Below, piece by piece: positions 1 through 64,000 of a stretch of 64,000 nt of DNA; the first letter of the stretch is position 1, and every line of letters starts with the position of its first letter. A program made the translations under genes and the position numbers. Origin of the DNA: Oceanihabitans sediminis (GTDB taxonomy: Bacteria; Bacteroidota; Bacteroidia; Flavobacteriales; Flavobacteriaceae); assembly GCF_003337215.1 (NCBI RefSeq), contig NZ_QPIG01000001.1:992001-1056000 (forward strand), written 5' to 3'. The notes under the pieces were generated by a model. That model had not been told where the DNA came from. It saw nothing but the letters and a program-made list of their open reading frames with translations, and did no database searches.

Positions 1-39
1 CAATGGAAAAAAATGAACATTATCATTTATGAGATTCTT
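1..39. repeat. Direct repeat, copy 1
   Basis: A 39-base sequence beginning CAATGGAAAAAAATGAACAT is repeated exactly at 343-381. After the exact part both copies continue with weaker similarity for about 20 bases (shared GTCG and CCCTCT). The window cuts the left side, so the true unit may be longer. No reading frame of note runs through it. Confidence 0.85.
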
Positions 40-88
40 AGGTCGTTCTTCCCTCTGAAGGACAATAGTCTATGCATTGCACTTTGTC

Positions 89-108
89 ATTCCTGCGCAG
101 GCAGGAAT
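89..108. repeat. REP-like palindrome
   Basis: ATTCCTGC and GCAGGAAT form a perfect 8-bp stem around a GCAG loop, preceded by GTC and followed by CC. Short palindromes of this kind are the core of REP elements dispersed between genes in many bacteria, in some cases moved by a RAYT transposase. No such transposase is in the window. The repeat nature is inferred from the form; only one copy of this palindrome was noticed here. Confidence 0.55.
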
Positions 109-216
109 CCATTACAGCTTACATCTATAAAGTATTTTTACCAAAAAGTATCTTTGTAAAGAATAAGCTACTTAGTAGGCACCCGGCTTATTTTTCGTTT
201 GCGTAGTAAAACAAAT

Positions 217-284
217 AAAAGCCGCAGCGGGGATGCGGAGGATGGCCTAGCGCAGCGTTTTGCCATCCGCATGATAAGGCTTTT
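217..284. repeat. Long imperfect hairpin in intergenic repeat unit
   Basis: AAAAGCC at 217-223 pairs with GGCTTTT at 278-284. Inside it, 233-246 pairs with 262-272 (ATGCGGA..TGGC / GCCATCCGCAT, one 3-base bulge). The block is richer in GC than its surroundings and lies between the two 39-base direct repeats. A 67-codon plus-strand frame that crosses it (199-402) has no recognisable protein features and is taken as chance. Confidence 0.6.
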
Positions 285-342
285 GTGTAGTTTTCAAGTA
301 AACGAAAATCCGCCTAGATTTTTTTTGGTTCGTTTTTTTCAT

Positions 343-381
343 CAATGGAAAAAAATGAACATTATCATTTATGAGATTCTT
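343..381. repeat. Direct repeat, copy 2
   Basis: This is the exact second copy of the sequence at 1-39, 342 bases away. The stretch 1-486 contains only these repeats, the palindrome, the hairpin and the omp terminator. No gene was found in it. Confidence 0.85.
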
Positions 382-423
382 CAGTCGCTACTCTCCCTCT
401 AAACAAAAAAATAAAGCAAAAAA

Positions 424-451
424 AAACGGCCGACTATGAAGTCGACCGTTT
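424..451 (-). terminator. Rho-independent terminator of OmpA-family gene
   Basis: AAACGGCCGAC (424-434) pairs with GTCGACCGTTT (441-451) with one G-U pair and a 6-base loop. On the minus strand it is followed by a run of U residues. It lies about 35 bases past the stop of the OmpA-family gene. Confidence 0.85.
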
Positions 452-486
452 TATATAAATTTAGTTATTGTTCAAATAACAATGTC

Positions 487-1677
487 TTATTTCAATTTAA
501 AAGTAACACGACGAACTAACTGACGTGCATTTTTAGAACTCTTATCTACAGAATCATCAACACCACCACCTGTATAAGATAAACGGTCTGCAGAAACTCC
601 AGCAGCTACAATGATATCGTATACTTTCTTAGCTCTCTTTTCAGATAAAGCTTTGTTGAAAGTTGTACTTCCAATCTCATCACTGTATCCAATTAATTCC
701 GCTTGAGCAGATGGGTTTTCTTTCATGTATCTAACTAGGTAGTTAATAGCATCATAAGAATATGTTTCTGGTTCTGCTTTGCTAAACTTAAAGTACACGT
801 TTACATAACCACTATTTAATAAGTTTCTAGCAGTTGCTCCAGCAGTACTACCGGCAGCTAATTGGTTATCAATATACTCTTTTGTAGATGCATCTACACC
901 TTTGCTTGCTTCTTCTAAAGCTGCTACTTTTGTCTCCGTTTCTTTAACAATGGTGTTGGTAGCTTCTAAGCCTTTTTTAAGGTCATTTAGTTCGTCTTCT
1001 ACCACTTGAATACGGTTGTCTAGTGTTACAAGATCTTCTAAGTAAACCGAAGTATCTGCCCAGTCAGCATGTTTTTTGTTTTTCCCTAAGTACACTTGAA
1101 TACCTGCAGAAACGGTAATCATTCCAGCATTTAAGAACTCGTTAGATGGTGTTCCTGTTGTATCCCAAGTATAGTCTTGGTAGGCATTAGTATGGAAGCT
1201 AGCATCTGCAAATAAAGCAATACGGTCGCTTAAACGTAATTGCGGTGTTACCCCAGCAATAAGCGCTAAAGTCTTTTCTGAGCCATTACCATTTCCATTC
1301 ATTGGGTTGATGATATGTACTCCTGCACCAGCGTGCCCTAATACATTAAAACGTTGTGTCCACTCTCTAAAACCTAAGATGTTCCCTAGGTTGGCAACCC
1401 CTTCTAGTTGTGCTCCGTAGTATTCTGTTTCAAAATAAGATCCTTTTAATTCTGTAAAGAAACCTCCTGCTTGTACACCAAACTTATTGTTAACCATGTA
1501 ACGAGCAGTTAATTCTCCTCCTACAGATTCTGTTCCATCATTCGCTGAAGATGCAAATCCTTTTATTCCTTTGTTCATATTAGCACCTGCTTCTATAGAC
1601 CAACGGTTATAGTCGTCCTGAGCAAAAAATGCTGTGGTAAATAATAAACTTAATGAAAGTAATGTAATTCTTTTCAT
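487..1677 (-). CDS. OmpA-family outer membrane protein
   Basis: This 396-residue protein probably forms an outer membrane barrel that is anchored to peptidoglycan. A signal peptide (about residues 1-19, ending in FFAQ) is followed by a beta-rich barrel region of about 190 residues. A charged coiled-coil linker covers roughly 210-262. The C-terminal OmpA domain (about 290-396) shows YFKFSKAEPE near its start, IGYSDEIGS, and the NKALSEKRAKKV peptidoglycan-binding helix. The arrangement matches the abundant P60/OmpA proteins of flavobacteria. It is a single-gene unit with its own promoter and terminator. The exact ligand or pore role cannot be told from sequence. Confidence 0.9.
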   Translation of the reverse strand: MKRITLLSLSLLFTTAFFAQDDYNRWSIEAGANMNKGIKGFASSANDGTESVGGELTARYMVNNKFGVQAGGFFTELKGSYFETEYYGAQLEGVANLGNILGFREWTQRFNVLGHAGAGVHIINPMNGNGNGSEKTLALIAGVTPQLRLSDRIALFADASFHTNAYQDYTWDTTGTPSNEFLNAGMITVSAGIQVYLGKNKKHADWADTSVYLEDLVTLDNRIQVVEDELNDLKKGLEATNTIVKETETKVAALEEASKGVDASTKEYIDNQLAAGSTAGATARNLLNSGYVNVYFKFSKAEPETYSYDAINYLVRYMKENPSAQAELIGYSDEIGSTTFNKALSEKRAKKVYDIIVAAGVSADRLSYTGGGVDDSVDKSSKNARQLVRRVTFKLK

Positions 1678-1727
1678 GTTATATTCTGTTTTGATTTTAA
1701 AATTTAAAATTATTTTAAATGAAGTCG

Positions 1728-1735
1728 CAAAGTTA
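1728..1735 (-). promoter_or_regulatory. Putative -7 promoter element of OmpA-family gene
   Basis: On the minus strand TAACTTTG matches the Bacteroidota -7 consensus TAnnTTTG, about 50 bases before the start codon. No clear -33 TTG was found at the usual spacing. Confidence 0.5.
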
Positions 1736-2039
1736 CATAACTTTGCTTTAATTGTGAAAGATATACTAACTAATTATCTTACAAATTTATAATCCGAAAA
1801 TTCCCTAATAGCTTAAGTATCAATAAGAGTCTCCTAAAAGGCTTTCTTTATTAGTTGTTATACCCATATGATATGTATTGAATTAGGGTTTGCTACTATC
1901 TAAGGGCTTAGGAAAATATACTTTTGCTATTAGATGCAATGTAAGAAACGCTATGTAAGAAATATATAAAAAAACTTTAAACAGCCAAAATATAAATGGT
2001 ATTTTCTTTATATTCTAGTTTAAAATTCTAAAATCTTAT

Positions 2040-2047
2040 TATTTTTG
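2040..2047 (+). promoter_or_regulatory. Putative -7 promoter element of the export pair
   Basis: TATTTTTG fits the Bacteroidota TAnnTTTG consensus. If used, it gives a leader of about 140 bases that contains the hairpin at 2114-2165. A convincing -33 element was not seen. Confidence 0.45.
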
Positions 2048-2113
2048 CAAACATATAAAGATGCTCGATAAATAGTGCGTGTTTTATATATCTATAAAAA
2101 GAGGAGCTATCAT

Positions 2114-2165
2114 ACAATCAGGAGATTAAGTATTAAACGGGGTTTAGTGCTTAATCTTCTATTGT
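2114..2165 (+). promoter_or_regulatory. Long leader hairpin upstream of wza-like gene
   Basis: The arms 2114-2138 and 2142-2165 pair over 24 base pairs, with one bulged C (2119), three G-U pairs and a GGG loop. The outer end is ACAAT/ATTGT. No U-tract follows on either strand, so a simple terminator is unlikely. It ends 30 bases before the start codon and would lie in the leader RNA. A role in regulating the export genes is inference. Confidence 0.65.
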
Positions 2166-2195
2166 GTAAAAACTACTTATAAAACAATATTGTAT

Positions 2196-2972
2196 ATGAT
2201 TAAGAAACAAATAAAGAAGCTTGGTTTTCTTGCGCTTGTAGGATTACTTATTAGTAGTTGTACAAGCAATAGAGAAATATTGTATTTTCAAGATGGAGAA
2301 GCCTACAGCGAAACCGCTATAAATTATGAGGAAAATACCATTCAGCCAAACGATATTTTATCGGTAACTATTAGTGCTTCGGTTCCGGAAGCAGCCATTC
2401 CTTATAATGTTGGTGCTCCAAGTACTACAACAATTAATAATTTAGAAACACTGAAGTTACAAGGTTATTTAGTTGGTACAGATGGCTATATTTCTATTCC
2501 TGTTTTAGGGAAGGTTTTAGCCAAGCAAAAAACCATCAACGAATTACAAGATACCATTACAGAGCTCTTAGTAGAAGGAGGGCATCTATTAAATCCTGTG
2601 GTTATGGTACGATTATTGAATGCCAAAGTAACGGTGTTGGGAGAGGTTAGGCAATCAGGAACCTTCACTTTTACAGAGCAGTACTTAAGTGTACCACAGG
2701 CTTTAGGATATGCAGGGGATTTGACCATAAATGGACTTCGTGACGATGTATTGCTAATTCGTGAAATAGACGGTAAAAGAGTGATCAAACACCTAGATTT
2801 AACCACTGCAAATTGGATGGGGAATCCGGAATATATGGTAAAACCAAACGATGTTATTGTGGTACAGCCTAACCGTGCAAAAGTAAAAACAGCTGGTTAT
2901 ATTGGAAATGTAACCACCATTGTTTCTATTGCATCTCTGCTTTTAAGTGCCACTATTTTGTTAACTCGATAA
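2196..2972 (+). CDS. Polysaccharide export outer membrane lipoprotein (Wza/OPX-like)
   Basis: OPX proteins form the outer membrane exit channel for capsule or exopolysaccharide. The start used is the ATG giving MIKKQIKKLG; a TTG two codons upstream is less likely. A hydrophobic signal segment ends in the lipobox LISSC, so the mature protein is a lipoprotein. A poly-export domain (about residues 40-130, containing IQPNDILSVTI) is followed by an SLBB-type region (KVTVLGEVRQSGTF). A C-terminal hydrophobic helix (IVSIASLLLSATILL) is typical of the short Bacteroidota form. At 258 residues it is shorter than E. coli Wza. It is 10 bases upstream of the Wzc-like gene, with which it forms an operon. 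Confidence 0.9.
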   Translation: MIKKQIKKLGFLALVGLLISSCTSNREILYFQDGEAYSETAINYEENTIQPNDILSVTISASVPEAAIPYNVGAPSTTTINNLETLKLQGYLVGTDGYISIPVLGKVLAKQKTINELQDTITELLVEGGHLLNPVVMVRLLNAKVTVLGEVRQSGTFTFTEQYLSVPQALGYAGDLTINGLRDDVLLIREIDGKRVIKHLDLTTANWMGNPEYMVKPNDVIVVQPNRAKVKTAGYIGNVTTIVSIASLLLSATILLTR

Positions 2973-2982
2973 GAAAACCTTT

Positions 2983-5334
2983 ATGAATCATCAGATAGAA
3001 ATAGATTCGGAAAACGAACACATAGATATTAAAGGAATATTATTCCGTTACTTAGCCTATTGGCCTTGGATACTAACCACTGTACTTATAGCCTTAGTAC
3101 TTGCTTTTTACTATTTACGTTATACACCTAATAGTTATAATACTACTGCAAAAGTAAAGGTACTAACCGATAAGGAAGCTACAGATTTTGCTTTAGATTT
3201 AGATAAAATGCTTGGGAAAAGCAATGTGAATTTAGAAAACGAACGTGCCGTTCTTTCCTCTTACCGCCTTAATAAACAGGTGGTAGAACAATTGAATTTA
3301 CAGGTGCAATATTTTCAAACTGGGCGTATCAAAGAATCCCAAGTATATCATACGCCTTTTAGGCTAAGCTATATGCCAGAGGTAGATAGTACCAAGGTTT
3401 CTTTAGAATATGAAATAACTATTAGAGATAGAGGTTATAGGTTGCGACATATAGAGACTGAAAAGACCTTAGAGGTGCCTAATTTTTATTTTGAAACCCC
3501 AACAGCAGCGTTTCCTTTTACGGTGGTACCAAGAGAACCTGGTACTATAGTGCCAGGAGAAAATCCTGTTTATACGGTACGAATAAAAAGTGAAGAACGT
3601 GCTACTCAAGACTTGCTAAAGGCTATTACTATTTCGCCAGACGGTAAAAACAGTGATATTCTAATCTTGAGTTTAGATGCTACGAATAAAGATCGTGCTC
3701 AGGATATTTTAAATACCTTGATAGAAGTATATACGGAGGATGGTATTTTAGATAGACAAGAAATATCAAAACGTACCATTGCTTTTATAGATGAGCGTTT
3801 TGCTTTTCTTTCTACAGAATTAGATTCTATAGAAGTGTCTAAAGGTGTATTTAAGCAAGATAATAATCTTAGTGTTTTTGAAGCAGATGCTGCTTCTGCC
3901 ATTGAAAAACGAGCGGTTAAAGATGAGCAGTTGTTTGAAATGGAAACCCAGTTATTATTGGCAGGTGTATTAGAAGAAAGTATTGGAGATGCAGAGGACT
4001 TCCAGTTACTACCAGCAAATATTGGTTTAAATAGTGGGGCTATTAATAATCTAGTAAAAGATTATAATGAGGCTTTATTAGAGTATCAAAAATGGCGTGC
4101 CAGTGCTGGAGACAATAATCCGAAGGTGAAAATCTTAAAGCAAACCATAGTAGATTTAAATGCCAATATTGATAGTTCTATTAAAGGCTATAAAACCCAG
4201 TTAAATCAGTCTTTAAGAAAAAACCAACGTGCACAATCCCAGGCATTACAGTCTTTTAAGAAATTGCCAAAACAAGAGAAAATATTACGTAGTATCGAGC
4301 GTCAGCAATTATTAAAAGAAAACCTTTACTTACTTTTATTACAGAAACGAGAAGAGGCTGCTATCAAAATGGCTGTTACTTCAGCGAATGTAAAGGTGAT
4401 TGACTATGCTATCACCAATGCAATACCGGTAGCACCTAAGCGAAAGATTATATATTTAGGGGCGCTACTAATAGGCTTGGTAGTACCTGTTGGTGTTTTA
4501 TATCTTAAATTCTTAACGGATAATAAAATATATATTAGTAAAGATGTAGAGGCTATAAACCCGAAGACACCAATCTTAGTAGAGGTACCTAGTATCACCA
4601 ATGCGAAAGAGGCGATGCATAATGCGGAACAAAACCCACAAACTAGAGAGGCTTTTAGGACTCTTGGGCATAATTTAAAATTTATGCTTGCAGAGGAAGT
4701 TATAGATGGGGGGAAAGTGGTTTGTATCACATCTTCTGTTAAAGGAGAAGGAAAAACAACGGTTTCCTTTAATCTAGCACAAACCTATTTCGAGTTAAAT
4801 AAAAAGGTATTATTGGTTGGAGCAGATTTAAGAAATCCGCAATTACACCCTTATATTAATGAGTCTAGAGATACGCCTGGTTTGTCTAATTATTTGGTAG
4901 ACGAAGATCTGCATTGGCAAGATTTATTATTTCACGTGGATAAGGGAACGAATCGATTTGATATTTTGCTTTCTGGAGAAATACCACCAATGCCAAGCGT
5001 CTTATTATCTAGTCAGCGATTTAAAGACTTTATACAGGAAGCTAGAAAACATTATGACTATGTGTTAATTGATTCTGCTCCAACCTTATTGGTGGCAGAC
5101 ACCCTAACTTTTGTGCATGAAACAGATTTCACCGTCTATGTAGTGCGTTCTGGAAAAACAGAAAAACAGTTAATAGAGTTTTCTAAGAAGATGATAGAGG
5201 AGAAGAAGATGAATCAAATGGCTTATGTAATTAACGATATGCAGTATAATGGTATCAATGGTTATAATTATGGCTATGGTTACGGCTACCATGCAGATAT
5301 GAAGCAGAAGGCTTGGTATCAATTCTGGAAATAA
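2983..5334 (+). CDS. Polysaccharide co-polymerase / BY-type tyrosine kinase (Wzc-like)
   Basis: This 783-residue inner membrane protein would control polysaccharide chain length and export together with the upstream OPX lipoprotein. Two membrane segments (about 26-48 and 489-512) flank a large periplasmic Wzz-type region with coiled coil. The cytoplasmic kinase domain has a Walker A GEGKTT (588-593, Lys591) and a Walker B ending in Asp697. The C-terminus has a tyrosine cluster (Tyr755, 761, 763, 765, 767, 769), the usual autophosphorylation site. The Walker A' reads VGADLR, with Gly613 where the BY-kinase consensus D-x-D-x-R has its first Asp. No polymerase or glycosyltransferase gene is adjacent, so the pair must serve a locus elsewhere. 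Confidence 0.92.
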   Translation: MNHQIEIDSENEHIDIKGILFRYLAYWPWILTTVLIALVLAFYYLRYTPNSYNTTAKVKVLTDKEATDFALDLDKMLGKSNVNLENERAVLSSYRLNKQVVEQLNLQVQYFQTGRIKESQVYHTPFRLSYMPEVDSTKVSLEYEITIRDRGYRLRHIETEKTLEVPNFYFETPTAAFPFTVVPREPGTIVPGENPVYTVRIKSEERATQDLLKAITISPDGKNSDILILSLDATNKDRAQDILNTLIEVYTEDGILDRQEISKRTIAFIDERFAFLSTELDSIEVSKGVFKQDNNLSVFEADAASAIEKRAVKDEQLFEMETQLLLAGVLEESIGDAEDFQLLPANIGLNSGAINNLVKDYNEALLEYQKWRASAGDNNPKVKILKQTIVDLNANIDSSIKGYKTQLNQSLRKNQRAQSQALQSFKKLPKQEKILRSIERQQLLKENLYLLLLQKREEAAIKMAVTSANVKVIDYAITNAIPVAPKRKIIYLGALLIGLVVPVGVLYLKFLTDNKIYISKDVEAINPKTPILVEVPSITNAKEAMHNAEQNPQTREAFRTLGHNLKFMLAEEVIDGGKVVCITSSVKGEGKTTVSFNLAQTYFELNKKVLLVGADLRNPQLHPYINESRDTPGLSNYLVDEDLHWQDLLFHVDKGTNRFDILLSGEIPPMPSVLLSSQRFKDFIQEARKHYDYVLIDSAPTLLVADTLTFVHETDFTVYVVRSGKTEKQLIEFSKKMIEEKKMNQMAYVINDMQYNGINGYNYGYGYGYHADMKQKAWYQFWK

Positions 5335-5421
5335 TAAACAAGTAAAAAATGGAAATAGGATTTTAAGATTCCTATGATGAAATAGTAGAAGTAGCAATGC
5401 TTCCAGTATTTAATAAAAACA

Positions 5422-5450
5422 AAAAGCGCATCTAATCTAGATGCGCTTTT
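5422..5450. terminator. Bidirectional terminator between wzc-like gene and gcdH
   Basis: AAAAGCGCATCTA (5422-5434) and TAGATGCGCTTTT (5438-5450) form a perfect 13-bp stem with a 3-base loop. It sits between two convergent genes and has A/T runs on both sides, so it can serve both. Confidence 0.9.
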
Positions 5451-5472
5451 GTTATTTATCATGTTTGCTTTC

Positions 5473-6651
5473 TTATTTAAAAGCGTTTAATCCTGTAATA
5501 TCTAATCCAGTAATTAGTAAGTGGATATCGTGGGTTCCTTCGTAAGTAATCACACTTTCTAGGTTCATAGAGTGGCGCATGATGCTATACTCTCCTGTAA
5601 TACCCATTCCTCCTAGCATCTGTCTTGCTTCACGTGCAATTTTAATTGCCATATCTACATTGTTTCGTTTCGCCATAGAAATTTGTGCAGAGGTAGCAGT
5701 TCCGTTTTCACGCATTACTCCTAAACGCCAAGCTAATAGTTGTGCTTTGGTGATTTCGGTAATCATTTCTGCTAATTTCTTTTGTTGTAATTGAAACTGA
5801 CCAATTGGTTTTCCAAATTGCATACGTTCTTTACTATAACGTAAAGCGGTGTCATAGCAATCCATTGCCGCACCAATTGCTCCCCAAGCAATACCAAAAC
5901 GCGCAGAGTCTAAGCATCCTAATGGTGCTCCCAAACCAGATTTGTTTGGTAGTAAGTTTTCTTTTGGAACTTTTACATTATCAAAAATTAATTCTCCGGT
6001 TGCACTCGCACGTAAAGACCATTTGTTATGGGTTTCTGGTGTAGAGAAACCTTCCATACCACGTTCTACGATAAGTCCGTGGATTCTTCCTTCTTCATTC
6101 TTAGCCCATACGACAGCAATCTGACAGAAAGGTGCATTAGAAATCCACATTTTAGCACCGTTTAATAGATAGTGGTCTCCCATATCTTTAAAGTTGGTAA
6201 CCATACCTCCTGGATTCGAACCGTGGTCTGGTTCCGTTAATCCGAAAGAACCAATCCATTCTCCAGAAGCTAATTTTGGTAAGTATTTTTTACGTTGTTC
6301 TTCGTTACCATATTTCCAAATTGGATACATCACTAAAGAAGATTGTACCGACGCCGTACTACGCACTCCAGAGTCTCCTCTTTCAATCTCTTGCATGATC
6401 AGTCCGTAAGAGATTTGGTCTAAACCAGCTCCACCATACTCTTCCGGAATATATGGTCCGAAAGCACCAATTTCAGCTAAACCCCCAATAATAGATTTTG
6501 GAAATTCTGCCTTCTGTGCAGCTTCTTCAATAATTGGGGAAACATCGCGTTTTACCCATTCTCTTGCAGCATCACGTACTAATTTATGTTCGTCTGTAAG
6601 TAATTCGTCTAAATTATAATAATCTGGTGCTTCAAATAAATCTGGTTTCAT
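5473..6651 (-). CDS. gcdH: Glutaryl-CoA dehydrogenase
   Basis: This FAD enzyme oxidises and decarboxylates glutaryl-CoA to crotonyl-CoA in lysine and tryptophan breakdown. The 392 residues cover the full acyl-CoA dehydrogenase fold. The catalytic base is Glu371 in TYEGTHDIH, the GCDH-type position. Further stretches close to mammalian GCDH include GLTEPDHGSNP, SLRASATGE, RFGIAWGAIGA and RQMLGGMGI. These favour glutaryl-CoA over other acyl-CoA substrates. It is a monocistronic gene with a good promoter 100 bases upstream. Confidence 0.9.
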   Translation of the reverse strand: MKPDLFEAPDYYNLDELLTDEHKLVRDAAREWVKRDVSPIIEEAAQKAEFPKSIIGGLAEIGAFGPYIPEEYGGAGLDQISYGLIMQEIERGDSGVRSTASVQSSLVMYPIWKYGNEEQRKKYLPKLASGEWIGSFGLTEPDHGSNPGGMVTNFKDMGDHYLLNGAKMWISNAPFCQIAVVWAKNEEGRIHGLIVERGMEGFSTPETHNKWSLRASATGELIFDNVKVPKENLLPNKSGLGAPLGCLDSARFGIAWGAIGAAMDCYDTALRYSKERMQFGKPIGQFQLQQKKLAEMITEITKAQLLAWRLGVMRENGTATSAQISMAKRNNVDMAIKIAREARQMLGGMGITGEYSIMRHSMNLESVITYEGTHDIHLLITGLDITGLNAFK

Positions 6652-6757
6652 TTGTGTCTTTTTTAGGTTGATTCGTTTTTCAGAGGTACTTCACATAAAG
6701 CGCTTTACATCCGATAGTTTATTGCATTTTATATATTCTATGATAGCCATAGAAGAG

Positions 6758-6788
6758 CAAATTTAACGAAAAGCTTTGCAGATAGCAA
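6758..6788 (-). promoter_or_regulatory. Promoter of gcdH
   Basis: On the minus strand a TTG (complement of 6786-6788) is followed after 20 bases by TAAATTTG (6758-6765), matching the Bacteroidota -33/-7 pattern. It lies just beyond the stop codon of trmN6. Confidence 0.6.
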
Positions 6789-7502
6789 TTACATTTTCAA
6801 ATAAAAATCTTTTGTAAGGGCGATATAATCTTCCGTGTATTCGTGCCTTGCGGTTTCAATGATTAATTCGGAAGTGCTTATTTCCGTTTTACGGAAAGAA
6901 AAGGTCATCAGGCTTCTTTTTATTTCGGAAGTTGGATTCCCTCTTACCTGAAGTATTTGATTAGGAAATAATCCTACTTGGGAAGCTAATGCAATAAATT
7001 TTTCGCTTTCAGAATAAGGAAGCACTACCGAAAACACACCATCTTCTTCCAATAGTACCGAAACAGCTTGTAGTAAATGTTCAAAAGGCATGGCATCTTG
7101 AAATCTAGCTAGATCTCTGTTACTATCCTTAGTCTTATAATCTTCAGAATAAAAAGGTGGATTAGAAATAATCAGATCGTATTTGTCTTCTATTTCTTCT
7201 GCAAACTCCATTAAAGAAGCATGGTAGCAGAAAAGCCTATCTCCCCAAGGAGATTGCTCAAAATTATCCACACACTGTTCGTAGGCCTTCTCATCAATTT
7301 CCAAAGCGTCTATGAGTTCTGCATTGCTTCGTTGCGCAAGCATCAGGGATAAAATTCCCGTTCCAGCACCTATATCTAAAACACTATATGGGTTGCGCTC
7401 TAGAGGTGTCCAAGCACCAAGCAAGACCCCATCCGTGCCTATTTTCATAGCACACTGATCTTGATTTACACTAAACTCTTTAAACTGAAATGGCTTCTTC
7501 AC
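6789..7502 (-). CDS. trmN6: tRNA1(Val) A37 N6-methyltransferase
   Basis: The product (YfiC/TrmN6 family) methylates N6 of adenine 37 in tRNA1(Val) using S-adenosylmethionine. In 237 residues it shows the class I methyltransferase fold: the SAM-binding loop LDIGAGTGILSLML (about 43-56), an acidic EIDEKAY strand end, and the catalytic NPPFY motif, typical of exocyclic-amine N-methyltransferases. The N-terminal FKFKEF-like and DQCAMKIGTDGVLLGAW segments are characteristic of the TrmN6 group. It is followed by its own downstream gene gcdH after a promoter, so they are probably separate units. Confidence 0.88.
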   Translation of the reverse strand: MKKPFQFKEFSVNQDQCAMKIGTDGVLLGAWTPLERNPYSVLDIGAGTGILSLMLAQRSNAELIDALEIDEKAYEQCVDNFEQSPWGDRLFCYHASLMEFAEEIEDKYDLIISNPPFYSEDYKTKDSNRDLARFQDAMPFEHLLQAVSVLLEEDGVFSVVLPYSESEKFIALASQVGLFPNQILQVRGNPTSEIKRSLMTFSFRKTEISTSELIIETARHEYTEDYIALTKDFYLKM

Positions 7503-7725
7503 AAATGATATTTTTTTAATAAACAGTCTGTTTTAAGTGGTCTAAATTAAATGGTCTACATCAAGTATCCCCACATCTATACAATAAACACCCAAACGCC
7601 TCAACAACAAATAACTCCACAACTAAGCAACAAACCACCCACTATTTACTAACAACAAACAACTAAAACCTAAAACCTACTCCCTAATCCCTAATCCCTA
7701 ATCCCTATTACCTAATCCCTAATCC
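7503..7725. other. G-poor intergenic stretch
   Basis: From about 7565 the plus strand consists almost only of A, C and T, with a handful of G residues. It grades into CCTAAAACCTAC and then the TCCCTAA array. No gene or promoter is evident. The strand bias suggests slippage-derived sequence. Confidence 0.6.
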
Positions 7726-7729
7726 CTAC
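7681..7729. repeat. Telomere-like 7-bp tandem array (TCCCTAA)n
   Basis: Seven consecutive 7-base units read TCCCTAA x3, TCCCTAT, TACCTAA, TCCCTAA, TCCCTAC. On the minus strand, which is the rimM coding strand, this gives six GGG runs, mostly separated by ATTA. Four in a row (7681-7708) could form an intramolecular G-quadruplex. The last unit contains the rimM stop codon, so the array begins exactly at the end of the gene. Confidence 0.9.
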
Positions 7730-8253
7730 TCCACATACAAATCTATCAAGCCCTCCGGCGTATCCACCAAAATAGTCTTATTCTCTTTGTCTACTTTCTT
7801 AATAAAATGATCGTTGATAGGAATTAATATTTCCGTCCCATCTCTATCAATTTCAAATAGCGCCTGGGCAGTGGTATCGTTTACTCCGGTGATTTCTCCA
7901 ACTTCTCCAAAGTTTTCATCTATAACGCTAAAGCCAATGATTTCGTGAAAATAGAATTTATCGTCTGCTAGCTTCGGTAAAAAGGAAAGTGGTAAGTATA
8001 AATCGCTTTTCAAGAGGGCATCGGCATCTTCCTCTGTCACTACATCTTCAAATTGAATACGTAATAACTCCGATTTATGTAATTGTGCGTGCTCGATAAA
8101 GAAGGGAACCAGGTTTCCTTTTAAGTCGATAAACACCGATTCTAATCCGTCATATAATTCCGGTTCATCGGTATCTAATTTTGCTAGTACTTCTCCTTTA
8201 AAACTGTATTTCTTTACAATTTTCCCTAGAAAAAAACATTCTTCTTTTTTCAT
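7726..8253 (-). CDS. rimM: Ribosome maturation factor RimM
   Basis: RimM binds ribosomal protein S19 and assists 30S head assembly and 16S rRNA processing. The chosen start gives MKKEECFFLGKI; an ATG seven codons earlier would add a short non-conserved peptide. At 175 residues it has the N-terminal RimM beta-barrel (GKIVKKYSFKGEVLAKL) and the C-terminal PRC-barrel (KFYFHEIIGFSVIDENFG..GEITGV, ending VDTPEGLIDLY). It lies downstream of rpsP, the usual pairing, but a terminator-like hairpin separates the two. Its stop codon is embedded in the TTAGGGA-type array. Confidence 0.93.
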   Translation of the reverse strand: MKKEECFFLGKIVKKYSFKGEVLAKLDTDEPELYDGLESVFIDLKGNLVPFFIEHAQLHKSELLRIQFEDVVTEEDADALLKSDLYLPLSFLPKLADDKFYFHEIIGFSVIDENFGEVGEITGVNDTTAQALFEIDRDGTEILIPINDHFIKKVDKENKTILVDTPEGLIDLYVE

Positions 8254-8342
8254 AAAAACAACTTTTAGTTCCATTTAGGAACGGGTATTTGGTTTGTTTA
8301 GATTTGCTGCTAACAGGATACTAGTTCGTGCTAGGAAACAAA

Positions 8343-8370
8343 AAACTCCAACACAAATGTATTGGAGTTT
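8343..8370 (-). terminator. Terminator or attenuator between rpsP and rimM
   Basis: AAACTCCAA (8343-8351) pairs with TTGGAGTTT (8362-8370) around a short loop. On the minus strand a T-rich run (TTTTTTG) follows. It lies after the rpsP stop and before rimM, so it would reduce or process rimM transcription. Confidence 0.65.
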
Positions 8371-8392
8371 AAAAGTATAAAAAAATAATTTT

Positions 8393-8893
8393 CTATTCTT
8401 CTTCGTTTGATGCTTCTGCTTCATCAGCAGGTGCCTCTTCTACAACTGGAGCTTGCGCTGCAATTCTAGCTTCGTTAGCTGCTTTTTCTGCTTCTAGCGC
8501 TTTTGCTCTCGCTTCCGCTTCTGCTTTAGATAAACCTTCTTTCTTCGCTTCAATTTTAGCTGCTTTTTCTTCTAACCAAGCAGTGAATTTAGCTTCTGCT
8601 TGCTCTTCTGTTAAAGCACCTTTAGCAACTCCTCCTTTTAAGTGTTTCTTTAAAAGAACCCCTTTGTAAGATAAAATAGCCTTAGCGGTATCTGTTGGTT
8701 GAGCACCATTTTCTAACCATTGTACAGCGCTATCTACATTAATGTCGATAGTAGCAGGGTTAGTAGTTGGGCTGTAAACTCCTAGTTTTTCTAAGAATTT
8801 ACCATCTCTTTTTGCGCGTGAATCCGCAGCAACAATCCAGTAAAAAGGTTTTCCTTTTTTACCGTGTCTTTGTAATCTAATTTTTACAGGCAT
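8393..8893 (-). CDS. rpsP: 30S ribosomal protein S16
   Basis: S16 is an early-assembling protein of the small subunit. The first 80 or so residues are canonical ([55 protein letters not shown]). A C-terminal extension of about 80 residues is rich in Ala, Glu and Lys and ends in a very acidic tail. This makes the protein 166 residues against about 80-90 in E. coli; such extensions are usual in flavobacteria. It is the first gene of the rpsP-rimM unit and has a TAnnTTTG promoter 50 bases upstream. Confidence 0.96.
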
Positions 8894-8942
8894 AATAATT
8901 AATTCATTAGAGGTTCTCGACCTCTGGTTGTTAATAAGGGTG

Positions 8943-8950
8943 CAAAGATA
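8943..8950 (-). promoter_or_regulatory. -7 promoter element of rpsP
   Basis: On the minus strand TATCTTTG matches TAnnTTTG exactly and is followed by CACC. It lies 50 bases before the rpsP start codon. No clear -33 TTG is present at standard spacing. Confidence 0.65.
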
Positions 8951-9030
8951 CTATAAATTTTTTATTTACATCTTTAATTATTACTCATTTTTTTATATTA
9001 CTTTTAGGGGCTAAAAGGAAATAAAAAGGC

Positions 9031-9708
9031 ATGAAAAAGTTATTAGTTTTATTAGTTTCAGTAGTATTTGTAGTGAGTTGTGGGGACGAATTAGAGTCCA
9101 ATACCCCAGCTTTTCAAGGAGATAAAGATGGTTCTTTATGGAAAGGAGACTACTATAGTGCAGCAATGGACGCTAATGGAAATTTAGTGGTTACTGGTGG
9201 AAAAGGAGGAGAAACGGTGGTGTTAACCATTGCTTCTACCAATGTAGGAAGCTACTCCTTAGGAGACGGAAGTGCTAGTGAAGCTGCTTTTAATAATGTA
9301 GCAGAACTACATTTTTCTACATATAATGATCCGGATCCTGCATTGCAATTATACCCTGCTGACGGAGAAATTACTATAGAGGAATTTAACTTATCTAATA
9401 GAACAGTAACGGGTTCTTTTTGGTTTAATGCTTTTACCGATAGCGGCATGCAAACGGTTAATTATAGCAAAGGCGTTTTTTATCAAATCCCTGTTTCAGG
9501 AACGGTAGACTCTAATATCATTTCTTGTGATGATGCTGTTGCTGCAAGTGTAACAGCGCAAGCTGCTTATGAGGCTGCTACTACGGGTGATGCGAATTAT
9601 AGCGAACTTTGTAATGCTTATAAGGCTGCTTTAGAAGCGCAAATAGTAAGCTGTGGAGATGCTAATGGCGTATTACAAGGACTTATAGACGGATTAAGCT
9701 GCGAATAA
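9031..9708 (+). CDS. Lipoprotein, DUF6252-like
   Basis: This 225-residue protein begins with a lipoprotein signal (VVFVVSC), so Cys17 is the likely lipid anchor. Residues about 30-155 are beta-rich with W, G and S repeats (DGSLWKGDYYSA, GETVVLTIAS, VTGSFWFNAF) and resemble the DUF6252 lipoproteins of flavobacteria. The C-terminal 55 residues form a different, alanine-rich helical segment with three cysteines (SCDDAV, ELCNAY, VSCGDA). No function is known. It is a single gene followed by a strong terminator. Confidence 0.75.
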   Translation: MKKLLVLLVSVVFVVSCGDELESNTPAFQGDKDGSLWKGDYYSAAMDANGNLVVTGGKGGETVVLTIASTNVGSYSLGDGSASEAAFNNVAELHFSTYNDPDPALQLYPADGEITIEEFNLSNRTVTGSFWFNAFTDSGMQTVNYSKGVFYQIPVSGTVDSNIISCDDAVAASVTAQAAYEAATTGDANYSELCNAYKAALEAQIVSCGDANGVLQGLIDGLSCE

Positions 9709-9763
9709 AAAAGCACTATTTTTATACACTAGTTTATAGTGTACTAGATATTGAAATACATAC

Positions 9764-9796
9764 AAAACCAGAGAAGGAAACTTCTCTGGTTTTTTG
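9764..9796 (+). terminator. Strong terminator of DUF6252-like gene
   Basis: AAAACCAGAGAAG (9764-9776), loop GAAA, CTTCTCTGGTTTT (9781-9793), then more T. The stem is a perfect 13 bp with a GNRA-type loop. A weaker hairpin (ACACTA/TAGTGT) lies just upstream at about 9726-9742. Confidence 0.92.
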
Positions 9797-9884
9797 TCTT
9801 TAATATATTATCTATCCTTTAACTTTTTAAGAGCATATTTTTTCTTAATTTTAACGCTCTCATTTATTCTCAAGAAAACATTCT

Positions 9885-12800
9885 ATGTACTTAATTTTTG
9901 ATACTGAAACTACCGGTTTACCAAAGCGTTGGGATGCACCAATTACGGATACAGATAATTGGCCTCGATGTATACAAATAGCATGGCAACTGCACGATGC
10001 TATGGGAAACTGTATCGAGCATCAAGATTATTTGGTGAAGCCAGAGGGTTTTAATATTCCTTATGATGCGGAGAAAATTCATGGTATTTCTACCGAGCTT
10101 GCTCAAGAGCAGGGAGTGACCCTAGAGGAAGTTTTAGAGAAGTTCAATATCGCTTTAAGTAAAGCGAAATTTGTAGTGGGTCAGAATGTAAAGTTTGACC
10201 TGAATATTATGGGAGCAGAATTTGTGCGTAAGGATGTGGCAAACCCCTTACAGGAGCTTCCGGTTTTAGATACCTGTACGGAAGATACGGCAAACCTATG
10301 TCAGATTCCTGGAGGTAGATACGGAAAGTTTAAGCTGCCGACTTTAACGGAGTTACATCAGTTTTTATTTGATGCTCCCTTTGCGGAAGCGCATAATGCA
10401 ACTGCCGATGTGGAAGCAACGACGCGTTGTTTTTTAGAGTTGATTAGAAGAGAGCAGTACACCGTAGAACAATTAGATGTACAGCCAGATTATTTTCAGA
10501 AATTCTCACAGGCGAATCCGCAACCTATTCAGCTAATAGGTTTAAAACATATCAACCTAAAGCGGGAAAGTGCTAAGATTAACGAACGCTTACAAAAGGC
10601 GCAGGCTTCCGATTTATCTACCAGTGAGATAAAGGAGAATATTGAAAGTCTAGAGGCAGTAGAATTTGCACACCTGCATAACCATTCGCAGTTCTCAGTA
10701 TTACAATCCACTATTAGTATTCCGGACTTGGTAGCTGCAGCAGCAGAACACAATATGCCCGCCGTTGCACTTACAGACCATGCGAATATGATGGGAGCTT
10801 TTCACTTTGTAAAAGCAGTAAGTAATCATAATAAAGGAGTGCAGGCCAAAAATGCCGAAGCGATTGAAAGAGGGGAAACTCCTAAATTAAAAGAAATAAA
10901 ACCGATTGTTGGTTGTGAGTTTTTTGTTTGTGAAGACCATACAGATAAAACCCGTAAGGATAACGGCTATCAAATAGTATTAATTGCAAAGAATAAAAAG
11001 GGCTACCATAACCTAGCGAAACTTTCTTCGCATGCCTTTGTAGATGGTTTTTATTACCTACCAAGAATTGATAAAAAACTTATAGAACAATATAAAGAAG
11101 ACCTAATCTGTTTAACCGGAAACCTGTACGGGGAAGTACCTAGTAAGGTGTTAAACGTGGGAGAAAACCAAGCCGAAGAAGCACTTTTATGGTGGAAAGA
11201 ACAGTTTGGTGATGACTTGTATATCGAAATCATGCGTCATAACCAGGAGGATGAAAATCGTGTAAACCCAGTACTAATAGAGTTTTCTAAAAAGCATAAT
11301 GTCAAGTTAGTTGCAACCAATAATACTTACTATTGTAAACAGGAAGATGCCAATGCTCACGATATTTTACTTTGTGTAAAAGATGGGGAGAAACAGGCGA
11401 CTCCAATAGGTAGAGGGCGTGGCTATAGATACGGTTTACCCAACCAAGAGTATTATTTCAAGTCTTCGGAAGAGATGAAAAACCTTTTTAAGGATGTTCC
11501 GGAAGCGATTATAAATATTCAAGAGGTAGTAGATAAGATTGAAGCCTTTGTATTGGCTCGTGATGTTTTATTACCAGCCTTCGATATTCCGGAGGAGTTT
11601 AAGGATGCAGCGGATTTAGCAGATAATGGTAAACGAGGGGAGAATAAATTTCTTCGTCATTTAACTTATGAAGGAGCTAAAGAACGCTATGGTGAACTAA
11701 CGGAAGAAATTACAGAAAGACTAGACTTCGAATTAGGGGTGATTGAAAATACGGGCTATCCTGGGTATTTCTTAATTGTGGAGGACTTTATTCGCGAGGC
11801 AAGAAATATGGACGTTTCGGTAGGTCCAGGTCGTGGATCGGCTGCAGGTTCGGTGGTAGCCTATTGTTTGAAGATTACCAATATCGACCCGATGAAGTAC
11901 AACCTGCTTTTTGAGCGTTTCTTAAATCCGGATCGTGTGAGTATGCCAGATATCGATATCGATTTTGATGATGAAGGTCGTGGTCGCGTAATGGAATACG
12001 TAATCAATAAGTACGGAAGCAACCAGGTAGCGCAGATTATTACCTACGGAACCATGGCAGCAAAATCTTCTATTCGAGATACTGCCCGAGTTCTAGATTT
12101 ACCATTATTCGACGCCGATAGAATTGCCAAGTTGATTCCTACCATGTCTAAGTTAGGAAAGATCTTTGGTGCCGATGAGAAGAAGCTGAAAGGCATGTTC
12201 CGTGCGGAAGATTTAGAGAAAGTAAATGAGCTTTTAAATATTTCGGAAGGAGAAGATTTGCAAGCGGAAACCGTAAACCTAGCTAGAACCTTAGAGGGTT
12301 CGGTTCGTAATACCGGTATACATGCCTGTGGGGTGATTATTACTCCAGATGATATTACCAAGTTCGTTCCGGTTTCTACCGCAAAAGATTCCGATTTATA
12401 TGTAACGCAGTTTGATAACTCCGTTGTGGAGGATGCTGGGCTGCTTAAAATGGACTTCTTAGGATTAAAAACACTTACCCTAATTAAGGATACCGTTAAA
12501 ATCGTTAAGGCGAAACACGATATTTTATTAGATCCAGATAGCTTTCCGTTGGATGACGAGAAAACTTATGAGCTTTTCCAAAGAGGAGAAACGGTTGGAG
12601 TGTTCCAATACGAATCTCCTGGAATGCAGAAACACTTAAAGGAATTAAAGCCTACGGTGTTTGAAGATTTAATTGCGATGAACGCCTTGTATCGTCCGGG
12701 ACCTATGGAATACATTCCGAGTTTTACCAGACGTAAGCACGGGGAGGAAGAAATTGAATATGACCTTCCTGCCATGGAGGAATATTTAAAAGAAACCTAC

Positions 12801-14267
12801 GGTATTACGGTTTACCAAGAGCAGGTGATGTTGCTGTCGCAAAAGTTAGCCGATTTTACCAAGGGTGAAGCCGATGTACTTCGTAAAGCGATGGGTAAAA
12901 AGCAAATTGCCGTGCTGGATAAAATGAAACCGAAATTTATTGAACAGGCTGCAGCGAACGGACATGACGAAAAGAAACTAGAGAAAATTTGGAAAGACTG
13001 GGAAGCATTTGCTAGTTATGCCTTCAATAAATCCCACTCTACTTGTTATGCGTGGATTGCCTACCAAACAGCTTATTTAAAAGCACATTACCCTGCAGAA
13101 TATATGGCAGCAGTGCTTTCTAATAATATGAACGATATCAAATCGGTTACCTTCTTTATGGAAGAATGTAAGCGTATGCGATTAGATGTACTTGGCCCAG
13201 ATGTAAATGAAAGTTTCTATAAATTCTCTGTAAACCAAGACAACGCCGTTCGTTTCGGAATGGGAGCTATCAAAGGAGTTGGGCAAGGAGCAGTAAGAAC
13301 TATTGTTGAAAACAGAAAAGACGGTCCGTATAAGTCTATTTTCGACTTAGCAAAACGCATCGATTTACGTGCTGCAAATAAAAAAGCATTTGAAAACCTA
13401 GCACTTGCTGGAGGTTTCGATTGCTTCGCAGATACGCATAGAGCGCAGTATTTTCATGATGAGGGAGATGGCATTACTTTCTTAGAGAAAGCAGTAAAAT
13501 ACGGAGCAAAACACCAAGAGAATGAAAACTCCGCCCAAGTAAGTCTGTTTGGTGCAGCTAGTGATGTACAAATTGAAGAGCCGGTTGTTCCTCCTTGTGA
13601 AGAATGGGGAACCATGGAGAAACTAGCGCAAGAGCGAGAAGTAGTTGGTATTTATATTTCTGGTCACCCGCTAGATGATTTTAAAACAGAAATGAAAACT
13701 TTCTGTAATGCAAACTTGGCACTGTTTAACGATCTGGAAAAATATGTAAATAGAGAGCTTACCTTCGGTGGTGTGGTAACCGATGTGCAGCACCGAGTTA
13801 GTAAACAAGGAAAAGGTTGGGCGCTTTTTACCATGGAAGACTATACCGATAGTTTCGAGTTTAGAATTTTTGGGGAAGAGTATTTGAAGTTCCGACACTT
13901 CTTGATGAAAAATAACTTTGTATATGTAAAGGTGTTTATTCGTGAAGGTTGGGTGAATAAGGATACCGGTAAAAAATCCGATCCTAGAATGCAGTTTAAT
14001 AGTTTCCAATTGCTACATGATGTGATGGAAACCTATGCGAAAAAGATTTCTATTCAACTAAATATTAGAGATATTGAAGAAAATACCATTCGTTCCTTAA
14101 AAGAACTTTTCAATATGCATCCAGGAAATCAGGCATTAAATTTTGTGGTGTATGATAATGCGGAACAGATAAAACTACAAATGATTAGTAGAAAACAAAA
14201 GGTGCGAGTAAGTCAGGAACTCTTAAATGAATTAGAAGCACAGCAGGTTTATTATAAACTGAACTAG
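9885..14267 (+). CDS. dnaE: DNA polymerase III alpha subunit with N-terminal proofreading exonuclease
   Basis: This is the replicative polymerase catalytic subunit. The 1460 residues start with a DnaQ-type 3'-5' exonuclease (about 1-200) with DTETTG at residues 7-12 and a HNATADVEAT motif III. So proofreading is carried on the same chain as the polymerase. A PHP domain starts near residue 261 (HLHNHSQFS, ALTDHANM). The polymerase core has GPGRGSAAGS (about 647) and the catalytic PDIDIDFDDEGRGR (about 688), with a further Asp in KMDFLGLKTL. The C-terminal region has an OB fold (LTFGGVVTDV, about 1291). All expected acidic residues are present. It is monocistronic. Confidence 0.96.
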   Translation: MYLIFDTETTGLPKRWDAPITDTDNWPRCIQIAWQLHDAMGNCIEHQDYLVKPEGFNIPYDAEKIHGISTELAQEQGVTLEEVLEKFNIALSKAKFVVGQNVKFDLNIMGAEFVRKDVANPLQELPVLDTCTEDTANLCQIPGGRYGKFKLPTLTELHQFLFDAPFAEAHNATADVEATTRCFLELIRREQYTVEQLDVQPDYFQKFSQANPQPIQLIGLKHINLKRESAKINERLQKAQASDLSTSEIKENIESLEAVEFAHLHNHSQFSVLQSTISIPDLVAAAAEHNMPAVALTDHANMMGAFHFVKAVSNHNKGVQAKNAEAIERGETPKLKEIKPIVGCEFFVCEDHTDKTRKDNGYQIVLIAKNKKGYHNLAKLSSHAFVDGFYYLPRIDKKLIEQYKEDLICLTGNLYGEVPSKVLNVGENQAEEALLWWKEQFGDDLYIEIMRHNQEDENRVNPVLIEFSKKHNVKLVATNNTYYCKQEDANAHDILLCVKDGEKQATPIGRGRGYRYGLPNQEYYFKSSEEMKNLFKDVPEAIINIQEVVDKIEAFVLARDVLLPAFDIPEEFKDAADLADNGKRGENKFLRHLTYEGAKERYGELTEEITERLDFELGVIENTGYPGYFLIVEDFIREARNMDVSVGPGRGSAAGSVVAYCLKITNIDPMKYNLLFERFLNPDRVSMPDIDIDFDDEGRGRVMEYVINKYGSNQVAQIITYGTMAAKSSIRDTARVLDLPLFDADRIAKLIPTMSKLGKIFGADEKKLKGMFRAEDLEKVNELLNISEGEDLQAETVNLARTLEGSVRNTGIHACGVIITPDDITKFVPVSTAKDSDLYVTQFDNSVVEDAGLLKMDFLGLKTLTLIKDTVKIVKAKHDILLDPDSFPLDDEKTYELFQRGETVGVFQYESPGMQKHLKELKPTVFEDLIAMNALYRPGPMEYIPSFTRRKHGEEEIEYDLPAMEEYLKETYGITVYQEQVMLLSQKLADFTKGEADVLRKAMGKKQIAVLDKMKPKFIEQAAANGHDEKKLEKIWKDWEAFASYAFNKSHSTCYAWIAYQTAYLKAHYPAEYMAAVLSNNMNDIKSVTFFMEECKRMRLDVLGPDVNESFYKFSVNQDNAVRFGMGAIKGVGQGAVRTIVENRKDGPYKSIFDLAKRIDLRAANKKAFENLALAGGFDCFADTHRAQYFHDEGDGITFLEKAVKYGAKHQENENSAQVSLFGAASDVQIEEPVVPPCEEWGTMEKLAQEREVVGIYISGHPLDDFKTEMKTFCNANLALFNDLEKYVNRELTFGGVVTDVQHRVSKQGKGWALFTMEDYTDSFEFRIFGEEYLKFRHFLMKNNFVYVKVFIREGWVNKDTGKKSDPRMQFNSFQLLHDVMETYAKKISIQLNIRDIEENTIRSLKELFNMHPGNQALNFVVYDNAEQIKLQMISRKQKVRVSQELLNELEAQQVYYKLN

Positions 14268-14660
14268 CTTAATAAAGTATCTATAGAGCACTTATGTCTT
14301 AAACACCTTTTAAGAGTGAGTGTGGTCCTTTTAAAGCGAGTTACAAATGTTCATTCACTAGTGTTTGATATAGGTGGTATTCCAGTTTGATTTCCAAAAA
14401 CAATAGCATTATATTAGCAAAGCAATTTGGTGGAGTTTGTCAGTTCAAATGTTTTGCGAACTGACAAATTCCGAAAAAGCTAAACCATTGTTTTTTAAAA
14501 TGATACCTGGTGAATTAGCTTGTTTTGTATTGAAAATCAGTTAATAGCAGGAAACAATAGCTCTATAAACAAAACAAATTGACAGGTTGTAAGCTTTGGC
14601 AAAATTTTTGACTAATATTGCATATAAACAAGAAGTACAATTTAATTAAAACATAAAATT
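14268..14660. other. Intergenic region dnaE-trxA
   Basis: This 393-base gap contains the fold-back block at 14353-14515 and a weak trxA promoter (TAATATTG at 14613-14620, one base off TAnnTTTG). Nothing else was recognised in it. Confidence 0.5.
14353..14515. repeat. Fold-back (MITE-like) element
   Basis: A 163-base block between dnaE and trxA is an imperfect inverted repeat. Its centre is a perfect 11-bp pair, TTTGTCAGTTC (14436-14446) and GAACTGACAAA (14458-14468). Further out AAAAACAAT pairs with ATTGTTTTTT-type sequence, and the ends ATTCACTAG (14353-14361) and CTGGTGAAT (14507-14515) also pair. The left arm is longer than the right. There is no coding capacity. A non-autonomous mobile element is one explanation. 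Confidence 0.55.
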
Positions 14661-14978
14661 ATGGCATTAGAAATCACAGATGCAAACTTTGAAGAAACAG
14701 TATTAAAAAGCGACAAGCCAGTAATGGTAGACTTTTGGGCAGCTTGGTGTGGACCATGTAGAATGGTTGGACCAATCATCGATGAGCTAAGTACAGAGTA
14801 CGAAGGAAAAGCTGTTGTTGGTAAGTTAGACGTAGATGCAAACCAAGAATTTGCTGCAAAATACGGTGTTCGTAACATCCCAACTGTTTTAGTATTCCAA
14901 AACGGAGAAGTAGTAGGTCGCCAAGTAGGTGTATCTCCTAAAAAAGCTTATGCAGAAGCTTTAGACTCTCTTTTATAA
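14661..14978 (+). CDS. trxA: Thioredoxin
   Basis: This 105-residue cytoplasmic disulfide reductase has the canonical active site WCGPC (Cys30, Cys33), the DFWAAWCGPC context, the buried Asp of VMVDFW, and the cis-proline loop RNIPTVLVF. Length and motifs are those of classical TrxA. It accepts electrons from thioredoxin reductase and reduces ribonucleotide reductase and other partners. It forms its own unit with a clear terminator. Confidence 0.97.
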   Translation: MALEITDANFEETVLKSDKPVMVDFWAAWCGPCRMVGPIIDELSTEYEGKAVVGKLDVDANQEFAAKYGVRNIPTVLVFQNGEVVGRQVGVSPKKAYAEALDSLL

Positions 14979-15000
14979 TATAAAAAGTAAAAGAAAAGAT

Positions 15001-15032
15001 AAAAGGTTTGCTGTTATGGCAAACCTTTTTTA
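15001..15032 (+). terminator. Terminator of trxA
   Basis: AAAAGGTTTGC (15001-15011) pairs perfectly with GCAAACCTTTT (15019-15029) and is followed by T residues. Confidence 0.9.
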
Positions 15033-15052
15033 GTTTAGAGCTAAGATCATTA

Positions 15053-15158
15053 GGGCGTTTTTTCTTTTGCAGAAAAAGCAAAAGAAAACCAGGCTTTCCG
15101 CTATATCTTTTTTGCTTTTGATGGCAAAAAAGGATGCCGCTGCAATCCTTAACGCAAG
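15053..15158 (+). repeat. Dispersed intergenic repeat, copy A
   Basis: This copy runs from GGGCGTT to GCAATCCTTAACGCAAG. It shares the core GCTTTCCGCTATATCTTTTTT and GCAAAAAAGGATGCCGCTG-type sequence with the block at 28873-28982, which is in the opposite orientation. A more diverged copy is at 37824-37993. It ends 15 bases before the DUF58 start codon and contains that frame's upstream stop. Confidence 0.7.
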
Positions 15159-15173
15159 CTAAACCAAAGAACA

Positions 15174-16103
15174 TTGAACTTAAGAGACGAACTTCATAAA
15201 GCCGGAGGATTTAAAAACCTAGAACTACTCGCTAAGCAGGTGGTAGAAGGTTTTATTTCCGGAATGCATAAAAGTCCCTTTCATGGCTTTTCAGCAGAAT
15301 TTGCCGAACATAAAATCTACAACCAAGGAGAAAGTACCCGGCATATAGACTGGAAACTCTTTGCAAAAACAGATAAGCTCTATACAAAACGCTATGACGA
15401 CGAAACCAACCTGCGTTGTCATATCATTATAGACAATAGTAGTTCTATGCATTATCCTCAAATGCAAAACTTCTCTATAAACAACTTAAACAAAATAGCT
15501 TTTTCGGCTTTGGCTGCTGCTTCTTTAATGCATATGCTTAAAAAGCAAAGAGACGCTGTAGGTTTAAGTATTTATAGTGACGCCTATGATTTCTATGCAC
15601 CAGAGAAAGGAAGTGAGAGGCACCACCAAATGCTGCTTCATCAATTAAGTGAAACGGTAGTTACTAAGCAGCTAAACAAAAAAACGGAAACTTATAACTA
15701 TTTACATCTAATTGCAGAAAAGATTCACAGACGTTCGTTAATCTTTCTATTTACAGATATGCTTCAAACAGGTGAGGACGAAACAAAGCTATTTGAAGCC
15801 CTAAGGCATTTAAAACACAATAAACATGAAGTGGTACTTTTTCATGTCTTTGATAAAAAGAAAGAATTAAGCTTCGATTTTGACAATAAACCAAAGCGTT
15901 TTGTAGATGTAGAGACTGGAGAGCATATAAATCTCTATTCTGAAAGCATAAAAGATAATTATGAAGCAGCAATTTCAAGTTATTTTCAGGAGCTGCGATT
16001 AAAATGTGGACAATACCGAATAAAATATGTGGAATCGGATATAAATTTAAATTTTGATAACATCCTGACAACCTATATGATAGAGCGTCAAAGGTTCCTT
16101 TAG
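15174..16103 (+). CDS. DUF58 / vWA-like protein, TTG start
   Basis: DUF58 proteins are von Willebrand A-like and usually pair with MoxR-type AAA ATPases in envelope or stress functions. This one has 309 residues. The DUF58 signature is GEST RHIDWKLFAKTDKLY-type sequence at about 52-70, and a MIDAS-like DNSSSM follows. Homologues start with M-N-L-x-D-E-L, which here begins at a TTG; an in-frame stop 24 bases upstream excludes an earlier ATG. So TTG is the likely start codon. No moxR gene is adjacent, which is unusual for the family. A dispersed repeat abuts the 5' end. Confidence 0.85.
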   Translation: MNLRDELHKAGGFKNLELLAKQVVEGFISGMHKSPFHGFSAEFAEHKIYNQGESTRHIDWKLFAKTDKLYTKRYDDETNLRCHIIIDNSSSMHYPQMQNFSINNLNKIAFSALAAASLMHMLKKQRDAVGLSIYSDAYDFYAPEKGSERHHQMLLHQLSETVVTKQLNKKTETYNYLHLIAEKIHRRSLIFLFTDMLQTGEDETKLFEALRHLKHNKHEVVLFHVFDKKKELSFDFDNKPKRFVDVETGEHINLYSESIKDNYEAAISSYFQELRLKCGQYRIKYVESDINLNFDNILTTYMIERQRFL

Positions 16104-16135
16104 CAAAAATTTTTTTAAAAAAAATGAAAAAAATG

Positions 16136-16166
16136 TTTGTGATATTAGAAATGAGGTGTATATTTG
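16136..16166 (+). promoter_or_regulatory. Promoter of tRNA-Asp
   Basis: TTTG (16136-16139), 19 bases, then TATATTTG (16159-16166) is a textbook Bacteroidota promoter. The tRNA begins 18 bases after the -7 element. Confidence 0.85.
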
Positions 16167-16184
16167 CAATCGCAATTGAGCAAC

Positions 16185-16258
16185 GGTCTGGTAGTTCAGC
16201 TGGTTAGAATACCTGCCTGTCACGCAGGGGGTCGCGGGTTCGAGTCCCGTCCAGACCG
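16185..16258 (+). tRNA. tRNA-Asp (GTC)
   Basis: The acceptor stem GGTCTGG pairs with CCAGACC, with G as discriminator base. The anticodon stem CCTGC.. / GCAGG encloses a loop with GTC, and the T arm GCGGGTTCGAGTCCCGT is canonical. The 74-base length is normal. The CCA end is not encoded, so it must be added enzymatically. Confidence 0.97.
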
Positions 16259-16270
16259 CTAAAATTGCTA

Positions 16271-16302
16271 AAAAGCTTCAAAGTATTTTGGAGCTTTTTT
16301 TT
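16271..16302 (+). terminator. Terminator after tRNA-Asp
   Basis: AAAAGCTTCAAA (16271-16282) pairs with TTTGGAGCTTTT (16287-16298) with one G-U pair, and eight T residues follow the GAGC. Confidence 0.9.
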
Positions 16303-16438
16303 GGCGATAAAAATTAGTTGTGTTGTTTGATAGATGTAAGAGTCTATCAATGGTTTAAGTAGTTAAACCGATGGAAAGCTTTCCTTTTTTCTTAATTGAA
16401 GATTGGGACGCTTTTTTATTTTAGGCTAGTTTTTACTT

Positions 16439-16948
16439 TTAAAAAGCGAAGATAGCAGTTCTAAATTCCCATACTGTCATCATAAAGAATCCAAAATAAA
16501 CTACTGCAACAGCAAATTTCAAGAATGTGCCTGTCAAGAAGCCTAGAAAAGATCCAAAAGCAGCTCGTATAGCAGTTTTAGAATCTGCCTTGTTTAGTAG
16601 CTCTCCTACCAAAGCTCCAACAAAAGGCCATATCACAATACCAAAAGCACCAAGAATTGGAAAAAAGATAGCAACAAGTAGTCCAACGGTAGTTCCTATC
16701 ATTCCTAATTTGCTTCCGCCAAACTTTTTTGTTCCTAATGCAGGAATAATATAATCTAAAGCAAAAACAATAAGGGCAATAACTAAAGTGATTACTAAAA
16801 AGCTGTTGTTGTTAGGAACCGCTTCTGTTAAGTATAAAAGTAATAGTCCAATCCAACTTAATGGTGGGCCAGGTAAAATAGGTAAGAAGCTACCTAAAAC
16901 GCCAAAAATCATAAAAAGGAAACCTAGAATGGTTAAGAATATATCCAT
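16439..16948 (-). CDS. DUF456 membrane protein
   Basis: This 169-residue, very hydrophobic protein has about four to five membrane segments. The N-terminal half carries the DUF456 pattern PILPGPPLSWIGLLLL. The middle contains TKKFGGSKLGMIGTTVG and the glycine-rich FPFLGAFG-like turn. The C-terminal half has GALVGELLN and FGSFLGFLTGTFLK. The family is widespread and its function is unknown. It stands alone on the minus strand between tRNA-Asp and a plus-strand lipoprotein. Confidence 0.85.
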   Translation of the reverse strand: MDIFLTILGFLFMIFGVLGSFLPILPGPPLSWIGLLLLYLTEAVPNNNSFLVITLVIALIVFALDYIIPALGTKKFGGSKLGMIGTTVGLLVAIFFPILGAFGIVIWPFVGALVGELLNKADSKTAIRAAFGSFLGFLTGTFLKFAVAVVYFGFFMMTVWEFRTAIFAF

Positions 16949-17161
16949 GTGTTGTTTTTAATATAGGTCTAATTTAAGGAAAGAATGTTACAAGTTGCAA
17001 ACAAATCAGGAGCTAAGGACTTAGATAAAGAAAATTTTAGTCCGTTTTATCTGCTTTAAAAAAAATCGTAAATTCCCTTTTGTAAAGGAAATAGGTTTCA
17101 AACGAATATTTAAGCCTGTTTGCGCTTAAGAACTAATAATATTGTACATTTCGGTTTTCTA

Positions 17162-17644
17162 ATGAACATGCATAAAGCACTAATTTTTCTCCTACTTTTA
17201 AGCATCACCTCTTGTGATTACTTTCATGTGAAGAAAACATCTTCCGAGGTTATTCTGCAAGAAGAACTAGAGGCTTTTAAATGGAATGAGGTAGATGTGT
17301 ACCCAAATTTTGCATCCTGTGGTAGCGATGAAAATAATGCTGGTAAAAAGGAGTGTTTTGAAAATACTTTAATAGCATCTATTTACGATGCCTTTGCTTC
17401 CGAAAATATTATTGTTACGCAAGATATTCAAGATACCATTCTCGTGCGTTTTGAAATTTCTGAACTCGGAAAACTAAGCCTGTTAGAAGCTAAAATAGAT
17501 TCCGTAACAACCTTAGAAATTCCCAACATGGAAAATATCTTGCATAAAAGCCTAGAGGGGCTTCCGGAAATTTATCCAGCCATTAAAAGAGGGCAGCAAG
17601 TAAAAACGCAGTTTACACTACCTATACGAATTCAAGTAGATTAA
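17162..17644 (+). CDS. Lipoprotein with TonB C-terminal-like domain
   Basis: The start at 17162 (MNMHKALIF) puts a signal peptide with lipobox SITSC directly at the N-terminus; a longer frame upstream would add 14 residues before it. The mature protein is about 142 residues. Its second half (VRFEISELGKLSLLEAKI, LPEIYPAIKRGQQVKTQFTL) follows the pattern of the TonB C-terminal fold: a strand, a helix with L-x-x-L-P, and G-x-x-V-x-x-x-F-T-L-P at the end. It has no TonB-type transmembrane anchor. It could be an envelope adaptor; the function is unknown. Confidence 0.6.
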   Translation: MNMHKALIFLLLLSITSCDYFHVKKTSSEVILQEELEAFKWNEVDVYPNFASCGSDENNAGKKECFENTLIASIYDAFASENIIVTQDIQDTILVRFEISELGKLSLLEAKIDSVTTLEIPNMENILHKSLEGLPEIYPAIKRGQQVKTQFTLPIRIQVD

Positions 17645-17693
17645 CAGCTTTCTTATTCCGCGAAAGCGAAAACTTCTAGAAGTTAGAATACTT

Positions 17694-18425
17694 TTAAAAC
17701 CGAATAGCTAATTTCTTCATCAGTCTTAAAATCTCTACATACAGCCAGATTAGAGATACTAAAAGACCCCAGGTAGCAAACCATTCTTTGCTTTTTGGAG
17801 CTCTATTCTTCTGTCTTTCTATATAATCAAAGTCTAATAATAAAGTCAGCGATGCAACAATGGCGGCGATGATATTGAAACCGATAGCAATCCAAGATAC
17901 TCCCCAAACAAAAGATTTTATTCCGAAGAAACTCAAAATCCATGAAATAATATATACCAAGAAAATACTAGCTGCTGAGCTTATAATCACGCTTCTCAGT
18001 TTTTTAGTTACTACGATAATTCTTGTCTGATATAAAACTAAAATGGTAAAAAAGGTGATAATGGTTACACCAATTGCTTGGTATGGCATATTAGGGAATT
18101 TCGCATAGGTATAACTGCTAATACCACCTAGAAAACAGCCTTTGGCTATAGCGTAAAGTGGAACTAATACCGGAGCCCAAAGTTGTTTGTAAGAAATTAT
18201 AATGCTAATAATTAAAGCGGCAATCATTCCGCCGTAAGTAAACCATTCTACATCGAATCCGTCACTATATAATTTCCAGATATATGCTGTAATGCTAGCG
18301 ACTATAGCTATACAACACATACATTTTATAAAGATGCCTGATACGGTCATCTTTTCGTTGGAAGATTTTCTGTCGTTCCAAAAATAATTGGAAAATGCTG
18401 GATTAGATGTTTTGCTAAATCGCAC
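17694..18425 (-). CDS. Bax inhibitor-1/YccA family membrane protein
   Basis: This 243-residue protein has seven predicted hydrophobic segments and matches the Bax1-I/YccA-like group (N-terminal RFSKTSNPAFSNYFW, later AKGCFLGGISSYTYAKFPN and LLLDFDYIERQKNRAPKSKEW). The acidic DFDYIE near the last helices is characteristic. Family members may regulate FtsH or conduct calcium; the role here is not known. It is convergent with the upstream lipoprotein gene and probably monocistronic. Confidence 0.88.
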   Translation of the reverse strand: MRFSKTSNPAFSNYFWNDRKSSNEKMTVSGIFIKCMCCIAIVASITAYIWKLYSDGFDVEWFTYGGMIAALIISIIISYKQLWAPVLVPLYAIAKGCFLGGISSYTYAKFPNMPYQAIGVTIITFFTILVLYQTRIIVVTKKLRSVIISSAASIFLVYIISWILSFFGIKSFVWGVSWIAIGFNIIAAIVASLTLLLDFDYIERQKNRAPKSKEWFATWGLLVSLIWLYVEILRLMKKLAIRF

Positions 18426-18487
18426 GATGTATTTGTTTTAGGCTAATAAAATTAGTGCTTGCGGCTGTATGTAAATCTACAAAATAA

Positions 18488-19615
18488 TTATTTGCTAAAA
18501 ACTCTTCCTTTCCACTTGTATTTGCCGAATACGGAAACAAAAACGATATACACACTAAACAAAGGGTATAGAAAACAACTGAAAAAATAAGCTGTCAGGT
18601 GGTGTTTCTGGTTGAAAAAACGAAGTGTTTTAAAAAGTAATATATAGTCTATAAAACACTTGCATATAAATAGAAATAAAAACAGCTGGAAGGAAAGGGC
18701 TTCTGCAAAGCTTAGAAGGAGCATACAAATTACAGAAGCATTCATTAGTAATACTAGAACACCGACAATTTTAGCAAAGGAGTTTTTGTAGTTAGTCGTT
18801 TTTGAGGCCCAGCGGACACGTTGGGAAATCAAATGGCTTACATTGTCTACTGGCTTGGTGCTTACTATAGCTTCTTGACATTTTAAATAATGCACTTTTT
18901 CGGGAGCTAGATTATGTGCTTTTTCTAACATAAAAATATCATCCCCACTGGCAATATCGTTGTTGCCTGCAAAGCCATTCGCAGTTTCAAAAAAATCTTT
19001 TTTATAAGCAAGATTAGCTCCATTGCATAAAAATGCTTGTTGTATCCCAAATCCGCCAATAGTAGCGCCTTGGAGACTTAAAAAATCTAATAACTGGAAG
19101 CGCTTAAAAAAGGTGTTTATGCTATGGTAGGTGACAGGTGCAATAATAAATTGCGTGTCGTTTCTCTGAATAAAAGCGTCAAAGCTATGTAGCCAGTATT
19201 TTGGTAAAATACAATCGGCATCTGTAGTAACAATCCATTGGTGTTTGGCGATTTTCATGGCAGCATTAATAGCGTCCTTTTTGGGAGAATTACTTTTTCG
19301 AATATTGTCTATTACTTTTATTTGTACGGATGTTTCCTTTAAAAACTTTTCAAGGATGGTAAGAGAGGCGTCTTCTGAAGCGTCGTTCACTAAAATCACT
19401 TCCATTAAATCTTTCTGATAGTCTAATGCTTCTATGGAATTTAAAAGTGCTGCTAAATTTTCCGCTTCATTTCTAAAGGGAATAATTACCGAAAAACTAG
19501 TTTTAGCATCCGTTTCTTCTATAGGCAAGGTTTTCAATTTATCAAAGCCTAGGATAAAAGCGCCTATTAAAAAAACATAGGCTAAGCTGATGCAAATAAA
19601 TAAGATGCTAATCAT
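18488..19615 (-). CDS. Membrane glycosyltransferase, family 2
   Basis: This 375-residue enzyme has one N-terminal membrane helix, a GT2 domain and about three C-terminal helices. Motifs are VIIPFRNEAENL, VNDASEDAS, TTDADCILP (D-x-D) and the QRVRWASK (Q-x-x-R-W) acceptor motif. This points to a processive or lipid-linked transferase. The gene overlaps the upstream UPF0104 gene by four bases, so they are co-translated. The sugar and acceptor are unknown; partners of this kind often build membrane glycolipids. Confidence 0.85.
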   Translation of the reverse strand: MISILFICISLAYVFLIGAFILGFDKLKTLPIEETDAKTSFSVIIPFRNEAENLAALLNSIEALDYQKDLMEVILVNDASEDASLTILEKFLKETSVQIKVIDNIRKSNSPKKDAINAAMKIAKHQWIVTTDADCILPKYWLHSFDAFIQRNDTQFIIAPVTYHSINTFFKRFQLLDFLSLQGATIGGFGIQQAFLCNGANLAYKKDFFETANGFAGNNDIASGDDIFMLEKAHNLAPEKVHYLKCQEAIVSTKPVDNVSHLISQRVRWASKTTNYKNSFAKIVGVLVLLMNASVICMLLLSFAEALSFQLFLFLFICKCFIDYILLFKTLRFFNQKHHLTAYFFSCFLYPLFSVYIVFVSVFGKYKWKGRVFSK

Positions 19616-20583
19616 GCGTTTTTGGTTTTTGGTAGTTTAAATGTAAGTACATAAAAGCTCCCAAGGATGCTTGGTAGTACAAAATTCAAAATCCACATGA
19701 GTAATATAATACTTAAAATAGTGAAGGTATCTACACCAATTTGCGTAAAAATATAAACCGCGACACTTCCTTTAATAAGTACATCAAAAATAAAAATGGA
19801 AGGGATGATAGAAGCTAATAAATACATGCTTGTAATTGCTATCATTGCATCTAAATAACTGATTTCTATCCCGAAAATGCCAAGTAAGAAATAAAACTGA
19901 AAGGAGAATACGAAATATCTTAAAAGGGATAATAAAAAAGTAGAAGCCTTTATTGGAAAGGAAAGCTTCTGGATAAAACATATGATTTTATCGATAGAAA
20001 ATCCCTTTATCTTAAACCGATTTTGTTTTATTCCAAATAGGAAAAGTAAAACAAGAAGTAGCGCTACAGCCAGTAGTCTAATAGTTTTTAGATAATTGAT
20101 TTCTATTGGGTGTGCTGTAGTGAAATAATACAATCCGATACTTCCTAAAAGGACAGTTATGAGCATTTGAGCGGTGTTTCCAATAAAATTTAGAAGTAGA
20201 ATTTGTTTTCTGTATTTAGAAGTAAAATACAAAGCTTTTGCGCCATAATCTCCAATTCTGTTTGGAGTAAAAAGCGAAGCTGTCAAGGCGCCTAAACTTT
20301 GTTTTAATGCTTCGTTAAAAGATATTTTTTTAATAGCCTGTACTAAAATCTGCCATTTGAATATTTCTAAAACCCAATTCATTCCGCTTAAAAGTAGCAG
20401 GAAAAAGATGTTTTTGAGTGAAAAAACACGCTTTTCGTTTAAAAAATGGATAAATTCATTGAAATCTATTTCTTTATTAGAAGTTAGTTTGTTGTAGATA
20501 AAATAAAAAGCGCCAAATACAATGCTTAATTTAATAAGTACAAAAAAGAAATGTTTAGTTTTGTAAGGTAGCGCTTTATACAT
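19612..20583 (-). CDS. UPF0104 / lysylphosphatidylglycerol synthase-type membrane protein
   Basis: This 323-residue integral membrane protein has about eight helices and the family signature around LTASLFTPNRIGDYGAKALYF (positions about 90-112). The fold is that of the flippase domain of MprF and related proteins. It lacks the MprF synthase domain. It overlaps the following GT2 gene by four bases, suggesting that the pair makes and flips a lipid-linked product. Only 38 bases separate its start from the divergent barrel-protein gene. Confidence 0.82.
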   Translation of the reverse strand: MYKALPYKTKHFFFVLIKLSIVFGAFYFIYNKLTSNKEIDFNEFIHFLNEKRVFSLKNIFFLLLLSGMNWVLEIFKWQILVQAIKKISFNEALKQSLGALTASLFTPNRIGDYGAKALYFTSKYRKQILLLNFIGNTAQMLITVLLGSIGLYYFTTAHPIEINYLKTIRLLAVALLLVLLFLFGIKQNRFKIKGFSIDKIICFIQKLSFPIKASTFLLSLLRYFVFSFQFYFLLGIFGIEISYLDAMIAITSMYLLASIIPSIFIFDVLIKGSVAVYIFTQIGVDTFTILSIILLMWILNFVLPSILGSFYVLTFKLPKTKNA

Positions 20584-20621
20584 ACGGTGCTAAAAAGCGC
20601 AAAATAAAACAATATTGCCTT

Positions 20622-21263
20622 ATGAACATATCAAATACTAGAATTAAGCAATTGCTTTTATTTCTACTTGTTGGTTTTTTTAGTTTTTCAGGTTTTTCGC
20701 AAAGCGAAACCAATACTTGGAAAGCGCAATTAGCTGTAGGTGTTAATAGTCCGAATCAAAGTGCTTTTGTAGCAAACTTTAAAGCAAAATCGGTAAATAT
20801 GCCAACAGTTAATCTAGGGCTGCAACGAATGTTTAGTAGAAGGCTTGGTGCGAAATTAGACTATGGTTTTAATAGGATTTCTGATGTAGATAATACCAAA
20901 TCGCCTGCCTTTAAACTGAACTATTCTAGAGTAAACGCACAGCTTGTGTACGACTTAGGGGATGTGATTAGATTGTCTAATAATTTAGCCATTGTTGGTC
21001 ATGCGGGTCCGGGATATAGCTGGGTAAAACCGCTAGGAGACTATGCAGGGAACGATACTTCCTTTTTAAATCTTATGGGTGGATTAGAATTTCATTACGG
21101 ACTTTCAAGAACGCTTTCGCTGTTTTTGGATGCTTCTTATATTTATAGCCTTGGTGGAGATTATGACCCTATTTCAGATGGATTTGGGTCCTTCAACGGA
21201 AACCTTATAACTGCAACCGTAGGTCTTTCCTTTTCATTAAGTGGTTGTTATTTTTGTGAATAA
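20622..21263 (+). CDS. Outer membrane beta-barrel protein
   Basis: This 213-residue protein has a signal peptide (to about residue 27, ending GFSQ) followed by alternating beta strands typical of an OmpA/OmpW-like eight-stranded barrel (AQLAVGVNSP, RLGAKLDYGFNR, AIVGHAGPGYSW, LNLMGGLEFHYG, LSLFLDASYIYSLGGDY). The last strand ends in an unusual C-terminal CYFCE. Its stop codon overlaps the ruvC start (TAATG), so it is in an operon with ruvC and hemW. The role is unknown. Confidence 0.8.
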   Translation: MNISNTRIKQLLLFLLVGFFSFSGFSQSETNTWKAQLAVGVNSPNQSAFVANFKAKSVNMPTVNLGLQRMFSRRLGAKLDYGFNRISDVDNTKSPAFKLNYSRVNAQLVYDLGDVIRLSNNLAIVGHAGPGYSWVKPLGDYAGNDTSFLNLMGGLEFHYGLSRTLSLFLDASYIYSLGGDYDPISDGFGSFNGNLITATVGLSFSLSGCYFCE

Positions 21264-21817
21264 TGAGTGAAGAAAAAATTATTTTAGGAATAGATCCAGG
21301 GACAACCATCATGGGTTTCGGACTCATAAGAGTGAAAAATAAAAAGATGGAGTTTCTGCAGTTGAATGAGTTGGATTTAAAGAAATACAGCGATCATTAC
21401 CTGAAGCTGAAGCTTATTTTTGAAAGAACTATCGAGTTGATTGACACGCATCATCCAGATGAAATTGCTATTGAAGCGCCTTTCTTTGGAAAAAACGTGC
21501 AGAGTATGTTGAAGCTTGGTAGAGCACAAGGAGTGGCTATGGCAGCAGGACTTTCAAGAGAAATCCCGATTACCGAATACCTGCCTAAGAAGATAAAAAT
21601 GGCAATCACCGGAAATGGTAATGCTAGTAAGGAACAGGTTGCTAAGATGCTTCAGAGTTTATTGGGCTTAAAGACAATTCCCAAAAACCTAGATGCTACC
21701 GATGGTTTGGCGGCAGCAGTTTGTCATTTCTATAATTCCGGAAAGGTTACTGTAGGGAAAAGTTATTCCGGTTGGGATAGCTTTGTAAAACAGAATCAAG
21801 ACAGAGTAAAAAAATAG
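21263..21817 (+). CDS. ruvC: Crossover junction endodeoxyribonuclease RuvC
   Basis: RuvC resolves Holliday junctions after RuvAB branch migration. At 184 residues it shows the RNase H-like fold with catalytic Asp11 (GIDPGT), a Glu in IAIEAPFF, and a C-terminal DATDGLAAAVCH that supplies the last two acidic residues. The start codon overlaps the stop of the preceding barrel gene. The hemW coding frame begins about 22 bases after the ruvC stop, so translation may be coupled. Confidence 0.95.
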   Translation: MSEEKIILGIDPGTTIMGFGLIRVKNKKMEFLQLNELDLKKYSDHYLKLKLIFERTIELIDTHHPDEIAIEAPFFGKNVQSMLKLGRAQGVAMAAGLSREIPITEYLPKKIKMAITGNGNASKEQVAKMLQSLLGLKTIPKNLDATDGLAAAVCHFYNSGKVTVGKSYSGWDSFVKQNQDRVKK

Positions 21818-21839
21818 TTTTCATTTAAAACCCAAAGGT

Positions 21840-22982
21840 ATCTCAGGTATTTATATACATATTCCGTTTTGTAAGCAAGCATGTTTTTATTGCGACTTTC
21901 ACTTTTCTACTTCTATGAAGAAGAAGGAAGAGCTTATTCAGGCACTTGTAAAAGAATTAGAAATTCGTAAAGAGGAGTTGCTAAATCAAGAAATTGAAAC
22001 CATTTATTTTGGAGGAGGTACACCGTCTTTACTTTCTAATGAAGAAATAGAATTATTGCTAAAAGCGATTCAGAAACACTATCAAGTGATTGAAAATCCT
22101 GAAATAACCTTAGAAGCTAATCCGGATGACTTAACAGAAGATCGAATTGTATCGCTATCTAAAACGGCTATCAACCGATTAAGCATCGGAATTCAATCTT
22201 TTTTTGAGGAGGATTTGCAAAGCATGAATAGAGCACATAATGCTAATGAAGCAGAAAAGTGTTTAGAAATTGCAAGGCAATATTACGATAATATTACCAT
22301 TGACTTGATATACGGAATTCCGAATATGTCTCTTGAGAAATGGCATCAAAATTTACAAAAAGCTTTTCGTTTTGGTATAAATCATATTTCGAGTTATGCC
22401 TTGACGGTAGAGCCTAAAACGGCTTTGGCTACTTTTATTAAAAAAGGAAGTTATCCGCCAATAGATGAGGATTTAGCTTTAGAGCATTTTAATCACTTGG
22501 TTTCAGAAACCGGAAAACAAGGTTTTGTTCATTATGAAACTTCCAATTTCGGAAAACCTAACTACTTTTCTAAGCATAATACCAGTTACTGGAAAGGGAA
22601 AAGCTATATCGGTATAGGGCCTTCGGCACACTCCTTTAGTAAAACACAGCGTAGTTGGAATGTAGCAAACAATACGAAATACATACAAGATATTCAGAAG
22701 CATATACTGCCAAGTACTGTTGAAACATTAAGTACCAAAGATCGGTATAATGAGTATGTGATGACTGGCCTAAGAACGATTTGGGGTGTTTCATTACAGA
22801 AAATAGAACAAGAATTTGGCGAAGTGTATTTAAAATATATATTAAAAGCTTCCCAGAAATATATAGATCAGGAGTTATTAGAAGTAAAACAGGCAGCAAT
22901 GGAGACTACAGAAATATTAAAAACAACTTTAAAAGGGGCATTTTTAGTTGACGGAATTGCTTCTGAGCTATTTATGATTTAG
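21840..22982 (+). CDS. hemW: HemW-type radical SAM protein with non-canonical start
   Basis: HemW is a radical SAM heme chaperone related to coproporphyrinogen dehydrogenase. The cluster motif CKQACFYC (Cys11, 15, 18 in this numbering) is encoded at about 21870-21893, before the first ATG (21915). The frame is open back to a stop at 21807-21809 but contains no ATG, GTG or TTG there. Homologues begin M-x-G-I-Y-I-H-I-P-F-C, which places the start at ATC (21840) or, less well, ATT (21849). The predicted length of 380 residues fits the family. The rest shows FGGGTPS, the RLSIGIQSF stretch and the HemW C-terminal domain. Confidence 0.85.
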   Translation: MSGIYIHIPFCKQACFYCDFHFSTSMKKKEELIQALVKELEIRKEELLNQEIETIYFGGGTPSLLSNEEIELLLKAIQKHYQVIENPEITLEANPDDLTEDRIVSLSKTAINRLSIGIQSFFEEDLQSMNRAHNANEAEKCLEIARQYYDNITIDLIYGIPNMSLEKWHQNLQKAFRFGINHISSYALTVEPKTALATFIKKGSYPPIDEDLALEHFNHLVSETGKQGFVHYETSNFGKPNYFSKHNTSYWKGKSYIGIGPSAHSFSKTQRSWNVANNTKYIQDIQKHILPSTVETLSTKDRYNEYVMTGLRTIWGVSLQKIEQEFGEVYLKYILKASQKYIDQELLEVKQAAMETTEILKTTLKGAFLVDGIASELFMI

Positions 22983-23033
22983 TATATTTGAAAGAACAGA
23001 TTTTAAAAAATAATTTAGATAAATTCAGCTTAG

Positions 23034-23786
23034 ATGATTGCAACCATTGAAACGAACTCTCAGAAATATAAGATCAATTTCTCAAAACCTATAGATATTT
23101 CGATACCGCTTATTGCATCCAAAAACAACGTAAATGCTTGGTATATTGATAGCCCTAAGATAGAGCCTGTGCAAGATGAAGGGTGGATTGCAAGTGTAAA
23201 AGAAGGGGCAAGTATTAATTTCAATAATATTTATTTTAATCCACATGCACATGGTACGCATACCGAGTGTGTTGGTCATATTGTAGAAAAAGTGCATTCT
23301 ATAAATACTAGTTTACAGAAGTTTTTCTTTTTAGCTGAAGTCATTACTGTTGCACCAGAAAAGCAGGGGGAGGACTTTGTGATTTCTAAAAAACAATTGC
23401 AATTTGCTTTAGGGAATAAAAAGCGAAAAGCAGTAATTATTAGAACGCTCCCAAATACTTCAGAAAAACTATCTAAGCAGTATTCGCATACCAATCCGCC
23501 TTATTTATTAGAGGAGGCTGCAATTTATTTAAGGGAAAAAGGAGTTGACCACCTTTTGGTGGATATGCCTAGTGTAGACAAGGAAAAGGATGGCGGAGAG
23601 TTGTTAGCGCATAATGCCTTTTGGAATACTAGCCAGAAAGTACGATTGAAAGCAACTATTACCGAATTTATATTTGTACCTAATACGGTGGAAGACGGAA
23701 CCTATTTTTTAAATTTACAAATAGCTCCTTTTGAAAATGATGCTTCCCCTAGTAAGCCAATATTGTATAAAATTATAGAGAAGTAA
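23034..23786 (+). CDS. Cyclase-family (kynurenine formamidase-like) hydrolase
   Basis: The family (PF04199) consists of metal-dependent amidohydrolases such as bacterial kynurenine formamidase. The 250 residues include the metal-binding HAHGTHTE (about 74-81), which matches H-x-G-T-H-x-D/E. A second conserved stretch is VDMPSVDKEKDGGEL. The segment KPIDISIPL near the N-terminus is also typical. No other kynurenine pathway gene is nearby, so the substrate is open. It follows hemW by 51 bases on the same strand. Confidence 0.82.
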   Translation: MIATIETNSQKYKINFSKPIDISIPLIASKNNVNAWYIDSPKIEPVQDEGWIASVKEGASINFNNIYFNPHAHGTHTECVGHIVEKVHSINTSLQKFFFLAEVITVAPEKQGEDFVISKKQLQFALGNKKRKAVIIRTLPNTSEKLSKQYSHTNPPYLLEEAAIYLREKGVDHLLVDMPSVDKEKDGGELLAHNAFWNTSQKVRLKATITEFIFVPNTVEDGTYFLNLQIAPFENDASPSKPILYKIIEK

Positions 23787-23873
23787 GAATTTTAAATGTG
23801 GTGTTTATTATGGCTTAAATTTTGTAGATAGTCCAATAATCACACATTTAACCCACGAATCAAGAATAAATTT

Positions 23874-24485
23874 ATGGAAGCATTCTTAGGAATTATTATC
23901 GGAGCATTAGCTAGTTTGGGAGTTTATACCTATTTCAAATCGGTTAAAAAAAAGCAGTTAGTAGATTCGCAATCTCTGATACTTCTAGATAAAATTAAAA
24001 CCGTTTGTAAGTTTATTACGGTGGAAGGAGATTTTGCTGAAATTTACCATTATGAAGATGTAAAAGAACGATTCTTAAAGTTGGTTTCAAGTAAAAAGAA
24101 GGCTTTGGTTGTTATTAATGCAAAAGCTCATATAGGGTATGATTTAAGTAAAATTCAGTTGGAAGCAGATAAGCAAAACAAGAGGATTATACTAAAGCAT
24201 TTTCCGCAACCAGAAGTGCTTACTGTAGAAACAAACCTAAACTACTACGATAAAAAAGAGGGTTATTTTAATAAGTTTGAATCTTCGGATTTAACCGGTC
24301 TCCATAAGGAAGCTAAGCAACATATTATAGATAAGGTTCCTGCTAGCGGATTAATTCAAGTGGCACAAAAGGAAGCCTTAGAAACCATTCTGCTTATAGA
24401 GAACATAGTGGAAACTATTGGTTGGAAACTAGACTATTCTGCTTTAAAGTTAGAGGAAACACAAACCAAACGAATAGAAAAGTAG
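23874..24485 (+). CDS. DUF4230 membrane-anchored protein
   Basis: This 203-residue protein starts with one transmembrane helix (AFLGIIIGALASLGVYTYF) without a clear cleavage site, so it is probably membrane-anchored. The rest fits DUF4230: ILLDKIKTVCKFITVEGDFAEIY, then KKALVVINAKAHIGYDLSKI, and a helical C-terminus. No function is known for the family. It ends three bases before the YjbR-like gene and is probably co-transcribed with it. Confidence 0.82.
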   Translation: MEAFLGIIIGALASLGVYTYFKSVKKKQLVDSQSLILLDKIKTVCKFITVEGDFAEIYHYEDVKERFLKLVSSKKKALVVINAKAHIGYDLSKIQLEADKQNKRIILKHFPQPEVLTVETNLNYYDKKEGYFNKFESSDLTGLHKEAKQHIIDKVPASGLIQVAQKEALETILLIENIVETIGWKLDYSALKLEETQTKRIEK

Positions 24486-24487
24486 TC

Positions 24488-24850
24488 ATGAATATCGAGC
24501 AGCTTCGAGAATACTGTCTGCACAAAAAGGGAGTGACAGAGCATTTTCCTTTTGATGAAACCACTTTGGTATTTAAAGTTCTTGATAAAATGTTTTTATT
24601 AACATCTTTAAAAGCTTGGGAAGAAGGAATACAATCTATCAACCTAAAGTGCAATCCAGAGTATGCACAAGAGCTTCGTGCAGCACATCCTTGTATTGCC
24701 CCAGGCTACCATATGAGTAAAAAACATTGGAATACTATACAACTTCACAATAGCCAATTACCCACTAAGTTTATTCTAGAACTTATAGACCATTCTTATG
24801 ATATGGTACTGAAGGGAATTCCTAAAAAATTACGTGACACTATAAAATAA
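24488..24850 (+). CDS. MmcQ/YjbR-family protein
   Basis: The start at 24488 yields MNIEQLREYCLHKKGVTE, the standard YjbR N-terminus; an ATG 66 bases upstream lies inside the preceding gene. At 120 residues it has the CyaY-like fold signature (EHFPFDETTLVFKVLDKMF, then the GYHMSKKHWNTI loop and a C-terminal SYDMVLKGIPKK helix). Members are described as possible DNA-binding proteins but the function is not settled. Confidence 0.88.
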   Translation: MNIEQLREYCLHKKGVTEHFPFDETTLVFKVLDKMFLLTSLKAWEEGIQSINLKCNPEYAQELRAAHPCIAPGYHMSKKHWNTIQLHNSQLPTKFILELIDHSYDMVLKGIPKKLRDTIK

Positions 24851-25002
24851 AATACTGATTACCAGTATGTTTGTTTTTAATTGCGTAAATTTACATGGTT
24901 TTATAAACCATTATTATTAATTCGATTAAGCTCGGCGTACATCTCAAATCTTTAGTTAAATCTACTTATAAGTTATTTAAACTAATTTAAATTTTTGAGA
25001 TT

Positions 25003-25827
25003 ATGAAAACAAGAAGAACAAACTTTTGGCTAGTAACATTGGTTTTAATGTTACTTATTCCCTCCTCAGCACTTTACTCACAAGATAAACCTGAAAGACC
25101 CAAGTATGTAGTAGTTACTACGATGCATTGGAATATGGATATGGAAGATTTTGATATGGACACCTGGAAGTCTATGGAAAAAGAAGTTATGGATAAGGTG
25201 ACTAGGAAAAACGAACATATTATTAGTGCAGGCTATTATTTGCATAGCTTTACTGCCGATAATACCGAGTTACTTTACGTGCATACCTACCCTTCTTGGG
25301 ATGCAATTGATAAGGCGGTTTTAAGAAATGAGGAGCTAAGAAAATTGGCTTGGCCAGACGATGCTAAACGAAAAGACTTTTTTAAGAAGTTAGGTTCTCA
25401 TTATGCTAATATGCATTCCGATGAAATTTATGCTCCTATGGATGGTGCTAAGATTTTAACTGAAAAACCTACTAAAGATCTTGTTCTATATGTTAGAAAA
25501 AGCCATTTTGCTTTTCCTGAAGATGGAAGTAAAAAAGAATTTGATGCCTTTTATAAAGAATATATAGAAAACGTGTTTCATAAAAATCAGTATATAAAAG
25601 GATATTATCCAAATGTACACGCATGGGGAGCAGATAAGACGGAGTTTGTTGAAGCGTTTTATTTAGACTCTTTAGATGATTTAGATGACATGTTGAAAAA
25701 TAACGGAGAATTATTTAAAAAGCATTGGGCCGATGAGGGTAAAAGAAAAGCCTTTGAAGAAAAAGCAAAAAGATATTTTACTGCGTATCATGGAGACTAT
25801 ATTTACACTTATGTGTCTGGTATTTAA
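25003..25827 (+). CDS. Secreted protein with two tandem similar domains
   Basis: A signal peptide (residues 1-27, ending LYSQ) is followed by two related domains of about 110 residues. Domain 1 carries ISAGYYLHSFTADNTELLYV and KRKDFFKKLGSHYANMHSDE; domain 2 carries IKGYYPNVHAWGADKTEFVE and KRKAFEEKAKRYFTAYHGDY at matching places. The pattern suggests an internal duplication of a ferredoxin-like (ABM/dimeric alpha-beta barrel) domain. The protein is rich in Tyr, Trp, Asp and Met. I do not recognise a characterised family. It is followed by a terminator and appears monocistronic. Confidence 0.7.
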   Translation: MKTRRTNFWLVTLVLMLLIPSSALYSQDKPERPKYVVVTTMHWNMDMEDFDMDTWKSMEKEVMDKVTRKNEHIISAGYYLHSFTADNTELLYVHTYPSWDAIDKAVLRNEELRKLAWPDDAKRKDFFKKLGSHYANMHSDEIYAPMDGAKILTEKPTKDLVLYVRKSHFAFPEDGSKKEFDAFYKEYIENVFHKNQYIKGYYPNVHAWGADKTEFVEAFYLDSLDDLDDMLKNNGELFKKHWADEGKRKAFEEKAKRYFTAYHGDYIYTYVSGI

Positions 25828-25852
25828 TTGGTAATGTTGTTTTTAGATTAGA

Positions 25853-25889
25853 AAAGAAGAATTGTTTTATTAAATGATTCTTCTTTTTT
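25853..25889 (+). terminator. Terminator after the tandem-domain gene
   Basis: AAAGAAGAAT (25853-25862) pairs with ATTCTTCTTT (25877-25886) around a 14-base loop, followed by T residues. Confidence 0.7.
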
Positions 25890-25973
25890 GTAGGAAAAAC
25901 TTGCTCTTATAAAGTATTGACCAAGTATAAAAGCCATTCATCGAAATTATGAAGGCGTCTTAATATATTCATC

Positions 25974-25981
25974 TATATTTG
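25974..25981 (+). promoter_or_regulatory. -7 element of the STAS pair
   Basis: TATATTTG matches TAnnTTTG and lies 50 bases upstream of the first STAS-like gene. A -33 TTG is not apparent. Confidence 0.5.
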
Positions 25982-26031
25982 ATTCTGATTAATAGCGCTT
26001 TACCTTTTTTATAGATTTAAAACTAAAAAAT

Positions 26032-26310
26032 ATGGCACTAGAAATCACAAATTCACTAGAGGCGTTTCAAGTCAAAGGAGTACTTGATAAATCAAACGTC
26101 GAAAAATTCCAATCTCATTTTAAAAATATCTTTCATTCTACCGACGAGTTGGTTATAGATATTAACGAACTTAAAAGAATAGATCACGTTGGTGTATCTG
26201 CTTTTGAAGAAATTTATAAACAGTCTTTAATCAACCGAAAGCCATTTTACATAACAGGTTTAGGAAGTAAAGAAATGTTTGAGCACTTAAAAACTATTGA
26301 TGCTGCTTAG
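26032..26310 (+). CDS. STAS-domain protein A
   Basis: STAS proteins are small regulatory domains, typified by anti-sigma factor antagonists. This 92-residue protein fits the whole fold (VKGVLDKSNV, ELVIDINELKRID, GVSAFEEIYKQS). At the loop where SpoIIAA has D-S-S-G with a phosphorylated serine, it has Asp51-His-Val-Gly54. So the phosphorylation switch is absent. The neighbouring gene is a paralogue of equal length. No kinase, phosphatase or sigma factor gene is adjacent. Confidence 0.72.
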   Translation: MALEITNSLEAFQVKGVLDKSNVEKFQSHFKNIFHSTDELVIDINELKRIDHVGVSAFEEIYKQSLINRKPFYITGLGSKEMFEHLKTIDAA

Positions 26311-26361
26311 TAATAATTTTAATTAGGCACTTTAGGAATTTAGTTAAACGAATATAGATTT

Positions 26362-26640
26362 ATGAAGCTTATAATAACAGGGAAGGATCAGGAGTATAAG
26401 GTGGAAGGTAGCCTTATCAAGATGCATATTAGAGATTTTAAAAAGGAATTCAATAATGTTTTTGAAAAGGAAAACGAGCTAACCATCAATTTGAATGGCT
26501 TAACAGCTATAGATAATCAGGGAGTAGCTGCAATAGCGCAATTACATAATGAAGCACTTTCAAAAAATATAAAACTGACTGTTATAGGTTTTAATAATAA
26601 GGGTTTACCAAATCGCTTAGGTATTCATAAAATAGCTTAA
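26362..26640 (+). CDS. STAS-domain protein B
   Basis: This protein is also 92 residues and can be aligned with its upstream neighbour without gaps around the core: VEGSLIKMHI, ELTINLNGLTAID and GVAAIAQLHNEA. The regulatory loop reads Asp51-Asn-Gln-Gly54, again without a serine. The two genes are 51 bases apart and look like a local duplication that has diverged. A basic C-terminus (LPNRLGIHKIA) differs from that of protein A. A partner-binding role is inference. Confidence 0.7.
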   Translation: MKLIITGKDQEYKVEGSLIKMHIRDFKKEFNNVFEKENELTINLNGLTAIDNQGVAAIAQLHNEALSKNIKLTVIGFNNKGLPNRLGIHKIA

Positions 26641-26649
26641 GGCTTTTGG

Positions 26650-26681
26650 TTTGTACTACAATGATAATAAGTGTATTTTTG
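26650..26681 (+). promoter_or_regulatory. Promoter of the phnA-like gene
   Basis: TTTG (26650-26653), 20 bases, then TATTTTTG (26674-26681) fits the Bacteroidota consensus. The start codon is 20 bases further on. Confidence 0.7.
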
Positions 26682-26700
26682 TTTTTTAAAATATACTTAG

Positions 26701-27279
26701 ATGAGTTTAGAGAGAGATTTACAAAAACGTAGTGGTTCGCTATGTGAACTATGTACAAGTACTGAAAATATTAGTGTTTATGAAGTGCTTCCTATTAAAA
26801 ATGGAGGTTTAGAAGAAAGCCTAATGGCTTGTAAAACTTGTATAGACCAAATTGATAATCCAGATACAACAGATCCTAACCATTGGAGATGTTTAAATGA
26901 CAGTATGTGGAGTGAGCATAAAGCGGTTCAAGTTGTTGCTTGGAGAATGCTTTCTCGCTTACGTGCTGAAGGATGGCCTCAAGATTTATTAGACATGATG
27001 TATTTAGAAGAAGATACATTAGAGTGGGCAAAAGCTACAGGTGAAGGAGAAGATGAAGCAGATAAGTTAGTACACCGAGATGTGAACGGAGTAGTTTTAG
27101 AAACGGGAGATTCTGTTGTGCTTATTAAAGACCTTAAGGTAAAAGGTTCTAGTATGGTCGCAAAACAAGGAACTGCAGTTAGAAACATTCGTTTAGATCG
27201 TGAAAACGAAACGTATATAGAAGGTAAAGTGGGTGGAACACAAATTGTGATTATTACCGAATACGTGAAGAAATTATAA
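26701..27279 (+). CDS. PhnA/YjdM-family zinc-ribbon protein
   Basis: The 192-residue product has an N-terminal zinc ribbon (CELCTSTENI, then CKTCIDQI) and a C-terminal SH3-like PhnA domain (LVHRDVNGVVLETGDSVVLI, DLKVKGSSMVAKQGTAVRNI). The central region contains HWRCLNDSMWSEHKAVQVVA. Despite the name, the family is not an established phosphonate-degrading enzyme and no phn gene is nearby. It has its own promoter and terminator. Confidence 0.88.
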   Translation: MSLERDLQKRSGSLCELCTSTENISVYEVLPIKNGGLEESLMACKTCIDQIDNPDTTDPNHWRCLNDSMWSEHKAVQVVAWRMLSRLRAEGWPQDLLDMMYLEEDTLEWAKATGEGEDEADKLVHRDVNGVVLETGDSVVLIKDLKVKGSSMVAKQGTAVRNIRLDRENETYIEGKVGGTQIVIITEYVKKL

Positions 27280-27311
27280 CAATTACCTTACGATTATATA
27301 TCTAATTATTT

Positions 27312-27358
27312 AAAAGGCAATTATTGAAACTCTTTTGTTTTAATAGTTGCTTTTTTAT
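27312..27358 (+). terminator. Terminator after the phnA-like gene
   Basis: An AAAAGGCAATTATT arm (27312-27325) pairs with AATAGTTGCTTTTT (27342-27355) with G-U pairs; T residues follow. Confidence 0.65.
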
Positions 27359-27434
27359 TTCACCTATATACTGTTCTTTAAGTTAAAAGAATTATTGCAG
27401 TATATTAGCGTCCTATAATTACAGAATACTAGTT

Positions 27435-28808
27435 ATGAAAAAGTTGTTGTTTAATGTTTTATGTTGTTTGTTTCTTTCTGCTGTTAGTTATGCGCAAACC
27501 ATAACAGATATTATAAATGAAGTGAGTTTAGACTCTTTGCAGTTAACGTTAAGAGAGTTTACAGGAGAACAGTCTACCATAGTAAACGGTAATGAAGTAA
27601 CTATAATAAACCGTGTACATACAAATAATGAGTTGGCTGCCGATTATTTATTTGAAAAACTAGAGAAGCTGGATAATATCAACGTTAGTAATCAATTGAT
27701 AAACGGAGAAGCTGGTAGGAGAAATGTTATAGCAAGTCAGTTAGGTAAAACCAATCCGGAGGATATTTATATAATTTGTGCGCACTATGATTCTATGGCA
27801 GATTATTGTGCAGATGATAATGCTTCTGGAACAGCAGCTGTTTTAGAAATTGCTAGAATCCTATCCACGCAATGTCTAGATAATACCATTGTTTATGCTT
27901 TGTGGGATGAAGAAGAGGTAGGTTTACGAGGGGCAGCTTATTATGCGAGTCAGGCAGCAGCAAATAACGATAATATTCTAGGGGTTTTGAACTTGGATAT
28001 GATGGGTTATGACGGAGATAATGACAATAATTTTGATATCGATGTTAGAAACATAGGCAATTCTATTGCAATGAAAGATGATATTATATCTGTCTTAAAC
28101 AATACAGATTACGGATTTAATTTAGTGGCAAATGTTGTGAATCCTGGAACTTCTGCAAGTGATCATTCTAAATTTTGGAATGAGGGGTATTCTGCAGTTT
28201 TGGTTGGGGAGTCATGGGAAACCAATGATCAAACACCTTATTATCATAGTTCGGCAGATAGATATGCTACCTTAAATTTTCCGTATTACCATGAACTTAC
28301 TAAGTTGGTTATGGGGTATATGGTTACAAAGGCTGGTTTGGTAGCTGTAGATAATACGGTTATACAAAATACGAATGCGCTAATTGCTAGTCAGGAAAAT
28401 GCTACTTACCAATGGATAAACTGTGATACTAATACGGAGATAGCTGGCGAAACGAATCAGACCTTTATTCCTACTATAAACGGAAATTATGCTGTGGAGG
28501 TTAGCTCTGGTTCTTGTGTGGAAAGAAGTGCATGTATTACTATAGATTCTTTAGGGCTTGCGGAATTTCAAGAAGGGGAAGTATCTGTGTATCCTAATCC
28601 AATGAAAAATCACCTAAGTATTGAAACGGTTGCAGGTATAGACGAAATTAGTCTAGAGTTATTAGATGCTTCTGGAAAAGTAATTATAAAAGAAACTTCT
28701 AAGAAACAACAAACTATTTTGCATACTAGTGCTTTAAATGCTGGAGTTTACTTTTTGAAAATCCAAGCGAGTAATAAGTATAAGGTTTCTAAAATAGTAA
28801 AGGAATAA
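27435..28808 (+). CDS. Secreted M28 metallopeptidase with T9SS sorting domain
   Basis: This 457-residue exopeptidase is predicted to be exported by Sec and then by the type IX secretion system. After a signal peptide (ending SYAQ) the M28 zinc ligands are visible: CAHYDS, DDNASG, the catalytic WDEEEVGL, NLDMMGYD and SDHSKFW. A small Ig-like linker (about 315-370) leads to a type A sorting domain (VYPNPMKNHLSIE to the end, SKIVKE). Likely roles are aminopeptidase activity on external peptides. It is a single gene. Confidence 0.92.
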   Translation: MKKLLFNVLCCLFLSAVSYAQTITDIINEVSLDSLQLTLREFTGEQSTIVNGNEVTIINRVHTNNELAADYLFEKLEKLDNINVSNQLINGEAGRRNVIASQLGKTNPEDIYIICAHYDSMADYCADDNASGTAAVLEIARILSTQCLDNTIVYALWDEEEVGLRGAAYYASQAAANNDNILGVLNLDMMGYDGDNDNNFDIDVRNIGNSIAMKDDIISVLNNTDYGFNLVANVVNPGTSASDHSKFWNEGYSAVLVGESWETNDQTPYYHSSADRYATLNFPYYHELTKLVMGYMVTKAGLVAVDNTVIQNTNALIASQENATYQWINCDTNTEIAGETNQTFIPTINGNYAVEVSSGSCVERSACITIDSLGLAEFQEGEVSVYPNPMKNHLSIETVAGIDEISLELLDASGKVIIKETSKKQQTILHTSALNAGVYFLKIQASNKYKVSKIVKE

Positions 28809-28872
28809 AGTTTTTGTTTTTCTGTAAAAAGAAATGCAATTGGCTAACTAGTATTTCTGATGGAAGTAAGTT

Positions 28873-28982
28873 TTTGTGTTAGCGATTGCAATGGCATCCT
28901 TTTTTTGCTTCGATATATGGCAAAAAAAGATATAATGGAAAGCGCGACCTCCTTTTGCCTAAACAAAAGGAGGAAACACCCC
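28873..28982 (-). repeat. Dispersed intergenic repeat, copy B
   Basis: Read on the minus strand this block starts GGGGTGTTTCC and ends GCAATCGCTAACACAA. Its core GCTTTCCATTATATCTTTTTT and AAAAAAAGGATGCCATTGC matches copy A at 15053-15158 closely, in inverted orientation. It fills the gap between the M28 peptidase and the M20 dipeptidase. Confidence 0.7.
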
Positions 28983-28989
28983 AATAAAA

Positions 28990-30378
28990 TTATTTACTTA
29001 ATTCAGTAAAATACTTATAAAACAACGGAATGGTCTCAATACCTTTTAGGTAATTCCATACGCCGAAATGCTCGTTTGGTGAGTGAATTGCGTCACTATC
29101 TAACCCGAATCCCATTAAAATGGTCTTGCTTTTTAATTCTTGCTCAAAAAGCGAAACGATAGGAATACTTCCTCCGCTACGTTGCGGAATTGGTGTTTTT
29201 CCAAAAGTATCTGCATAAGCTTTGCTAGCTGCTTGGTATCCAACGCTAGTAATTGGTGTAACATAACCTTGTCCGCCATGATGAGGTTTTACTAATACTT
29301 TAACGCCTTCTGGAGCAATGCTTTCAAAGTGTTTTTTGAATAATTGTGTGATTTCTTCCCAATCTTGGTTTGGTACTAAACGCATAGAAATTTTAGCATA
29401 AGCCTTGCTTGCAATTACTGTTTTTGCACCTTCACCAATATAACCTCCCCAGATCCCGTTTACGTCTAAAGTAGGTCTGATGGAGTTTCTTTCGTTGGTA
29501 GAATAACCTGCTTCTCCGTAAACAGCATCGATATCTAAAGCTTTTTTGTAATTCTCTAAAGAGAAAGGAGCTTTAGCCATTTCTGCTCTTTCTTCTGCAG
29601 AAAGATTTTCTACTTTATCATAAAAACCAGGAATTGTAATATGATTGTTTTCGTCGTGTAACGAAGCAATCATTTTACTGAGTACGTTAATTGGGTTTGC
29701 TACTGCACCACCATATAAACCAGAGTGTAAATCTCTGTTAGGACCTGTAACTTCTACTTCTACGTAGCTTAATCCGCGTAACCCTGTTGTGATAGAAGGA
29801 ACATCTTTAGCAATCATTCCGGTATCGGAAATTAAGATAACATCGTTGCTAAGTTTTTCGCGGTTTTCTTTTAGGAAATCTCCTAGACTTTCACTTCCAA
29901 CTTCTTCTTCTCCTTCAATCATGAACTTTACGTTACAAGGTAGTTGGTCTGTTTTGGTCATTAGTTCCAATGCTTTTACGTGCATGTACATTTGTCCTTT
30001 GTCATCACAGGCACCACGAGCAAAAATAGCTCCTTCCGGATGTAAGTCTGTTTTTTTAATTACAGGCTCAAAAGGAGGGGAGTTCCATAAATCTAATGGA
30101 TCTGGTGGTTGTACGTCGTAATGACCATATACTAAAACGGTAGGTAAGTTTTTATCAATAATTTTTTCACCATATACAATTGGGTAGCCTTTGGTTTCGC
30201 AAACCTCTACAAGGTCACAACCTGCTTCTTCCAGTCTGGTTTTTACAGCTTCTGCTGTATTTAATACATCTTGCTTATAGGCAGAGTCGGCACTAATAGA
30301 AGGAACTTTTAAAAGCTCTATTAGTTCGTCGATAAATCTGTCTTTATGCTGATCTACATACTTTTTAATGTCTTGCAT
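28990..30378 (-). CDS. M20-family dipeptidase
   Basis: This 462-residue enzyme resembles carnosinase-type cytosolic dipeptidases. Metal ligands are in YGHYDVQPPDPLDLW, GACDDKGQ and IEGEEEVGSES, and a C-terminal HSPNEHFG supplies the last histidine. The dimerisation lid lies between about 190 and 330. No signal peptide is present, so it is cytoplasmic. It would hydrolyse dipeptides with two divalent metals. It is transcribed alone, from a TAnnTTTG-type promoter. Confidence 0.9.
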   Translation of the reverse strand: MQDIKKYVDQHKDRFIDELIELLKVPSISADSAYKQDVLNTAEAVKTRLEEAGCDLVEVCETKGYPIVYGEKIIDKNLPTVLVYGHYDVQPPDPLDLWNSPPFEPVIKKTDLHPEGAIFARGACDDKGQMYMHVKALELMTKTDQLPCNVKFMIEGEEEVGSESLGDFLKENREKLSNDVILISDTGMIAKDVPSITTGLRGLSYVEVEVTGPNRDLHSGLYGGAVANPINVLSKMIASLHDENNHITIPGFYDKVENLSAEERAEMAKAPFSLENYKKALDIDAVYGEAGYSTNERNSIRPTLDVNGIWGGYIGEGAKTVIASKAYAKISMRLVPNQDWEEITQLFKKHFESIAPEGVKVLVKPHHGGQGYVTPITSVGYQAASKAYADTFGKTPIPQRSGGSIPIVSLFEQELKSKTILMGFGLDSDAIHSPNEHFGVWNYLKGIETIPLFYKYFTELSK

Positions 30379-30398
30379 ATTGTTGTTTTTGATTTATA

Positions 30399-30406
30399 CA
30401 AAAGTA
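30399..30406 (-). promoter_or_regulatory. -7 element of M20 dipeptidase gene
   Basis: TACTTTTG on the minus strand fits TAnnTTTG, 21 bases before the start codon. The -33 element is unclear. Confidence 0.5.
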
Positions 30407-30443
30407 CAAAATTGAAAAGAATTTAATTTTTGAAAAAAATCCG

Positions 30444-30473
30444 TTTGTTTTTTTAAACATTTGTTTATATTTG
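30444..30473 (+). promoter_or_regulatory. Promoter of tRNA-Leu
   Basis: TTTG (30444-30447), 18 bases, then TATATTTG (30466-30473) matches the Bacteroidota consensus well, as for tRNA-Asp in this window. Confidence 0.85.
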
Positions 30474-30496
30474 CATCCCGATTTAATCGGTATCAA

Positions 30497-30578
30497 GCAG
30501 GCGTGGTGGAATTGGTAGACACGCTAGACTTAGGATCTAGTGCCGCGAGGTGTGAGAGTTCGAGTCTCTCCGCCTGTA
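30497..30578 (+). tRNA. tRNA-Leu (TAG)
   Basis: The acceptor stem GCAGGCG pairs with CGCCTGT (one G-U). The anticodon stem CTAGA/TCTAG encloses CTTAGGA, anticodon TAG. A variable arm (GTGCCGCGAGGTGTG region) and T arm GAGTTCGAGTCTC complete a class II tRNA of 82 bases. CCA is not encoded. Confidence 0.95.
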
Positions 30579-30582
30579 CAAC

Positions 30583-30615
30583 AAAAAGCTAACTCAAAAG
30601 AGTTAGCTTTTTTGT
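30583..30615 (+). terminator. Terminator after tRNA-Leu
   Basis: AAAAAGCTAACTC (30583-30595), loop AAAA, GAGTTAGCTTTTT (30600-30612), then T residues. The 13-bp stem is perfect. Confidence 0.93.
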
Positions 30616-30633
30616 TTTCTGTAAATCAGGGTT

Positions 30634-31479
30634 TTAGTTTAAAGGAAACTCGTATAGTTTTCCTCCAGTACCGCTTTTTCTCTCATCGGTAATATAAACA
30701 GAGGTACTATCTTTAAAGCTGATGCTTTCTTTTTGAGAAATAAATCCTAATGAATATTCTTTTAGCCTTCCGCTTAAAAAATCATCTTTTTCAAAATCTG
30801 TAAAGAGCCAAACGGATTTAGAGCTTAGTAAAACCACTTTTTTGCCATCGCTACTTATATCTGCTGAGGTAATCCAACAATGGGATTCGTTACAGGTGGT
30901 AAGAGAGCTAATAAATTTAGCTTCATGATTGCCTTCTTTCGCAGGGATTTTATACAAGTTCGTTTTTCCGAAATCTCTTTTGTCTCTACTTTTTGTAAAT
31001 AAATACAGGCTGTCCTTATAAAAGAAAAATGCCTCGCAGTCGAAATGACGGTTCGATTTTTTAGGTGGAAATTTATTTTGCTCTGGGTAGTAAAAGGAAA
31101 TTTTTTCGATAGCAACTTTAGATTCACTGTTTAAATCTTTTGCTTGAACTTTTAAGATAGTTAGATTCTTACGTTTATTATCGTTGTTTCCAAAATCTCC
31201 TATATAAATATTCCCTTCGTTGTCGCTAGTTAAGTCTTCCCAGTCATTGTTTTTAGCTTGTATCTTTAATTCTTTTTTTATGTTTCCTTTTCTGTCTAAT
31301 CCGTATAAGATAGGTTTGTTTCCACTATCGTTTACCATCCAAAGGGTATTGGAGTTTTCTATTACTTCCGTACCTGAAACTTCCTTTAGGATACTAGGTA
31401 AGTCTGCTAAGGTTCTTAAGTCTTTTGTTTTACAACTAAATTGTAAAAGAATTACTAGAATAAAAAGTTTTTTAAACAT
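30634..31479 (-). CDS. Beta-propeller-like lipoprotein
   Basis: The 281 residues start with a lipoprotein signal (LVILLQFSC). The remainder is beta-rich and contains recurring short segments such as NNTLWMVNDSG-like, GNIYIGDFGNND, DCEAFFFYKDSLYLFTKSR and VYITDERKSG. These suggest a propeller of the SdiA-regulated / esterase-like phytase kind, but no catalytic residues can be assigned. It is followed 36 bases on by the kelch gene in the opposite sense of transcription order (both minus strand). Confidence 0.6.
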   Translation of the reverse strand: MFKKLFILVILLQFSCKTKDLRTLADLPSILKEVSGTEVIENSNTLWMVNDSGNKPILYGLDRKGNIKKELKIQAKNNDWEDLTSDNEGNIYIGDFGNNDNKRKNLTILKVQAKDLNSESKVAIEKISFYYPEQNKFPPKKSNRHFDCEAFFFYKDSLYLFTKSRDKRDFGKTNLYKIPAKEGNHEAKFISSLTTCNESHCWITSADISSDGKKVVLLSSKSVWLFTDFEKDDFLSGRLKEYSLGFISQKESISFKDSTSVYITDERKSGTGGKLYEFPLN

Positions 31480-31514
31480 GTTTTAGCTTTTGGGATGCTA
31501 AATTTACATAGAAT

Positions 31515-33131
31515 TTAAAACTTAATAATTTTTAGTGTCTGTGTTTTATGGTTTTTGTTTCTAACTTTCAGAAAATAAATGCTTTGAGATATATTTGAAA
31601 TATCAAATCTGTGATTTGCTTGAAATTCTCCTTCAAACTTTTTTATTAGTTTTCCGCTAATATCAAATAAAGTTAATTCTGTAGCTGCTTTGTTTAGAGA
31701 AAAATGACTGTTTGTAGGATTCGGAAAAACCATCAAATCAGTGAAACTTTCATTGTCTTCTATGGTTAAGCTAGGGTCTAATGTTCCTTCTAAATAAATA
31801 GTATGAGTATAATTGTTATTATAGGTAACTACAACCACACCGCTGCTAGTTTCTTGCGTGGTGTCATTTAAAGTAACTTCGATTATCATGTTTTGATTTG
31901 CGCCAACTAAACGATTATCATAATTAGCATCTAAGGTGTAATTCGCACCAGAAATAGTCACGTTATCTATATAGGTTCCTGTGGTGCCTGTGGTATTAGA
32001 CATCGTAATTTGAATGTTTGCGGTTCCTTGGTTTTCGCCATATAGAAACAGCTTTGTTGTTTCGTCAGGAGTGAAAATGCTGTTAATATTCGGGCTGCCT
32101 GTTGGGTTGTCTATATTATAATACTCCATTTTTTTCATAGAGTTACCGCCTTCAGATCCGCCTGCAATATGGATTCCATCTCCAGAAACAATGGCTTGAA
32201 TACCGTGTCTTCTGTAGTTTAAGCTTGCTTTGGTTGTCCAAGTTTCTGTTACAGGATCAAAGGCCTCCACAATATCTCTTTGACCGTTGTTTCCAGTGGT
32301 GCTTCCAAAAGTGGTTTCACCTCCGATGACAAATATTTCATCTTGAAATAATACAACTGCGGCTCCTGCTCTAGGGTGTGTGATATTGCTAGCTGCAGGT
32401 AGGGTTGTCCATGTGCTACTTGTAAAATCATAAACGTCTACTTCTGGTACCTGAGGTTTAAAAAGTCCATCTGGCCCTCCTGAAAGTCGACCACTAAGCG
32501 CATAAAGTTTATCGTTATAAACGACTACCTGAAAATGATCTCTCGGGTTCGGAGCATCTGTTAGCTGCGTGTAAGTGCCAGTTGCAGGATCAAATTCATC
32601 AAAATAAGCAACATAGCCTCCGTTATGTCCGTTTACATTCCCACCAACGATGTAGAATTTATTATTATACATAGCTACACCTGCAGCGCCTCTTTTTCTA
32701 TCGTTAGGAATTTCTATGCCTTGTATCCATTCTTCAGAAGAAGGATTATACATGTAAATATAGTCTGTAGATTGTTCTGGCGTTGGTTCGTTTGTTTTAA
32801 ATGCGCCCATCACCCAGATTAGTCCTTCGTAAGTTACTGCTTGAAAGTGGTTAAACTCTACTGGTGCTGCACCTCCGTTACTCCATGTGTTTGTGTTATA
32901 ATCATAAACATCTAATACTGTTGGTGATTCACGCCCTCCAAACATAATAAACTTATCACCTACTTGTGTAAAACCGAATTGGTGTCTTGCCGTATAGTTT
33001 TCATCTTCATTTTTTTCCTGCCAAGTTTGTGCATACAGATTTTGGGAAAACCCATATATCAGTAGAAAAAAAATAAAACTAGAAAGTTTAGGATAGGGGG
33101 TGTCACAGATTGAAAATCTTCTTTTTTTCAT
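31515..33131 (-). CDS. Kelch-repeat protein with T9SS sorting domain
   Basis: This 538-residue secreted protein has a signal peptide (ending NLYAQ) and about five to six kelch repeats between residues 45 and 340 (FIMFGGRE, IWVMGAFK, FYIVGGNVN, LYALSGRLSGG, IFVIGGETTFG, IHIAGGSEGG). A beta-sandwich with a DUF1573-like pattern follows. The type A sorting domain is at the end (LMVFPNPTNSHFSLN to LKIIKF). It is probably exported by the type IX system and attached to the cell surface. The binding partner is unknown. Confidence 0.88.
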   Translation of the reverse strand: MKKRRFSICDTPYPKLSSFIFFLLIYGFSQNLYAQTWQEKNEDENYTARHQFGFTQVGDKFIMFGGRESPTVLDVYDYNTNTWSNGGAAPVEFNHFQAVTYEGLIWVMGAFKTNEPTPEQSTDYIYMYNPSSEEWIQGIEIPNDRKRGAAGVAMYNNKFYIVGGNVNGHNGGYVAYFDEFDPATGTYTQLTDAPNPRDHFQVVVYNDKLYALSGRLSGGPDGLFKPQVPEVDVYDFTSSTWTTLPAASNITHPRAGAAVVLFQDEIFVIGGETTFGSTTGNNGQRDIVEAFDPVTETWTTKASLNYRRHGIQAIVSGDGIHIAGGSEGGNSMKKMEYYNIDNPTGSPNINSIFTPDETTKLFLYGENQGTANIQITMSNTTGTTGTYIDNVTISGANYTLDANYDNRLVGANQNMIIEVTLNDTTQETSSGVVVVTYNNNYTHTIYLEGTLDPSLTIEDNESFTDLMVFPNPTNSHFSLNKAATELTLFDISGKLIKKFEGEFQANHRFDISNISQSIYFLKVRNKNHKTQTLKIIKF

Positions 33132-33251
33132 AATAAACTGATTAATAGCTTGATATAAAGGTAGTTTAATTTTAAATACATAGCTGTATGAGAAGCTTTT
33201 TTTAACATTTTAAAAGAAAAATAATCCAAGAAGATTATGATTTAATAATGG

Positions 33252-33259
33252 TAAATTTG
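33252..33259 (+). promoter_or_regulatory. -7 element of flavoprotein gene
   Basis: TAAATTTG matches TAnnTTTG and lies 17 bases before the start codon, leaving a very short leader. Confidence 0.5.
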
Positions 33260-33276
33260 TCCTGTTTTAAAATAAT

Positions 33277-34491
33277 ATGAAAGAACAAGACGTAATAATA
33301 ATAGGAGGTGGTGCAGCTGGTTTTTTTGCTGCAATTAATATAGCAATGCAAAATCCAGATTTGCAGGTAACCATCTTAGAGAAGGGAAAAGAAGGACTTC
33401 AGAAAGTAAAAATATCTGGAGGAGGACGCTGTAATGTTACGCATGCAGAGTTTATTCCGCAGGAATTGGTGCAAAATTACCCTAGAGGAGAAAAGGAGCT
33501 TCGCGGCCCCTTTCATCAGTTTATGACTGGAGATACCATTGAATGGTTTGAGAATAATGGGGTTGCTTTAAAGATTGAAGAAGATGGAAGAATGTTTCCG
33601 GAATCTAATTCCTCTCAAACTATTATAGATTGTTTTTTAGGTTTAGCAAAAAAGCACAAGGTGCATGTTGCTTATAGTCAAACTGTAAAATCGATTATAC
33701 CTCAAGAAAATTCATGGCTTATTAAAACACAGTCTGATGAATTTCAAGCTAAAAAACTTTTAGTAGCTACAGGAAGTAGTCCGAAAATGTGGAAACTTCT
33801 AGAAACACTAAGCCATGCAATTATTCCACCTGTTCCTTCGCTTTTTACTTTCGATATAAAAGATAAACGCATACAAGGAATTCCAGGTGTGGTAGCTCAG
33901 CATGTAGAGGTTAAAGTGGTGGATTCCGATTTGTATTCTGAAGGTCCGTTACTTATCACGCATGTAGGCATGAGTGCTCCTGCTATTTTAAAACTCTCTG
34001 CTTTTGGAGCAGTCGAACTAGCAAAACGAAATTATAAATTCTCGATTGCAATTAATTTCATAAAAAGATCTTTTCAAGATTGTATAGAAGCATTAAAACA
34101 ACTGAAATTTGACTTAGCAAAAAAGACTGTATTAAAAACAGCACAGTTTGATTTGCCTAAACGCTTGTGGCAACAATTGGTGTTAGCAGCTTCCATTTCA
34201 GCCGAAACTCGTTGGGCAGATTTAAATAAAGGGCAGTTGGAAGCGCTAGCGAAACAACTTACCGAAGCTATTTTTAAAGTAGATGGTAAAAGCACCTTTA
34301 AAGATGAATTTGTAACGGCTGGCGGCGTTGATTTAAGGGAGATTAACTTTAAAAATTTTCAGAGTAAACTGCATGAAAACCTATACTTTGCAGGTGAAGT
34401 ATTAAATATAGATGCCATTACTGGAGGGTTTAACTTTCAGAATGCATGGACAGGCGCTTATATTGCAGCGCAGCATATTTCTAAATCCTAA
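33277..34491 (+). CDS. HI0933/BaiN-family flavoprotein
   Basis: This 404-residue NAD(P)/FAD-dependent oxidoreductase belongs to the HI0933-like family. An FAD-binding GGGAAGFFAAI (about 10-20) is followed by the family signature KVKISGGGRCNVTHAE. An ATGSSPK motif and a C-terminal GEVLNIDAITGGFNFQ complete FAD binding. Related enzymes include BaiN reductases; the substrate here is unknown. It precedes the mevalonate genes on the same strand but has its own promoter. Confidence 0.88.
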   Translation: MKEQDVIIIGGGAAGFFAAINIAMQNPDLQVTILEKGKEGLQKVKISGGGRCNVTHAEFIPQELVQNYPRGEKELRGPFHQFMTGDTIEWFENNGVALKIEEDGRMFPESNSSQTIIDCFLGLAKKHKVHVAYSQTVKSIIPQENSWLIKTQSDEFQAKKLLVATGSSPKMWKLLETLSHAIIPPVPSLFTFDIKDKRIQGIPGVVAQHVEVKVVDSDLYSEGPLLITHVGMSAPAILKLSAFGAVELAKRNYKFSIAINFIKRSFQDCIEALKQLKFDLAKKTVLKTAQFDLPKRLWQQLVLAASISAETRWADLNKGQLEALAKQLTEAIFKVDGKSTFKDEFVTAGGVDLREINFKNFQSKLHENLYFAGEVLNIDAITGGFNFQNAWTGAYIAAQHISKS

Positions 34492-34524
34492 AAGCTATAA
34501 GTTTAACAGAATAGAATTATAAAC

Positions 34525-34532
34525 TATCTTTG
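34525..34532 (+). promoter_or_regulatory. -7 element of mvaD
   Basis: TATCTTTG matches TAnnTTTG and is followed by the ATG 16 bases later. Confidence 0.55.
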
Positions 34533-34548
34533 CTGAAAATTTAATTTA

Positions 34549-35631
34549 ATGCAAGCAGAAAACTTTATTCCCACAACCTACAATAGCCATTTAGAATCAG
34601 GAAAAATCACCTGGTCTGCACCTAGTAATATTGCATTGGTTAAGTATTGGGGGAAAAAAGAACACCAAATACCAGAAAATCCATCTATTAGTTTTACGCT
34701 TGATGCTTGTAAGACCATAACAAGTTTAAGTTATTCTAAAAAAGAAAATACTTCAGGTTTTTCTTTTGATGTGATTTTTGAAGGAGAGAAAAACCTAGAT
34801 TTTAAACCAAAAATCGAAACGTTTTTCAAAAGAATAGAAAAGTATCTGCCATTTTTAAAGGCATACCATTTTACCATTGAAACATCTAATACCTTTCCTC
34901 ATAGTTCTGGAATAGCATCTTCTGCATCTGGAATGAGTGCTTTGGCTTTGTGCTTAATGAGTATAGAAAAAGAACTTCAGCCAGAAATTAGCGAAACGTA
35001 TTTTAATCAAAAAGCATCTTTTTTAGCTCGTTTAGGTTCGGGTTCTGCATGTAGAAGTATAGAAGGCGATCTTATTGTTTGGGGAGAACATAGTGAAATA
35101 GCAGGTAGTTCTGATCTTTTCGGAATAAAATATCCTTATGAAGTTCATGAGAATTTCAAAAAATACCACGACACTATTTTATTGGTAGATAAAGGGGAAA
35201 AACAAGTGAGTAGCACCGTAGGTCACAACCTGATGTATCAGCACCCTTTTGCTAAACAACGTTTTTTGCAAGCCGAAGAAAACATAACAAAGCTAAAAGA
35301 AGTTTTAAAGACTGGTGATTTAAAGCAGTTTATAGAAATTGTGGAAAGTGAGGCCTTAACGCTGCATGCAATGATGATGACAAGCATGCCGTATTTTATT
35401 TTAATGAAGCCAAATACGCTTAAAATCATTCATGCTATTTGGGAATTTAGAAAAAATACCGGACTACATATCAGTTTTACTTTAGATGCTGGAGCAAATG
35501 TACATGTTTTATACCCTGAAGCGGAAGCTGAAAAATGCATGGAATTTATTAAGAATGAATTAGTTGTGTATTGTCAAAACGGGCATTATATTTGCGACAG
35601 AATTGGCTTTGGAGCAAAATTAATGAAGTAG
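34549..35631 (+). CDS. mvaD: Diphosphomevalonate decarboxylase
   Basis: This GHMP-fold enzyme makes isopentenyl diphosphate from mevalonate 5-diphosphate, with ATP. In 360 residues it has the N-terminal APSNIALVKYWGKKE, the phosphate-binding PHSSGIASSASGMSALAL, GSGSACRSIEGD and the catalytic Asp of FTLDAGANVHVLY. All match decarboxylases and not kinases. It is followed after a 273-base gap by a mevalonate kinase, consistent with the bacterial mevalonate pathway common in Bacteroidota. Confidence 0.92.
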   Translation: MQAENFIPTTYNSHLESGKITWSAPSNIALVKYWGKKEHQIPENPSISFTLDACKTITSLSYSKKENTSGFSFDVIFEGEKNLDFKPKIETFFKRIEKYLPFLKAYHFTIETSNTFPHSSGIASSASGMSALALCLMSIEKELQPEISETYFNQKASFLARLGSGSACRSIEGDLIVWGEHSEIAGSSDLFGIKYPYEVHENFKKYHDTILLVDKGEKQVSSTVGHNLMYQHPFAKQRFLQAEENITKLKEVLKTGDLKQFIEIVESEALTLHAMMMTSMPYFILMKPNTLKIIHAIWEFRKNTGLHISFTLDAGANVHVLYPEAEAEKCMEFIKNELVVYCQNGHYICDRIGFGAKLMK

Positions 35632-35904
35632 TAATATTTTAAAATCGCAGCTTAGTTCGGTTAAACTGAAGTTAAGTTGTTAGAAAAGAAAATATTATTT
35701 AGACAAAAAGTTTTAATTTTGCAGCAGATATTGTTTATATTTATAAAGAATTGACGCAGAAGCAATAGGCAGAAAGCAATTAAAACCACTTGTTGCTTGG
35801 GTGAAATACCTACAGAATAAACAGAATTATTACATTATTGAAGTGCATTTTTTAAACGGCAAACAATAATTTTTATTTATAAATTATACATTTTTCATTA
35901 TCAT
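35632..35904 (+). other. Gap between mvaD and mevalonate kinase with a short orphan frame
   Basis: A TAATTTTG -7-like element lies at 35714-35721. Downstream, 35750-35869 is an open frame of 39 codons with protein-like composition (KPLVAWVKYLQNKQNYYIIE) but no ATG, GTG or TTG start. It may be a gene remnant, a small protein with an ATT start, or chance. The last 35 bases are AT-only sequence before the kinase. Confidence 0.35.
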
Positions 35905-36834
35905 ATGAAAGGACCTCTATTTTACTCAAAAATACTGCTCTTTGGGGAGTATGGAATCATTAAAGATTCCAAAGGATTATCTATCCCTTATAGCTTTTAT
36001 AACGGAGCTTTAAAGATGGATGATTCTTCAACAGAACAAGCTGTAAAGTCTAATGAAAGCTTAAAGCGTTTTGTAACGCATCTTAAGCAAATAGATAAAA
36101 GCATTGTTTCTTTTGATTTTGAAAAATTAGAGGAAGATGTGCAAGCAGGAATGTATTTTGATTCTTCTATACCTCAGGGTTACGGAGTAGGAAGTTCAGG
36201 AGCATTGGTAGCAGCTATTTACGATAAGTATGCAACCAATAAGATTACTGTTTTAGAAAACCTAACTCGTGAGAAATTATTACAGCTAAAAGCCATTTTT
36301 TCTGTAATGGAATCTTTCTTCCACGGAAAATCTTCGGGGTTAGATCCTTTAAACAGTTATTTAAGTATTCCAATTTTAATTCATTCGCAAGATAATATTG
36401 AGGCAGCAGGAATTCCTTCACAAACTAGTAATGGAACCGGAGCTGTGTTTTTAATTGATAGCGGAATGACTGGTGAAACAGCACCAATGGTTAGTATTTT
36501 TATGGAAAACATGAAACAAGAAGGTTTCCGTAATATGCTAAAAGACCAATTTATAAAACACACAGATGCTTGTGTTGACGATTTCTTAAAAGGAGATATT
36601 AAATCTCTTTTCAAAAACACCAAGCAACTTTCTAAAGTAGTATTAAACAACTTCAAACCAATGATTCCTAAACAGTTTCATGAGCTTTGGAAAAAAGGAA
36701 TTGATTCTAACGATTACTACCTAAAACTTTGTGGTTCTGGTGGTGGTGGCTATATTCTAGGTTTTACAGAAAACTTTGAAAAAGCAAAACAATCCCTTAA
36801 AGATTATAAGTTAGAGGTAGTTTATAATTTTTAG
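35905..36834 (+). CDS. Mevalonate kinase-like GHMP kinase
   Basis: This 309-residue GHMP kinase phosphorylates mevalonate in the isoprenoid pathway, as its position next to mvaD suggests. Motifs are KILLFGEYGII, SIPQGYGVGSSGALVAAIY (ATP phosphate loop), FHGKSSGLDPLNSYLSIP and KLCGSGGGGYILGFT. The first and third are typical of mevalonate kinase. Phosphomevalonate kinase cannot be fully excluded. It is followed by a UbiA-type prenyltransferase that would use isoprenoid diphosphates. Confidence 0.88.
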   Translation: MKGPLFYSKILLFGEYGIIKDSKGLSIPYSFYNGALKMDDSSTEQAVKSNESLKRFVTHLKQIDKSIVSFDFEKLEEDVQAGMYFDSSIPQGYGVGSSGALVAAIYDKYATNKITVLENLTREKLLQLKAIFSVMESFFHGKSSGLDPLNSYLSIPILIHSQDNIEAAGIPSQTSNGTGAVFLIDSGMTGETAPMVSIFMENMKQEGFRNMLKDQFIKHTDACVDDFLKGDIKSLFKNTKQLSKVVLNNFKPMIPKQFHELWKKGIDSNDYYLKLCGSGGGGYILGFTENFEKAKQSLKDYKLEVVYNF

Positions 36835-36888
36835 GTTTTATAGTCATACCTTTCTGAAAATTTTCAGGAATTTATTAAACCCTTTTTT

Positions 36889-37800
36889 ATGTTCACCCGC
36901 AGACAGAAGCATATTCTTTTAAAGTTTTTTAGCATGTTTTCTGTAGTGAGGGGATACAATGTGTTAATTGTAGTTTTAGCGCAATACCTTACTTCTGTAT
37001 ATATTTTAGCGCATGATAAACCCGTTCGCGATGTGGTTTTAGATCTGCAACTTCTTATGTTAGTTTTAGCTTCAGCTTCAACCATTGCAGGTGGTTATAT
37101 TATCAATAATTTTTACGATTCAGAAAAAGACTTAATCAATAGGCCAGAAAAATCTATGTTAGATAGATTGGTGAGTCAAAACACCAAACTTTCTTTCTAC
37201 TTTGTGCTTAACTTCTTAGCGGTAATCATGGCTAGTGCGGTTTCGTTTAAAGCCGTTTTATTCTTTTCTACCTATATTTTTGCTATTTGGTTTTATTCAC
37301 ACAAACTAAAAAAACTGCCAATTGTAGGTAATGTTGTATCGGCAATACTAACTATTACACCGTTTTTCGCCGTTTTCTTATACTATAAAAATTTTGAGGA
37401 AGTCATTTTTGCACATGCAAGCTACTTGATCTTGATAGTTTCTATGCGCGAATTGGTAAAGGACTTAGAAAATATGAAAGGCGATTTGGCTTTAAACTAT
37501 AAAACCATTCCAATAGTTTATGGGGAAAAGGCTTCCAAAATTATGCTTAGCTGTTTGTGTGCGCTTACTTTAATTCCAACCTATTTGCTAGTGTATAAAT
37601 ACGAAATTGGAAGAATGGATTACTTCTTCTATCTAGCGGCTTTTTTACTCCTAGTTTTTCTGTTTTTACTTTTTAAATCTAAAACAAAAACCCAGTTTTT
37701 AGTTCTTCACAATATCCTGAAATTCATCATCGTTGCAGGAGTTTTTAGCATTTTACTTATAGATGTAGGTCTGCTTTTAAACAAGTTGGTTGCCCTTTAA
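36889..37800 (+). CDS. UbiA-family prenyltransferase
   Basis: This 303-residue membrane enzyme has eight to nine hydrophobic helices and both Asp-rich motifs: NNFYDSEKDLINRPE (about 78-92) and RELVKDLENMKGDLAL (about 185-200). These bind the prenyl diphosphate through magnesium. In flavobacteria this subgroup is often annotated as geranylgeranylglycerol-phosphate geranylgeranyltransferase, but an acceptor cannot be read from sequence. It lies directly after the mevalonate genes, suggesting a shared isoprenoid supply. Confidence 0.82.
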   Translation: MFTRRQKHILLKFFSMFSVVRGYNVLIVVLAQYLTSVYILAHDKPVRDVVLDLQLLMLVLASASTIAGGYIINNFYDSEKDLINRPEKSMLDRLVSQNTKLSFYFVLNFLAVIMASAVSFKAVLFFSTYIFAIWFYSHKLKKLPIVGNVVSAILTITPFFAVFLYYKNFEEVIFAHASYLILIVSMRELVKDLENMKGDLALNYKTIPIVYGEKASKIMLSCLCALTLIPTYLLVYKYEIGRMDYFFYLAAFLLLVFLFLLFKSKTKTQFLVLHNILKFIIVAGVFSILLIDVGLLLNKLVAL

Positions 37801-37823
37801 TTATACAGATTCTTTTATCATTT

Positions 37824-37993
37824 GGGCGTTTGCTACTCCGTTTTAACTACGTAGCACCGCGCTTTAGCAAGTCGCTTTTTTGTCTTTATTATTTGCTATA
37901 AAACTTTTATATTTAAAGCTAAATGTCATAAAGTAAGTAAGATGTGTGTAAAGACAAAAAGAGCTCCAACAATTGCACAATCGCTAACGCAAG
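37824..37993 (+). repeat. Dispersed intergenic repeat, copy C (diverged)
   Basis: It starts with GGGCGTTTGC and ends with GCACAATCGCTAACGCAAG, the same borders as copies A (15053) and B (28873). The interior has CCGCGCTTTAGC and CGCTTTTTTGTC, and differs more. It fills much of the gap before the pseudouridine synthase gene. Confidence 0.5.
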
Positions 37994-38048
37994 AATTGTA
38001 TTACATCAAAAATCAGAACACAACAAACATAAATCATAATTTATACTA

Positions 38049-38056
38049 TATCTTTG
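38049..38056 (+). promoter_or_regulatory. -7 element of pseudouridine synthase gene
   Basis: TATCTTTG matches TAnnTTTG exactly and is followed by CAAG. The start codon is 54 bases downstream. Confidence 0.6.
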
Positions 38057-38110
38057 CAAGTTCATACATCGCAAATAAAAGTATAGATGTAAATAATTAG
38101 TAGATTAATC

Positions 38111-38986
38111 ATGAGTAGACAACAAGGAAGTAAAGGAAAAGGAAAATCTTCAAGTAGAGGAAAGGATGTAAATAAGGGGAAAACTTCAGCAAGAGGAGAA
38201 GCTACTGGCAAACCAAAGAGTTCGGCTAGAGGAAATGCTCCAATAAAAAAAGCAATACCACAAAAAAGATCCTCTAATCCAGATGAGATTAGATTAAATA
38301 AATATGTGGCTAATTCTGGCATGTGTTCTAGAAGAGATGCAGATTTACATATAGCAACAGGGCTAGTTTCTGTAAACGGAAAGATAGTTACAGAAATGGG
38401 TTATAAAGTAAAGTTAGACGATGAGGTTCGTTTTGACGGAGCTAGAATAAACCCAGAGAAAAAAGCCTATGTTTTATTGAATAAACCTAAAGGTTTTGCA
38501 ACTACAACAAGCGAAGGAAAAGGTCGTACGGTTATGGATTTAGTTGCCAATGCAACTACCTCTAGAATTAAACCAATAGGGAGGTTAGGTAGAAATAGTA
38601 AGGGATTATTGTTATTTACCAATGATGATTTGATCGTGAAAAAATTTACCAATTCTAAAAATGGTGTGCCTCGTTTATTTCATATTGAATTAGATAAAAA
38701 TTTAAAAGCAGAAGACTTTAAGAAAATTAAAGACGGCTTTAAAATTGATGGGAAACTAGTTTCGGTAGAAGAAATAAGCTATATAGATGGAGCATCTAAA
38801 AAAGAAATAGGCCTTAAAATCAAAAACACTGGAAATATTATTATTCGTACTATTTTTGATTATTTAAAATACGATGTTATTAGTGTAGATTGTGTTGCCA
38901 TTGGACACCTTACCAAAAAAGATATTCCTCGTGGACATTGGAAACACTTAACAGAACAAGAGTTAAATACTTTAAAAATGTTATAG
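38111..38986 (+). CDS. RsuA/RluB-type pseudouridine synthase with catalytic Asp replaced by Gly
   Basis: This is a family member of the rRNA pseudouridine synthases. Residues 1-55 form a basic, Gly/Ser/Lys-rich tail common in flavobacterial versions. An S4 RNA-binding domain follows (RLNKYVANSGMCSRRDADLH). In the catalytic domain the family motif G-R-L-D-x-x-T-x-G reads IGRLGRNSKGLLLFTND: codon 160 is GGT (Gly), where the nucleophilic Asp is expected. The rest (HIELDKNLKAEDF, GHLTKKDIPRGHWKHLTEQE) is intact. The protein may therefore bind but not modify RNA. Confidence 0.85.
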   Translation: MSRQQGSKGKGKSSSRGKDVNKGKTSARGEATGKPKSSARGNAPIKKAIPQKRSSNPDEIRLNKYVANSGMCSRRDADLHIATGLVSVNGKIVTEMGYKVKLDDEVRFDGARINPEKKAYVLLNKPKGFATTTSEGKGRTVMDLVANATTSRIKPIGRLGRNSKGLLLFTNDDLIVKKFTNSKNGVPRLFHIELDKNLKAEDFKKIKDGFKIDGKLVSVEEISYIDGASKKEIGLKIKNTGNIIIRTIFDYLKYDVISVDCVAIGHLTKKDIPRGHWKHLTEQELNTLKML

Positions 38987-39010
38987 GTTTTTTTTAGCCG
39001 ATTATAAAAT

Positions 39011-39043
39011 AATATGCTTCTGCTTGGGAGCATATTTTTTTTT
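39011..39043 (+). terminator. Terminator of pseudouridine synthase gene
   Basis: AATATGCT (39011-39018) pairs with AGCATATT (39029-39036) and eight T residues follow. Confidence 0.75.
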
Positions 39044-39141
39044 GCTTTTTACTAAGTGTTAATAATAGGTTATAATGCTTATGTGCAAATGCTATTTTAT
39101 AAAGAATTACTTAAGTTTATGCCACATAAAAAATCTATTCT

Positions 39142-39576
39142 ATGGAAGATCAAAAAATAGCTTTTATTAAATCAACTTACGAAAACACAATTCCGTTTCA
39201 TAAGTTTCTAGGTGTTAAAGTCGAATTGCTTGAAGATAACTTTACTAGAGTTCGTGTTCCTTTTAAAAATGATTTAATTGGCGATTTTAGAAATAACAGA
39301 TGGCATGGTGGAGTTATTGCTTCGGTTATGGATTCTCTAGGAGGTTTGGTAGGAACCATGCATTTTACTTCTTTAGAAGATAAACTTTCTACTATCGATT
39401 TGCGAATAGATTATTTACACGGCGCTAAAGCAAAAGATGTTTTAGTAGAAGGGAAGATTGTAAGACTAGGTAATAGAATTCTAGTAGTTAAAATGAAAGC
39501 CTTTCAAGACGACGTTTTAATAGCAGAAGGAAAAGGTGTATATAATTTTATTCGAATGGGAATAAATGCGGATTAA
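39142..39576 (+). CDS. PaaI/YigI-type hotdog thioesterase
   Basis: This 144-residue hotdog-fold protein has the thioesterase pattern FHKFLGVKVELLEDN, then NRWHGGVIASVMDSLGGLVG on the central helix, and LSTIDLRIDYLHGAKAKDVL. The HGG..AsvmD helix is the active-site helix of the PaaI/YigI group; the substrate is an acyl-CoA of unknown type. It is monocistronic and converges with the export operon. Confidence 0.85.
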   Translation: MEDQKIAFIKSTYENTIPFHKFLGVKVELLEDNFTRVRVPFKNDLIGDFRNNRWHGGVIASVMDSLGGLVGTMHFTSLEDKLSTIDLRIDYLHGAKAKDVLVEGKIVRLGNRILVVKMKAFQDDVLIAEGKGVYNFIRMGINAD

Positions 39577-39608
39577 GCTAAACGCTTAATCCACATACAA
39601 TCTATAAG

Positions 39609-39654
39609 AAATCTTCTTTAAGCTATATTAGCTTCTTCTAAAGAAGATTTTTTT
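39609..39654 (+). terminator. Terminator of thioesterase gene, overlapping the end of the opposing gene
   Basis: AAATCTTCTTTA (39609-39620) pairs perfectly with TAAAGAAGATTT (39639-39650), followed on the plus strand by seven T. The right arm lies inside the coding end of the ABC-2 permease on the minus strand, so the stop region of that gene is constrained by this structure. Confidence 0.65.
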
Positions 39655-40796
39655 GTTTTATTAATCTTTAGCTGTAGCAATACTACCATGCTTACAAAAG
39701 CTACAAGAATGATTAAGAATAGGTTGGTAAGCTCAAGACTTATAGAAGCTAAATCCCCTCCGTAAAATCCAATTTTTCTAAATCCGTTTAAAAATTGCGT
39801 TACCGGTATAAACTGCGCTACGCCTGTTATAACATCTGGAATGGCAGATGTTGGCCATGTAAAACCACTTAAAATAAAAGCAGGTGTTGAAATTACCATT
39901 AGTAGCTCGGTAGCTTTCAACTGACTAGGAATTGCAATAGAAAATAGCATTCCAATAAACATAGAAGCTAGTGTGAATACCACCGTTAATACTAGCATAG
40001 GCAGATTAAAAATATCTACGGTAATATTAAAGTACACAAATAGCATACTTACAAAAAACCACATAATTGGAAGCATTAACAAAAATGGTGTTGCTTTTAG
40101 TAAGATATGATATAAAGACGATTTACTTTCTTGTATAAGATCTGAGAAATATCCACTTTCAAAATCTCTAGAAAACACTAAGGCCATAGCTAAAAAGATT
40201 ACCTGTTGCATAATAGCTGCTAGAATACCAGGTAGCATAAAAGTAACATAGTTTCCTGAAGAGTTATAAAGCTTGTTAAAGTTGATTTTAAAGCTTTCAT
40301 AGGAATCTTTAGCTTGATTTGGGTGTAGTCCCTGTTTTTTCAATCCTTCAATCTCTACACCGGCATTAAGCGTCATCAAGACTCTGTTAATATTGTTACT
40401 CGCTGTGTTAGCGTTTAAAATATTCGTCATATTTAAATCTACACGAATTTCAGGGTGTTTTTTCTGAAGAATATTCCTTTCAAAATCGGTAGGTATTGTT
40501 ATAACCGCTATATATTGTTCGGTAGGCATTTCTGCACGAATGTTTCCATCGGTAGGTCTAACATCGGTAACAAATAAACCTTCGTTGTCTTCAAAAGCAT
40601 CAATCATTTTATCGGACATCGGACTTCTATCCTGGTCGATAATTACAATAGGTAAATCGGTAACCTTTGCCTGCTGATATACAAAAGCAAATAAAATACC
40701 GTAGCCTATTGGAGCTCCGAAAAAGATAGCCATCAACACACTATTTGAAAAAATGTGTTTGAACTCTATCTTCAATAAGTTTTTGAATTTTTTCAT
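39618..40796 (-). CDS. ABC-2 type transport permease
   Basis: This 392-residue permease has an N-terminal helix (about 19-39), a large extracytoplasmic domain (about 45-180, with LPIVIIDQDRSPMS) and five C-terminal helices. This is the YhhJ/YbhR-type architecture. The C-terminal region has PAFILSGFTWPTSAIP and FIPVTQFLNGFRKI, conserved in ABC-2 permeases. It is the last gene of the operon and starts at the stop of the HlyD gene (TAATG overlap). No ATPase gene is in the operon. Confidence 0.88.
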   Translation of the reverse strand: MKKFKNLLKIEFKHIFSNSVLMAIFFGAPIGYGILFAFVYQQAKVTDLPIVIIDQDRSPMSDKMIDAFEDNEGLFVTDVRPTDGNIRAEMPTEQYIAVITIPTDFERNILQKKHPEIRVDLNMTNILNANTASNNINRVLMTLNAGVEIEGLKKQGLHPNQAKDSYESFKINFNKLYNSSGNYVTFMLPGILAAIMQQVIFLAMALVFSRDFESGYFSDLIQESKSSLYHILLKATPFLLMLPIMWFFVSMLFVYFNITVDIFNLPMLVLTVVFTLASMFIGMLFSIAIPSQLKATELLMVISTPAFILSGFTWPTSAIPDVITGVAQFIPVTQFLNGFRKIGFYGGDLASISLELTNLFLIILVAFVSMVVLLQLKINKTKKSSLEEANIA

Positions 40797-41752
40797 TACT
40801 TGATTAGAATAGTTGCGTTTGTATAAAATTTTTGTCCCGAAACATCTTCTGCAGGAACCACTTTTAGCTCATAAATAGATTCTGATAATTGGTATAAAGG
40901 AGCTGTACTTGTGATGTCGGCATATTGTGCAAGCTGTTTGATAGCAATGATTTTAGCCTTGGTTTCTTCTTTTGTATACGGATTTACAAGCGTTAATTCT
41001 TGACCTACTTCAAAATCATAAATCTTAGATTCTGGAATGGTAAATCGGAAATAAACACTCTCTGTTTTGTATCCGTTAAATAGCGTGTAGCCTGGAGTTA
41101 GCAGTTCGCCTTCTTCTAAACTAATAGTTTCAACAGACATGTTTGCTGGTGCAATTAAATACTGTTCATTGGAAGCAGAAAGCACTTCTTCTTTAGCTCC
41201 TAATGCTCTGTCTAATTGCCCTTTTGCTTGTTGTATTTGTTCGGATCTAGCTCCTTTTATAATTTCTTTTTTCTTTGCTTCTAAACCATCAACTTGCGCT
41301 TTTGCCATGTTCAGTTTCATTTTTACTTCGTCAAATTGCTGCTGACTAATTAATGAGTCTTGAAGCATGTTTTTTAGTCGGTTATAAGATTCTTGAGCAA
41401 AGTCTAATTGCGCTTTTCCAGCGTTTAGTTTTCCTTCAATCTGACTTAGTTGCTCGGAAGTTGCTCCGTTGTAAGCCATATCTAACTGTCCTTTTGCAGC
41501 AGCTATAGCTCCTTCAGCTTGCATCATTTTAGCATGTACTTCCGGAATATCTAGTAAAGCAAGAGTGTCTCCTTTTTTTACAGTTTGTCCTTCTGTTACA
41601 TAAAGCTTTTCTACTCTTCCAGGAACTTTTCCGCTTACAGAAATAGTTTCAAATTTTACTTTTCCTCTTAAGGTTGTTATTTGATCGTCTTTGCAAGATT
41701 GTAAAGCGAGTAGGGCAAGGCAGCCTAATAATATGTTGTTATATAATTTCAT
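40796..41752 (-). CDS. HlyD-family periplasmic adaptor lipoprotein
   Basis: The 318 residues form a membrane fusion protein that bridges an inner membrane permease and TolC. A lipobox (ALLALQSC) marks the N-terminus. A lipoyl half (TISVSGKVPGRVEKLYVTEG) leads into a long alpha-hairpin (about 80-190) with heptad pattern, then the second lipoyl half (ANMSVETISLEEGELLTPG) and a beta-barrel. It lies between the tolC and permease genes, so the three make a tripartite exporter. Substrate is unknown. Confidence 0.9.
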   Translation of the reverse strand: MKLYNNILLGCLALLALQSCKDDQITTLRGKVKFETISVSGKVPGRVEKLYVTEGQTVKKGDTLALLDIPEVHAKMMQAEGAIAAAKGQLDMAYNGATSEQLSQIEGKLNAGKAQLDFAQESYNRLKNMLQDSLISQQQFDEVKMKLNMAKAQVDGLEAKKKEIIKGARSEQIQQAKGQLDRALGAKEEVLSASNEQYLIAPANMSVETISLEEGELLTPGYTLFNGYKTESVYFRFTIPESKIYDFEVGQELTLVNPYTKEETKAKIIAIKQLAQYADITSTAPLYQLSESIYELKVVPAEDVSGQKFYTNATILIK

Positions 41753-41770
41753 TTCTATATGTTTTTCTAG

Positions 41771-43144
41771 TTAGTAAGTAAGTGTTCCTTTGGCGTGAAG
41801 CATATTGGCTAAAGCTCTTCTTTCGTTAAAATAAGATTCTTGTAGTTTGAAATTTGCTTTTTCTACATCGTTTAAAGCATCTAGCAACTCTGTTATAGAT
41901 GTTAGGTTGTTTTTGTACTGCTTGTTAACTAGTTCGTAGGTTTCGTTTGCAATTTCAATTTCTTTTTTAACTATCAGGGTGTTTTGCTGCGCCGATTGGT
42001 ATTCTAATTCTGATTTAATAATGCTTAAAGAAATCATTTCTTCTGCTTCTTCAATTTTATCACGGTATTTCTGACCTTCTAAAGCAGTTTGTTTGCTTTT
42101 TAATCTTGCGTGATTTCCATCAAAAATATTCCATCTAACGCCAACTCCAACGTACCATTTTGGGTCTAATAAGGATAAATCATCCTCAATAAATTCGTAG
42201 TGTCCTTTCATGGCTACTTTTGGGATAAAATTACTTTTTTCCATTTTAGCCTTATAAAGTGTTGCTTTTTCAGCTTCTTCTAAAGCTTTTACCTCGTAAC
42301 GTTTTTCAATATTAGCATTGGATGCAACTACAAAGGATGCTAACTGCGGTTGTAACATTCTTAGGTTTTCTCTAGCTTCTCCTGTTAGTTGGTGAAGCAC
42401 TTCAATTAATAAAATATTGTTATGCTCAAATTCTAATTTTTTAGCCTCAAGTTGTTGTTGTGCTAATTCAATTTTCTTTCTGCTAATTGGTGTAGTCAAA
42501 CCGTTTTCAATAGCTTTATTTACGTAGAAGGCTTGTTCGTTTAAATAGTTTTCTGTGTTATCAAGCACTTGTTTAGATGCTTTTACCAAAGCAAGCTTAT
42601 CATAGGCTTCAATAATTTGTAGGGCAAGCTTATCTTTTTCTGCCATACCTACATAGTTTAAAGAAGCTTCTTTGTGCTTACTAGCCTTTAGCGCGTTGCT
42701 TGCTTCTAGTCCGCTAAACAAAACCCAATCTACATCTACCGACGATTTTAAAATATTTTTGTCTTGTAGGTTTGGTGCATCTTGTAAAGGGATGTTTTCT
42801 GGAAATGGCGCGTTAAAAGGTAAGCCAAGCGCTTCTTTTATAACCAGTTTTTGTGTTTCTTTTAATAGGACTTGTGTTTCATCGTCAAATGTAATGTCGT
42901 CATTCAGTCTTGTGAAGCTTCCGTTAAAGGTTACTTTAGGTAAGAAAACCGATTTTGCTAGTTGTTGGTCAATTTTAGCTTGTTCTCCTTCTAGACGATT
43001 AGCGTTTATTTGATGATTTTTTTCAAGGCCTTTATGGATTAAATCCTTTAAAACTGGATCTAAATCTTGTGCCATAGTTAAAGTTGGTACCATTGCTAGG
43101 AAGGAAAATAGCAAGGTTTTTATAATAGCATGCTTTATATTCAT
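41771..43144 (-). CDS. TolC-family outer membrane efflux protein
   Basis: The 457-residue protein has a signal peptide (ending TMAQ) and two repeats of the OEP type with long helices. Strand segments include VTFNGSFTRLNDDITF and DVDWVLFSGLEASN in the first half and KWYVGVGVRWNIFDGNHARL in the second. It forms the outer membrane duct for the HlyD/ABC-2 system behind it. It is the first gene of the export operon proper. An FNR-like operator lies about 54 bases upstream of its start. Confidence 0.9.
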   Translation of the reverse strand: MNIKHAIIKTLLFSFLAMVPTLTMAQDLDPVLKDLIHKGLEKNHQINANRLEGEQAKIDQQLAKSVFLPKVTFNGSFTRLNDDITFDDETQVLLKETQKLVIKEALGLPFNAPFPENIPLQDAPNLQDKNILKSSVDVDWVLFSGLEASNALKASKHKEASLNYVGMAEKDKLALQIIEAYDKLALVKASKQVLDNTENYLNEQAFYVNKAIENGLTTPISRKKIELAQQQLEAKKLEFEHNNILLIEVLHQLTGEARENLRMLQPQLASFVVASNANIEKRYEVKALEEAEKATLYKAKMEKSNFIPKVAMKGHYEFIEDDLSLLDPKWYVGVGVRWNIFDGNHARLKSKQTALEGQKYRDKIEEAEEMISLSIIKSELEYQSAQQNTLIVKKEIEIANETYELVNKQYKNNLTSITELLDALNDVEKANFKLQESYFNERRALANMLHAKGTLTY

Positions 43145-43197
43145 TGTAAATAATTTTATAGATACAATGCAAAGGTTGTAAAATTTTAGGAGATATC

Positions 43198-43215
43198 ATT
43201 TGACCAATATCAAAT
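43198..43215 (-). promoter_or_regulatory. Crp/Fnr-type operator in front of tolC
   Basis: ATTTGACCAATATCAAAT is a perfect 6-bp inverted repeat (ATTTGA/TCAAAT) with 6-base spacer and contains TTGAC-N4-ATCAA, one base from the FNR consensus TTGAT-N4-ATCAA. A weak -7 element (AACCTTTG on the minus strand, 43170-43177) places the operator centre near -41, the class II activator position. Confidence 0.7.
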
Positions 43216-43256
43216 AATGAAAGTTTTGAAAATGAGTAGGTTGTGGTGGGTTTGGG

Positions 43257-43829
43257 TTATTTTTGAGAATTGTTTTTTCTTATTCTGCTCAAGGTCTCTT
43301 GTGTCATTCCTAAATAAGAAGCTATATGCCCTAGAGGGACATGGTAGGCTATATCTGGAAATTCAGCAAGCATATATTCATAGCGTTCTCTTGCTGTTTG
43401 AAATTGAATAGCGTTGAGTTTGTTTACTATTTTAGTTAGCATTTCTGTTGTAGCAAGTCTTCCTAGTTTTTCCATTTTAGGATATTTATCAAAAAGCATA
43501 TCGATTTGGCTTTTTGAAATGCTATACAAAATGCAATCCTCTAAAGTTTCTAAATAGTATAAGCTTGGGGTTTGCTGAAAAAAGCTATCGGCACTTGTCA
43601 TGAATTTGCCCACACCAAAAAACCACTGTGTTATTTCTTTTCCGCTATCATTAAGATAATAGCTTCTTGCCATGCCTTCTTCTAAAAAATATAAATAATT
43701 ACAAATATCTCCTTGGCTTACTAAAACCTTGTTTTTAGAAACGGTTTCTTTTTTAAAATGCGACAGAATATCTTCTAATTCTTCTTTGGTAAAAGGAACT
43801 AGTGTTAATAAAAACGCAGATATACTCAT
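43257..43829 (-). CDS. Crp/Fnr-family transcriptional regulator
   Basis: The start chosen gives MSISAFLLTLVPFT; an ATG 60 bases earlier would add a weakly conserved peptide. The 190 residues comprise a cyclic-nucleotide-binding-like domain (KNKVLVSQGDICNYLYFLEEG) and a winged helix with HVPLGHIASYLGMTQETLSR. The recognition helix E-T-L-S-R matches the E-x-x-S-R of FNR that contacts TTGA. The FNR N-terminal cysteine cluster is absent. It likely acts on the tolC promoter 54 bases from its stop. The signal is unknown. Confidence 0.88.
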   Translation of the reverse strand: MSISAFLLTLVPFTKEELEDILSHFKKETVSKNKVLVSQGDICNYLYFLEEGMARSYYLNDSGKEITQWFFGVGKFMTSADSFFQQTPSLYYLETLEDCILYSISKSQIDMLFDKYPKMEKLGRLATTEMLTKIVNKLNAIQFQTARERYEYMLAEFPDIAYHVPLGHIASYLGMTQETLSRIRKNNSQK

Positions 43830-44324
43830 AAGGAGGTTTGTTTGGCTGTGTAAGATACCAAACATAAAGTTTTTCCGTTGTAAATTCAAGTAAGAAAAAG
43901 ACTAAAAAAGCAAGAGGATAAGAATCTTTAAAAATAATTTCAAAAAATCCTTGCAATTCAAAAAAATGTATTTCTTTTGTACTGTATTTAGCTGAACAAA
44001 TTGAACTCTGTTTATATGTTCGGGCTTTTGAAAATTAGGAAGTCATATTCAAAAGCAGCTTACAGATTAAGTGACCGAATTTTAAAGCTAACTTCCGTAT
44101 TTACTACCATATTTGCTAGCCAGCATCAGTACGGTTTTGTGCCTACTACCGAGCTTAAAATCCAAGTTTGATAAGATTTAATATTCTGTAAAAACAGGGT
44201 TTATTCTTCTGTATATTAAATAATTACTATAAATTTATTAAAATTTTATTTTCTTCTAGAGGTGTTTTATCATGTATAAAATATTTTCCAGGAGAATAAT
44301 ATTCTATCCATTAAAAACAAAAAA
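43830..44324. other. Intergenic region before the polyamine operon
   Basis: This 495-base gap carries an inverted repeat, GCTTTTGAA (44024-44032) and TTCAAAAGC (44048-44056), and a stretch of less AT-rich, unassigned sequence from about 44070 to 44170. I found no frame with protein features and no clear TAnnTTTG promoter for the downstream gene. Confidence 0.5.
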
Positions 44325-45722
44325 ATGAACACAAAGTATTTTGATTTAATAAATCAAACTTTCGATTTTCCTCAAGAGGAATTTACCCTTGAGAACAATA
44401 AATTAAACTTCCATGATATCAACCTTATGGAATTGGTAGAGCAATATGGGGCACCTTTAAAATTTACCTATTTACCACAAATATCTAATAATATAAACCG
44501 TGCAAAAACTTGGTTTAAAGATGCTATAAAAAAGCATGACTATAAAGGAAGTTATAACTATTGCTATTGCACAAAAAGTTCCCACTTTAAGCACATTTTA
44601 CACGAAGCTTTAAAGAACGATATTCACATTGAAACATCTTCTGCTTTTGATATTGATATTGTAGAAAATCTTAAAAAGGAAGGGAAAATTACTAACGATA
44701 CTTATGTGATAAGTAACGGTTTTAAACGTGAGCAATACATAACAAATATTGCTAGACTTATTAACCAAGGCCACAAAAACTGTATTCCAATTATTGATAA
44801 CTACGAAGAAATCGAATTACTTTCAGAAGAAATTAATGGAAAATTCAATGTAGGAATTCGTATTGCTTCAGAAGAAGAGCCTAAGTTTGAGTTCTATACT
44901 TCTCGTTTAGGAATTGGTTATAAAAACATTGTTCCTTTCTACAAAAACCAAATAGCAAATAATGAAAAAGTGAGCTTAAAAATGCTTCACTTCTTTATTA
45001 ATACTGGGATTAGAGATAATGCTTATTACTGGAACGAGCTTTTAAAATGTTTAAAAGTTTATACTAGCTTAAAGAAAATTTGTCCGAGTTTAGACAGTTT
45101 AAATATTGGTGGAGGTTTTCCAATCAAAAACTCTTTAGCGTATGAGTTTGATTACGAATACTTAGTAGACGAAATTATTAACCAAATTAAAACTACTTGT
45201 GAAGAGGAGGGGGTAGATGTACCAAATATTTTTACAGAGTTTGGAAGTTTTACAGTTGGTGAAAGTGGGGGTGCTATTTACGAAGTGCTTTACCAAAAGC
45301 AACAAAACGATAGAGAGAAATGGAATATGATTAACTCTTCTTTCATTACTACTTTACCAGACACTTGGGCTATAAACAAGCGCTTTGTGATGTTGCCAAT
45401 TAACCGCTGGGATCAAAGTTATGAACGCGTTTTACTTGGAGGTTTAACTTGTGATAGTGATGATTATTACAACAGTGAGCAGCATATGAACGCTATTTAT
45501 TTACCAAAATACAATAAAGATAAACCATTATATATTGGCTTTTTTAACACCGGAGCATACCAAGAATCTATTGGTGGTTTTGGTGGATTACAACACTGCT
45601 TAATTCCGTCACCTAAGCATATTTTAATACAGAAAGATAAAGACGGAAACCTTTCAACAGAAATATTTAGTGAACAACAAAAAAGTGAAGACTTACTTAA
45701 AATTTTAGGTTATGAAAACTAA
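44325..45722 (+). CDS. speA: Biosynthetic arginine decarboxylase (fold III)
   Basis: The product decarboxylates arginine to agmatine with pyridoxal phosphate. At 465 residues it is the short Bacteroidota type of alanine-racemase-fold decarboxylase. The PLP lysine is Lys84 in YCTKSSH. The phosphate-binding loop is SLNIGGGFP, FTEFGSFTV follows, and the catalytic cysteine is in GLTCDSDDYY. It shares an 11-base overlap with the agmatinase gene, which uses its product. It is the first of four tightly linked genes. Confidence 0.92.
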   Translation: MNTKYFDLINQTFDFPQEEFTLENNKLNFHDINLMELVEQYGAPLKFTYLPQISNNINRAKTWFKDAIKKHDYKGSYNYCYCTKSSHFKHILHEALKNDIHIETSSAFDIDIVENLKKEGKITNDTYVISNGFKREQYITNIARLINQGHKNCIPIIDNYEEIELLSEEINGKFNVGIRIASEEEPKFEFYTSRLGIGYKNIVPFYKNQIANNEKVSLKMLHFFINTGIRDNAYYWNELLKCLKVYTSLKKICPSLDSLNIGGGFPIKNSLAYEFDYEYLVDEIINQIKTTCEEEGVDVPNIFTEFGSFTVGESGGAIYEVLYQKQQNDREKWNMINSSFITTLPDTWAINKRFVMLPINRWDQSYERVLLGGLTCDSDDYYNSEQHMNAIYLPKYNKDKPLYIGFFNTGAYQESIGGFGGLQHCLIPSPKHILIQKDKDGNLSTEIFSEQQKSEDLLKILGYEN

Positions 45723-46653
45723 TACCTATGCTGGAATTCCAGAGGAGCATGCAAAATTAGAGCAAGCAAAAATTGTATTAATACCTGTGCCTTACGATGG
45801 TACAAGTACTTGGCAAAAAGGAGCAGATAAAGGGCCGGAAGCCTTTTTAAGTGCTTCAGAAAACATGGAGCTGTATGATATTGAAACAGATACCGAAGTG
45901 TACAAACAAGGTGTTTATTTAGCAGATGCAGTAACAGAAAATAGTTCACCAGAAGCTATGGTAGCTGCGGTGCACCAAGCAACAAAAAAGTATATTAAAA
46001 GAAATAAGTTTGTTACCATTTTTGGTGGAGAGCATTCCATTTCTATTGGTACTATTCGTGCTTTTAATGAAATGTATCCAAACTTAACGGTATTACAATT
46101 AGATGCGCATGCAGACTTACGTCAAAGCTATGAAGGGTCTACTTGTAATCACGCTTGTGCAGTTTATGAAGCAAGTCAGACAACCAACTTAATTCAAGTC
46201 GGAATCCGCTCAATGGATGCTATTGAAAAAACGGTAATGGACGAAGATAAAACCTACTTTGCTCATGAAATGGCTTTAGACGATACTTGGATGGATGCTG
46301 CAATAGATCAAATGACAGAAAATGTATTTATTACTATAGATTTAGATGCTTTTGATCCTTCTATTTTACCAAGCACAGGAACTCCAGAGCCAGGTGGGTT
46401 ATTATGGTATGAAACGCTAGAGTTTTTAAAGCAAGTTTTTGAAGAGAAAAACGTGGTAGGTTTTGATATTGTTGAACTTTGTCCAAATCCTAGCGAAAAG
46501 TCTTCAGACTTCCTAGCGGCTAAATTATACTATAAAATGTTGAGCTATAAGTTTCAGAACGAAGATGCAGAAGACGATTATGACAATGCTTTTGATAGCA
46601 ATTACGAAAACAAAAATATAAATACTAAATACAACGACGAAGATGAGTACTAA
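45712..46653 (+). CDS. speB: Agmatinase
   Basis: Agmatinase hydrolyses agmatine to putrescine and urea. The 313 residues show the three manganese-binding motifs of the ureohydrolase family: GGEHS (about 104), DAHAD (about 129), and DLDAFDPS (about 212). A C-terminal tail of about 35 residues, rich in Asp, Glu and Asn, is additional to the usual fold. The gene overlaps its neighbours by 11 bases on both sides, so the products are probably made in stoichiometric amounts. Confidence 0.92.
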   Translation: MKTNTYAGIPEEHAKLEQAKIVLIPVPYDGTSTWQKGADKGPEAFLSASENMELYDIETDTEVYKQGVYLADAVTENSSPEAMVAAVHQATKKYIKRNKFVTIFGGEHSISIGTIRAFNEMYPNLTVLQLDAHADLRQSYEGSTCNHACAVYEASQTTNLIQVGIRSMDAIEKTVMDEDKTYFAHEMALDDTWMDAAIDQMTENVFITIDLDAFDPSILPSTGTPEPGGLLWYETLEFLKQVFEEKNVVGFDIVELCPNPSEKSSDFLAAKLYYKMLSYKFQNEDAEDDYDNAFDSNYENKNINTKYNDEDEY

Positions 46654-47617
46654 AGGTCCAATTTCTCAATTTATTGAAAAACACTACTTGCATTTTAATG
46701 CAGCTGCATTAGTAGATGCAGCAAAAGGTTATGAAGCACAGTTAGATTCTGGAGCAAAAATGTTGGTTTCTCTTGCGGGAGCTATGAGTACTGCAGAACT
46801 TGGTAAAAGTTTTGCTGAAATGATTCGTCAAGATAAAGTGCAAATCATTTCTTGTACTGGAGCAAACTTAGAAGAAGATATCATGAACTTAGTAGCACAC
46901 TCTCACTATAAGCGTGTTCCTAACTATAGAGATTTAACACCAGAAGATGAGTGGGCTTTATTAGAAAAAGGATTAAACCGTGTTACAGATACTTGTATAC
47001 CAGAAGAAGAAGCTTTCAGACGCTTACAAAAGCATATTGTAAAGATTTGGAAAGAAGCAGAAGCGAATGGAGAACGTTACCTTCCGCATGAATATATGTA
47101 CAAAATGTTACTTTCAGGAGTATTAGAACAATACTATGAAATAGACATTAAAGATTCTTGGATGTATGCAGCAGCAGAAAAAAACTTGCCTATTATCTGC
47201 CCAGGATGGGAAGATAGTACTATGGGAAACATTTTTGCAAGCTACGTACTAAAAGGAGAGTTAAAAGCTAGTACCGTAAAATCTGGAATTGAGTATATGA
47301 CATTCTTAGCAGATTGGTATACAAACAATTCTCAAAACGGAATTGGATTCTTCCAAATTGGAGGAGGAATAGCGGGAGATTTCCCTATTTGTGTGGTGCC
47401 AATGTTATATCAAGATATGGAGCGCCCAGAAACACCATTCTGGAGTTACTTCTGTCAAATTAGTGACTCTACAACAAGTTATGGTTCTTATTCTGGAGCA
47501 GTACCAAACGAGAAAATTACTTGGGGAAAACTAGATATAAACACACCTAAATTTATTATAGAAAGTGATGCTACAATCGTCGCACCATTAGTTTTTGCTT
47601 ATATTTTAGGATTATAA
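46643..47617 (+). CDS. Deoxyhypusine synthase-family protein
   Basis: This 324-residue enzyme belongs to the NAD-dependent deoxyhypusine synthase family. The catalytic lysine region is conserved: Trp294-Gly-Lys296 in ITWGKLDI, preceded by GAVPNE as in human DHS. The NAD-binding GGGIAGDF lacks the His that follows in human DHS (GGG..KHH). Bacteria have no eIF5A with hypusine, and some bacterial homologues make homospermidine or related polyamines. With speA and speB upstream, a polyamine product is likely. Confidence 0.85.
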   Translation: MSTKGPISQFIEKHYLHFNAAALVDAAKGYEAQLDSGAKMLVSLAGAMSTAELGKSFAEMIRQDKVQIISCTGANLEEDIMNLVAHSHYKRVPNYRDLTPEDEWALLEKGLNRVTDTCIPEEEAFRRLQKHIVKIWKEAEANGERYLPHEYMYKMLLSGVLEQYYEIDIKDSWMYAAAEKNLPIICPGWEDSTMGNIFASYVLKGELKASTVKSGIEYMTFLADWYTNNSQNGIGFFQIGGGIAGDFPICVVPMLYQDMERPETPFWSYFCQISDSTTSYGSYSGAVPNEKITWGKLDINTPKFIIESDATIVAPLVFAYILGL

Positions 47618-49149
47618 TGGACGAAAATAAAATCGATAATATTGAGCTTAAGTATTTAACTGTTGATGATTTTCAAGAGTTAAAAGAAGCAACTTTAGCA
47701 TCTTATGCAGGAGTGCTTAATTCCTATTGGAAAAAGCACCATATTGAAGAACTTACTTCTATGTTTCCTGAAGGACAGATTGTTATAAAAATTGACGGAG
47801 ACATTGCAGGTTGTGCATTATCGCTTATTGTAGATTATGACAGTATTGATGATGAACATACTTATGAAGATATTATTGGTGGAAAATCTTTTAAAAACCA
47901 CGATCCGGATGGGGATGTTCTGTACGGAATTGATGTGTTCATCAAGCCGCAATACAGAGGATTACGACTAGGAAGAAGACTGTACGATTACCGAAAAGAA
48001 GTTTGCGAAAACCTAAACTTAAAAGGAATTGTTTTTGGAGGAAGAATGCCTAATTATTATAAGCATAAAGATTTAACTCCGAAAGAATATATTGAGAAGG
48101 TAAAGCGAAAAGAAATTCATGATCCAGTTTTAAACTTCCAAATATCGAATGATTTTCATCCGGTTCGTGTGCTTAAAGGGTATTTAGAAGGAGATACAGC
48201 TTCTAACGAGTATGCCGTTTTAATGGAGTGGGATAATATTTATTATACCAAGCCAAATAAAAAGGCAAGTACCGTAAAAACGGTGGTTAGACTTGGTCTT
48301 ATTCAATGGCAAATGCGTCCGTATAAAGATCTAGAAGATTTAATGCAGCAGGTAGAATATTTTATCGATAGTGTTTCTGCTTATAGATCAGATTTTGCTG
48401 TTTTTCCGGAGTTTTTCAATGCTCCTTTAATGGCAGAATTCAATCATATGCATGAGCCAGATGCCATTAGAGAATTAGCAAAGTTTACAGAGGTTATCGT
48501 TGAAAAACTAAAGCAATTATCTATTTCTTATAACATTAATATTATTTCTGGAAGCATGCCAGAAGTAGTAGATGATAAACTATATAATGTAGGTTATTTA
48601 TGTAGAAGAGATGGAAGCACAGAACGCTATGAGAAAATTCATGTAACTCCAGATGAAGCAAAGGTTTGGGGGATGCAAAACGGAAATAAACTGCAAACCT
48701 TTGAAACAGATGCCGGTAAAATTGGTATATTGATTTGCTATGATTCGGAGTTTCCGGAGTTGTCCCGTTTGTTGGCAGATGAAGGCATGGATATTTTATT
48801 TGTTCCATTCTTAACAGATACACAAAACGGATATTCTCGAGTTAGACTTTGTGCTCAAGCACGTGCTGTTGAAAACGAATGTTATGTTGCAATATCAGGA
48901 AGCGTTGGTAACTTGCCTAACGTAAATAACATGGATATTCAATATGCGCAATCTGCAGTGTTTACGCCTTGTGATTTTTCATTTCCAAGTAATGGAATCA
49001 AAGCGGAAGCAACTACAAATACAGAGATGATATTAGTAGCAGATGTGGACCTAAGTTTGTTGAAAGAACTACATTCTTTTGGAGCTGTAAAGAATTTAAA
49101 AGATAGAAGAAAAGACTTTTATGATGTTATTAGAGTTAATAATAAATAA
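47617..49149 (+). CDS. GNAT acetyltransferase / carbon-nitrogen hydrolase fusion
   Basis: This 510-residue protein has two domains. Residues 1-215 are a GNAT fold with acetyl-CoA-binding IKPQYRGLRLGRRLYDYRK. From about 220 a nitrilase-type hydrolase begins, with catalytic Glu (FPEFFNA), Lys (YEKIHVT) and Cys (LICYDSEFPE). The same fusion is known in Bacillus YhcX. Its start overlaps the previous stop (TAATG). Putrescine could be made by speA-speB without it, so it probably acts on the polyamine product or an amide of it. The function is unproven. Confidence 0.85.
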   Translation: MDENKIDNIELKYLTVDDFQELKEATLASYAGVLNSYWKKHHIEELTSMFPEGQIVIKIDGDIAGCALSLIVDYDSIDDEHTYEDIIGGKSFKNHDPDGDVLYGIDVFIKPQYRGLRLGRRLYDYRKEVCENLNLKGIVFGGRMPNYYKHKDLTPKEYIEKVKRKEIHDPVLNFQISNDFHPVRVLKGYLEGDTASNEYAVLMEWDNIYYTKPNKKASTVKTVVRLGLIQWQMRPYKDLEDLMQQVEYFIDSVSAYRSDFAVFPEFFNAPLMAEFNHMHEPDAIRELAKFTEVIVEKLKQLSISYNINIISGSMPEVVDDKLYNVGYLCRRDGSTERYEKIHVTPDEAKVWGMQNGNKLQTFETDAGKIGILICYDSEFPELSRLLADEGMDILFVPFLTDTQNGYSRVRLCAQARAVENECYVAISGSVGNLPNVNNMDIQYAQSAVFTPCDFSFPSNGIKAEATTNTEMILVADVDLSLLKELHSFGAVKNLKDRRKDFYDVIRVNNK

Positions 49150-49245
49150 TGTCATTTTTTTTATAAAAAATTAAGATTAAGATTATATTTTCGCACCTGT
49201 TTGTAAACAGACAGGTTTGCGGAAATAATTCAAATTTCATTAAAA

Positions 49246-49563
49246 ATGAGAAAAGACAATTTAAAAAGAGTAATAGTTGATTTTAAAAAGCTAACACCAG
49301 AAATTCTAGCATTATTGGTAGAAAAATACCCTGATGGTTATGACGATGATCAAATAATTTCATTTAGAAATATCAAAAATGAAATAGTTGAAGCAATCGA
49401 AGTTTCTACGGAAGATACGAAGTATCTAGTAAAAGTAAGTACTAAACTTGCTACCACTATGGAGAATTATGACGAAGATGATTATGAAGATTTTGAAGGT
49501 AACGATCCAGATGCAGTTCAAGATCCTGAAATAATTGAAGGAGATTTAGAAGATTTAGATTAA
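49246..49563 (+). CDS. Acidic conserved protein
   Basis: The 105 residues have a folded N-terminal part (LTPEILALLVEKYPDGYDDD) and an extremely acidic tail (about residues 74-105, with long runs of Asp and Glu). No signal peptide or known domain is visible. Upstream is a palindromic CTGTTTGTAAACAG (49197-49210) and a TATATTTT -7-like element. It is followed by a terminator. Function unknown. Confidence 0.7.
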   Translation: MRKDNLKRVIVDFKKLTPEILALLVEKYPDGYDDDQIISFRNIKNEIVEAIEVSTEDTKYLVKVSTKLATTMENYDEDDYEDFEGNDPDAVQDPEIIEGDLEDLD

Positions 49564-49670
49564 GCATCTAAAAACTATTCCGCATAACTTAACTTGCTTA
49601 AGCAAAGCCTATATTTTAAGCCTTAAGTAAGAATGCCCCGAAATGAAATAGATCTTAATTTTTTATTATA

Positions 49671-49722
49671 AAATAAGGTTTCTTAAAGTTGAATTTTTCA
49701 GCTGTAAGAAACCTTGTTTTAT
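49671..49722 (+). terminator. Terminator of acidic protein gene
   Basis: AAGGTTTCTTA (49675-49685) pairs with TAAGAAACCTT (49705-49715), flanked by A and T runs. It also lies 40 bases beyond the end of the minus-strand operon and may serve both. Confidence 0.8.
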
Positions 49723-49760
49723 TTTATGCTTTTTCCATTATAGAAGTGTTATTTATAGAT

Positions 49761-50606
49761 TTATAAAATCTCTTTTAATAAATCATAATATTCCTTTGTG
49801 ATGTGTATGCCGTTGTGACCAGCATCGGTAATAGGGTGTAGCTTTATACTCTTTGGTTTTATTGCTTGAAGTTTCTTAGCGTTTGTTTCCGGATTAATTA
49901 AGAAATCCCGTGTTCCGTAAAAAACATGTATAGGGCAATTTACTTTGCTTACAAACTCATTCGTAGGGATTTCATATTTAATGATAAACTTAGGAACAAG
50001 CGGTGCAATTTCATCAGAAATTAAGGTAGTCCACGAATAGTAAGGAGCATTTAAAATTAGCATTTTAGGTTTGTTTTGAGATGCTACATAACTCGCTAAA
50101 CCGGATCCTAAAGAAAAGCCTAGAACAGCTATATTTTCTTCCTTATAGCGTATTTTTGTATAATCGTATACCTTTTGTGCATCTTGCAGTAGCTCGTCGC
50201 TATTGCTGTAGGAGCCATCGCTTTTACCGTAACTTCTGTAGTCAACAAAAAGCACGTCGTAATTATTTTCTAAAAATAGATGTGCGCGTTTTCCCCAATC
50301 ATGTATTGCTCCTGCATTTCCGTGATAATACAAAATTACCCCTTTAGAGTTTTCTGCTTTAAACAATACAGCATTTAAAAAAACATCTTCTTCTACTTCT
50401 ATATTAACTTCTTCAAAAGGTTCTGAGAATGTAAATACATAGTCTTTGTCTAGGTGCTTCGGATTGAAGAAAAAACGCTCTTGGTTAAAGTAGAGAAATA
50501 CCAAAGTGATTAAATAAAACAGGATAAGACCAACAATAATTCGCTTTAGACGTCTTAATATTTTAGGGAAGTTTATTTGCAATCGTTTTTCGTTTAAAAA
50601 TTTCAT
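49761..50606 (-). CDS. Membrane-anchored alpha/beta hydrolase
   Basis: The start gives MKFLNEKRLQINFPK and lies inside the upstream gene (44-base overlap). One transmembrane helix (about 26-46) precedes an alpha/beta hydrolase fold. The oxyanion region is YYHGNAGAIHDWGKRA, the nucleophile Ser is in GFSLGSG, an Asp is in YGTRDFLI and the His in DAGHNGIH. It is probably a lipase or esterase at the inner membrane. It is the last gene of the long minus-strand run. Confidence 0.85.
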   Translation of the reverse strand: MKFLNEKRLQINFPKILRRLKRIIVGLILFYLITLVFLYFNQERFFFNPKHLDKDYVFTFSEPFEEVNIEVEEDVFLNAVLFKAENSKGVILYYHGNAGAIHDWGKRAHLFLENNYDVLFVDYRSYGKSDGSYSNSDELLQDAQKVYDYTKIRYKEENIAVLGFSLGSGLASYVASQNKPKMLILNAPYYSWTTLISDEIAPLVPKFIIKYEIPTNEFVSKVNCPIHVFYGTRDFLINPETNAKKLQAIKPKSIKLHPITDAGHNGIHITKEYYDLLKEIL

Positions 50607-51945
50607 ATAAAAATACACTAAAAACTATAAAGTATTCTAAAGCTATAATCCACAGGTTTTCTGTATTACTGTTATTAGCATAGGCTAGGTAGCTAAGTAT
50701 TATAATATAACTCCAAACTAACGGATATTTGTTATTGGTGAATACCGATAAAATAAATATTGTAGAGATGTACCAGGGGTGAACGGTTGTGCTGAAAAAT
50801 AAATAAATGCTTAACACTAGTAGCATGGAGTACAGTAATTGTTCTAGGGTAGCATTTCTTTTAAATAAGGATCTAAATAGCACAAAAAGAACCACTAAAA
50901 CAGGTAGTATTTTTCCTATCACTGCAATTTCATTATAGCCTCTAAAGCTATATCCTATTTCTCTAGCAATATAGTAGATGCTAGCGTTAAATTCGAAATT
51001 CTGAAACCACAAACCTACAGTTGCTGCGTAGTTTTTTATGAATTCTGAAGAATAAAAAGGAAGAAATAATAATATAGTTGTTAAGCCAATAATGCTGTAA
51101 AATGTAAGTAGCTTAGAGATGTCTATGCTTTGTGATTTTGAAGTGATATTTTCTTTTTTAAACCATTTGAAAAATAGTGGTAATAAAATTAAAGGAATCA
51201 ATTTCACCGAAACAGAAGCAGCAAAAACAACTGCTGAAAGTTTCCATTTATTATTATAAAGTAAATACAAACTCCACACTAAAAAGAAAATCATCATACC
51301 TTCAAAATGTAGGTTTCCTGTATGCTCGATAATAATAAAAGGATTTAGGATATACCAGAAAATATGGTGAATTGGTAATTGTAGTTTTTCTAAAAGTTTT
51401 TTTCCATAAAATAAAGTTCCGAAATCGGCAGCAATAAGGAGTAGTCTTAAAACCAATGCAGAACCTAAAATACTTTTGCCTGCAAAAACTCCCGCAATAA
51501 CAAAACTTATTTGGTTTAATGGTGGGTAGTTGGTAAAATGACTACCGTTTAAAGTGCCCATTCCGGCATAAAGTTCTTCTGCTTGCGAAACAGGTAATTC
51601 GTTATTTATTAAAAAGGATTCTGGTGTGTATAAGTAGGGATTGAATCCTTCTATAATCATTCTTCCGTCCCATATAAAACGATAGAAATCTTGTGATAAG
51701 TTTGGTATGGCTAATATGAAAACAGCTCGAAATAAAAAGGCAACAATAGCTAAAAATCTAAAGTTGTTTTTATTGTCTTTCAAAAGTTTATAAAAGAACA
51801 AAAATAATACAGTGTAAAGTATAAGTAGCTTCGTGTAGTCTGTTCTAGCTAATTGGTATGCAAAAACAAAATATAGATATGCACTTGCTATTACCAGTAA
51901 AATTGGTACTTTTTTCACTTTTAAAAAAGAGGTGTTTAATAGCAT
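50563..51945 (-). CDS. Multi-span polyprenol-phosphate mannosyltransferase-like protein
   Basis: The 460 residues form about eleven to twelve hydrophobic segments, with the short loop motif SQDFYRFIWDGRMIIEGFNPY near residue 85-105. This matches GT39/GT87-type C-class glycosyltransferases that use polyprenyl-phosphate sugars. It ends inside the alpha/beta hydrolase gene and starts 11 bases after the preceding GT2 gene. With the DPM-like GT2 two genes upstream a lipid-linked mannose-type donor is plausible. Confidence 0.8.
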   Translation of the reverse strand: MLLNTSFLKVKKVPILLVIASAYLYFVFAYQLARTDYTKLLILYTVLFLFFYKLLKDNKNNFRFLAIVAFLFRAVFILAIPNLSQDFYRFIWDGRMIIEGFNPYLYTPESFLINNELPVSQAEELYAGMGTLNGSHFTNYPPLNQISFVIAGVFAGKSILGSALVLRLLLIAADFGTLFYGKKLLEKLQLPIHHIFWYILNPFIIIEHTGNLHFEGMMIFFLVWSLYLLYNNKWKLSAVVFAASVSVKLIPLILLPLFFKWFKKENITSKSQSIDISKLLTFYSIIGLTTILLFLPFYSSEFIKNYAATVGLWFQNFEFNASIYYIAREIGYSFRGYNEIAVIGKILPVLVVLFVLFRSLFKRNATLEQLLYSMLLVLSIYLFFSTTVHPWYISTIFILSVFTNNKYPLVWSYIIILSYLAYANNSNTENLWIIALEYFIVFSVFLYEIFKRKTIANKLP

Positions 51946-51956
51946 AAATTTGAATT

Positions 51957-53450
51957 TTAGGCTTTAGCGCTTAAGGATTTAAAAAACACAAAAGCAAAAC
52001 CTATAAAAAGCATTAGGTGAAAAGGGAAAAGCCCGAAGTCTCCATCTTGGTCACCAACCACAAAAGCACTATACATTCCAAAAGCAAAATATAGCATTAA
52101 TAAACCTTCAATAATTACATGGGCAGATATGTTTTTGTTGAGGTACACGTTTCCTTTCCAACTATCTTTTAAACTATGTATATTGAATTTTGGTGTTCGA
52201 ATAAATTCACTTCGTTTTCCTAGATGCCCTTCGATAACTGCAATAGAATTATGTAACGAAAAACCCATCGCGATAGAAAAAAAGGTAAAAAACATCATAA
52301 TATACTTTCCGAAGTTTTTTATTCCGGAACCATAGGTGTTTTTGTACATAAACCAATAGCAAATAAAAAAAAGGATACTGCTTATTACAAAAAAACTCAT
52401 CACATAAAAGTAAGGTTTTAAATATGTGTATTCGTTTTTTATATACAACATCGGAATGCTTAAAATAGCAACTATTAGCACGTTTAAAAACATGGTAGAG
52501 TTTAGTAAGTGTAGCAGTCCGTGCACCTTTGTTTTGGTAGAAATATTTTCACTTTTAATAACTCTTAAAAACATTTTTCTGAAATTCTCTGCACCACCTT
52601 TATTCCATCTAAACTGTTGGGATCTTACAGCACTAATTACAACAGGTAGTTCTGCAGGGGTTTCTACATCTTCTAAATACTTGAATTTCCAGTTTTTTAA
52701 TTGTGCTCTGTAGCTTAAATCTAAATCTTCTGTAAGGGTGTCTCCTTCCCAGTTTCCTGCATCGTAAATACATTCCTTTCGCCAAACACCTGCTGTTCCG
52801 TTGAAATTAATGAAATGCCCTTTGCTGCTTCTTCCTACTTGTTCTAGTGTAAAATGCGCATCTAGAGCAAATGCCTGAATTTTTGTAAGGATTGAATAAT
52901 TTCTATTAATATGGCTCCAGCGCGTTTGTATTACCCCAATTTCTTCGTCTTTAAAGTAAGGAATCGTTTGCATTAACCAGTTTTCATTAGGGAGAAAATC
53001 GGCATCAAAAATGGCGATAAACTCTCCTTTCGCAGTTTTCAAGCCTTCTTTTAAAGCACCTGCTTTAAAGCCTTTTCTGTTTGTTCTGCAAATATGTTTT
53101 ATGTCTAATCCTTGCTCTTTTATTCTGGCAATTTGTGCTGCAGTGGTGTTTATTGTTTCATCTGTAGAATCATCTAAAACCTGAATCTCTAATTTGTCTT
53201 TGGGGTAGTTGAGTTTTGCAATATTTGTGAGTAGCCGTCCCATTACGTATAACTCGTTATATACCGGTAATTGAATGGTTACAAACGGAATTTCTTCCGA
53301 ATTTGAAAAATCAAATTTTTCAGCATTGTCTCTAGTTTTCTTTGCTTTAAGATAGTTCATGAGAAGGTTGAACTGCGCCAATGCATACATGAAAATGAGC
53401 AGTAGCGAAATAGTATAAATAGCAATAATTATATAGGAAACAATTATCAT
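51957..53450 (-). CDS. Cellulose synthase-like family 2 glycosyltransferase
   Basis: This 497-residue enzyme has N- and C-terminal membrane helices around a processive GT2 domain. Visible motifs are TIQLPVYNE, VLDDSTDET, FDADFLP, TEDLDLSYR and QQFRWNKGG (Q-x-x-R-W). These are the D, D-x-D, D, Q-x-x-R-W set of CesA/CslA enzymes. It would polymerise or transfer a hexose from a nucleotide sugar. The gene overlaps the next-upstream DPM-like gene by 4 bases. Confidence 0.86.
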   Translation of the reverse strand: MIIVSYIIIAIYTISLLLIFMYALAQFNLLMNYLKAKKTRDNAEKFDFSNSEEIPFVTIQLPVYNELYVMGRLLTNIAKLNYPKDKLEIQVLDDSTDETINTTAAQIARIKEQGLDIKHICRTNRKGFKAGALKEGLKTAKGEFIAIFDADFLPNENWLMQTIPYFKDEEIGVIQTRWSHINRNYSILTKIQAFALDAHFTLEQVGRSSKGHFINFNGTAGVWRKECIYDAGNWEGDTLTEDLDLSYRAQLKNWKFKYLEDVETPAELPVVISAVRSQQFRWNKGGAENFRKMFLRVIKSENISTKTKVHGLLHLLNSTMFLNVLIVAILSIPMLYIKNEYTYLKPYFYVMSFFVISSILFFICYWFMYKNTYGSGIKNFGKYIMMFFTFFSIAMGFSLHNSIAVIEGHLGKRSEFIRTPKFNIHSLKDSWKGNVYLNKNISAHVIIEGLLMLYFAFGMYSAFVVGDQDGDFGLFPFHLMLFIGFAFVFFKSLSAKA

Positions 53451-54136
53451 TTAAAACTATATTTAAAGATCCATCCTAATATTTTAACGCCAGCCATAAT
53501 ACTTCCTTTTACAGTACCTGAAACTTTAGATACCCCTATTCTGTTTCTGTAATTCACAGGGATTTCTACGTAACTTAGTTTCTGTTTTAAAGCTTTCAAT
53601 TGCATTTCTACCGTCCAGCCATAAGTTTTGTCTACCATGTTTAGAGCAAGAAGTTTTTCGTATTTAATGGCTCTAAAAGGACCAAGGTCTGTGAATTTTG
53701 CCCCGAAAAATAGCTTCATTAAAAAGGTAGCTAGCCAATTTCCGAAAATTTGTTGCGGCGTCATGGAGCCTGACTCTCGCAATTCTTTCACTCTTGCACC
53801 AATAACAAAGTCGATATTATTTTTTATAATTGGTTGAACAATTTGATTTAACTCCTCTGGGAAGTCACTATAGTCGCCGTCTAAAAAAACAAGAATGTCT
53901 GGTTTGATTTCTTGTTTAGAAATATAATCCATTCCCTTTAAACAAGCATAACCATAACCCATGCGTTCTTCTTTTAAAACCGTAGCTCCAGCGTTTTTTG
54001 CATTGCTTTCTGTAGCGTCTGTTGAGTTGTTGCTAACTACAATCACTTCTGAAACAATTTCAGGAATATCATGAATGACTTTTGCAATAGAATCGGCTTC
54101 GTTAAAAGCTGGAATGATGACTTTTATATTGGGCAT
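53447..54136 (-). CDS. Dolichyl-phosphate mannose synthase-like GT2
   Basis: The 229 residues contain VIIPAFNEADSI, an acidic VVSNNSTDAT and LDGDYSDFPEEL (D-x-D), followed by GARVKELRESGSMTPQQ. These are typical of DPM1-like enzymes that make polyprenyl-phosphate hexose. A C-terminal segment (SGTVKGSIMAGVKILGWIFKY) may associate with the membrane. It is the donor-making partner suited to the GT39/87-like protein encoded downstream. Confidence 0.86.
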   Translation of the reverse strand: MPNIKVIIPAFNEADSIAKVIHDIPEIVSEVIVVSNNSTDATESNAKNAGATVLKEERMGYGYACLKGMDYISKQEIKPDILVFLDGDYSDFPEELNQIVQPIIKNNIDFVIGARVKELRESGSMTPQQIFGNWLATFLMKLFFGAKFTDLGPFRAIKYEKLLALNMVDKTYGWTVEMQLKALKQKLSYVEIPVNYRNRIGVSKVSGTVKGSIMAGVKILGWIFKYSFK

Positions 54137-54180
54137 TACAAGTTTTTTAGAATTTGCAAAAGTACGATTGTTTTTAGTTT

Positions 54181-55779
54181 TTATTTCTGATTTAGTAAAT
54201 CCATTAAATCTACATCGTTACCTAATAAAACTTCTGTAGGATTAATTCTGCCTTTCATAGAATCATTCTCTAGTTTTAAAACTCCTCTAGGGCAAACTGC
54301 AGAACAAATACCACAACCAACACAGCTAGAACGCACAATGTTTTCGCCTTTTTGAGCATAGGCTCTAACATCAATTCCCATTTCGCAATAGGAAGAACAG
54401 TTTCCACATGAAATGCATTGTCCGCCATTAGTAGTAATTCTGAATTTCGAAAATAATCGTTGTTGAAAACCTAAGATGGCAGCCATTGGGCAACCAAACC
54501 TGCACCAAACTCTATTTCCTAGAATTGGGTAGAAGCCGGTTCCTATTACACCAGAAAAAATAGATCCAATCATAAAGCCATAGGAAGCTCGTAGTGTTTC
54601 TGCTTCCAAAAGAAATAATTTTGTATCACTAGAAAAGTAATGCATCCCTATCAAGGTGATAATTACTACAAAATAACCTATTGCTCCATATTGTGCATCT
54701 TTTCCAAATTCCTTGCGTTTAAAAACCATGACTAAAGTGAAAATAAGGGTAAGGAATGCAGCGACCAATGCAAGGAAGATTCCTTTTGTAAGCCAATATT
54801 TTTCTGGGTCATAACTTAGGTAGGTGTAGATTACTGCGGTTGTCATAAGTACTACAAACACTAAAACGGTATGAACAAGCCAGCGTTCCAACTTCCATGC
54901 TTTTAAACTCTTGTCACTTAAATGTCTAAAGGAATCGCCTGCAGTTTCAGCTAGTCCGCCACAACCACAAACCCAAGAGCAATACCATCTTTTTCCGTAT
55001 TTATAGGTTAGGATTGGCGTGATGACGAAAATGGATATAACACCAAAAATAAGCAGTGCTAAACCAATATTACCGGCACTAATAAAATCGTCTACTCTAT
55101 ATTGTTCAAAATTATAATAGTTTAATGGCCAGATGTTTTTTAAATCATAGTAGGGGAGATTAAAGCTGTCGGAGTTTAGTCTAGCCATGAATTCTGGGAT
55201 TAAAAAAGCGAAGGCTAACTGAAAAAACATCACTGATATTGTTCGTATTTGTTCATATCGATTATGTCGGTATTTTAAAAGAAACTTATACCCGAAAACT
55301 AGAATAGCAACGGTGTATAGGGTTCCGTACACAAACCATTGGCTTGCAGGATTTCCACTTAATAGATTACTTAAAGGATCAAATAAAGAAACTAAGCCAG
55401 TGTTTGGATTGCCATCTTTGCCTAGTCCAAGTAGATGAGGGTAAAAATAAAGTACTATATAAAAAGTGGTTAAAACAATTCCGGTTAACCAACCTAATAG
55501 TCCGCGGGAAGAAAGGGATTTAAACCAAACATCATCATTTTTAATTCCTTTTGATTTTTTTAAATAAGCATCATTAGCAAAGAGAATAACTCCTTCGGTT
55601 ATTAATAATAAGGAAGCAGTTAAAGTCCATCCTCTATTTGAAAAATCCACATTCAATAATGCAAGTGATAGTATAAATAAGCCAACAACACCTAGCGTAA
55701 GGGCAATTTTTTGTTTGCTTGAAATGTCCTGTGCGTCTGGTTTTGCAAGTGACATGCTTCTATGTATTTTATTGCTCAT
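54181..55779 (-). CDS. Membrane 4Fe-4S electron-transfer protein (NapH/NosR-like)
   Basis: The 532 residues comprise about ten hydrophobic helices. Two pairs of cysteines in the membrane region (WYCSWVCGCGG and VWCRFGCPM) resemble the NosR/NapH/RdxA C-x-x-x-C motifs. A C-terminal ferredoxin domain holds two 4Fe-4S clusters (CISCGNCSSYCEMG and CVGCGICSAVCPRG). It should pass electrons through the membrane. Together with the adjoining FAD protein it may form a reductase module. Gap to the FAD gene is 24 bases. Confidence 0.87.
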   Translation of the reverse strand: MSNKIHRSMSLAKPDAQDISSKQKIALTLGVVGLFILSLALLNVDFSNRGWTLTASLLLITEGVILFANDAYLKKSKGIKNDDVWFKSLSSRGLLGWLTGIVLTTFYIVLYFYPHLLGLGKDGNPNTGLVSLFDPLSNLLSGNPASQWFVYGTLYTVAILVFGYKFLLKYRHNRYEQIRTISVMFFQLAFAFLIPEFMARLNSDSFNLPYYDLKNIWPLNYYNFEQYRVDDFISAGNIGLALLIFGVISIFVITPILTYKYGKRWYCSWVCGCGGLAETAGDSFRHLSDKSLKAWKLERWLVHTVLVFVVLMTTAVIYTYLSYDPEKYWLTKGIFLALVAAFLTLIFTLVMVFKRKEFGKDAQYGAIGYFVVIITLIGMHYFSSDTKLFLLEAETLRASYGFMIGSIFSGVIGTGFYPILGNRVWCRFGCPMAAILGFQQRLFSKFRITTNGGQCISCGNCSSYCEMGIDVRAYAQKGENIVRSSCVGCGICSAVCPRGVLKLENDSMKGRINPTEVLLGNDVDLMDLLNQK

Positions 55780-55803
55780 ATTTTTAACCTTCCTGGTATT
55801 TTT

Positions 55804-57102
55804 TTAGATACTTGTTAGCTGCTTGTTGTATGTTGTAAAAATTTCTTTTTCAAAGCTTTTAAAGAACTCTGGATCAAAATTAGCTTTCTTAAGATGTTTT
55901 ATAACGTATTCTAAACTACGTTTTTCGCTAAGCCATTTATCAAAAACTTCATGTCGCATTCTTATTCCAAAAGTATTAATGCCTTTAAATTCGTTTGTGA
56001 GTTTGTGATATTCAATTGTAATGCATTTTGTGTCATCGGGATGCTTCCAATGAAAATGATTGTGCTGCTCTTTTGGTTTTGCAAAGACCCAACCGTAGGT
56101 TTGATATTCTATATCTAAAAACTTAGCCGAGTTAAACCAATATCCGGGTTTGTATGCAAATTTATTTCCGCAGATAGTTTGCGCTACGGTTTCTCCCATC
56201 ATTCGGCCTGTGTACCAAACAGCTTCTATAGGGCTTCTTTCTCCAACGGTTTCCTGTTGCTCTGCACAATCGCCAATAGCATAAACGTTTGGAATATTGG
56301 TTTCTAAAAATCTATTTACTTTGACGCCTCTACCGATTGTAATTTCAGTGTTCTTTAAAAAACCTATATTTGGAGAAACACCAGCGGTTAATCCGACAAA
56401 GTCACATGGGGTTTCTTCTCCTGTTTCTTCGATAATTACCGATTTTACTTTGCCGTTTTCATCTGAAACTATTTCCTTTAGATTAGTATTTAATCGCAAA
56501 TCTATATGGTGATTTTTGATATGTCTATTAAGCATTTCGCTTTCGCCTTTCGGCAAAACACCATTCCAAAAGCTGGTTTCTCTAACTAAAAAAGTAACAG
56601 GAATATTTCTAGAACGAAGCATTTCTGCCAATTCTATTCCAATTAATCCGCCACCAACAATTACTGCGCGTTTACAGACTTTGTTGTTTGGTGCGTAAAC
56701 TTCTAAATTATCTAAATCTTGTTTGCTATATAGGCCTTGAACTCCTTTTAAATCTTGTCCTGGCCAACCAAATTTGTTGGGCTTACTTCCGGTGGCAATA
56801 ATTAGCTGGTCATACTGTAGGCTGTCTCCTTCAGTAAAATGAAGTGTTTTAGAAGAGGTGTCTACTGTTTTAACATAAGCTTGCTTTAGTTCGATGCTAT
56901 TTTTTTTCCAAAACCAATCTTCATATGGTTTGGTATGCTCATATTTCATGTGCCCCATGTAAATATACATAAGTGCTGTTCGGGAAAAGAAGTGTTTGGT
57001 TTCAGAAGAAATAATGGTTATTCTTTTGTCTGAAAGTTTTCTGATGTGTCTTGCAGCAGTAACTCCAGAAATTCCGTTTCCAATAATAACAACGTGGCTC
57101 AT
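55804..57102 (-). CDS. NAD(P)/FAD-dependent oxidoreductase
   Basis: This 432-residue flavoprotein has the pyridine nucleotide-disulphide reductase fold. FAD is bound at VVIIGNGISGVTAARHIR (about 3-20), NAD(P)H at VIVGGGLIGIELAEML, and the second FAD motif is NVYAIGDCAEQ. No redox-active CxxxxC is present, so it is of the rubredoxin/ferredoxin reductase type. It likely feeds electrons to the 4Fe-4S membrane protein downstream. Confidence 0.86.
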   Translation of the reverse strand: MSHVVIIGNGISGVTAARHIRKLSDKRITIISSETKHFFSRTALMYIYMGHMKYEHTKPYEDWFWKKNSIELKQAYVKTVDTSSKTLHFTEGDSLQYDQLIIATGSKPNKFGWPGQDLKGVQGLYSKQDLDNLEVYAPNNKVCKRAVIVGGGLIGIELAEMLRSRNIPVTFLVRETSFWNGVLPKGESEMLNRHIKNHHIDLRLNTNLKEIVSDENGKVKSVIIEETGEETPCDFVGLTAGVSPNIGFLKNTEITIGRGVKVNRFLETNIPNVYAIGDCAEQQETVGERSPIEAVWYTGRMMGETVAQTICGNKFAYKPGYWFNSAKFLDIEYQTYGWVFAKPKEQHNHFHWKHPDDTKCITIEYHKLTNEFKGINTFGIRMRHEVFDKWLSEKRSLEYVIKHLKKANFDPEFFKSFEKEIFTTYNKQLTSI

Positions 57103-57142
57103 TCTTTTAGTTTGGTTTTTAATAGGTCGTTGGTTTTGTCTA

Positions 57143-57190
57143 AACCTTAATGTTTAAATGAAATTTATTTTCCATTTAATGATTAAGGTT
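57143..57190 (-). promoter_or_regulatory. Long hairpin between the two halves of the minus-strand cluster
   Basis: AACCTTAAT (57143-57151) pairs with ATTAAGGTT (57182-57190) and TTAAATG (57154-57160) pairs with CATTTAA (57173-57179), with a small internal loop. No U-tract follows in the transcribed direction. It sits in the only gap above 100 bases between 63079 and 49761 apart from 59560-59669. Confidence 0.55.
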
Positions 57191-57227
57191 AGTTAAGTGA
57201 TAAATAATCAATGATTTAAATTTAGTT

Positions 57228-57920
57228 TTAAGCAATGTGTTTGTTGTAATATAGGTATAAATCATCTGCAGAAGCACCAAGCCATTTTTTTATATAGATG
57301 GCCCAAAAATGAAACTGCAGCTTCCAAATACCATGTTCTTGGTATCTTCTCGCTGAGGTTTTTATTTTCTTATTAATTACTACAAATTGTTTTCTTGCGT
57401 AAAGTTCGTTGATTAAAATATTGTCTTCGTAGATGGTATATCCTTCATTAAATCCGCCAATTTCGTGAAATAATTCTTTGCTTATAAATTGACTTTGGTC
57501 TCCGCCACGACATGCTCTCCATGAAAACTGCGTAAGCCAGCTAGCTAAACGAAGCCACCAATGATTGCTTTCAAATTGCATTCTGAAACAGCCAGCAAGG
57601 TTGTTTTTGTTTATTTCTTGAATAATATATTTATCAAAATCTTTAGGTGGAAAGGAATCTGCGTGTAGAAAATATAAGATGTTTCCGGTAGCGGCTTTTG
57701 CACCAAGATTCATTTGTTTGGCTCTTCCTTTTTTAGAATGTAATAGCTGAATATGCTTCAAGTTGGAAACTATTTCTACAGATGCATCCGTACTTCCTCC
57801 ATCTACAACGATGATTTCTGCAATATTTTTATCGGAAGCATTTTCCATTAGGTGATCAAGCAGGTTTTTTATGTTTTCTGCTTCGTTCAACATGGGTATG
57901 ATAATGGAAACACTATTCAT
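57228..57920 (-). CDS. TIGR04283-type (arsenosugar/rSAM-selenodomain-associated) glycosyltransferase 2
   Basis: The start MNSVSIIIPMLNEAENI is at 57920; an upstream ATG would overlap the DUF547 gene and add 22 residues of weak conservation. The 230-residue GT2 domain shows VVDGGSTDAS and FLHADSFPP (D-x-D equivalent), then GGDQSQFISKELFHEIGGFNEG. This matches the family that NCBI names arsenosugar biosynthesis glycosyltransferase. It belongs with ArsS and the TIGR04282-type enzyme in the same cluster. Confidence 0.85.
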   Translation of the reverse strand: MNSVSIIIPMLNEAENIKNLLDHLMENASDKNIAEIIVVDGGSTDASVEIVSNLKHIQLLHSKKGRAKQMNLGAKAATGNILYFLHADSFPPKDFDKYIIQEINKNNLAGCFRMQFESNHWWLRLASWLTQFSWRACRGGDQSQFISKELFHEIGGFNEGYTIYEDNILINELYARKQFVVINKKIKTSARRYQEHGIWKLQFHFWAIYIKKWLGASADDLYLYYNKHIA

Positions 57921-57967
57921 GTTCTGGTATTTCTTAGAAGAAGCTAGGCTTCTTTTTCCGGGAGAAA

Positions 57968-58681
57968 CTATTCGTTTAAATCCCAATTATAATCTAAATA
58001 ACTCTTTTTTGCTTTAGGTGAAATCTTTACTTCTGTGTATAAAATTAAAAAGTCTATTAAACTTTCGTTTTGTTTAAAGTCCTTTGAGAACCATTGAAAT
58101 ATTTTAGATAGTTTTATCTCGTCTTTGGTGATTATATTTCGGCTTTTATCTGCTAAAAATTCTTTGGTAGCTTTGCTTAATTGTTCTTCTAATTTAGAAG
58201 ACGTAAATGCTTCGTTTTGTAATTTAGGGCAAGAATAAGAAGCGCAAACTATTGCAAAATGTATTCGAGGCTCGTTCATTTTACGTAAAATTTGATGTTC
58301 TATTTCGTCTAAATTATAAAGTTTATCACCAAGCTTCCATAGACGTTGTTCCCAGGGATTTTTAATGTCCTTTATGCTTTTTATAGGGTAATTTCTAAGG
58401 ATTAAATCTATAGTTAATGCATTGTATGCATTTATCCAATAAGCGAGTTTTTCGTTTTTTGACCAAGTTTCTTTTCGGTGGTTTGCACTAAGTAATTCAA
58501 TATAAGTATGTAGTTTTTTTATGTCTGTTTTAAATCCTTGATAATCTACATTTCCTTGTTTTGAAACATGTTTTTGAAGCAAACTATTGAAAATAGCATG
58601 GTCTAATGTTTGTAAATTCTTTTCCGTTCCAAAGGAAAGGGAGAAAATAAGGGTAAATGCGAAAATTAGGATGTTTTTCAT
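57968..58681 (-). CDS. DUF547 secreted protein
   Basis: The 237-residue protein has a signal peptide (ending LSFG) and the DUF547 domain: LAYWINAYNALTIDLILRNYP at about 80-100, then IHFAIVCASYSCPKL and IFQWFSKDFKQ. The NAYNA/CASxSCP pattern is the hallmark. DUF547 has a transglutaminase/papain-like Cys-His arrangement but no defined function. The start overlaps the hydroxylase stop by four bases. Confidence 0.88.
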   Translation of the reverse strand: MKNILIFAFTLIFSLSFGTEKNLQTLDHAIFNSLLQKHVSKQGNVDYQGFKTDIKKLHTYIELLSANHRKETWSKNEKLAYWINAYNALTIDLILRNYPIKSIKDIKNPWEQRLWKLGDKLYNLDEIEHQILRKMNEPRIHFAIVCASYSCPKLQNEAFTSSKLEEQLSKATKEFLADKSRNIITKDEIKLSKIFQWFSKDFKQNESLIDFLILYTEVKISPKAKKSYLDYNWDLNE

Positions 58682-59559
58682 TTCTTTAATGGGTATAATT
58701 CCTGACTAACAAAATCTTCTGGAAATGTTTCGTCACCTTCAAAACCTAATTCAATATCTCTTCCATCGTATGGGATGTAGTCAGTTTTGAAAATATAATC
58801 CCATAGACTTAATGTAATACCGAAGTTTACACCATATCTTCTGTCTTCTGGTAATTCTTTAGAGTGGTGCCAGATATGCATTTTGGGGTTGTTAAAAACA
58901 TATTTCAAGATACCGTAATCCCAGCCAATATTTGCATGGTTTAAATGTCCGATAGTAATATTGAAGAAGTGCACTAAAGCCACGTCTTGAGCAGAGAAAC
59001 CACCAATAATTGCTAGCGGAATATATTTTAATGAGTTATAAACCACAGGTTCCATCCAATGGTAGCGTAGGTGTGCGGCAAAGCCCATTTCCTTAACAGA
59101 ATGATGCACTTTATGGAAATTCCATAGAAAATCCGATTTATGAAGTAATCTATGTGTCCACCATTGAACAAAGTCAATAACAATAAAAAAGATTAGAATT
59201 CGCAGCCAAAAAGGGAGTTCGTTGATGTCTAATACCTGAAAACTAGATACAGATAAACCTACTAAGCCTAATACATCATTAAAAAGCTCTGCTGCCGAGT
59301 TGGATAAAGCAATTAGCACAATTAAGTTTAGTATGAAGAAATTAAAAAACATGTAAAAGGTGTCTAGCCAAAAATCTTTACGGAATAAAGACTGGTTTTT
59401 TCTCCAAGGAAAAATAGCTTCTAAGGCCCAAACTACAAGGGAAATGATAATTAAACCATAGAAGTAATTCTCCCAATTCAACTCCATTAAAACAGATTGT
59501 TTTATGTAGTTCCAATAATCGGAATACGAGTTTTTTATTATATCAACGTATTTTTCCAT
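58678..59559 (-). CDS. Sterol desaturase / fatty acid hydroxylase-family membrane enzyme
   Basis: The 293 residues contain four or more membrane helices and the di-iron histidine boxes: HRLLH (about 135), FHKVHHS and, further on, HIWHHS. This is the FA hydroxylase family. Substrates in bacteria range from lipids to carotenoids. Its presence in this operon suggests that the product of the pathway is attached to, or is, a lipid. A gap of 110 bases separates it from PNP. Confidence 0.87.
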   Translation of the reverse strand: MEKYVDIIKNSYSDYWNYIKQSVLMELNWENYFYGLIIISLVVWALEAIFPWRKNQSLFRKDFWLDTFYMFFNFFILNLIVLIALSNSAAELFNDVLGLVGLSVSSFQVLDINELPFWLRILIFFIVIDFVQWWTHRLLHKSDFLWNFHKVHHSVKEMGFAAHLRYHWMEPVVYNSLKYIPLAIIGGFSAQDVALVHFFNITIGHLNHANIGWDYGILKYVFNNPKMHIWHHSKELPEDRRYGVNFGITLSLWDYIFKTDYIPYDGRDIELGFEGDETFPEDFVSQELYPLKK

Positions 59560-59669
59560 AACTATATTCTAAACAGGTTTTATTAAATGAACCTGTAAAA
59601 ATACTTCCATTTACTCTTTAGTTCTGTAACTTTTGATACACAGCAAAGCTCTGTTACAACTTACTGAAA

Positions 59670-60482
59670 TTATAAATTTTTAATTAACTCTTTGAGTAGG
59701 GTAATCATGTCTGGTTCTGCTTTTGCAGCCATGGCAATAATTTCGTTAATGTTTACAGGTTTTAAGTTAGCAGGATCACATTCATCTGTTAAAACAGAAA
59801 CTGCAGCAGCTTTTAATTTTAAATGGTTTGCTACAATAATTTCTGGAACGGTACTCATTCCTACGGCATCTGCACCAATAATTTTTAGCATTCTGTATTC
59901 TGCTCTTGTTTCTAATTGCGGACCAACAACACTAGCGTACACACCTTCGTGTAACTTGATGTTGTTTTCTTTAGCTATACTACGAAAGGTTTCGTTGATT
60001 TTTGTGTCATAAGGAGCGCTCATATCTACAAATCGTTCTCCTAATGCAGAAACACCTTTAAAGGCTAGTGGAGAACTTCCTTGAAGATTGATATGGTCTT
60101 CAATAAGCATTAATTCCCCTTTTTTGAAATTGGTATTTATTGCTCCGGATGCATTAGAAACTAGTAAGGTTGTAATTCCTAACTTTTCCATGATACGAAC
60201 CGGATAGGTTACATCTTGTAAAGAATATCCTTCGTATACATGAAAACGACCTTGCATAATCACTACTTTTTTGCCTGCTAGATCCCCATAAATAAGTTTT
60301 CCTTTGTGAAATTCCACAGTTGCTGTTGGGAAGTTTGGAATATGGTTGTAGCTTATTTCTTTTAAAATAGTTACTTCTTCTAAAAGTTTACCAAGTCCGG
60401 TTCCTAAAATAATTCCTATTTCTGGTTTATCAAATCCTTTATCTTGTAAGTATTCTACGCTTTCGTTAATGTATCTAGTCAT
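59670..60482 (-). CDS. Purine nucleoside phosphorylase (class I)
   Basis: This 270-residue trimeric-type PNP cleaves a purine nucleoside with phosphate. It shows GIILGTGLG, the phosphate-site GRFHVYEGY, VSNASGAIN, and VVGPQLETRAEYRML. The base-recognition residue, Asn243 in the human enzyme (SLITNK), is Asp233 here (SVLTDEC). An Asp at this position favours 6-aminopurines such as adenosine. In an ArsS cluster the natural substrate may be an adenosine derivative. It overlaps the preceding TIGR04282 gene by eight bases. Confidence 0.92.
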   Translation of the reverse strand: MTRYINESVEYLQDKGFDKPEIGIILGTGLGKLLEEVTILKEISYNHIPNFPTATVEFHKGKLIYGDLAGKKVVIMQGRFHVYEGYSLQDVTYPVRIMEKLGITTLLVSNASGAINTNFKKGELMLIEDHINLQGSSPLAFKGVSALGERFVDMSAPYDTKINETFRSIAKENNIKLHEGVYASVVGPQLETRAEYRMLKIIGADAVGMSTVPEIIVANHLKLKAAAVSVLTDECDPANLKPVNINEIIAMAAKAEPDMITLLKELIKNL

Positions 60483-61089
60483 TGTTACTTATTAAATTTT
60501 TTAATGTGGTATTGTTTTTCATATCTTCAAAAGTATCAATATCATTTAATACTTCTAATTGATGTATTTTTAATTTATATAAATCCTTCAAAGTATCTTT
60601 AAAAACCGAAGATGTGCTCCATTTTTTGTCTTTAAAAATAGCTTCATTCAAGGTTTTCATTCCTAGTAAATAATAGCCGCCGTCTTTTGCCGGACCTATA
60701 ACAATATCGCGTTTATTTAGCTTTTGAAAAGCTTCTTCGATATGTTTTTCTTTTAAATCGAATAAATCACTGCCAACAATTATAACTTTTTCGTAGTTGT
60801 TGTTGAAAGCATTTTGAAAGGCGTGCAGCATTCGTTCTCCCAGATCTTCTCCTTTTTGAAGATATTTTAGGTATGTAGCATTATCCCAAATATCTTCTTT
60901 GTTAATTTCTTCAGAATAATAAACTGCCTTGTCGCTGTCTATATTTCTTATAGTCTTTTCGGTGTGCTCAAGTAAATAGCTGTAAATATGTAAAGCGGAA
61001 GCATCACCTATAGTTTTTGCTAAACGTGTTTTTACTTTCCCAAGTTCTGGGTTTCGTGTAAAAATAATAATTAGGTTTTTGCTATTCAC
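60475..61089 (-). CDS. TIGR04282-type (arsenosugar/rSAM-selenodomain-associated) transferase 1
   Basis: The 204 residues form a CofC/MobA-like nucleotidyltransferase or glycosyltransferase domain. Motifs are FTRNPELGKVKTRLAKTIG, IIVGSDLFDLKEKHIEEAF, IGPAKDGGYYLLGMK and LNDIDTFEDM. This is the family annotated as arsenosugar biosynthesis glycosyltransferase 1. It overlaps rhodanese by four bases and PNP by eight, so the three are a single translation unit. Confidence 0.88.
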   Translation of the reverse strand: MNSKNLIIIFTRNPELGKVKTRLAKTIGDASALHIYSYLLEHTEKTIRNIDSDKAVYYSEEINKEDIWDNATYLKYLQKGEDLGERMLHAFQNAFNNNYEKVIIVGSDLFDLKEKHIEEAFQKLNKRDIVIGPAKDGGYYLLGMKTLNEAIFKDKKWSTSSVFKDTLKDLYKLKIHQLEVLNDIDTFEDMKNNTTLKNLISNND

Positions 61090-61604
61090 TTTAAGTTTTT
61101 ATTAGGGTTAGGGTAAATTTTATTTCCGTTATGTAGCCATTTGCTCCATTCTTCAGAAAAAGTATGCACATCATCGGTTTCTTCTTTCTCTAAGTTATAG
61201 GTTGGGAAGTTGTTGTTTTTCCATTCAAATATACCGCCGTATAAATTGCGTACATTGGTATAACCTGCTTTGTGAAGTTGTTCTGCTATCCTTTCAGACC
61301 GAACACCAAGAGAACAATATACAACTATATGTTCTTGTTTGTTTTTTAGTAGTGTGCTAGTTTCTTCTAAATTGAAATTATTAAAACCAATATGAAAGGC
61401 TCCTTTTATGTGACTTATTTGAAATTCATCAATTTCTCGCGCATCTAAAATTATAGCTTTAGTTTTTGGCATTGCCAATTCTTGAACAGAAATATACGGA
61501 ACACTTTTAGTATTAAGCTTATTTAGTAATTCTGAAAGATTTTCTTGTGAAAAACCTATTGCCGAAAACAATAAAACAAATATGTATAAGATGCTTTTTT
61601 TCAT
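61086..61604 (-). CDS. Rhodanese-domain secreted protein
   Basis: The 172-residue protein has a signal peptide (ending IGFS) and a rhodanese domain: AIILDAREIDEFQISHIKGA and the active-site loop VYCSLGVRSERIA with Cys. It would act in the periplasm on sulfur, selenium or arsenic chemistry; rhodanese-like folds also occur in arsenate reductases. It is co-transcribed with arsS. Confidence 0.88.
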   Translation of the reverse strand: MKKSILYIFVLLFSAIGFSQENLSELLNKLNTKSVPYISVQELAMPKTKAIILDAREIDEFQISHIKGAFHIGFNNFNLEETSTLLKNKQEHIVVYCSLGVRSERIAEQLHKAGYTNVRNLYGGIFEWKNNNFPTYNLEKEETDDVHTFSEEWSKWLHNGNKIYPNPNKNLK

Positions 61605-61619
61605 ATTTAGAATCCTTTG

Positions 61620-62690
61620 TTAATTGGAAGCCACCGTACCTTGACAGCTGCTTCCCGCTCCAGCGGTACAGCCATAACAATGTTGAGAAATCACAATATC
61701 GCGATCTTGTAATAAGCTTTCGTTGTATTCTGAAATATGTTTTACTTTACTATTTACAGGCAATTCTAGCATTTGATTAAAGTCACAATCGTATAAATAA
61801 CCATCCCAACTCACAGATAGTGTGTTTGTGCACATAACATTTTTAACTGCGGAAGGATTATAAGCTTCTACTAAAGCATACATATAATCTTCGTAGTTTT
61901 CTGAAGCTATAAGATAATCTAAAAATCTGCTAATAGGTAAATTTGTTATAGCAAATAAATTATGAAACTGAATATCGAAATCTTGCAATAAAGCCTTTTT
62001 GAAATCACGTTCTAAGGCAGCCTGGTCTCCTGGTAAAAATGCTCCGGAAGGGTTGTATACCAAGTCTAATTTTAAATTACTATTAGGTATACCGTAACCT
62101 ATGGCATTCAAATCTTTTAATGCTTGAATAGATTGTTTGAAAACACCATTACCACGCTGTTTGTCTGTTTTTCCTTGTGTCCAATGTGGCATAGAGGAAA
62201 CCACGTGAACCTTGTGTTTTTTGAAAAATTCCGGCAAGTCATGATATTTTTTATTAGCTCGAATAATGGTTAAGTTAGATCGAACAATAAAGTCTTTAAT
62301 TCCCGCTTTGGAAGCTTCTTCTACAAACCACTTAAAATTAGGATTCATTTCTGGAGCACCACCAGTTACATCTAGCGTATGGGCTCCAGTGTTTTTTATA
62401 ACCTCCAAACATTGTTGCATGGTTTCTTTGGTCATGATTTCTTTTCTGTCAGGACCAGCATCCACATGGCAATGTGTACAAACTTGATTGCACATATAGC
62501 CAACGTTTATTTGAAGAATTTCAAGTTTTTTTGGGCGTAATGGAAACTGATTGCTTTCTGCTATTTTTTTTGCAAAAGTTGGAAGTTCGCCATTTTGAAA
62601 AATACCATTAGAGAGAATTTCTAATTGTTTATTCGCCTGTGCTAATTTGCTTTCTCTTTTATGTAGGGATTGTGTTTTTAGTTTCGTCAT
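61620..62690 (-). CDS. arsS: ArsS-like radical SAM/Cys-rich domain protein
   Basis: ArsS uses SAM radically to transfer a 5'-deoxyadenosyl group to dimethylated arsenic. The cluster motif CNQVCTHC (Cys67, 71, 74) is followed by VDAGPDRKEIM and LDVTGGAPEMNPNFKWFV. The C-terminal Cys-rich domain ends with MCTNTLSVSWDGYLYDCDFNQ-type sequence and QHCYGCTAGAGSSCQG (Cys338, 341, 349). In some species a Cys here is selenocysteine; here all are TGT/TGC cysteine codons. At 356 residues it is full length. No arsM is nearby. Confidence 0.9.
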   Translation of the reverse strand: MTKLKTQSLHKRESKLAQANKQLEILSNGIFQNGELPTFAKKIAESNQFPLRPKKLEILQINVGYMCNQVCTHCHVDAGPDRKEIMTKETMQQCLEVIKNTGAHTLDVTGGAPEMNPNFKWFVEEASKAGIKDFIVRSNLTIIRANKKYHDLPEFFKKHKVHVVSSMPHWTQGKTDKQRGNGVFKQSIQALKDLNAIGYGIPNSNLKLDLVYNPSGAFLPGDQAALERDFKKALLQDFDIQFHNLFAITNLPISRFLDYLIASENYEDYMYALVEAYNPSAVKNVMCTNTLSVSWDGYLYDCDFNQMLELPVNSKVKHISEYNESLLQDRDIVISQHCYGCTAGAGSSCQGTVASN

Positions 62691-62743
62691 ATTAAAAGAT
62701 TAGACTTGCTTTTTAATTCGTTTACTTCATTAACTGCAGTCTA

Positions 62744-63079
62744 TTAACCGTCTAGCTTATTCACTTTATTCATCATTTGTACACCGTGAACTAAGGTTGC
62801 ACCACCGCGAATAGCTCCTGCAACGTGTAATGCTTCCATCATTTCTTCTTTGGTGATTCCACGTTGTAAGCCATCACCGGTATATGCGTCAATACAATAC
62901 GGACATTGAATAGTATGAGCAACCGCTAAAGCGATTAAAGATTTTTCTCTTTCAGAAAGGGAACCTTCTTTAAAAACCGAATTATAATACTCGAAGAATT
63001 TGCTTCCTAGCTCTTCGTTCCATTCAGAAATTTTACCAAATTTTTTAAGATCAGATGGGTCGTAATAAGTTTTTTGCAT
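62744..63079 (-). CDS. ArsS-associated AhpD/CMD-family protein
   Basis: The start at 63079 gives MQKTYYDPSDLKKFGKI; a longer frame upstream adds an untypical leader. The 111-residue carboxymuconolactone decarboxylase-like protein has CxxC in TIQCPYCIDAY (Cys59, Cys62) and ALHVAGAIRGGATLVHG. This is the peroxidase-like family that regularly accompanies ArsS. It heads the cluster 53 bases before arsS and may act in redox protection of the arsenic or selenium intermediate. Confidence 0.87.
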   Translation of the reverse strand: MQKTYYDPSDLKKFGKISEWNEELGSKFFEYYNSVFKEGSLSEREKSLIALAVAHTIQCPYCIDAYTGDGLQRGITKEEMMEALHVAGAIRGGATLVHGVQMMNKVNKLDG

Positions 63080-63118
63080 TTTGATGTTTAATAGGAGTTT
63101 TAAAAGTATGAATATACT

Positions 63119-63134
63119 GCTTCTGTCGAGAAGC
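63119..63134 (-). promoter_or_regulatory. Leader hairpin of ArsS-cluster transcript
   Basis: GCTTCT (63119-63124) and AGAAGC (63129-63134) form a 6-bp stem with a GTCG/CGAC loop between the promoter and the CMD gene. A regulatory role is only suggested by position. Confidence 0.4.
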
Positions 63135-63148
63135 GTGGCCGTACTTAA

Positions 63149-63156
63149 CAAAAATA
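63149..63156 (-). promoter_or_regulatory. -7 element of ArsS cluster
   Basis: TATTTTTG on the minus strand matches TAnnTTTG, 70 bases upstream of the CMD start. A -33 element at usual spacing is not clear. Confidence 0.5.
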
Positions 63157-63189
63157 TAAGATTATCTAAGTTCTATTTTTAGGGCAAAA

Positions 63190-63217
63190 AAAATCCCGGC
63201 TTTTCAGTCGGGATTTT
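63190..63217 (-). terminator. Terminator of guanine deaminase gene
   Basis: AAAATCCCGGC (63190-63200) pairs with GTCGGGATTTT (63207-63217) with one G-U pair; on the minus strand a long U run follows. It separates guaD from the ArsS cluster. Confidence 0.9.
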
Positions 63218-63238
63218 AATTTGAATAATTTCAGAAGT

Positions 63239-63712
63239 TTAATACTCTGTTTTATCTTCTTTTTGACTCCAAATTTTAAATGCTTCAATAGCTACTTCTG
63301 GAGCAACTCTTTCAAAAGGGATGCTTCTTTTTTCGTATGGTAACGGAATTTCTTTGTAGATAAATTCGTCGTCAAATCCTATGTCTGCAGCTTCTTTTTG
63401 GCTACTTCCATAGTATACTTTATCTGGTCTTGCCCAGTAAATTGCGCCTAAACACATAGGGCAAGGCTCGCATGAGGTGTACACTTCACAACCGTCTAAC
63501 TGAAAAGAGCCTAGGTTTTTACAAGCGTCTCTAATTGCAGTTACTTCAGCGTGTGCTGTTGGGTCATTTGTTGAGGTTACTTTATTGTTTCCTTTCCCAA
63601 CAATTTTTCCATCTTTAACAATAACGCAACCAAATGGTCCTCCTTCGTTATTATTCATTCCTTTTAAAGCTGCGTTAACAGCTTCCTGCATAAATTTTTC
63701 TTTCTCTGTCAT
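63239..63712 (-). CDS. guaD: Guanine deaminase
   Basis: This 157-residue cytidine-deaminase-fold enzyme converts guanine to xanthine. It closely follows Bacillus GuaD: NEGGPFGCVIVKDGKIVG, NDPTAHAEVTAIRDACK (zinc His and catalytic Glu), SCEPCPMCLGAIYWARPDKV (zinc cysteines) and GFDDEFIYKEIPLP. The start at 63712 (MTEKEKFMQE) fits; an ATG 99 bases upstream adds no conserved sequence. It has its own terminator. Confidence 0.92.
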   Translation of the reverse strand: MTEKEKFMQEAVNAALKGMNNNEGGPFGCVIVKDGKIVGKGNNKVTSTNDPTAHAEVTAIRDACKNLGSFQLDGCEVYTSCEPCPMCLGAIYWARPDKVYYGSSQKEAADIGFDDEFIYKEIPLPYEKRSIPFERVAPEVAIEAFKIWSQKEDKTEY

Positions 63713-63838
63713 AATATAATTAGTTTCTCTTTTTTGAAACCTAGTGTTTCTTAAAGATATTAAATTTCCTTTTTGTTTTGATATTTCGTAAGATTCCTTC
63801 TGAATATTCAAAAACGGTTTTGATATGTGACCCGTGTT

Positions 63839-64000
63839 TTAGTATTTAGCCGATTCCCCTTTTGGTAGGGAATCTTCTATAAAGTCACGTAAATCGTCGT
63901 TTGCTTTTATTAAATCTTCATTTCGTAAATACATCATATGTCCGCTTCTATATCCTTTAAAAGAGAAGCGGTCTTTCATTTTTCCGCTAGGATCTATTTG
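63839..64000 (-). CDS. S10-family peptidase, C-terminal part (cut by window)
   Basis: The last 53 codons of a minus-strand gene run off the window end. The protein shows KGYRSGHMMYLRNEDLIKA, where the His in GHMMY is the usual third catalytic residue of the serine carboxypeptidase (S10) family. Only this tail is visible, so the N-terminus and activity cannot be judged. Confidence 0.75.
   Translation of the reverse strand, partial: QIDPSGKMKDRFSFKGYRSGHMMYLRNEDLIKANDDLRDFIEDSLPKGESAKY

Follow-up and report, generated by a model that had tools for sequence, protein, structure and literature searches.

Can a gene row of the arsenosugar type serve its pathway when no arsenic methyltransferase stands beside it? 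This question is raised by eight minus-strand genes at positions 57228-63079 of the window, the whole 64,000-nt stretch of DNA analysed here, in which no ArsM gene was found. We consider it probable that the row is an arsenosugar biosynthesis operon with the methyltransferase supplied in trans. The original prediction of eight close or overlapping genes agrees with the positions and family identities obtained here (Table 1). Intergenic distances, in row order, are 53, 15, -4, -8, 110, -4 and -19 bp, the last of which assumes a TTG start for the TIGR04283 gene and becomes +47 with the ATG at 57920. For the CMD gene, the ATG at 63079 is a likelier start than the TTG at 63151.

Table 1. Coordinates in the window of the row, its internal gap and its downstream neighbours (scores in bits, with family cut-offs).
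Feature	Position	Strand	Remarks
CMD/AhpD-like "arsenosugar biosynthesis-associated peroxidase-like protein" TIGR04169	62744..63079	-	188.7 bits, cut-off 120
ArsS, radical SAM TIGR04167 with C-terminal DUF3641 domain	61620..62690	-	444.6 bits, cut-off 300
Rhodanese NF045521 (rhoda_near_glyco)	61086..61604	-	199.3 bits, cut-off 145
TIGR04282, CofC-like nucleotidyltransferase relative (DUF2064)	60475..61089	-	217.3 bits, cut-off 134
Purine nucleoside phosphorylase (PNP) NF006054	59670..60482	-	344.5 bits, cut-off 218
110-bp gap, PNP gene to hydroxylase gene	59560..59669		position of AsSugarArsM (NF038099) in G093
Membrane FA_hydroxylase PF04116	58678..59559	-	99.0 bits, cut-off 31
DUF547 protein PF04784	57968..58681	-	105.8 bits, cut-off 27
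TIGR04283 GT2-type glycosyltransferase	57228..57920	-	250.7 bits, cut-off 182; ATG start taken
FAD/NAD(P) oxidoreductase	55804..57102	-	near arsS in 34/111 stretches
Membrane 4Fe-4S protein, NapH/MauN-like (under cut-off)	54181..55779	-	near arsS in 26/111 stretches
AglJ-like GT2 (under cut-off)	53447..54136	-	neighbour, putative member at most
PgaC/CelA-like GT2 (under cut-off)	51957..53450	-	neighbour, putative member at most

The arsenosugar-type reading is borne out by family scores. Four of the five members of the NCBIfam arsenosugar set (TIGR04167, TIGR04169, TIGR04282, TIGR04283 and NF038099) occur in the window above their cut-offs; the row differs from this set in the missing NF038099 and in a hydroxylase and a DUF547 protein that carry no arsenosugar label. 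The ArsS motif CNQVCTHC conforms to CX3CX2C with cysteines invariant in 12 aligned sequences, and the gene has no in-frame TGA and therefore no selenocysteine. The CMD protein contains a CxxC (CPYC), the rhodanese has a loop of active-site type (CSLGVRS) at residue 97, and a relative of the TIGR04282 protein has a solved structure (3cgx).

A methyltransferase is encoded elsewhere in the genome. The original prediction had called for a genome search for arsM and arsR and had named a genome without any arsM as half of what would count against it. The search revealed a canonical arsenite methyltransferase (NF008823) on another contig at 371 bits (cut-off 263), with an ArsR-type gene 5' of it. The claim of a missing ArsM thus holds for the window and is rejected for the genome. 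The dedicated AsSugarArsM (NF038099) is absent from both, the best genome match being the canonical ArsM itself (98.8 bits, cut-off 400). In G093, whose hydroxylase is the most similar (91%), AsSugarArsM lies exactly at the position of the 110-bp gap between the PNP and hydroxylase genes, with flanks 79 and 85% identical, and no AsSugarArsM relic was detected in the gap. Among 84 PNP genes of relatives on the ArsS strand, the next gene is AsSugarArsM in 60 and the hydroxylase, as in the window, in nine. With a canonical arsM elsewhere and AsSugarArsM at the gap position in relatives, what the original prediction drew from the missing ArsM no longer follows.

These observations suggest a pathway in which the canonical ArsM makes dimethylarsenic and ArsS would attach a 5'-deoxyadenosyl group to it. 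PNP could then strip the adenine to leave arseno-ribose 1-phosphate, which the TIGR04282 protein may activate and the TIGR04283 protein may transfer to an acceptor, either glycerol or a lipid. Product or acceptor might be altered by the membrane hydroxylase, and the rhodanese and DUF547 protein would work at the envelope. What we observed are the genes with their families and order, the second locus and the joint occurrence within the family; we infer the steps beyond ArsS and the roles of the hydroxylase, rhodanese, DUF547 and CMD proteins. Excerpts of two papers (PMC8552651, PMC12159101) describe arsenic adenosylation by a radical SAM enzyme and the first arsenosugar steps as performed by ArsS and ArsM of Synechocystis sp. 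PCC 6803, a likeness to the present system. The comparison with Synechocystis covers the ArsS and ArsM functions; in the present row, PNP, TIGR04282, rhodanese, hydroxylase, DUF547 and TIGR04283 genes are united with arsS. The arsinothricin cluster arsQML likewise relies on ArsM and a radical SAM enzyme to make an organoarsenic compound according to an excerpt of PMC8552651, but its radical SAM enzyme is ArsL, which adds another group as excerpted from PMC12159101. In the parts of the literature consulted, no description of the late steps of arsenosugar or arsenolipid synthesis was found.

The distribution of ArsM types in the Flavobacteriaceae bears on supply in trans. ArsS was found in 111 of 149 family genomes and AsSugarArsM above cut-off in 85, all of them ArsS-positive. 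Canonical ArsM is present in 12 of the 26 ArsS genomes lacking AsSugarArsM versus 3 of the 85 that have it (Fisher p 7e-7 without kinship correction); in one of the 12, G121, the match runs across a stop codon. An independent-pairs test on a tree of 85 genomes gave on average 3.6 pairs in the expected direction versus 0.1 opposite (median p 0.125), and six canonical-only genomes fall in one 16-row clade. The tree-corrected evidence for replacement of AsSugarArsM by canonical ArsM is no more than suggestive. A tree of ArsS only is poorly resolved, with 4 starred of 108 inner branches.

Some ArsS genomes could live on methylated arsenic made elsewhere. Neither ArsM type was found in 14 of the 111 ArsS-positive family genomes, and outside the family ArsM is not associated with ArsS (51/91 versus 71/129), which is equally common with and without it. 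An SSF-type transporter and a metallophosphoesterase lie by arsS in 19 of the 111, accompanied in 17 by SusC and SusD, and ArsM is missing in 8 of the 19 genomes with this module versus 6 of the 92 without (p 3e-4, not corrected for kinship). The operon might accordingly detoxify external methylated arsenic, for example algal DMA, instead of arsenic that the cell has methylated itself, making arsM optional. We regard this as unlikely, since 97 of the 111 genomes, the window's included, have some ArsM, the module is absent from the window's cluster and the SusC/SusD ligand is putative. The natural ArsM-less variants nevertheless provide a test ground for ArsS living on imported methylated arsenic.

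The genes of the row are located together in the family more often than by chance. In stretches of about 20 kb around the 111 family arsS genes, truncated at 20 kb or where the contig stops, CMD occurs in 107, TIGR04282 in 104, PNP in 87, rhodanese in 71, DUF547 in 65, TIGR04283 in 58 and the hydroxylase in 40. The CMD gene directly precedes arsS in 108 of the 111 and DUF547 precedes TIGR04283 in 54 of 62 cases; in some relatives the gene set is divided between two loci. These stretches overlap with the 80 named loci (for example, L182 and the G039 stretch occupy matching positions on equally long contigs) and the two are therefore not independent sets. Among plasmid records, we found only four partial matches covering 3-6% of the query.

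PNP occurs both with and without ArsS. It is the sole match of its kind in its own genome at E <= 1e-20 and occurs in all 111 ArsS-positive and in 22 of 38 ArsS-less family genomes. Of 83 cluster PNPs, 82 have the Asp of its TD motif and one failed to match the pattern, and the motif also occurs in PNPs of other bacteria; N243 of human PNP and D220 of MTAP form the background to this motif. A dedicated adenosine-specific enzyme for the ArsS product was rejected on these grounds. As a single-copy gene that some ArsS-less genomes share, PNP looks like a general enzyme, so at least one row member may serve ordinary purine salvage. This lends something to the notion that the row merely holds unrelated genes kept together by history or serves another element such as selenium, at which the older rSAM/selenodomain family names hint by name only. 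The named arsenosugar families above cut-off, the restriction of AsSugarArsM to ArsS genomes among the 149 and the recurrent gene pairs make either version highly improbable, and the different element of the original prediction finds no support within the family.

The membrane hydroxylase bears on the nature of the end product. It passes the PF04116 gathering score, and its histidine motifs HX3H, HX2HH, HX2H and HX2HH are intact and invariant in 20 aligned homologues. Its only NCBIfam match is the ornithine-lipid hydroxylase OlsE (NF052566), at 96.9 bits against a cut-off of 475, a score too low for assignment as OlsE. Its structure model (pLDDT 57.4) is too poor for a fold search. With presence defined, after the lists had been seen, as E<1e-80 or, for the cluster type, 63% identity, either subgroup was detected in 103 of 111 ArsS-positive versus 8 of 38 ArsS-negative family genomes. 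A membrane-bound arsenolipid would be compatible with the predicted enzyme, and the title of a cited reference reports Synechocystis as an arsenolipid producer. The original prediction suggested such a product, which would be a special case of supply in trans. In this scheme, TIGR04283 would load a lipid head group with arseno-ribose, and the lipid would be hydroxylated by the OlsE-like enzyme. We consider this possible but doubtful. The hydroxylase was not found in 8 of the 111 ArsS-positive family genomes, its link to ArsS is absent outside the family (11/91 versus 10/129), which excludes an obligate role across the phylum, and G285 and G297, family members in the phylum sample that lack ArsS, carry hydroxylases of 66-67% identity, a level on a par with the cluster type. 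Moreover, the paralogue group adjoins sulfite-dehydrogenase-like, metallo-beta-lactamase/rhodanese or rhodanese genes, with at least one such gene in 15 of 20 stretches.

A more speculative reading, which we hold to be quite improbable, is that these hydroxylases oxidise carbon next to a heteroatom. The cluster form would act beside ArsS and rhodanese on a C-As compound and the paralogue by sulfur and rhodanese genes, in a pathway that builds and remodels a membrane arsenolipid and is fed in ArsM-less strains by methylated arsenic imported via the SusC/SusD module. If true, arsenosugar making would be uncoupled from arsenic methylation.

DUF547 follows ArsS in a similar manner, occurring in 99 of 111 ArsS-positive versus 5 of 38 ArsS-negative family genomes (E<1e-50, set after seeing the lists). 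H141, C146 and C151 are nearly invariant among 32 proteins. The structure model is confident (92.3) and gave no fold match in the PDB at E <= 0.001, a negative result that does not establish a novel fold. Judged by eye, the N-termini of DUF547 and rhodanese resemble signal peptides; from this feature only, the DUF547 protein is probably secreted and the rhodanese is predicted to be exported.

What is new here is an arsenosugar-type row with a membrane hydroxylase and DUF547 added and arsM elsewhere, the arsenosugar pathway itself being already known. The recurrence of the gene order in Flavobacteriaceae, for instance in the named genera Winogradskyella and Gelidibacter, makes PNP, TIGR04282, TIGR04283, the hydroxylase and DUF547 candidates for the late steps. 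Past a 125-bp gap, the same-strand row continues downstream with an FAD/NAD reductase, a membrane ferredoxin, two GT2-type genes, a GT87-like gene and a hydrolase, the first two of which are possible electron donors.

The minus strand of the window contains open reading frames for all eight expected cluster proteins, and together with family matches these bear out the gene content of the original prediction. In a profile search of the window proteins, the CMD protein, ArsS, rhodanese, TIGR04282, PNP and TIGR04283 score over curated NCBIfam cut-offs, and FA_hydroxylase and DUF547 over Pfam gathering scores. The intergenic gaps along the cluster are, in order, 53, 15, -4, -8, 110, -4 and -19 bp. 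The sole long gap, 110 bp from PNP to the hydroxylase gene, is central to the finding. The noted absence of ArsM holds for the window but not for the genome (2.9 Mb in 20 contigs, completeness 97.3%): the proposed genome check for arsM and arsR finds one canonical arsenite methyltransferase gene on contig C14 (NF008823, 371 bits, over cut-off), immediately preceded on its 5' side by an ArsR-type HTH gene. The no-ArsM premise is therefore limited to the window. According to passages of two papers (PMC12159101, PMC8552651), the first steps of arsenosugar synthesis in Synechocystis are carried out by ArsS together with ArsM, and arsenic is adenosylated by a radical SAM enzyme. The cluster is best read as an arsenosugar-type operon, a kind already known, with arsM in trans; the hydroxylase and DUF547 are two extra parts common in Flavobacteriaceae, and we infer the chemistry downstream of ArsS. 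A literature search by title and abstract, with most subscription journals outside its scope, gave no link of ArsS with the hydroxylase, DUF547 or SusC/SusD, which is weak evidence that none has been published.

Coordinates of the features described
Location	Positions	Strand	Feature
Window	57228-63079	minus	Eight-gene cluster: CMD (TIGR04169), ArsS (TIGR04167), rhodanese, TIGR04282, PNP, hydroxylase, DUF547, TIGR04283
Window	63152-63239		AATCCCG-N10-CGGGATT with T run at its end, lying between upstream deaminase gene and CMD
Window	49761-57102	minus	Downstream row: FAD reductase, NapH-like ferredoxin, two GT2, GT87-like, hydrolase
Window	44325-49149	plus	Decarboxylase-, ureohydrolase- and deoxyhypusine-synthase-like genes, acetyltransferase/nitrilase-like fusion
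Own genome, C14	338450-339253		Canonical arsM (NF008823)
G125, C1	2460496-2461614		Hydroxylase piece with DUF547

Two types of ArsM appear to replace each other in the family. Among 149 Flavobacteriaceae genomes, evenly drawn from a larger group, 111 encode ArsS over the cut-off (ArsS+). The NF008823 scan gave 18 canonical matches over cut-off, among them one in G121 that runs across a stop codon. It also gave a second, divergent kind at 112-134 bits, many of these lying no more than a few kb from arsS. The divergent kind is AsSugarArsM (NCBIfam NF038099; 584 bits in one example, cut-off 400), present over cut-off in 85 genomes, all ArsS+. AsSugarArsM alone occurs in 82 ArsS+ genomes, both types in 3, canonical ArsM alone in 12, including our own genome, and neither in 14; canonical ArsM is found in 3 of the 38 genomes lacking ArsS (ArsS-). 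Fisher's test of this swap, ignoring kinship, gives p = 7e-7. On a tree built from concatenated ArsS, CMD and PNP sequences and covering 85 of the 111 genomes (the other 26 had no PNP in the stretch or a long branch: G002, G064, G065), a mean of 3.6 pairs on supported branches follow the expected direction versus 0.1, and the sign test is not significant (median p 0.125). A tree of ArsS alone, with all 111 included, had poorer resolution and added nothing further. In G093, the genome with the closest hydroxylase, AsSugarArsM lies between PNP and the hydroxylase (locus L131); both flanks align with the window (79 and 85%), from which AsSugarArsM is gone. Identity between the two clusters is uneven (hydroxylase 91%, PNP 80%, DUF547 71%), which may reflect an exchange of the hydroxylase gene.

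Gene order was counted in about 20 kb round each of the 111 family arsS genes. CMD directly precedes ArsS in 108 stretches; DUF547 comes next after the hydroxylase in 33 of 40 cases, and TIGR04283 next after DUF547 in 54 of 62. After PNP (84 on the ArsS strand) comes AsSugarArsM in 60, the hydroxylase in 9, DUF547 in 4 and the stretch end in 7. The best 80 of 587 confirmed loci, which overlap with these stretches, are by title mostly Flavobacteriaceae (Winogradskyella, Algibacter, Gelidibacter, Polaribacter, others) with a few other Bacteroidota, and carry near ArsS CMD (76), PNP (59), AsSugarArsM (44), DUF547 (36) and the hydroxylase (23). A TetR-type gene follows arsS in 14 of the 111 stretches (L074, L087, L094, L097, others); judged from coordinates, several of these genomes hold PNP, AsSugarArsM and DUF547 at a second locus.

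Hydroxylases of at least 63% identity are encoded by 49 of the 149 family genomes (our own counted; one match partial), each of which is ArsS+. Paralogues forming a second group, at about 48-60% identity, are found at other genomic locations. Either type is present in 103 of 111 ArsS+ versus 8 of 38 ArsS- genomes, and DUF547 in 99 versus 5. In a phylum sample of 247 genomes, the figures outside our family are 11/91 ArsS+ versus 10/129 ArsS- for the hydroxylase and 51/91 versus 71/129 for ArsM. The own-family part, which is small, partly the same genomes as the family sample and with ArsS- members mostly from one genus (g128), gives 12/13 versus 3/14 and 13/13 versus 1/14. Because both links to ArsS vanish outside the family, they are a family trait, not general to ArsS. 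Two ArsS- family members of the phylum sample (G285, G297) encode a hydroxylase of 66-67% identity; the cluster type is therefore not strictly tied to ArsS. Within about 6 kb of the paralogue, 15 of 20 stretches hand-chosen from the hydroxylase match listing (L264-L283) have a sulfite-dehydrogenase-like, metallo-beta-lactamase/rhodanese or rhodanese gene, each neighbour group being identified from one representative; a small gene beside the sulfite-dehydrogenase-like neighbour encodes one CxxCH. The hydroxylase group may, as these neighbourhoods hint, work near sulfur or arsenic chemistry. Two genomes without ArsS (G018, G104) have PNP adjoining DUF547 and a hydroxylase paralogue; G018 matches the ArsS C-terminus only (54.7 bits), and in G104 about 26 kb separate DUF547 from an ArsM-like gene (229.9 bits). 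Both look like decayed pathways. In G125, a hydroxylase piece (residues 198-286, 64% identity) and DUF547 occupy neighbouring places with equal-length open frames (381 aa), as if a shortened hydroxylase gene had been fused to DUF547.

Genes for an SSF-type transporter plus a metallophosphoesterase are located within the cluster or adjoin it in 19 of the 111 ArsS stretches, and 17 of these also have SusC and SusD. ArsM is absent from 8 of the 19 genomes with this module versus 6 of 92 without (p = 3e-4, kinship ignored), and some strains may draw methylated arsenic from outside. An extra TIGR04282-like gene is often inserted beside arsS along with the SusC/SusD module (L103, L115, L124, L163, others). 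The cluster PNP, the sole match of its kind in our genome at E <= 1e-20, looks like a general PNP placed in the operon: PNP occurs in 111/111 ArsS+ and 22/38 ArsS- family genomes, almost always in one copy. The enzyme may have a part in purine salvage as well as in the arsenosugar pathway.

The DUF547 structure model is confident (pLDDT 92.3, 32 sequences) and matched no solved structure at E <= 0.001; ArsS had no PDB sequence relative at the same threshold. The hydroxylase model is too low in quality for use. The TIGR04282 protein is a relative of 3cgx.

The inverted repeat ahead of the cluster is terminator-like by eye and absent from the output of a hairpin scan permitting loops of <=8. The downstream FAD reductase, NapH-like ferredoxin and glycosyltransferase row also adjoins the ArsS cluster in some relatives, including ones without hydroxylase and DUF547 (L070, L173, L244); its first two members are possible electron donors. 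The plus-strand row, named by eye only, resembles a polyamine-type set.
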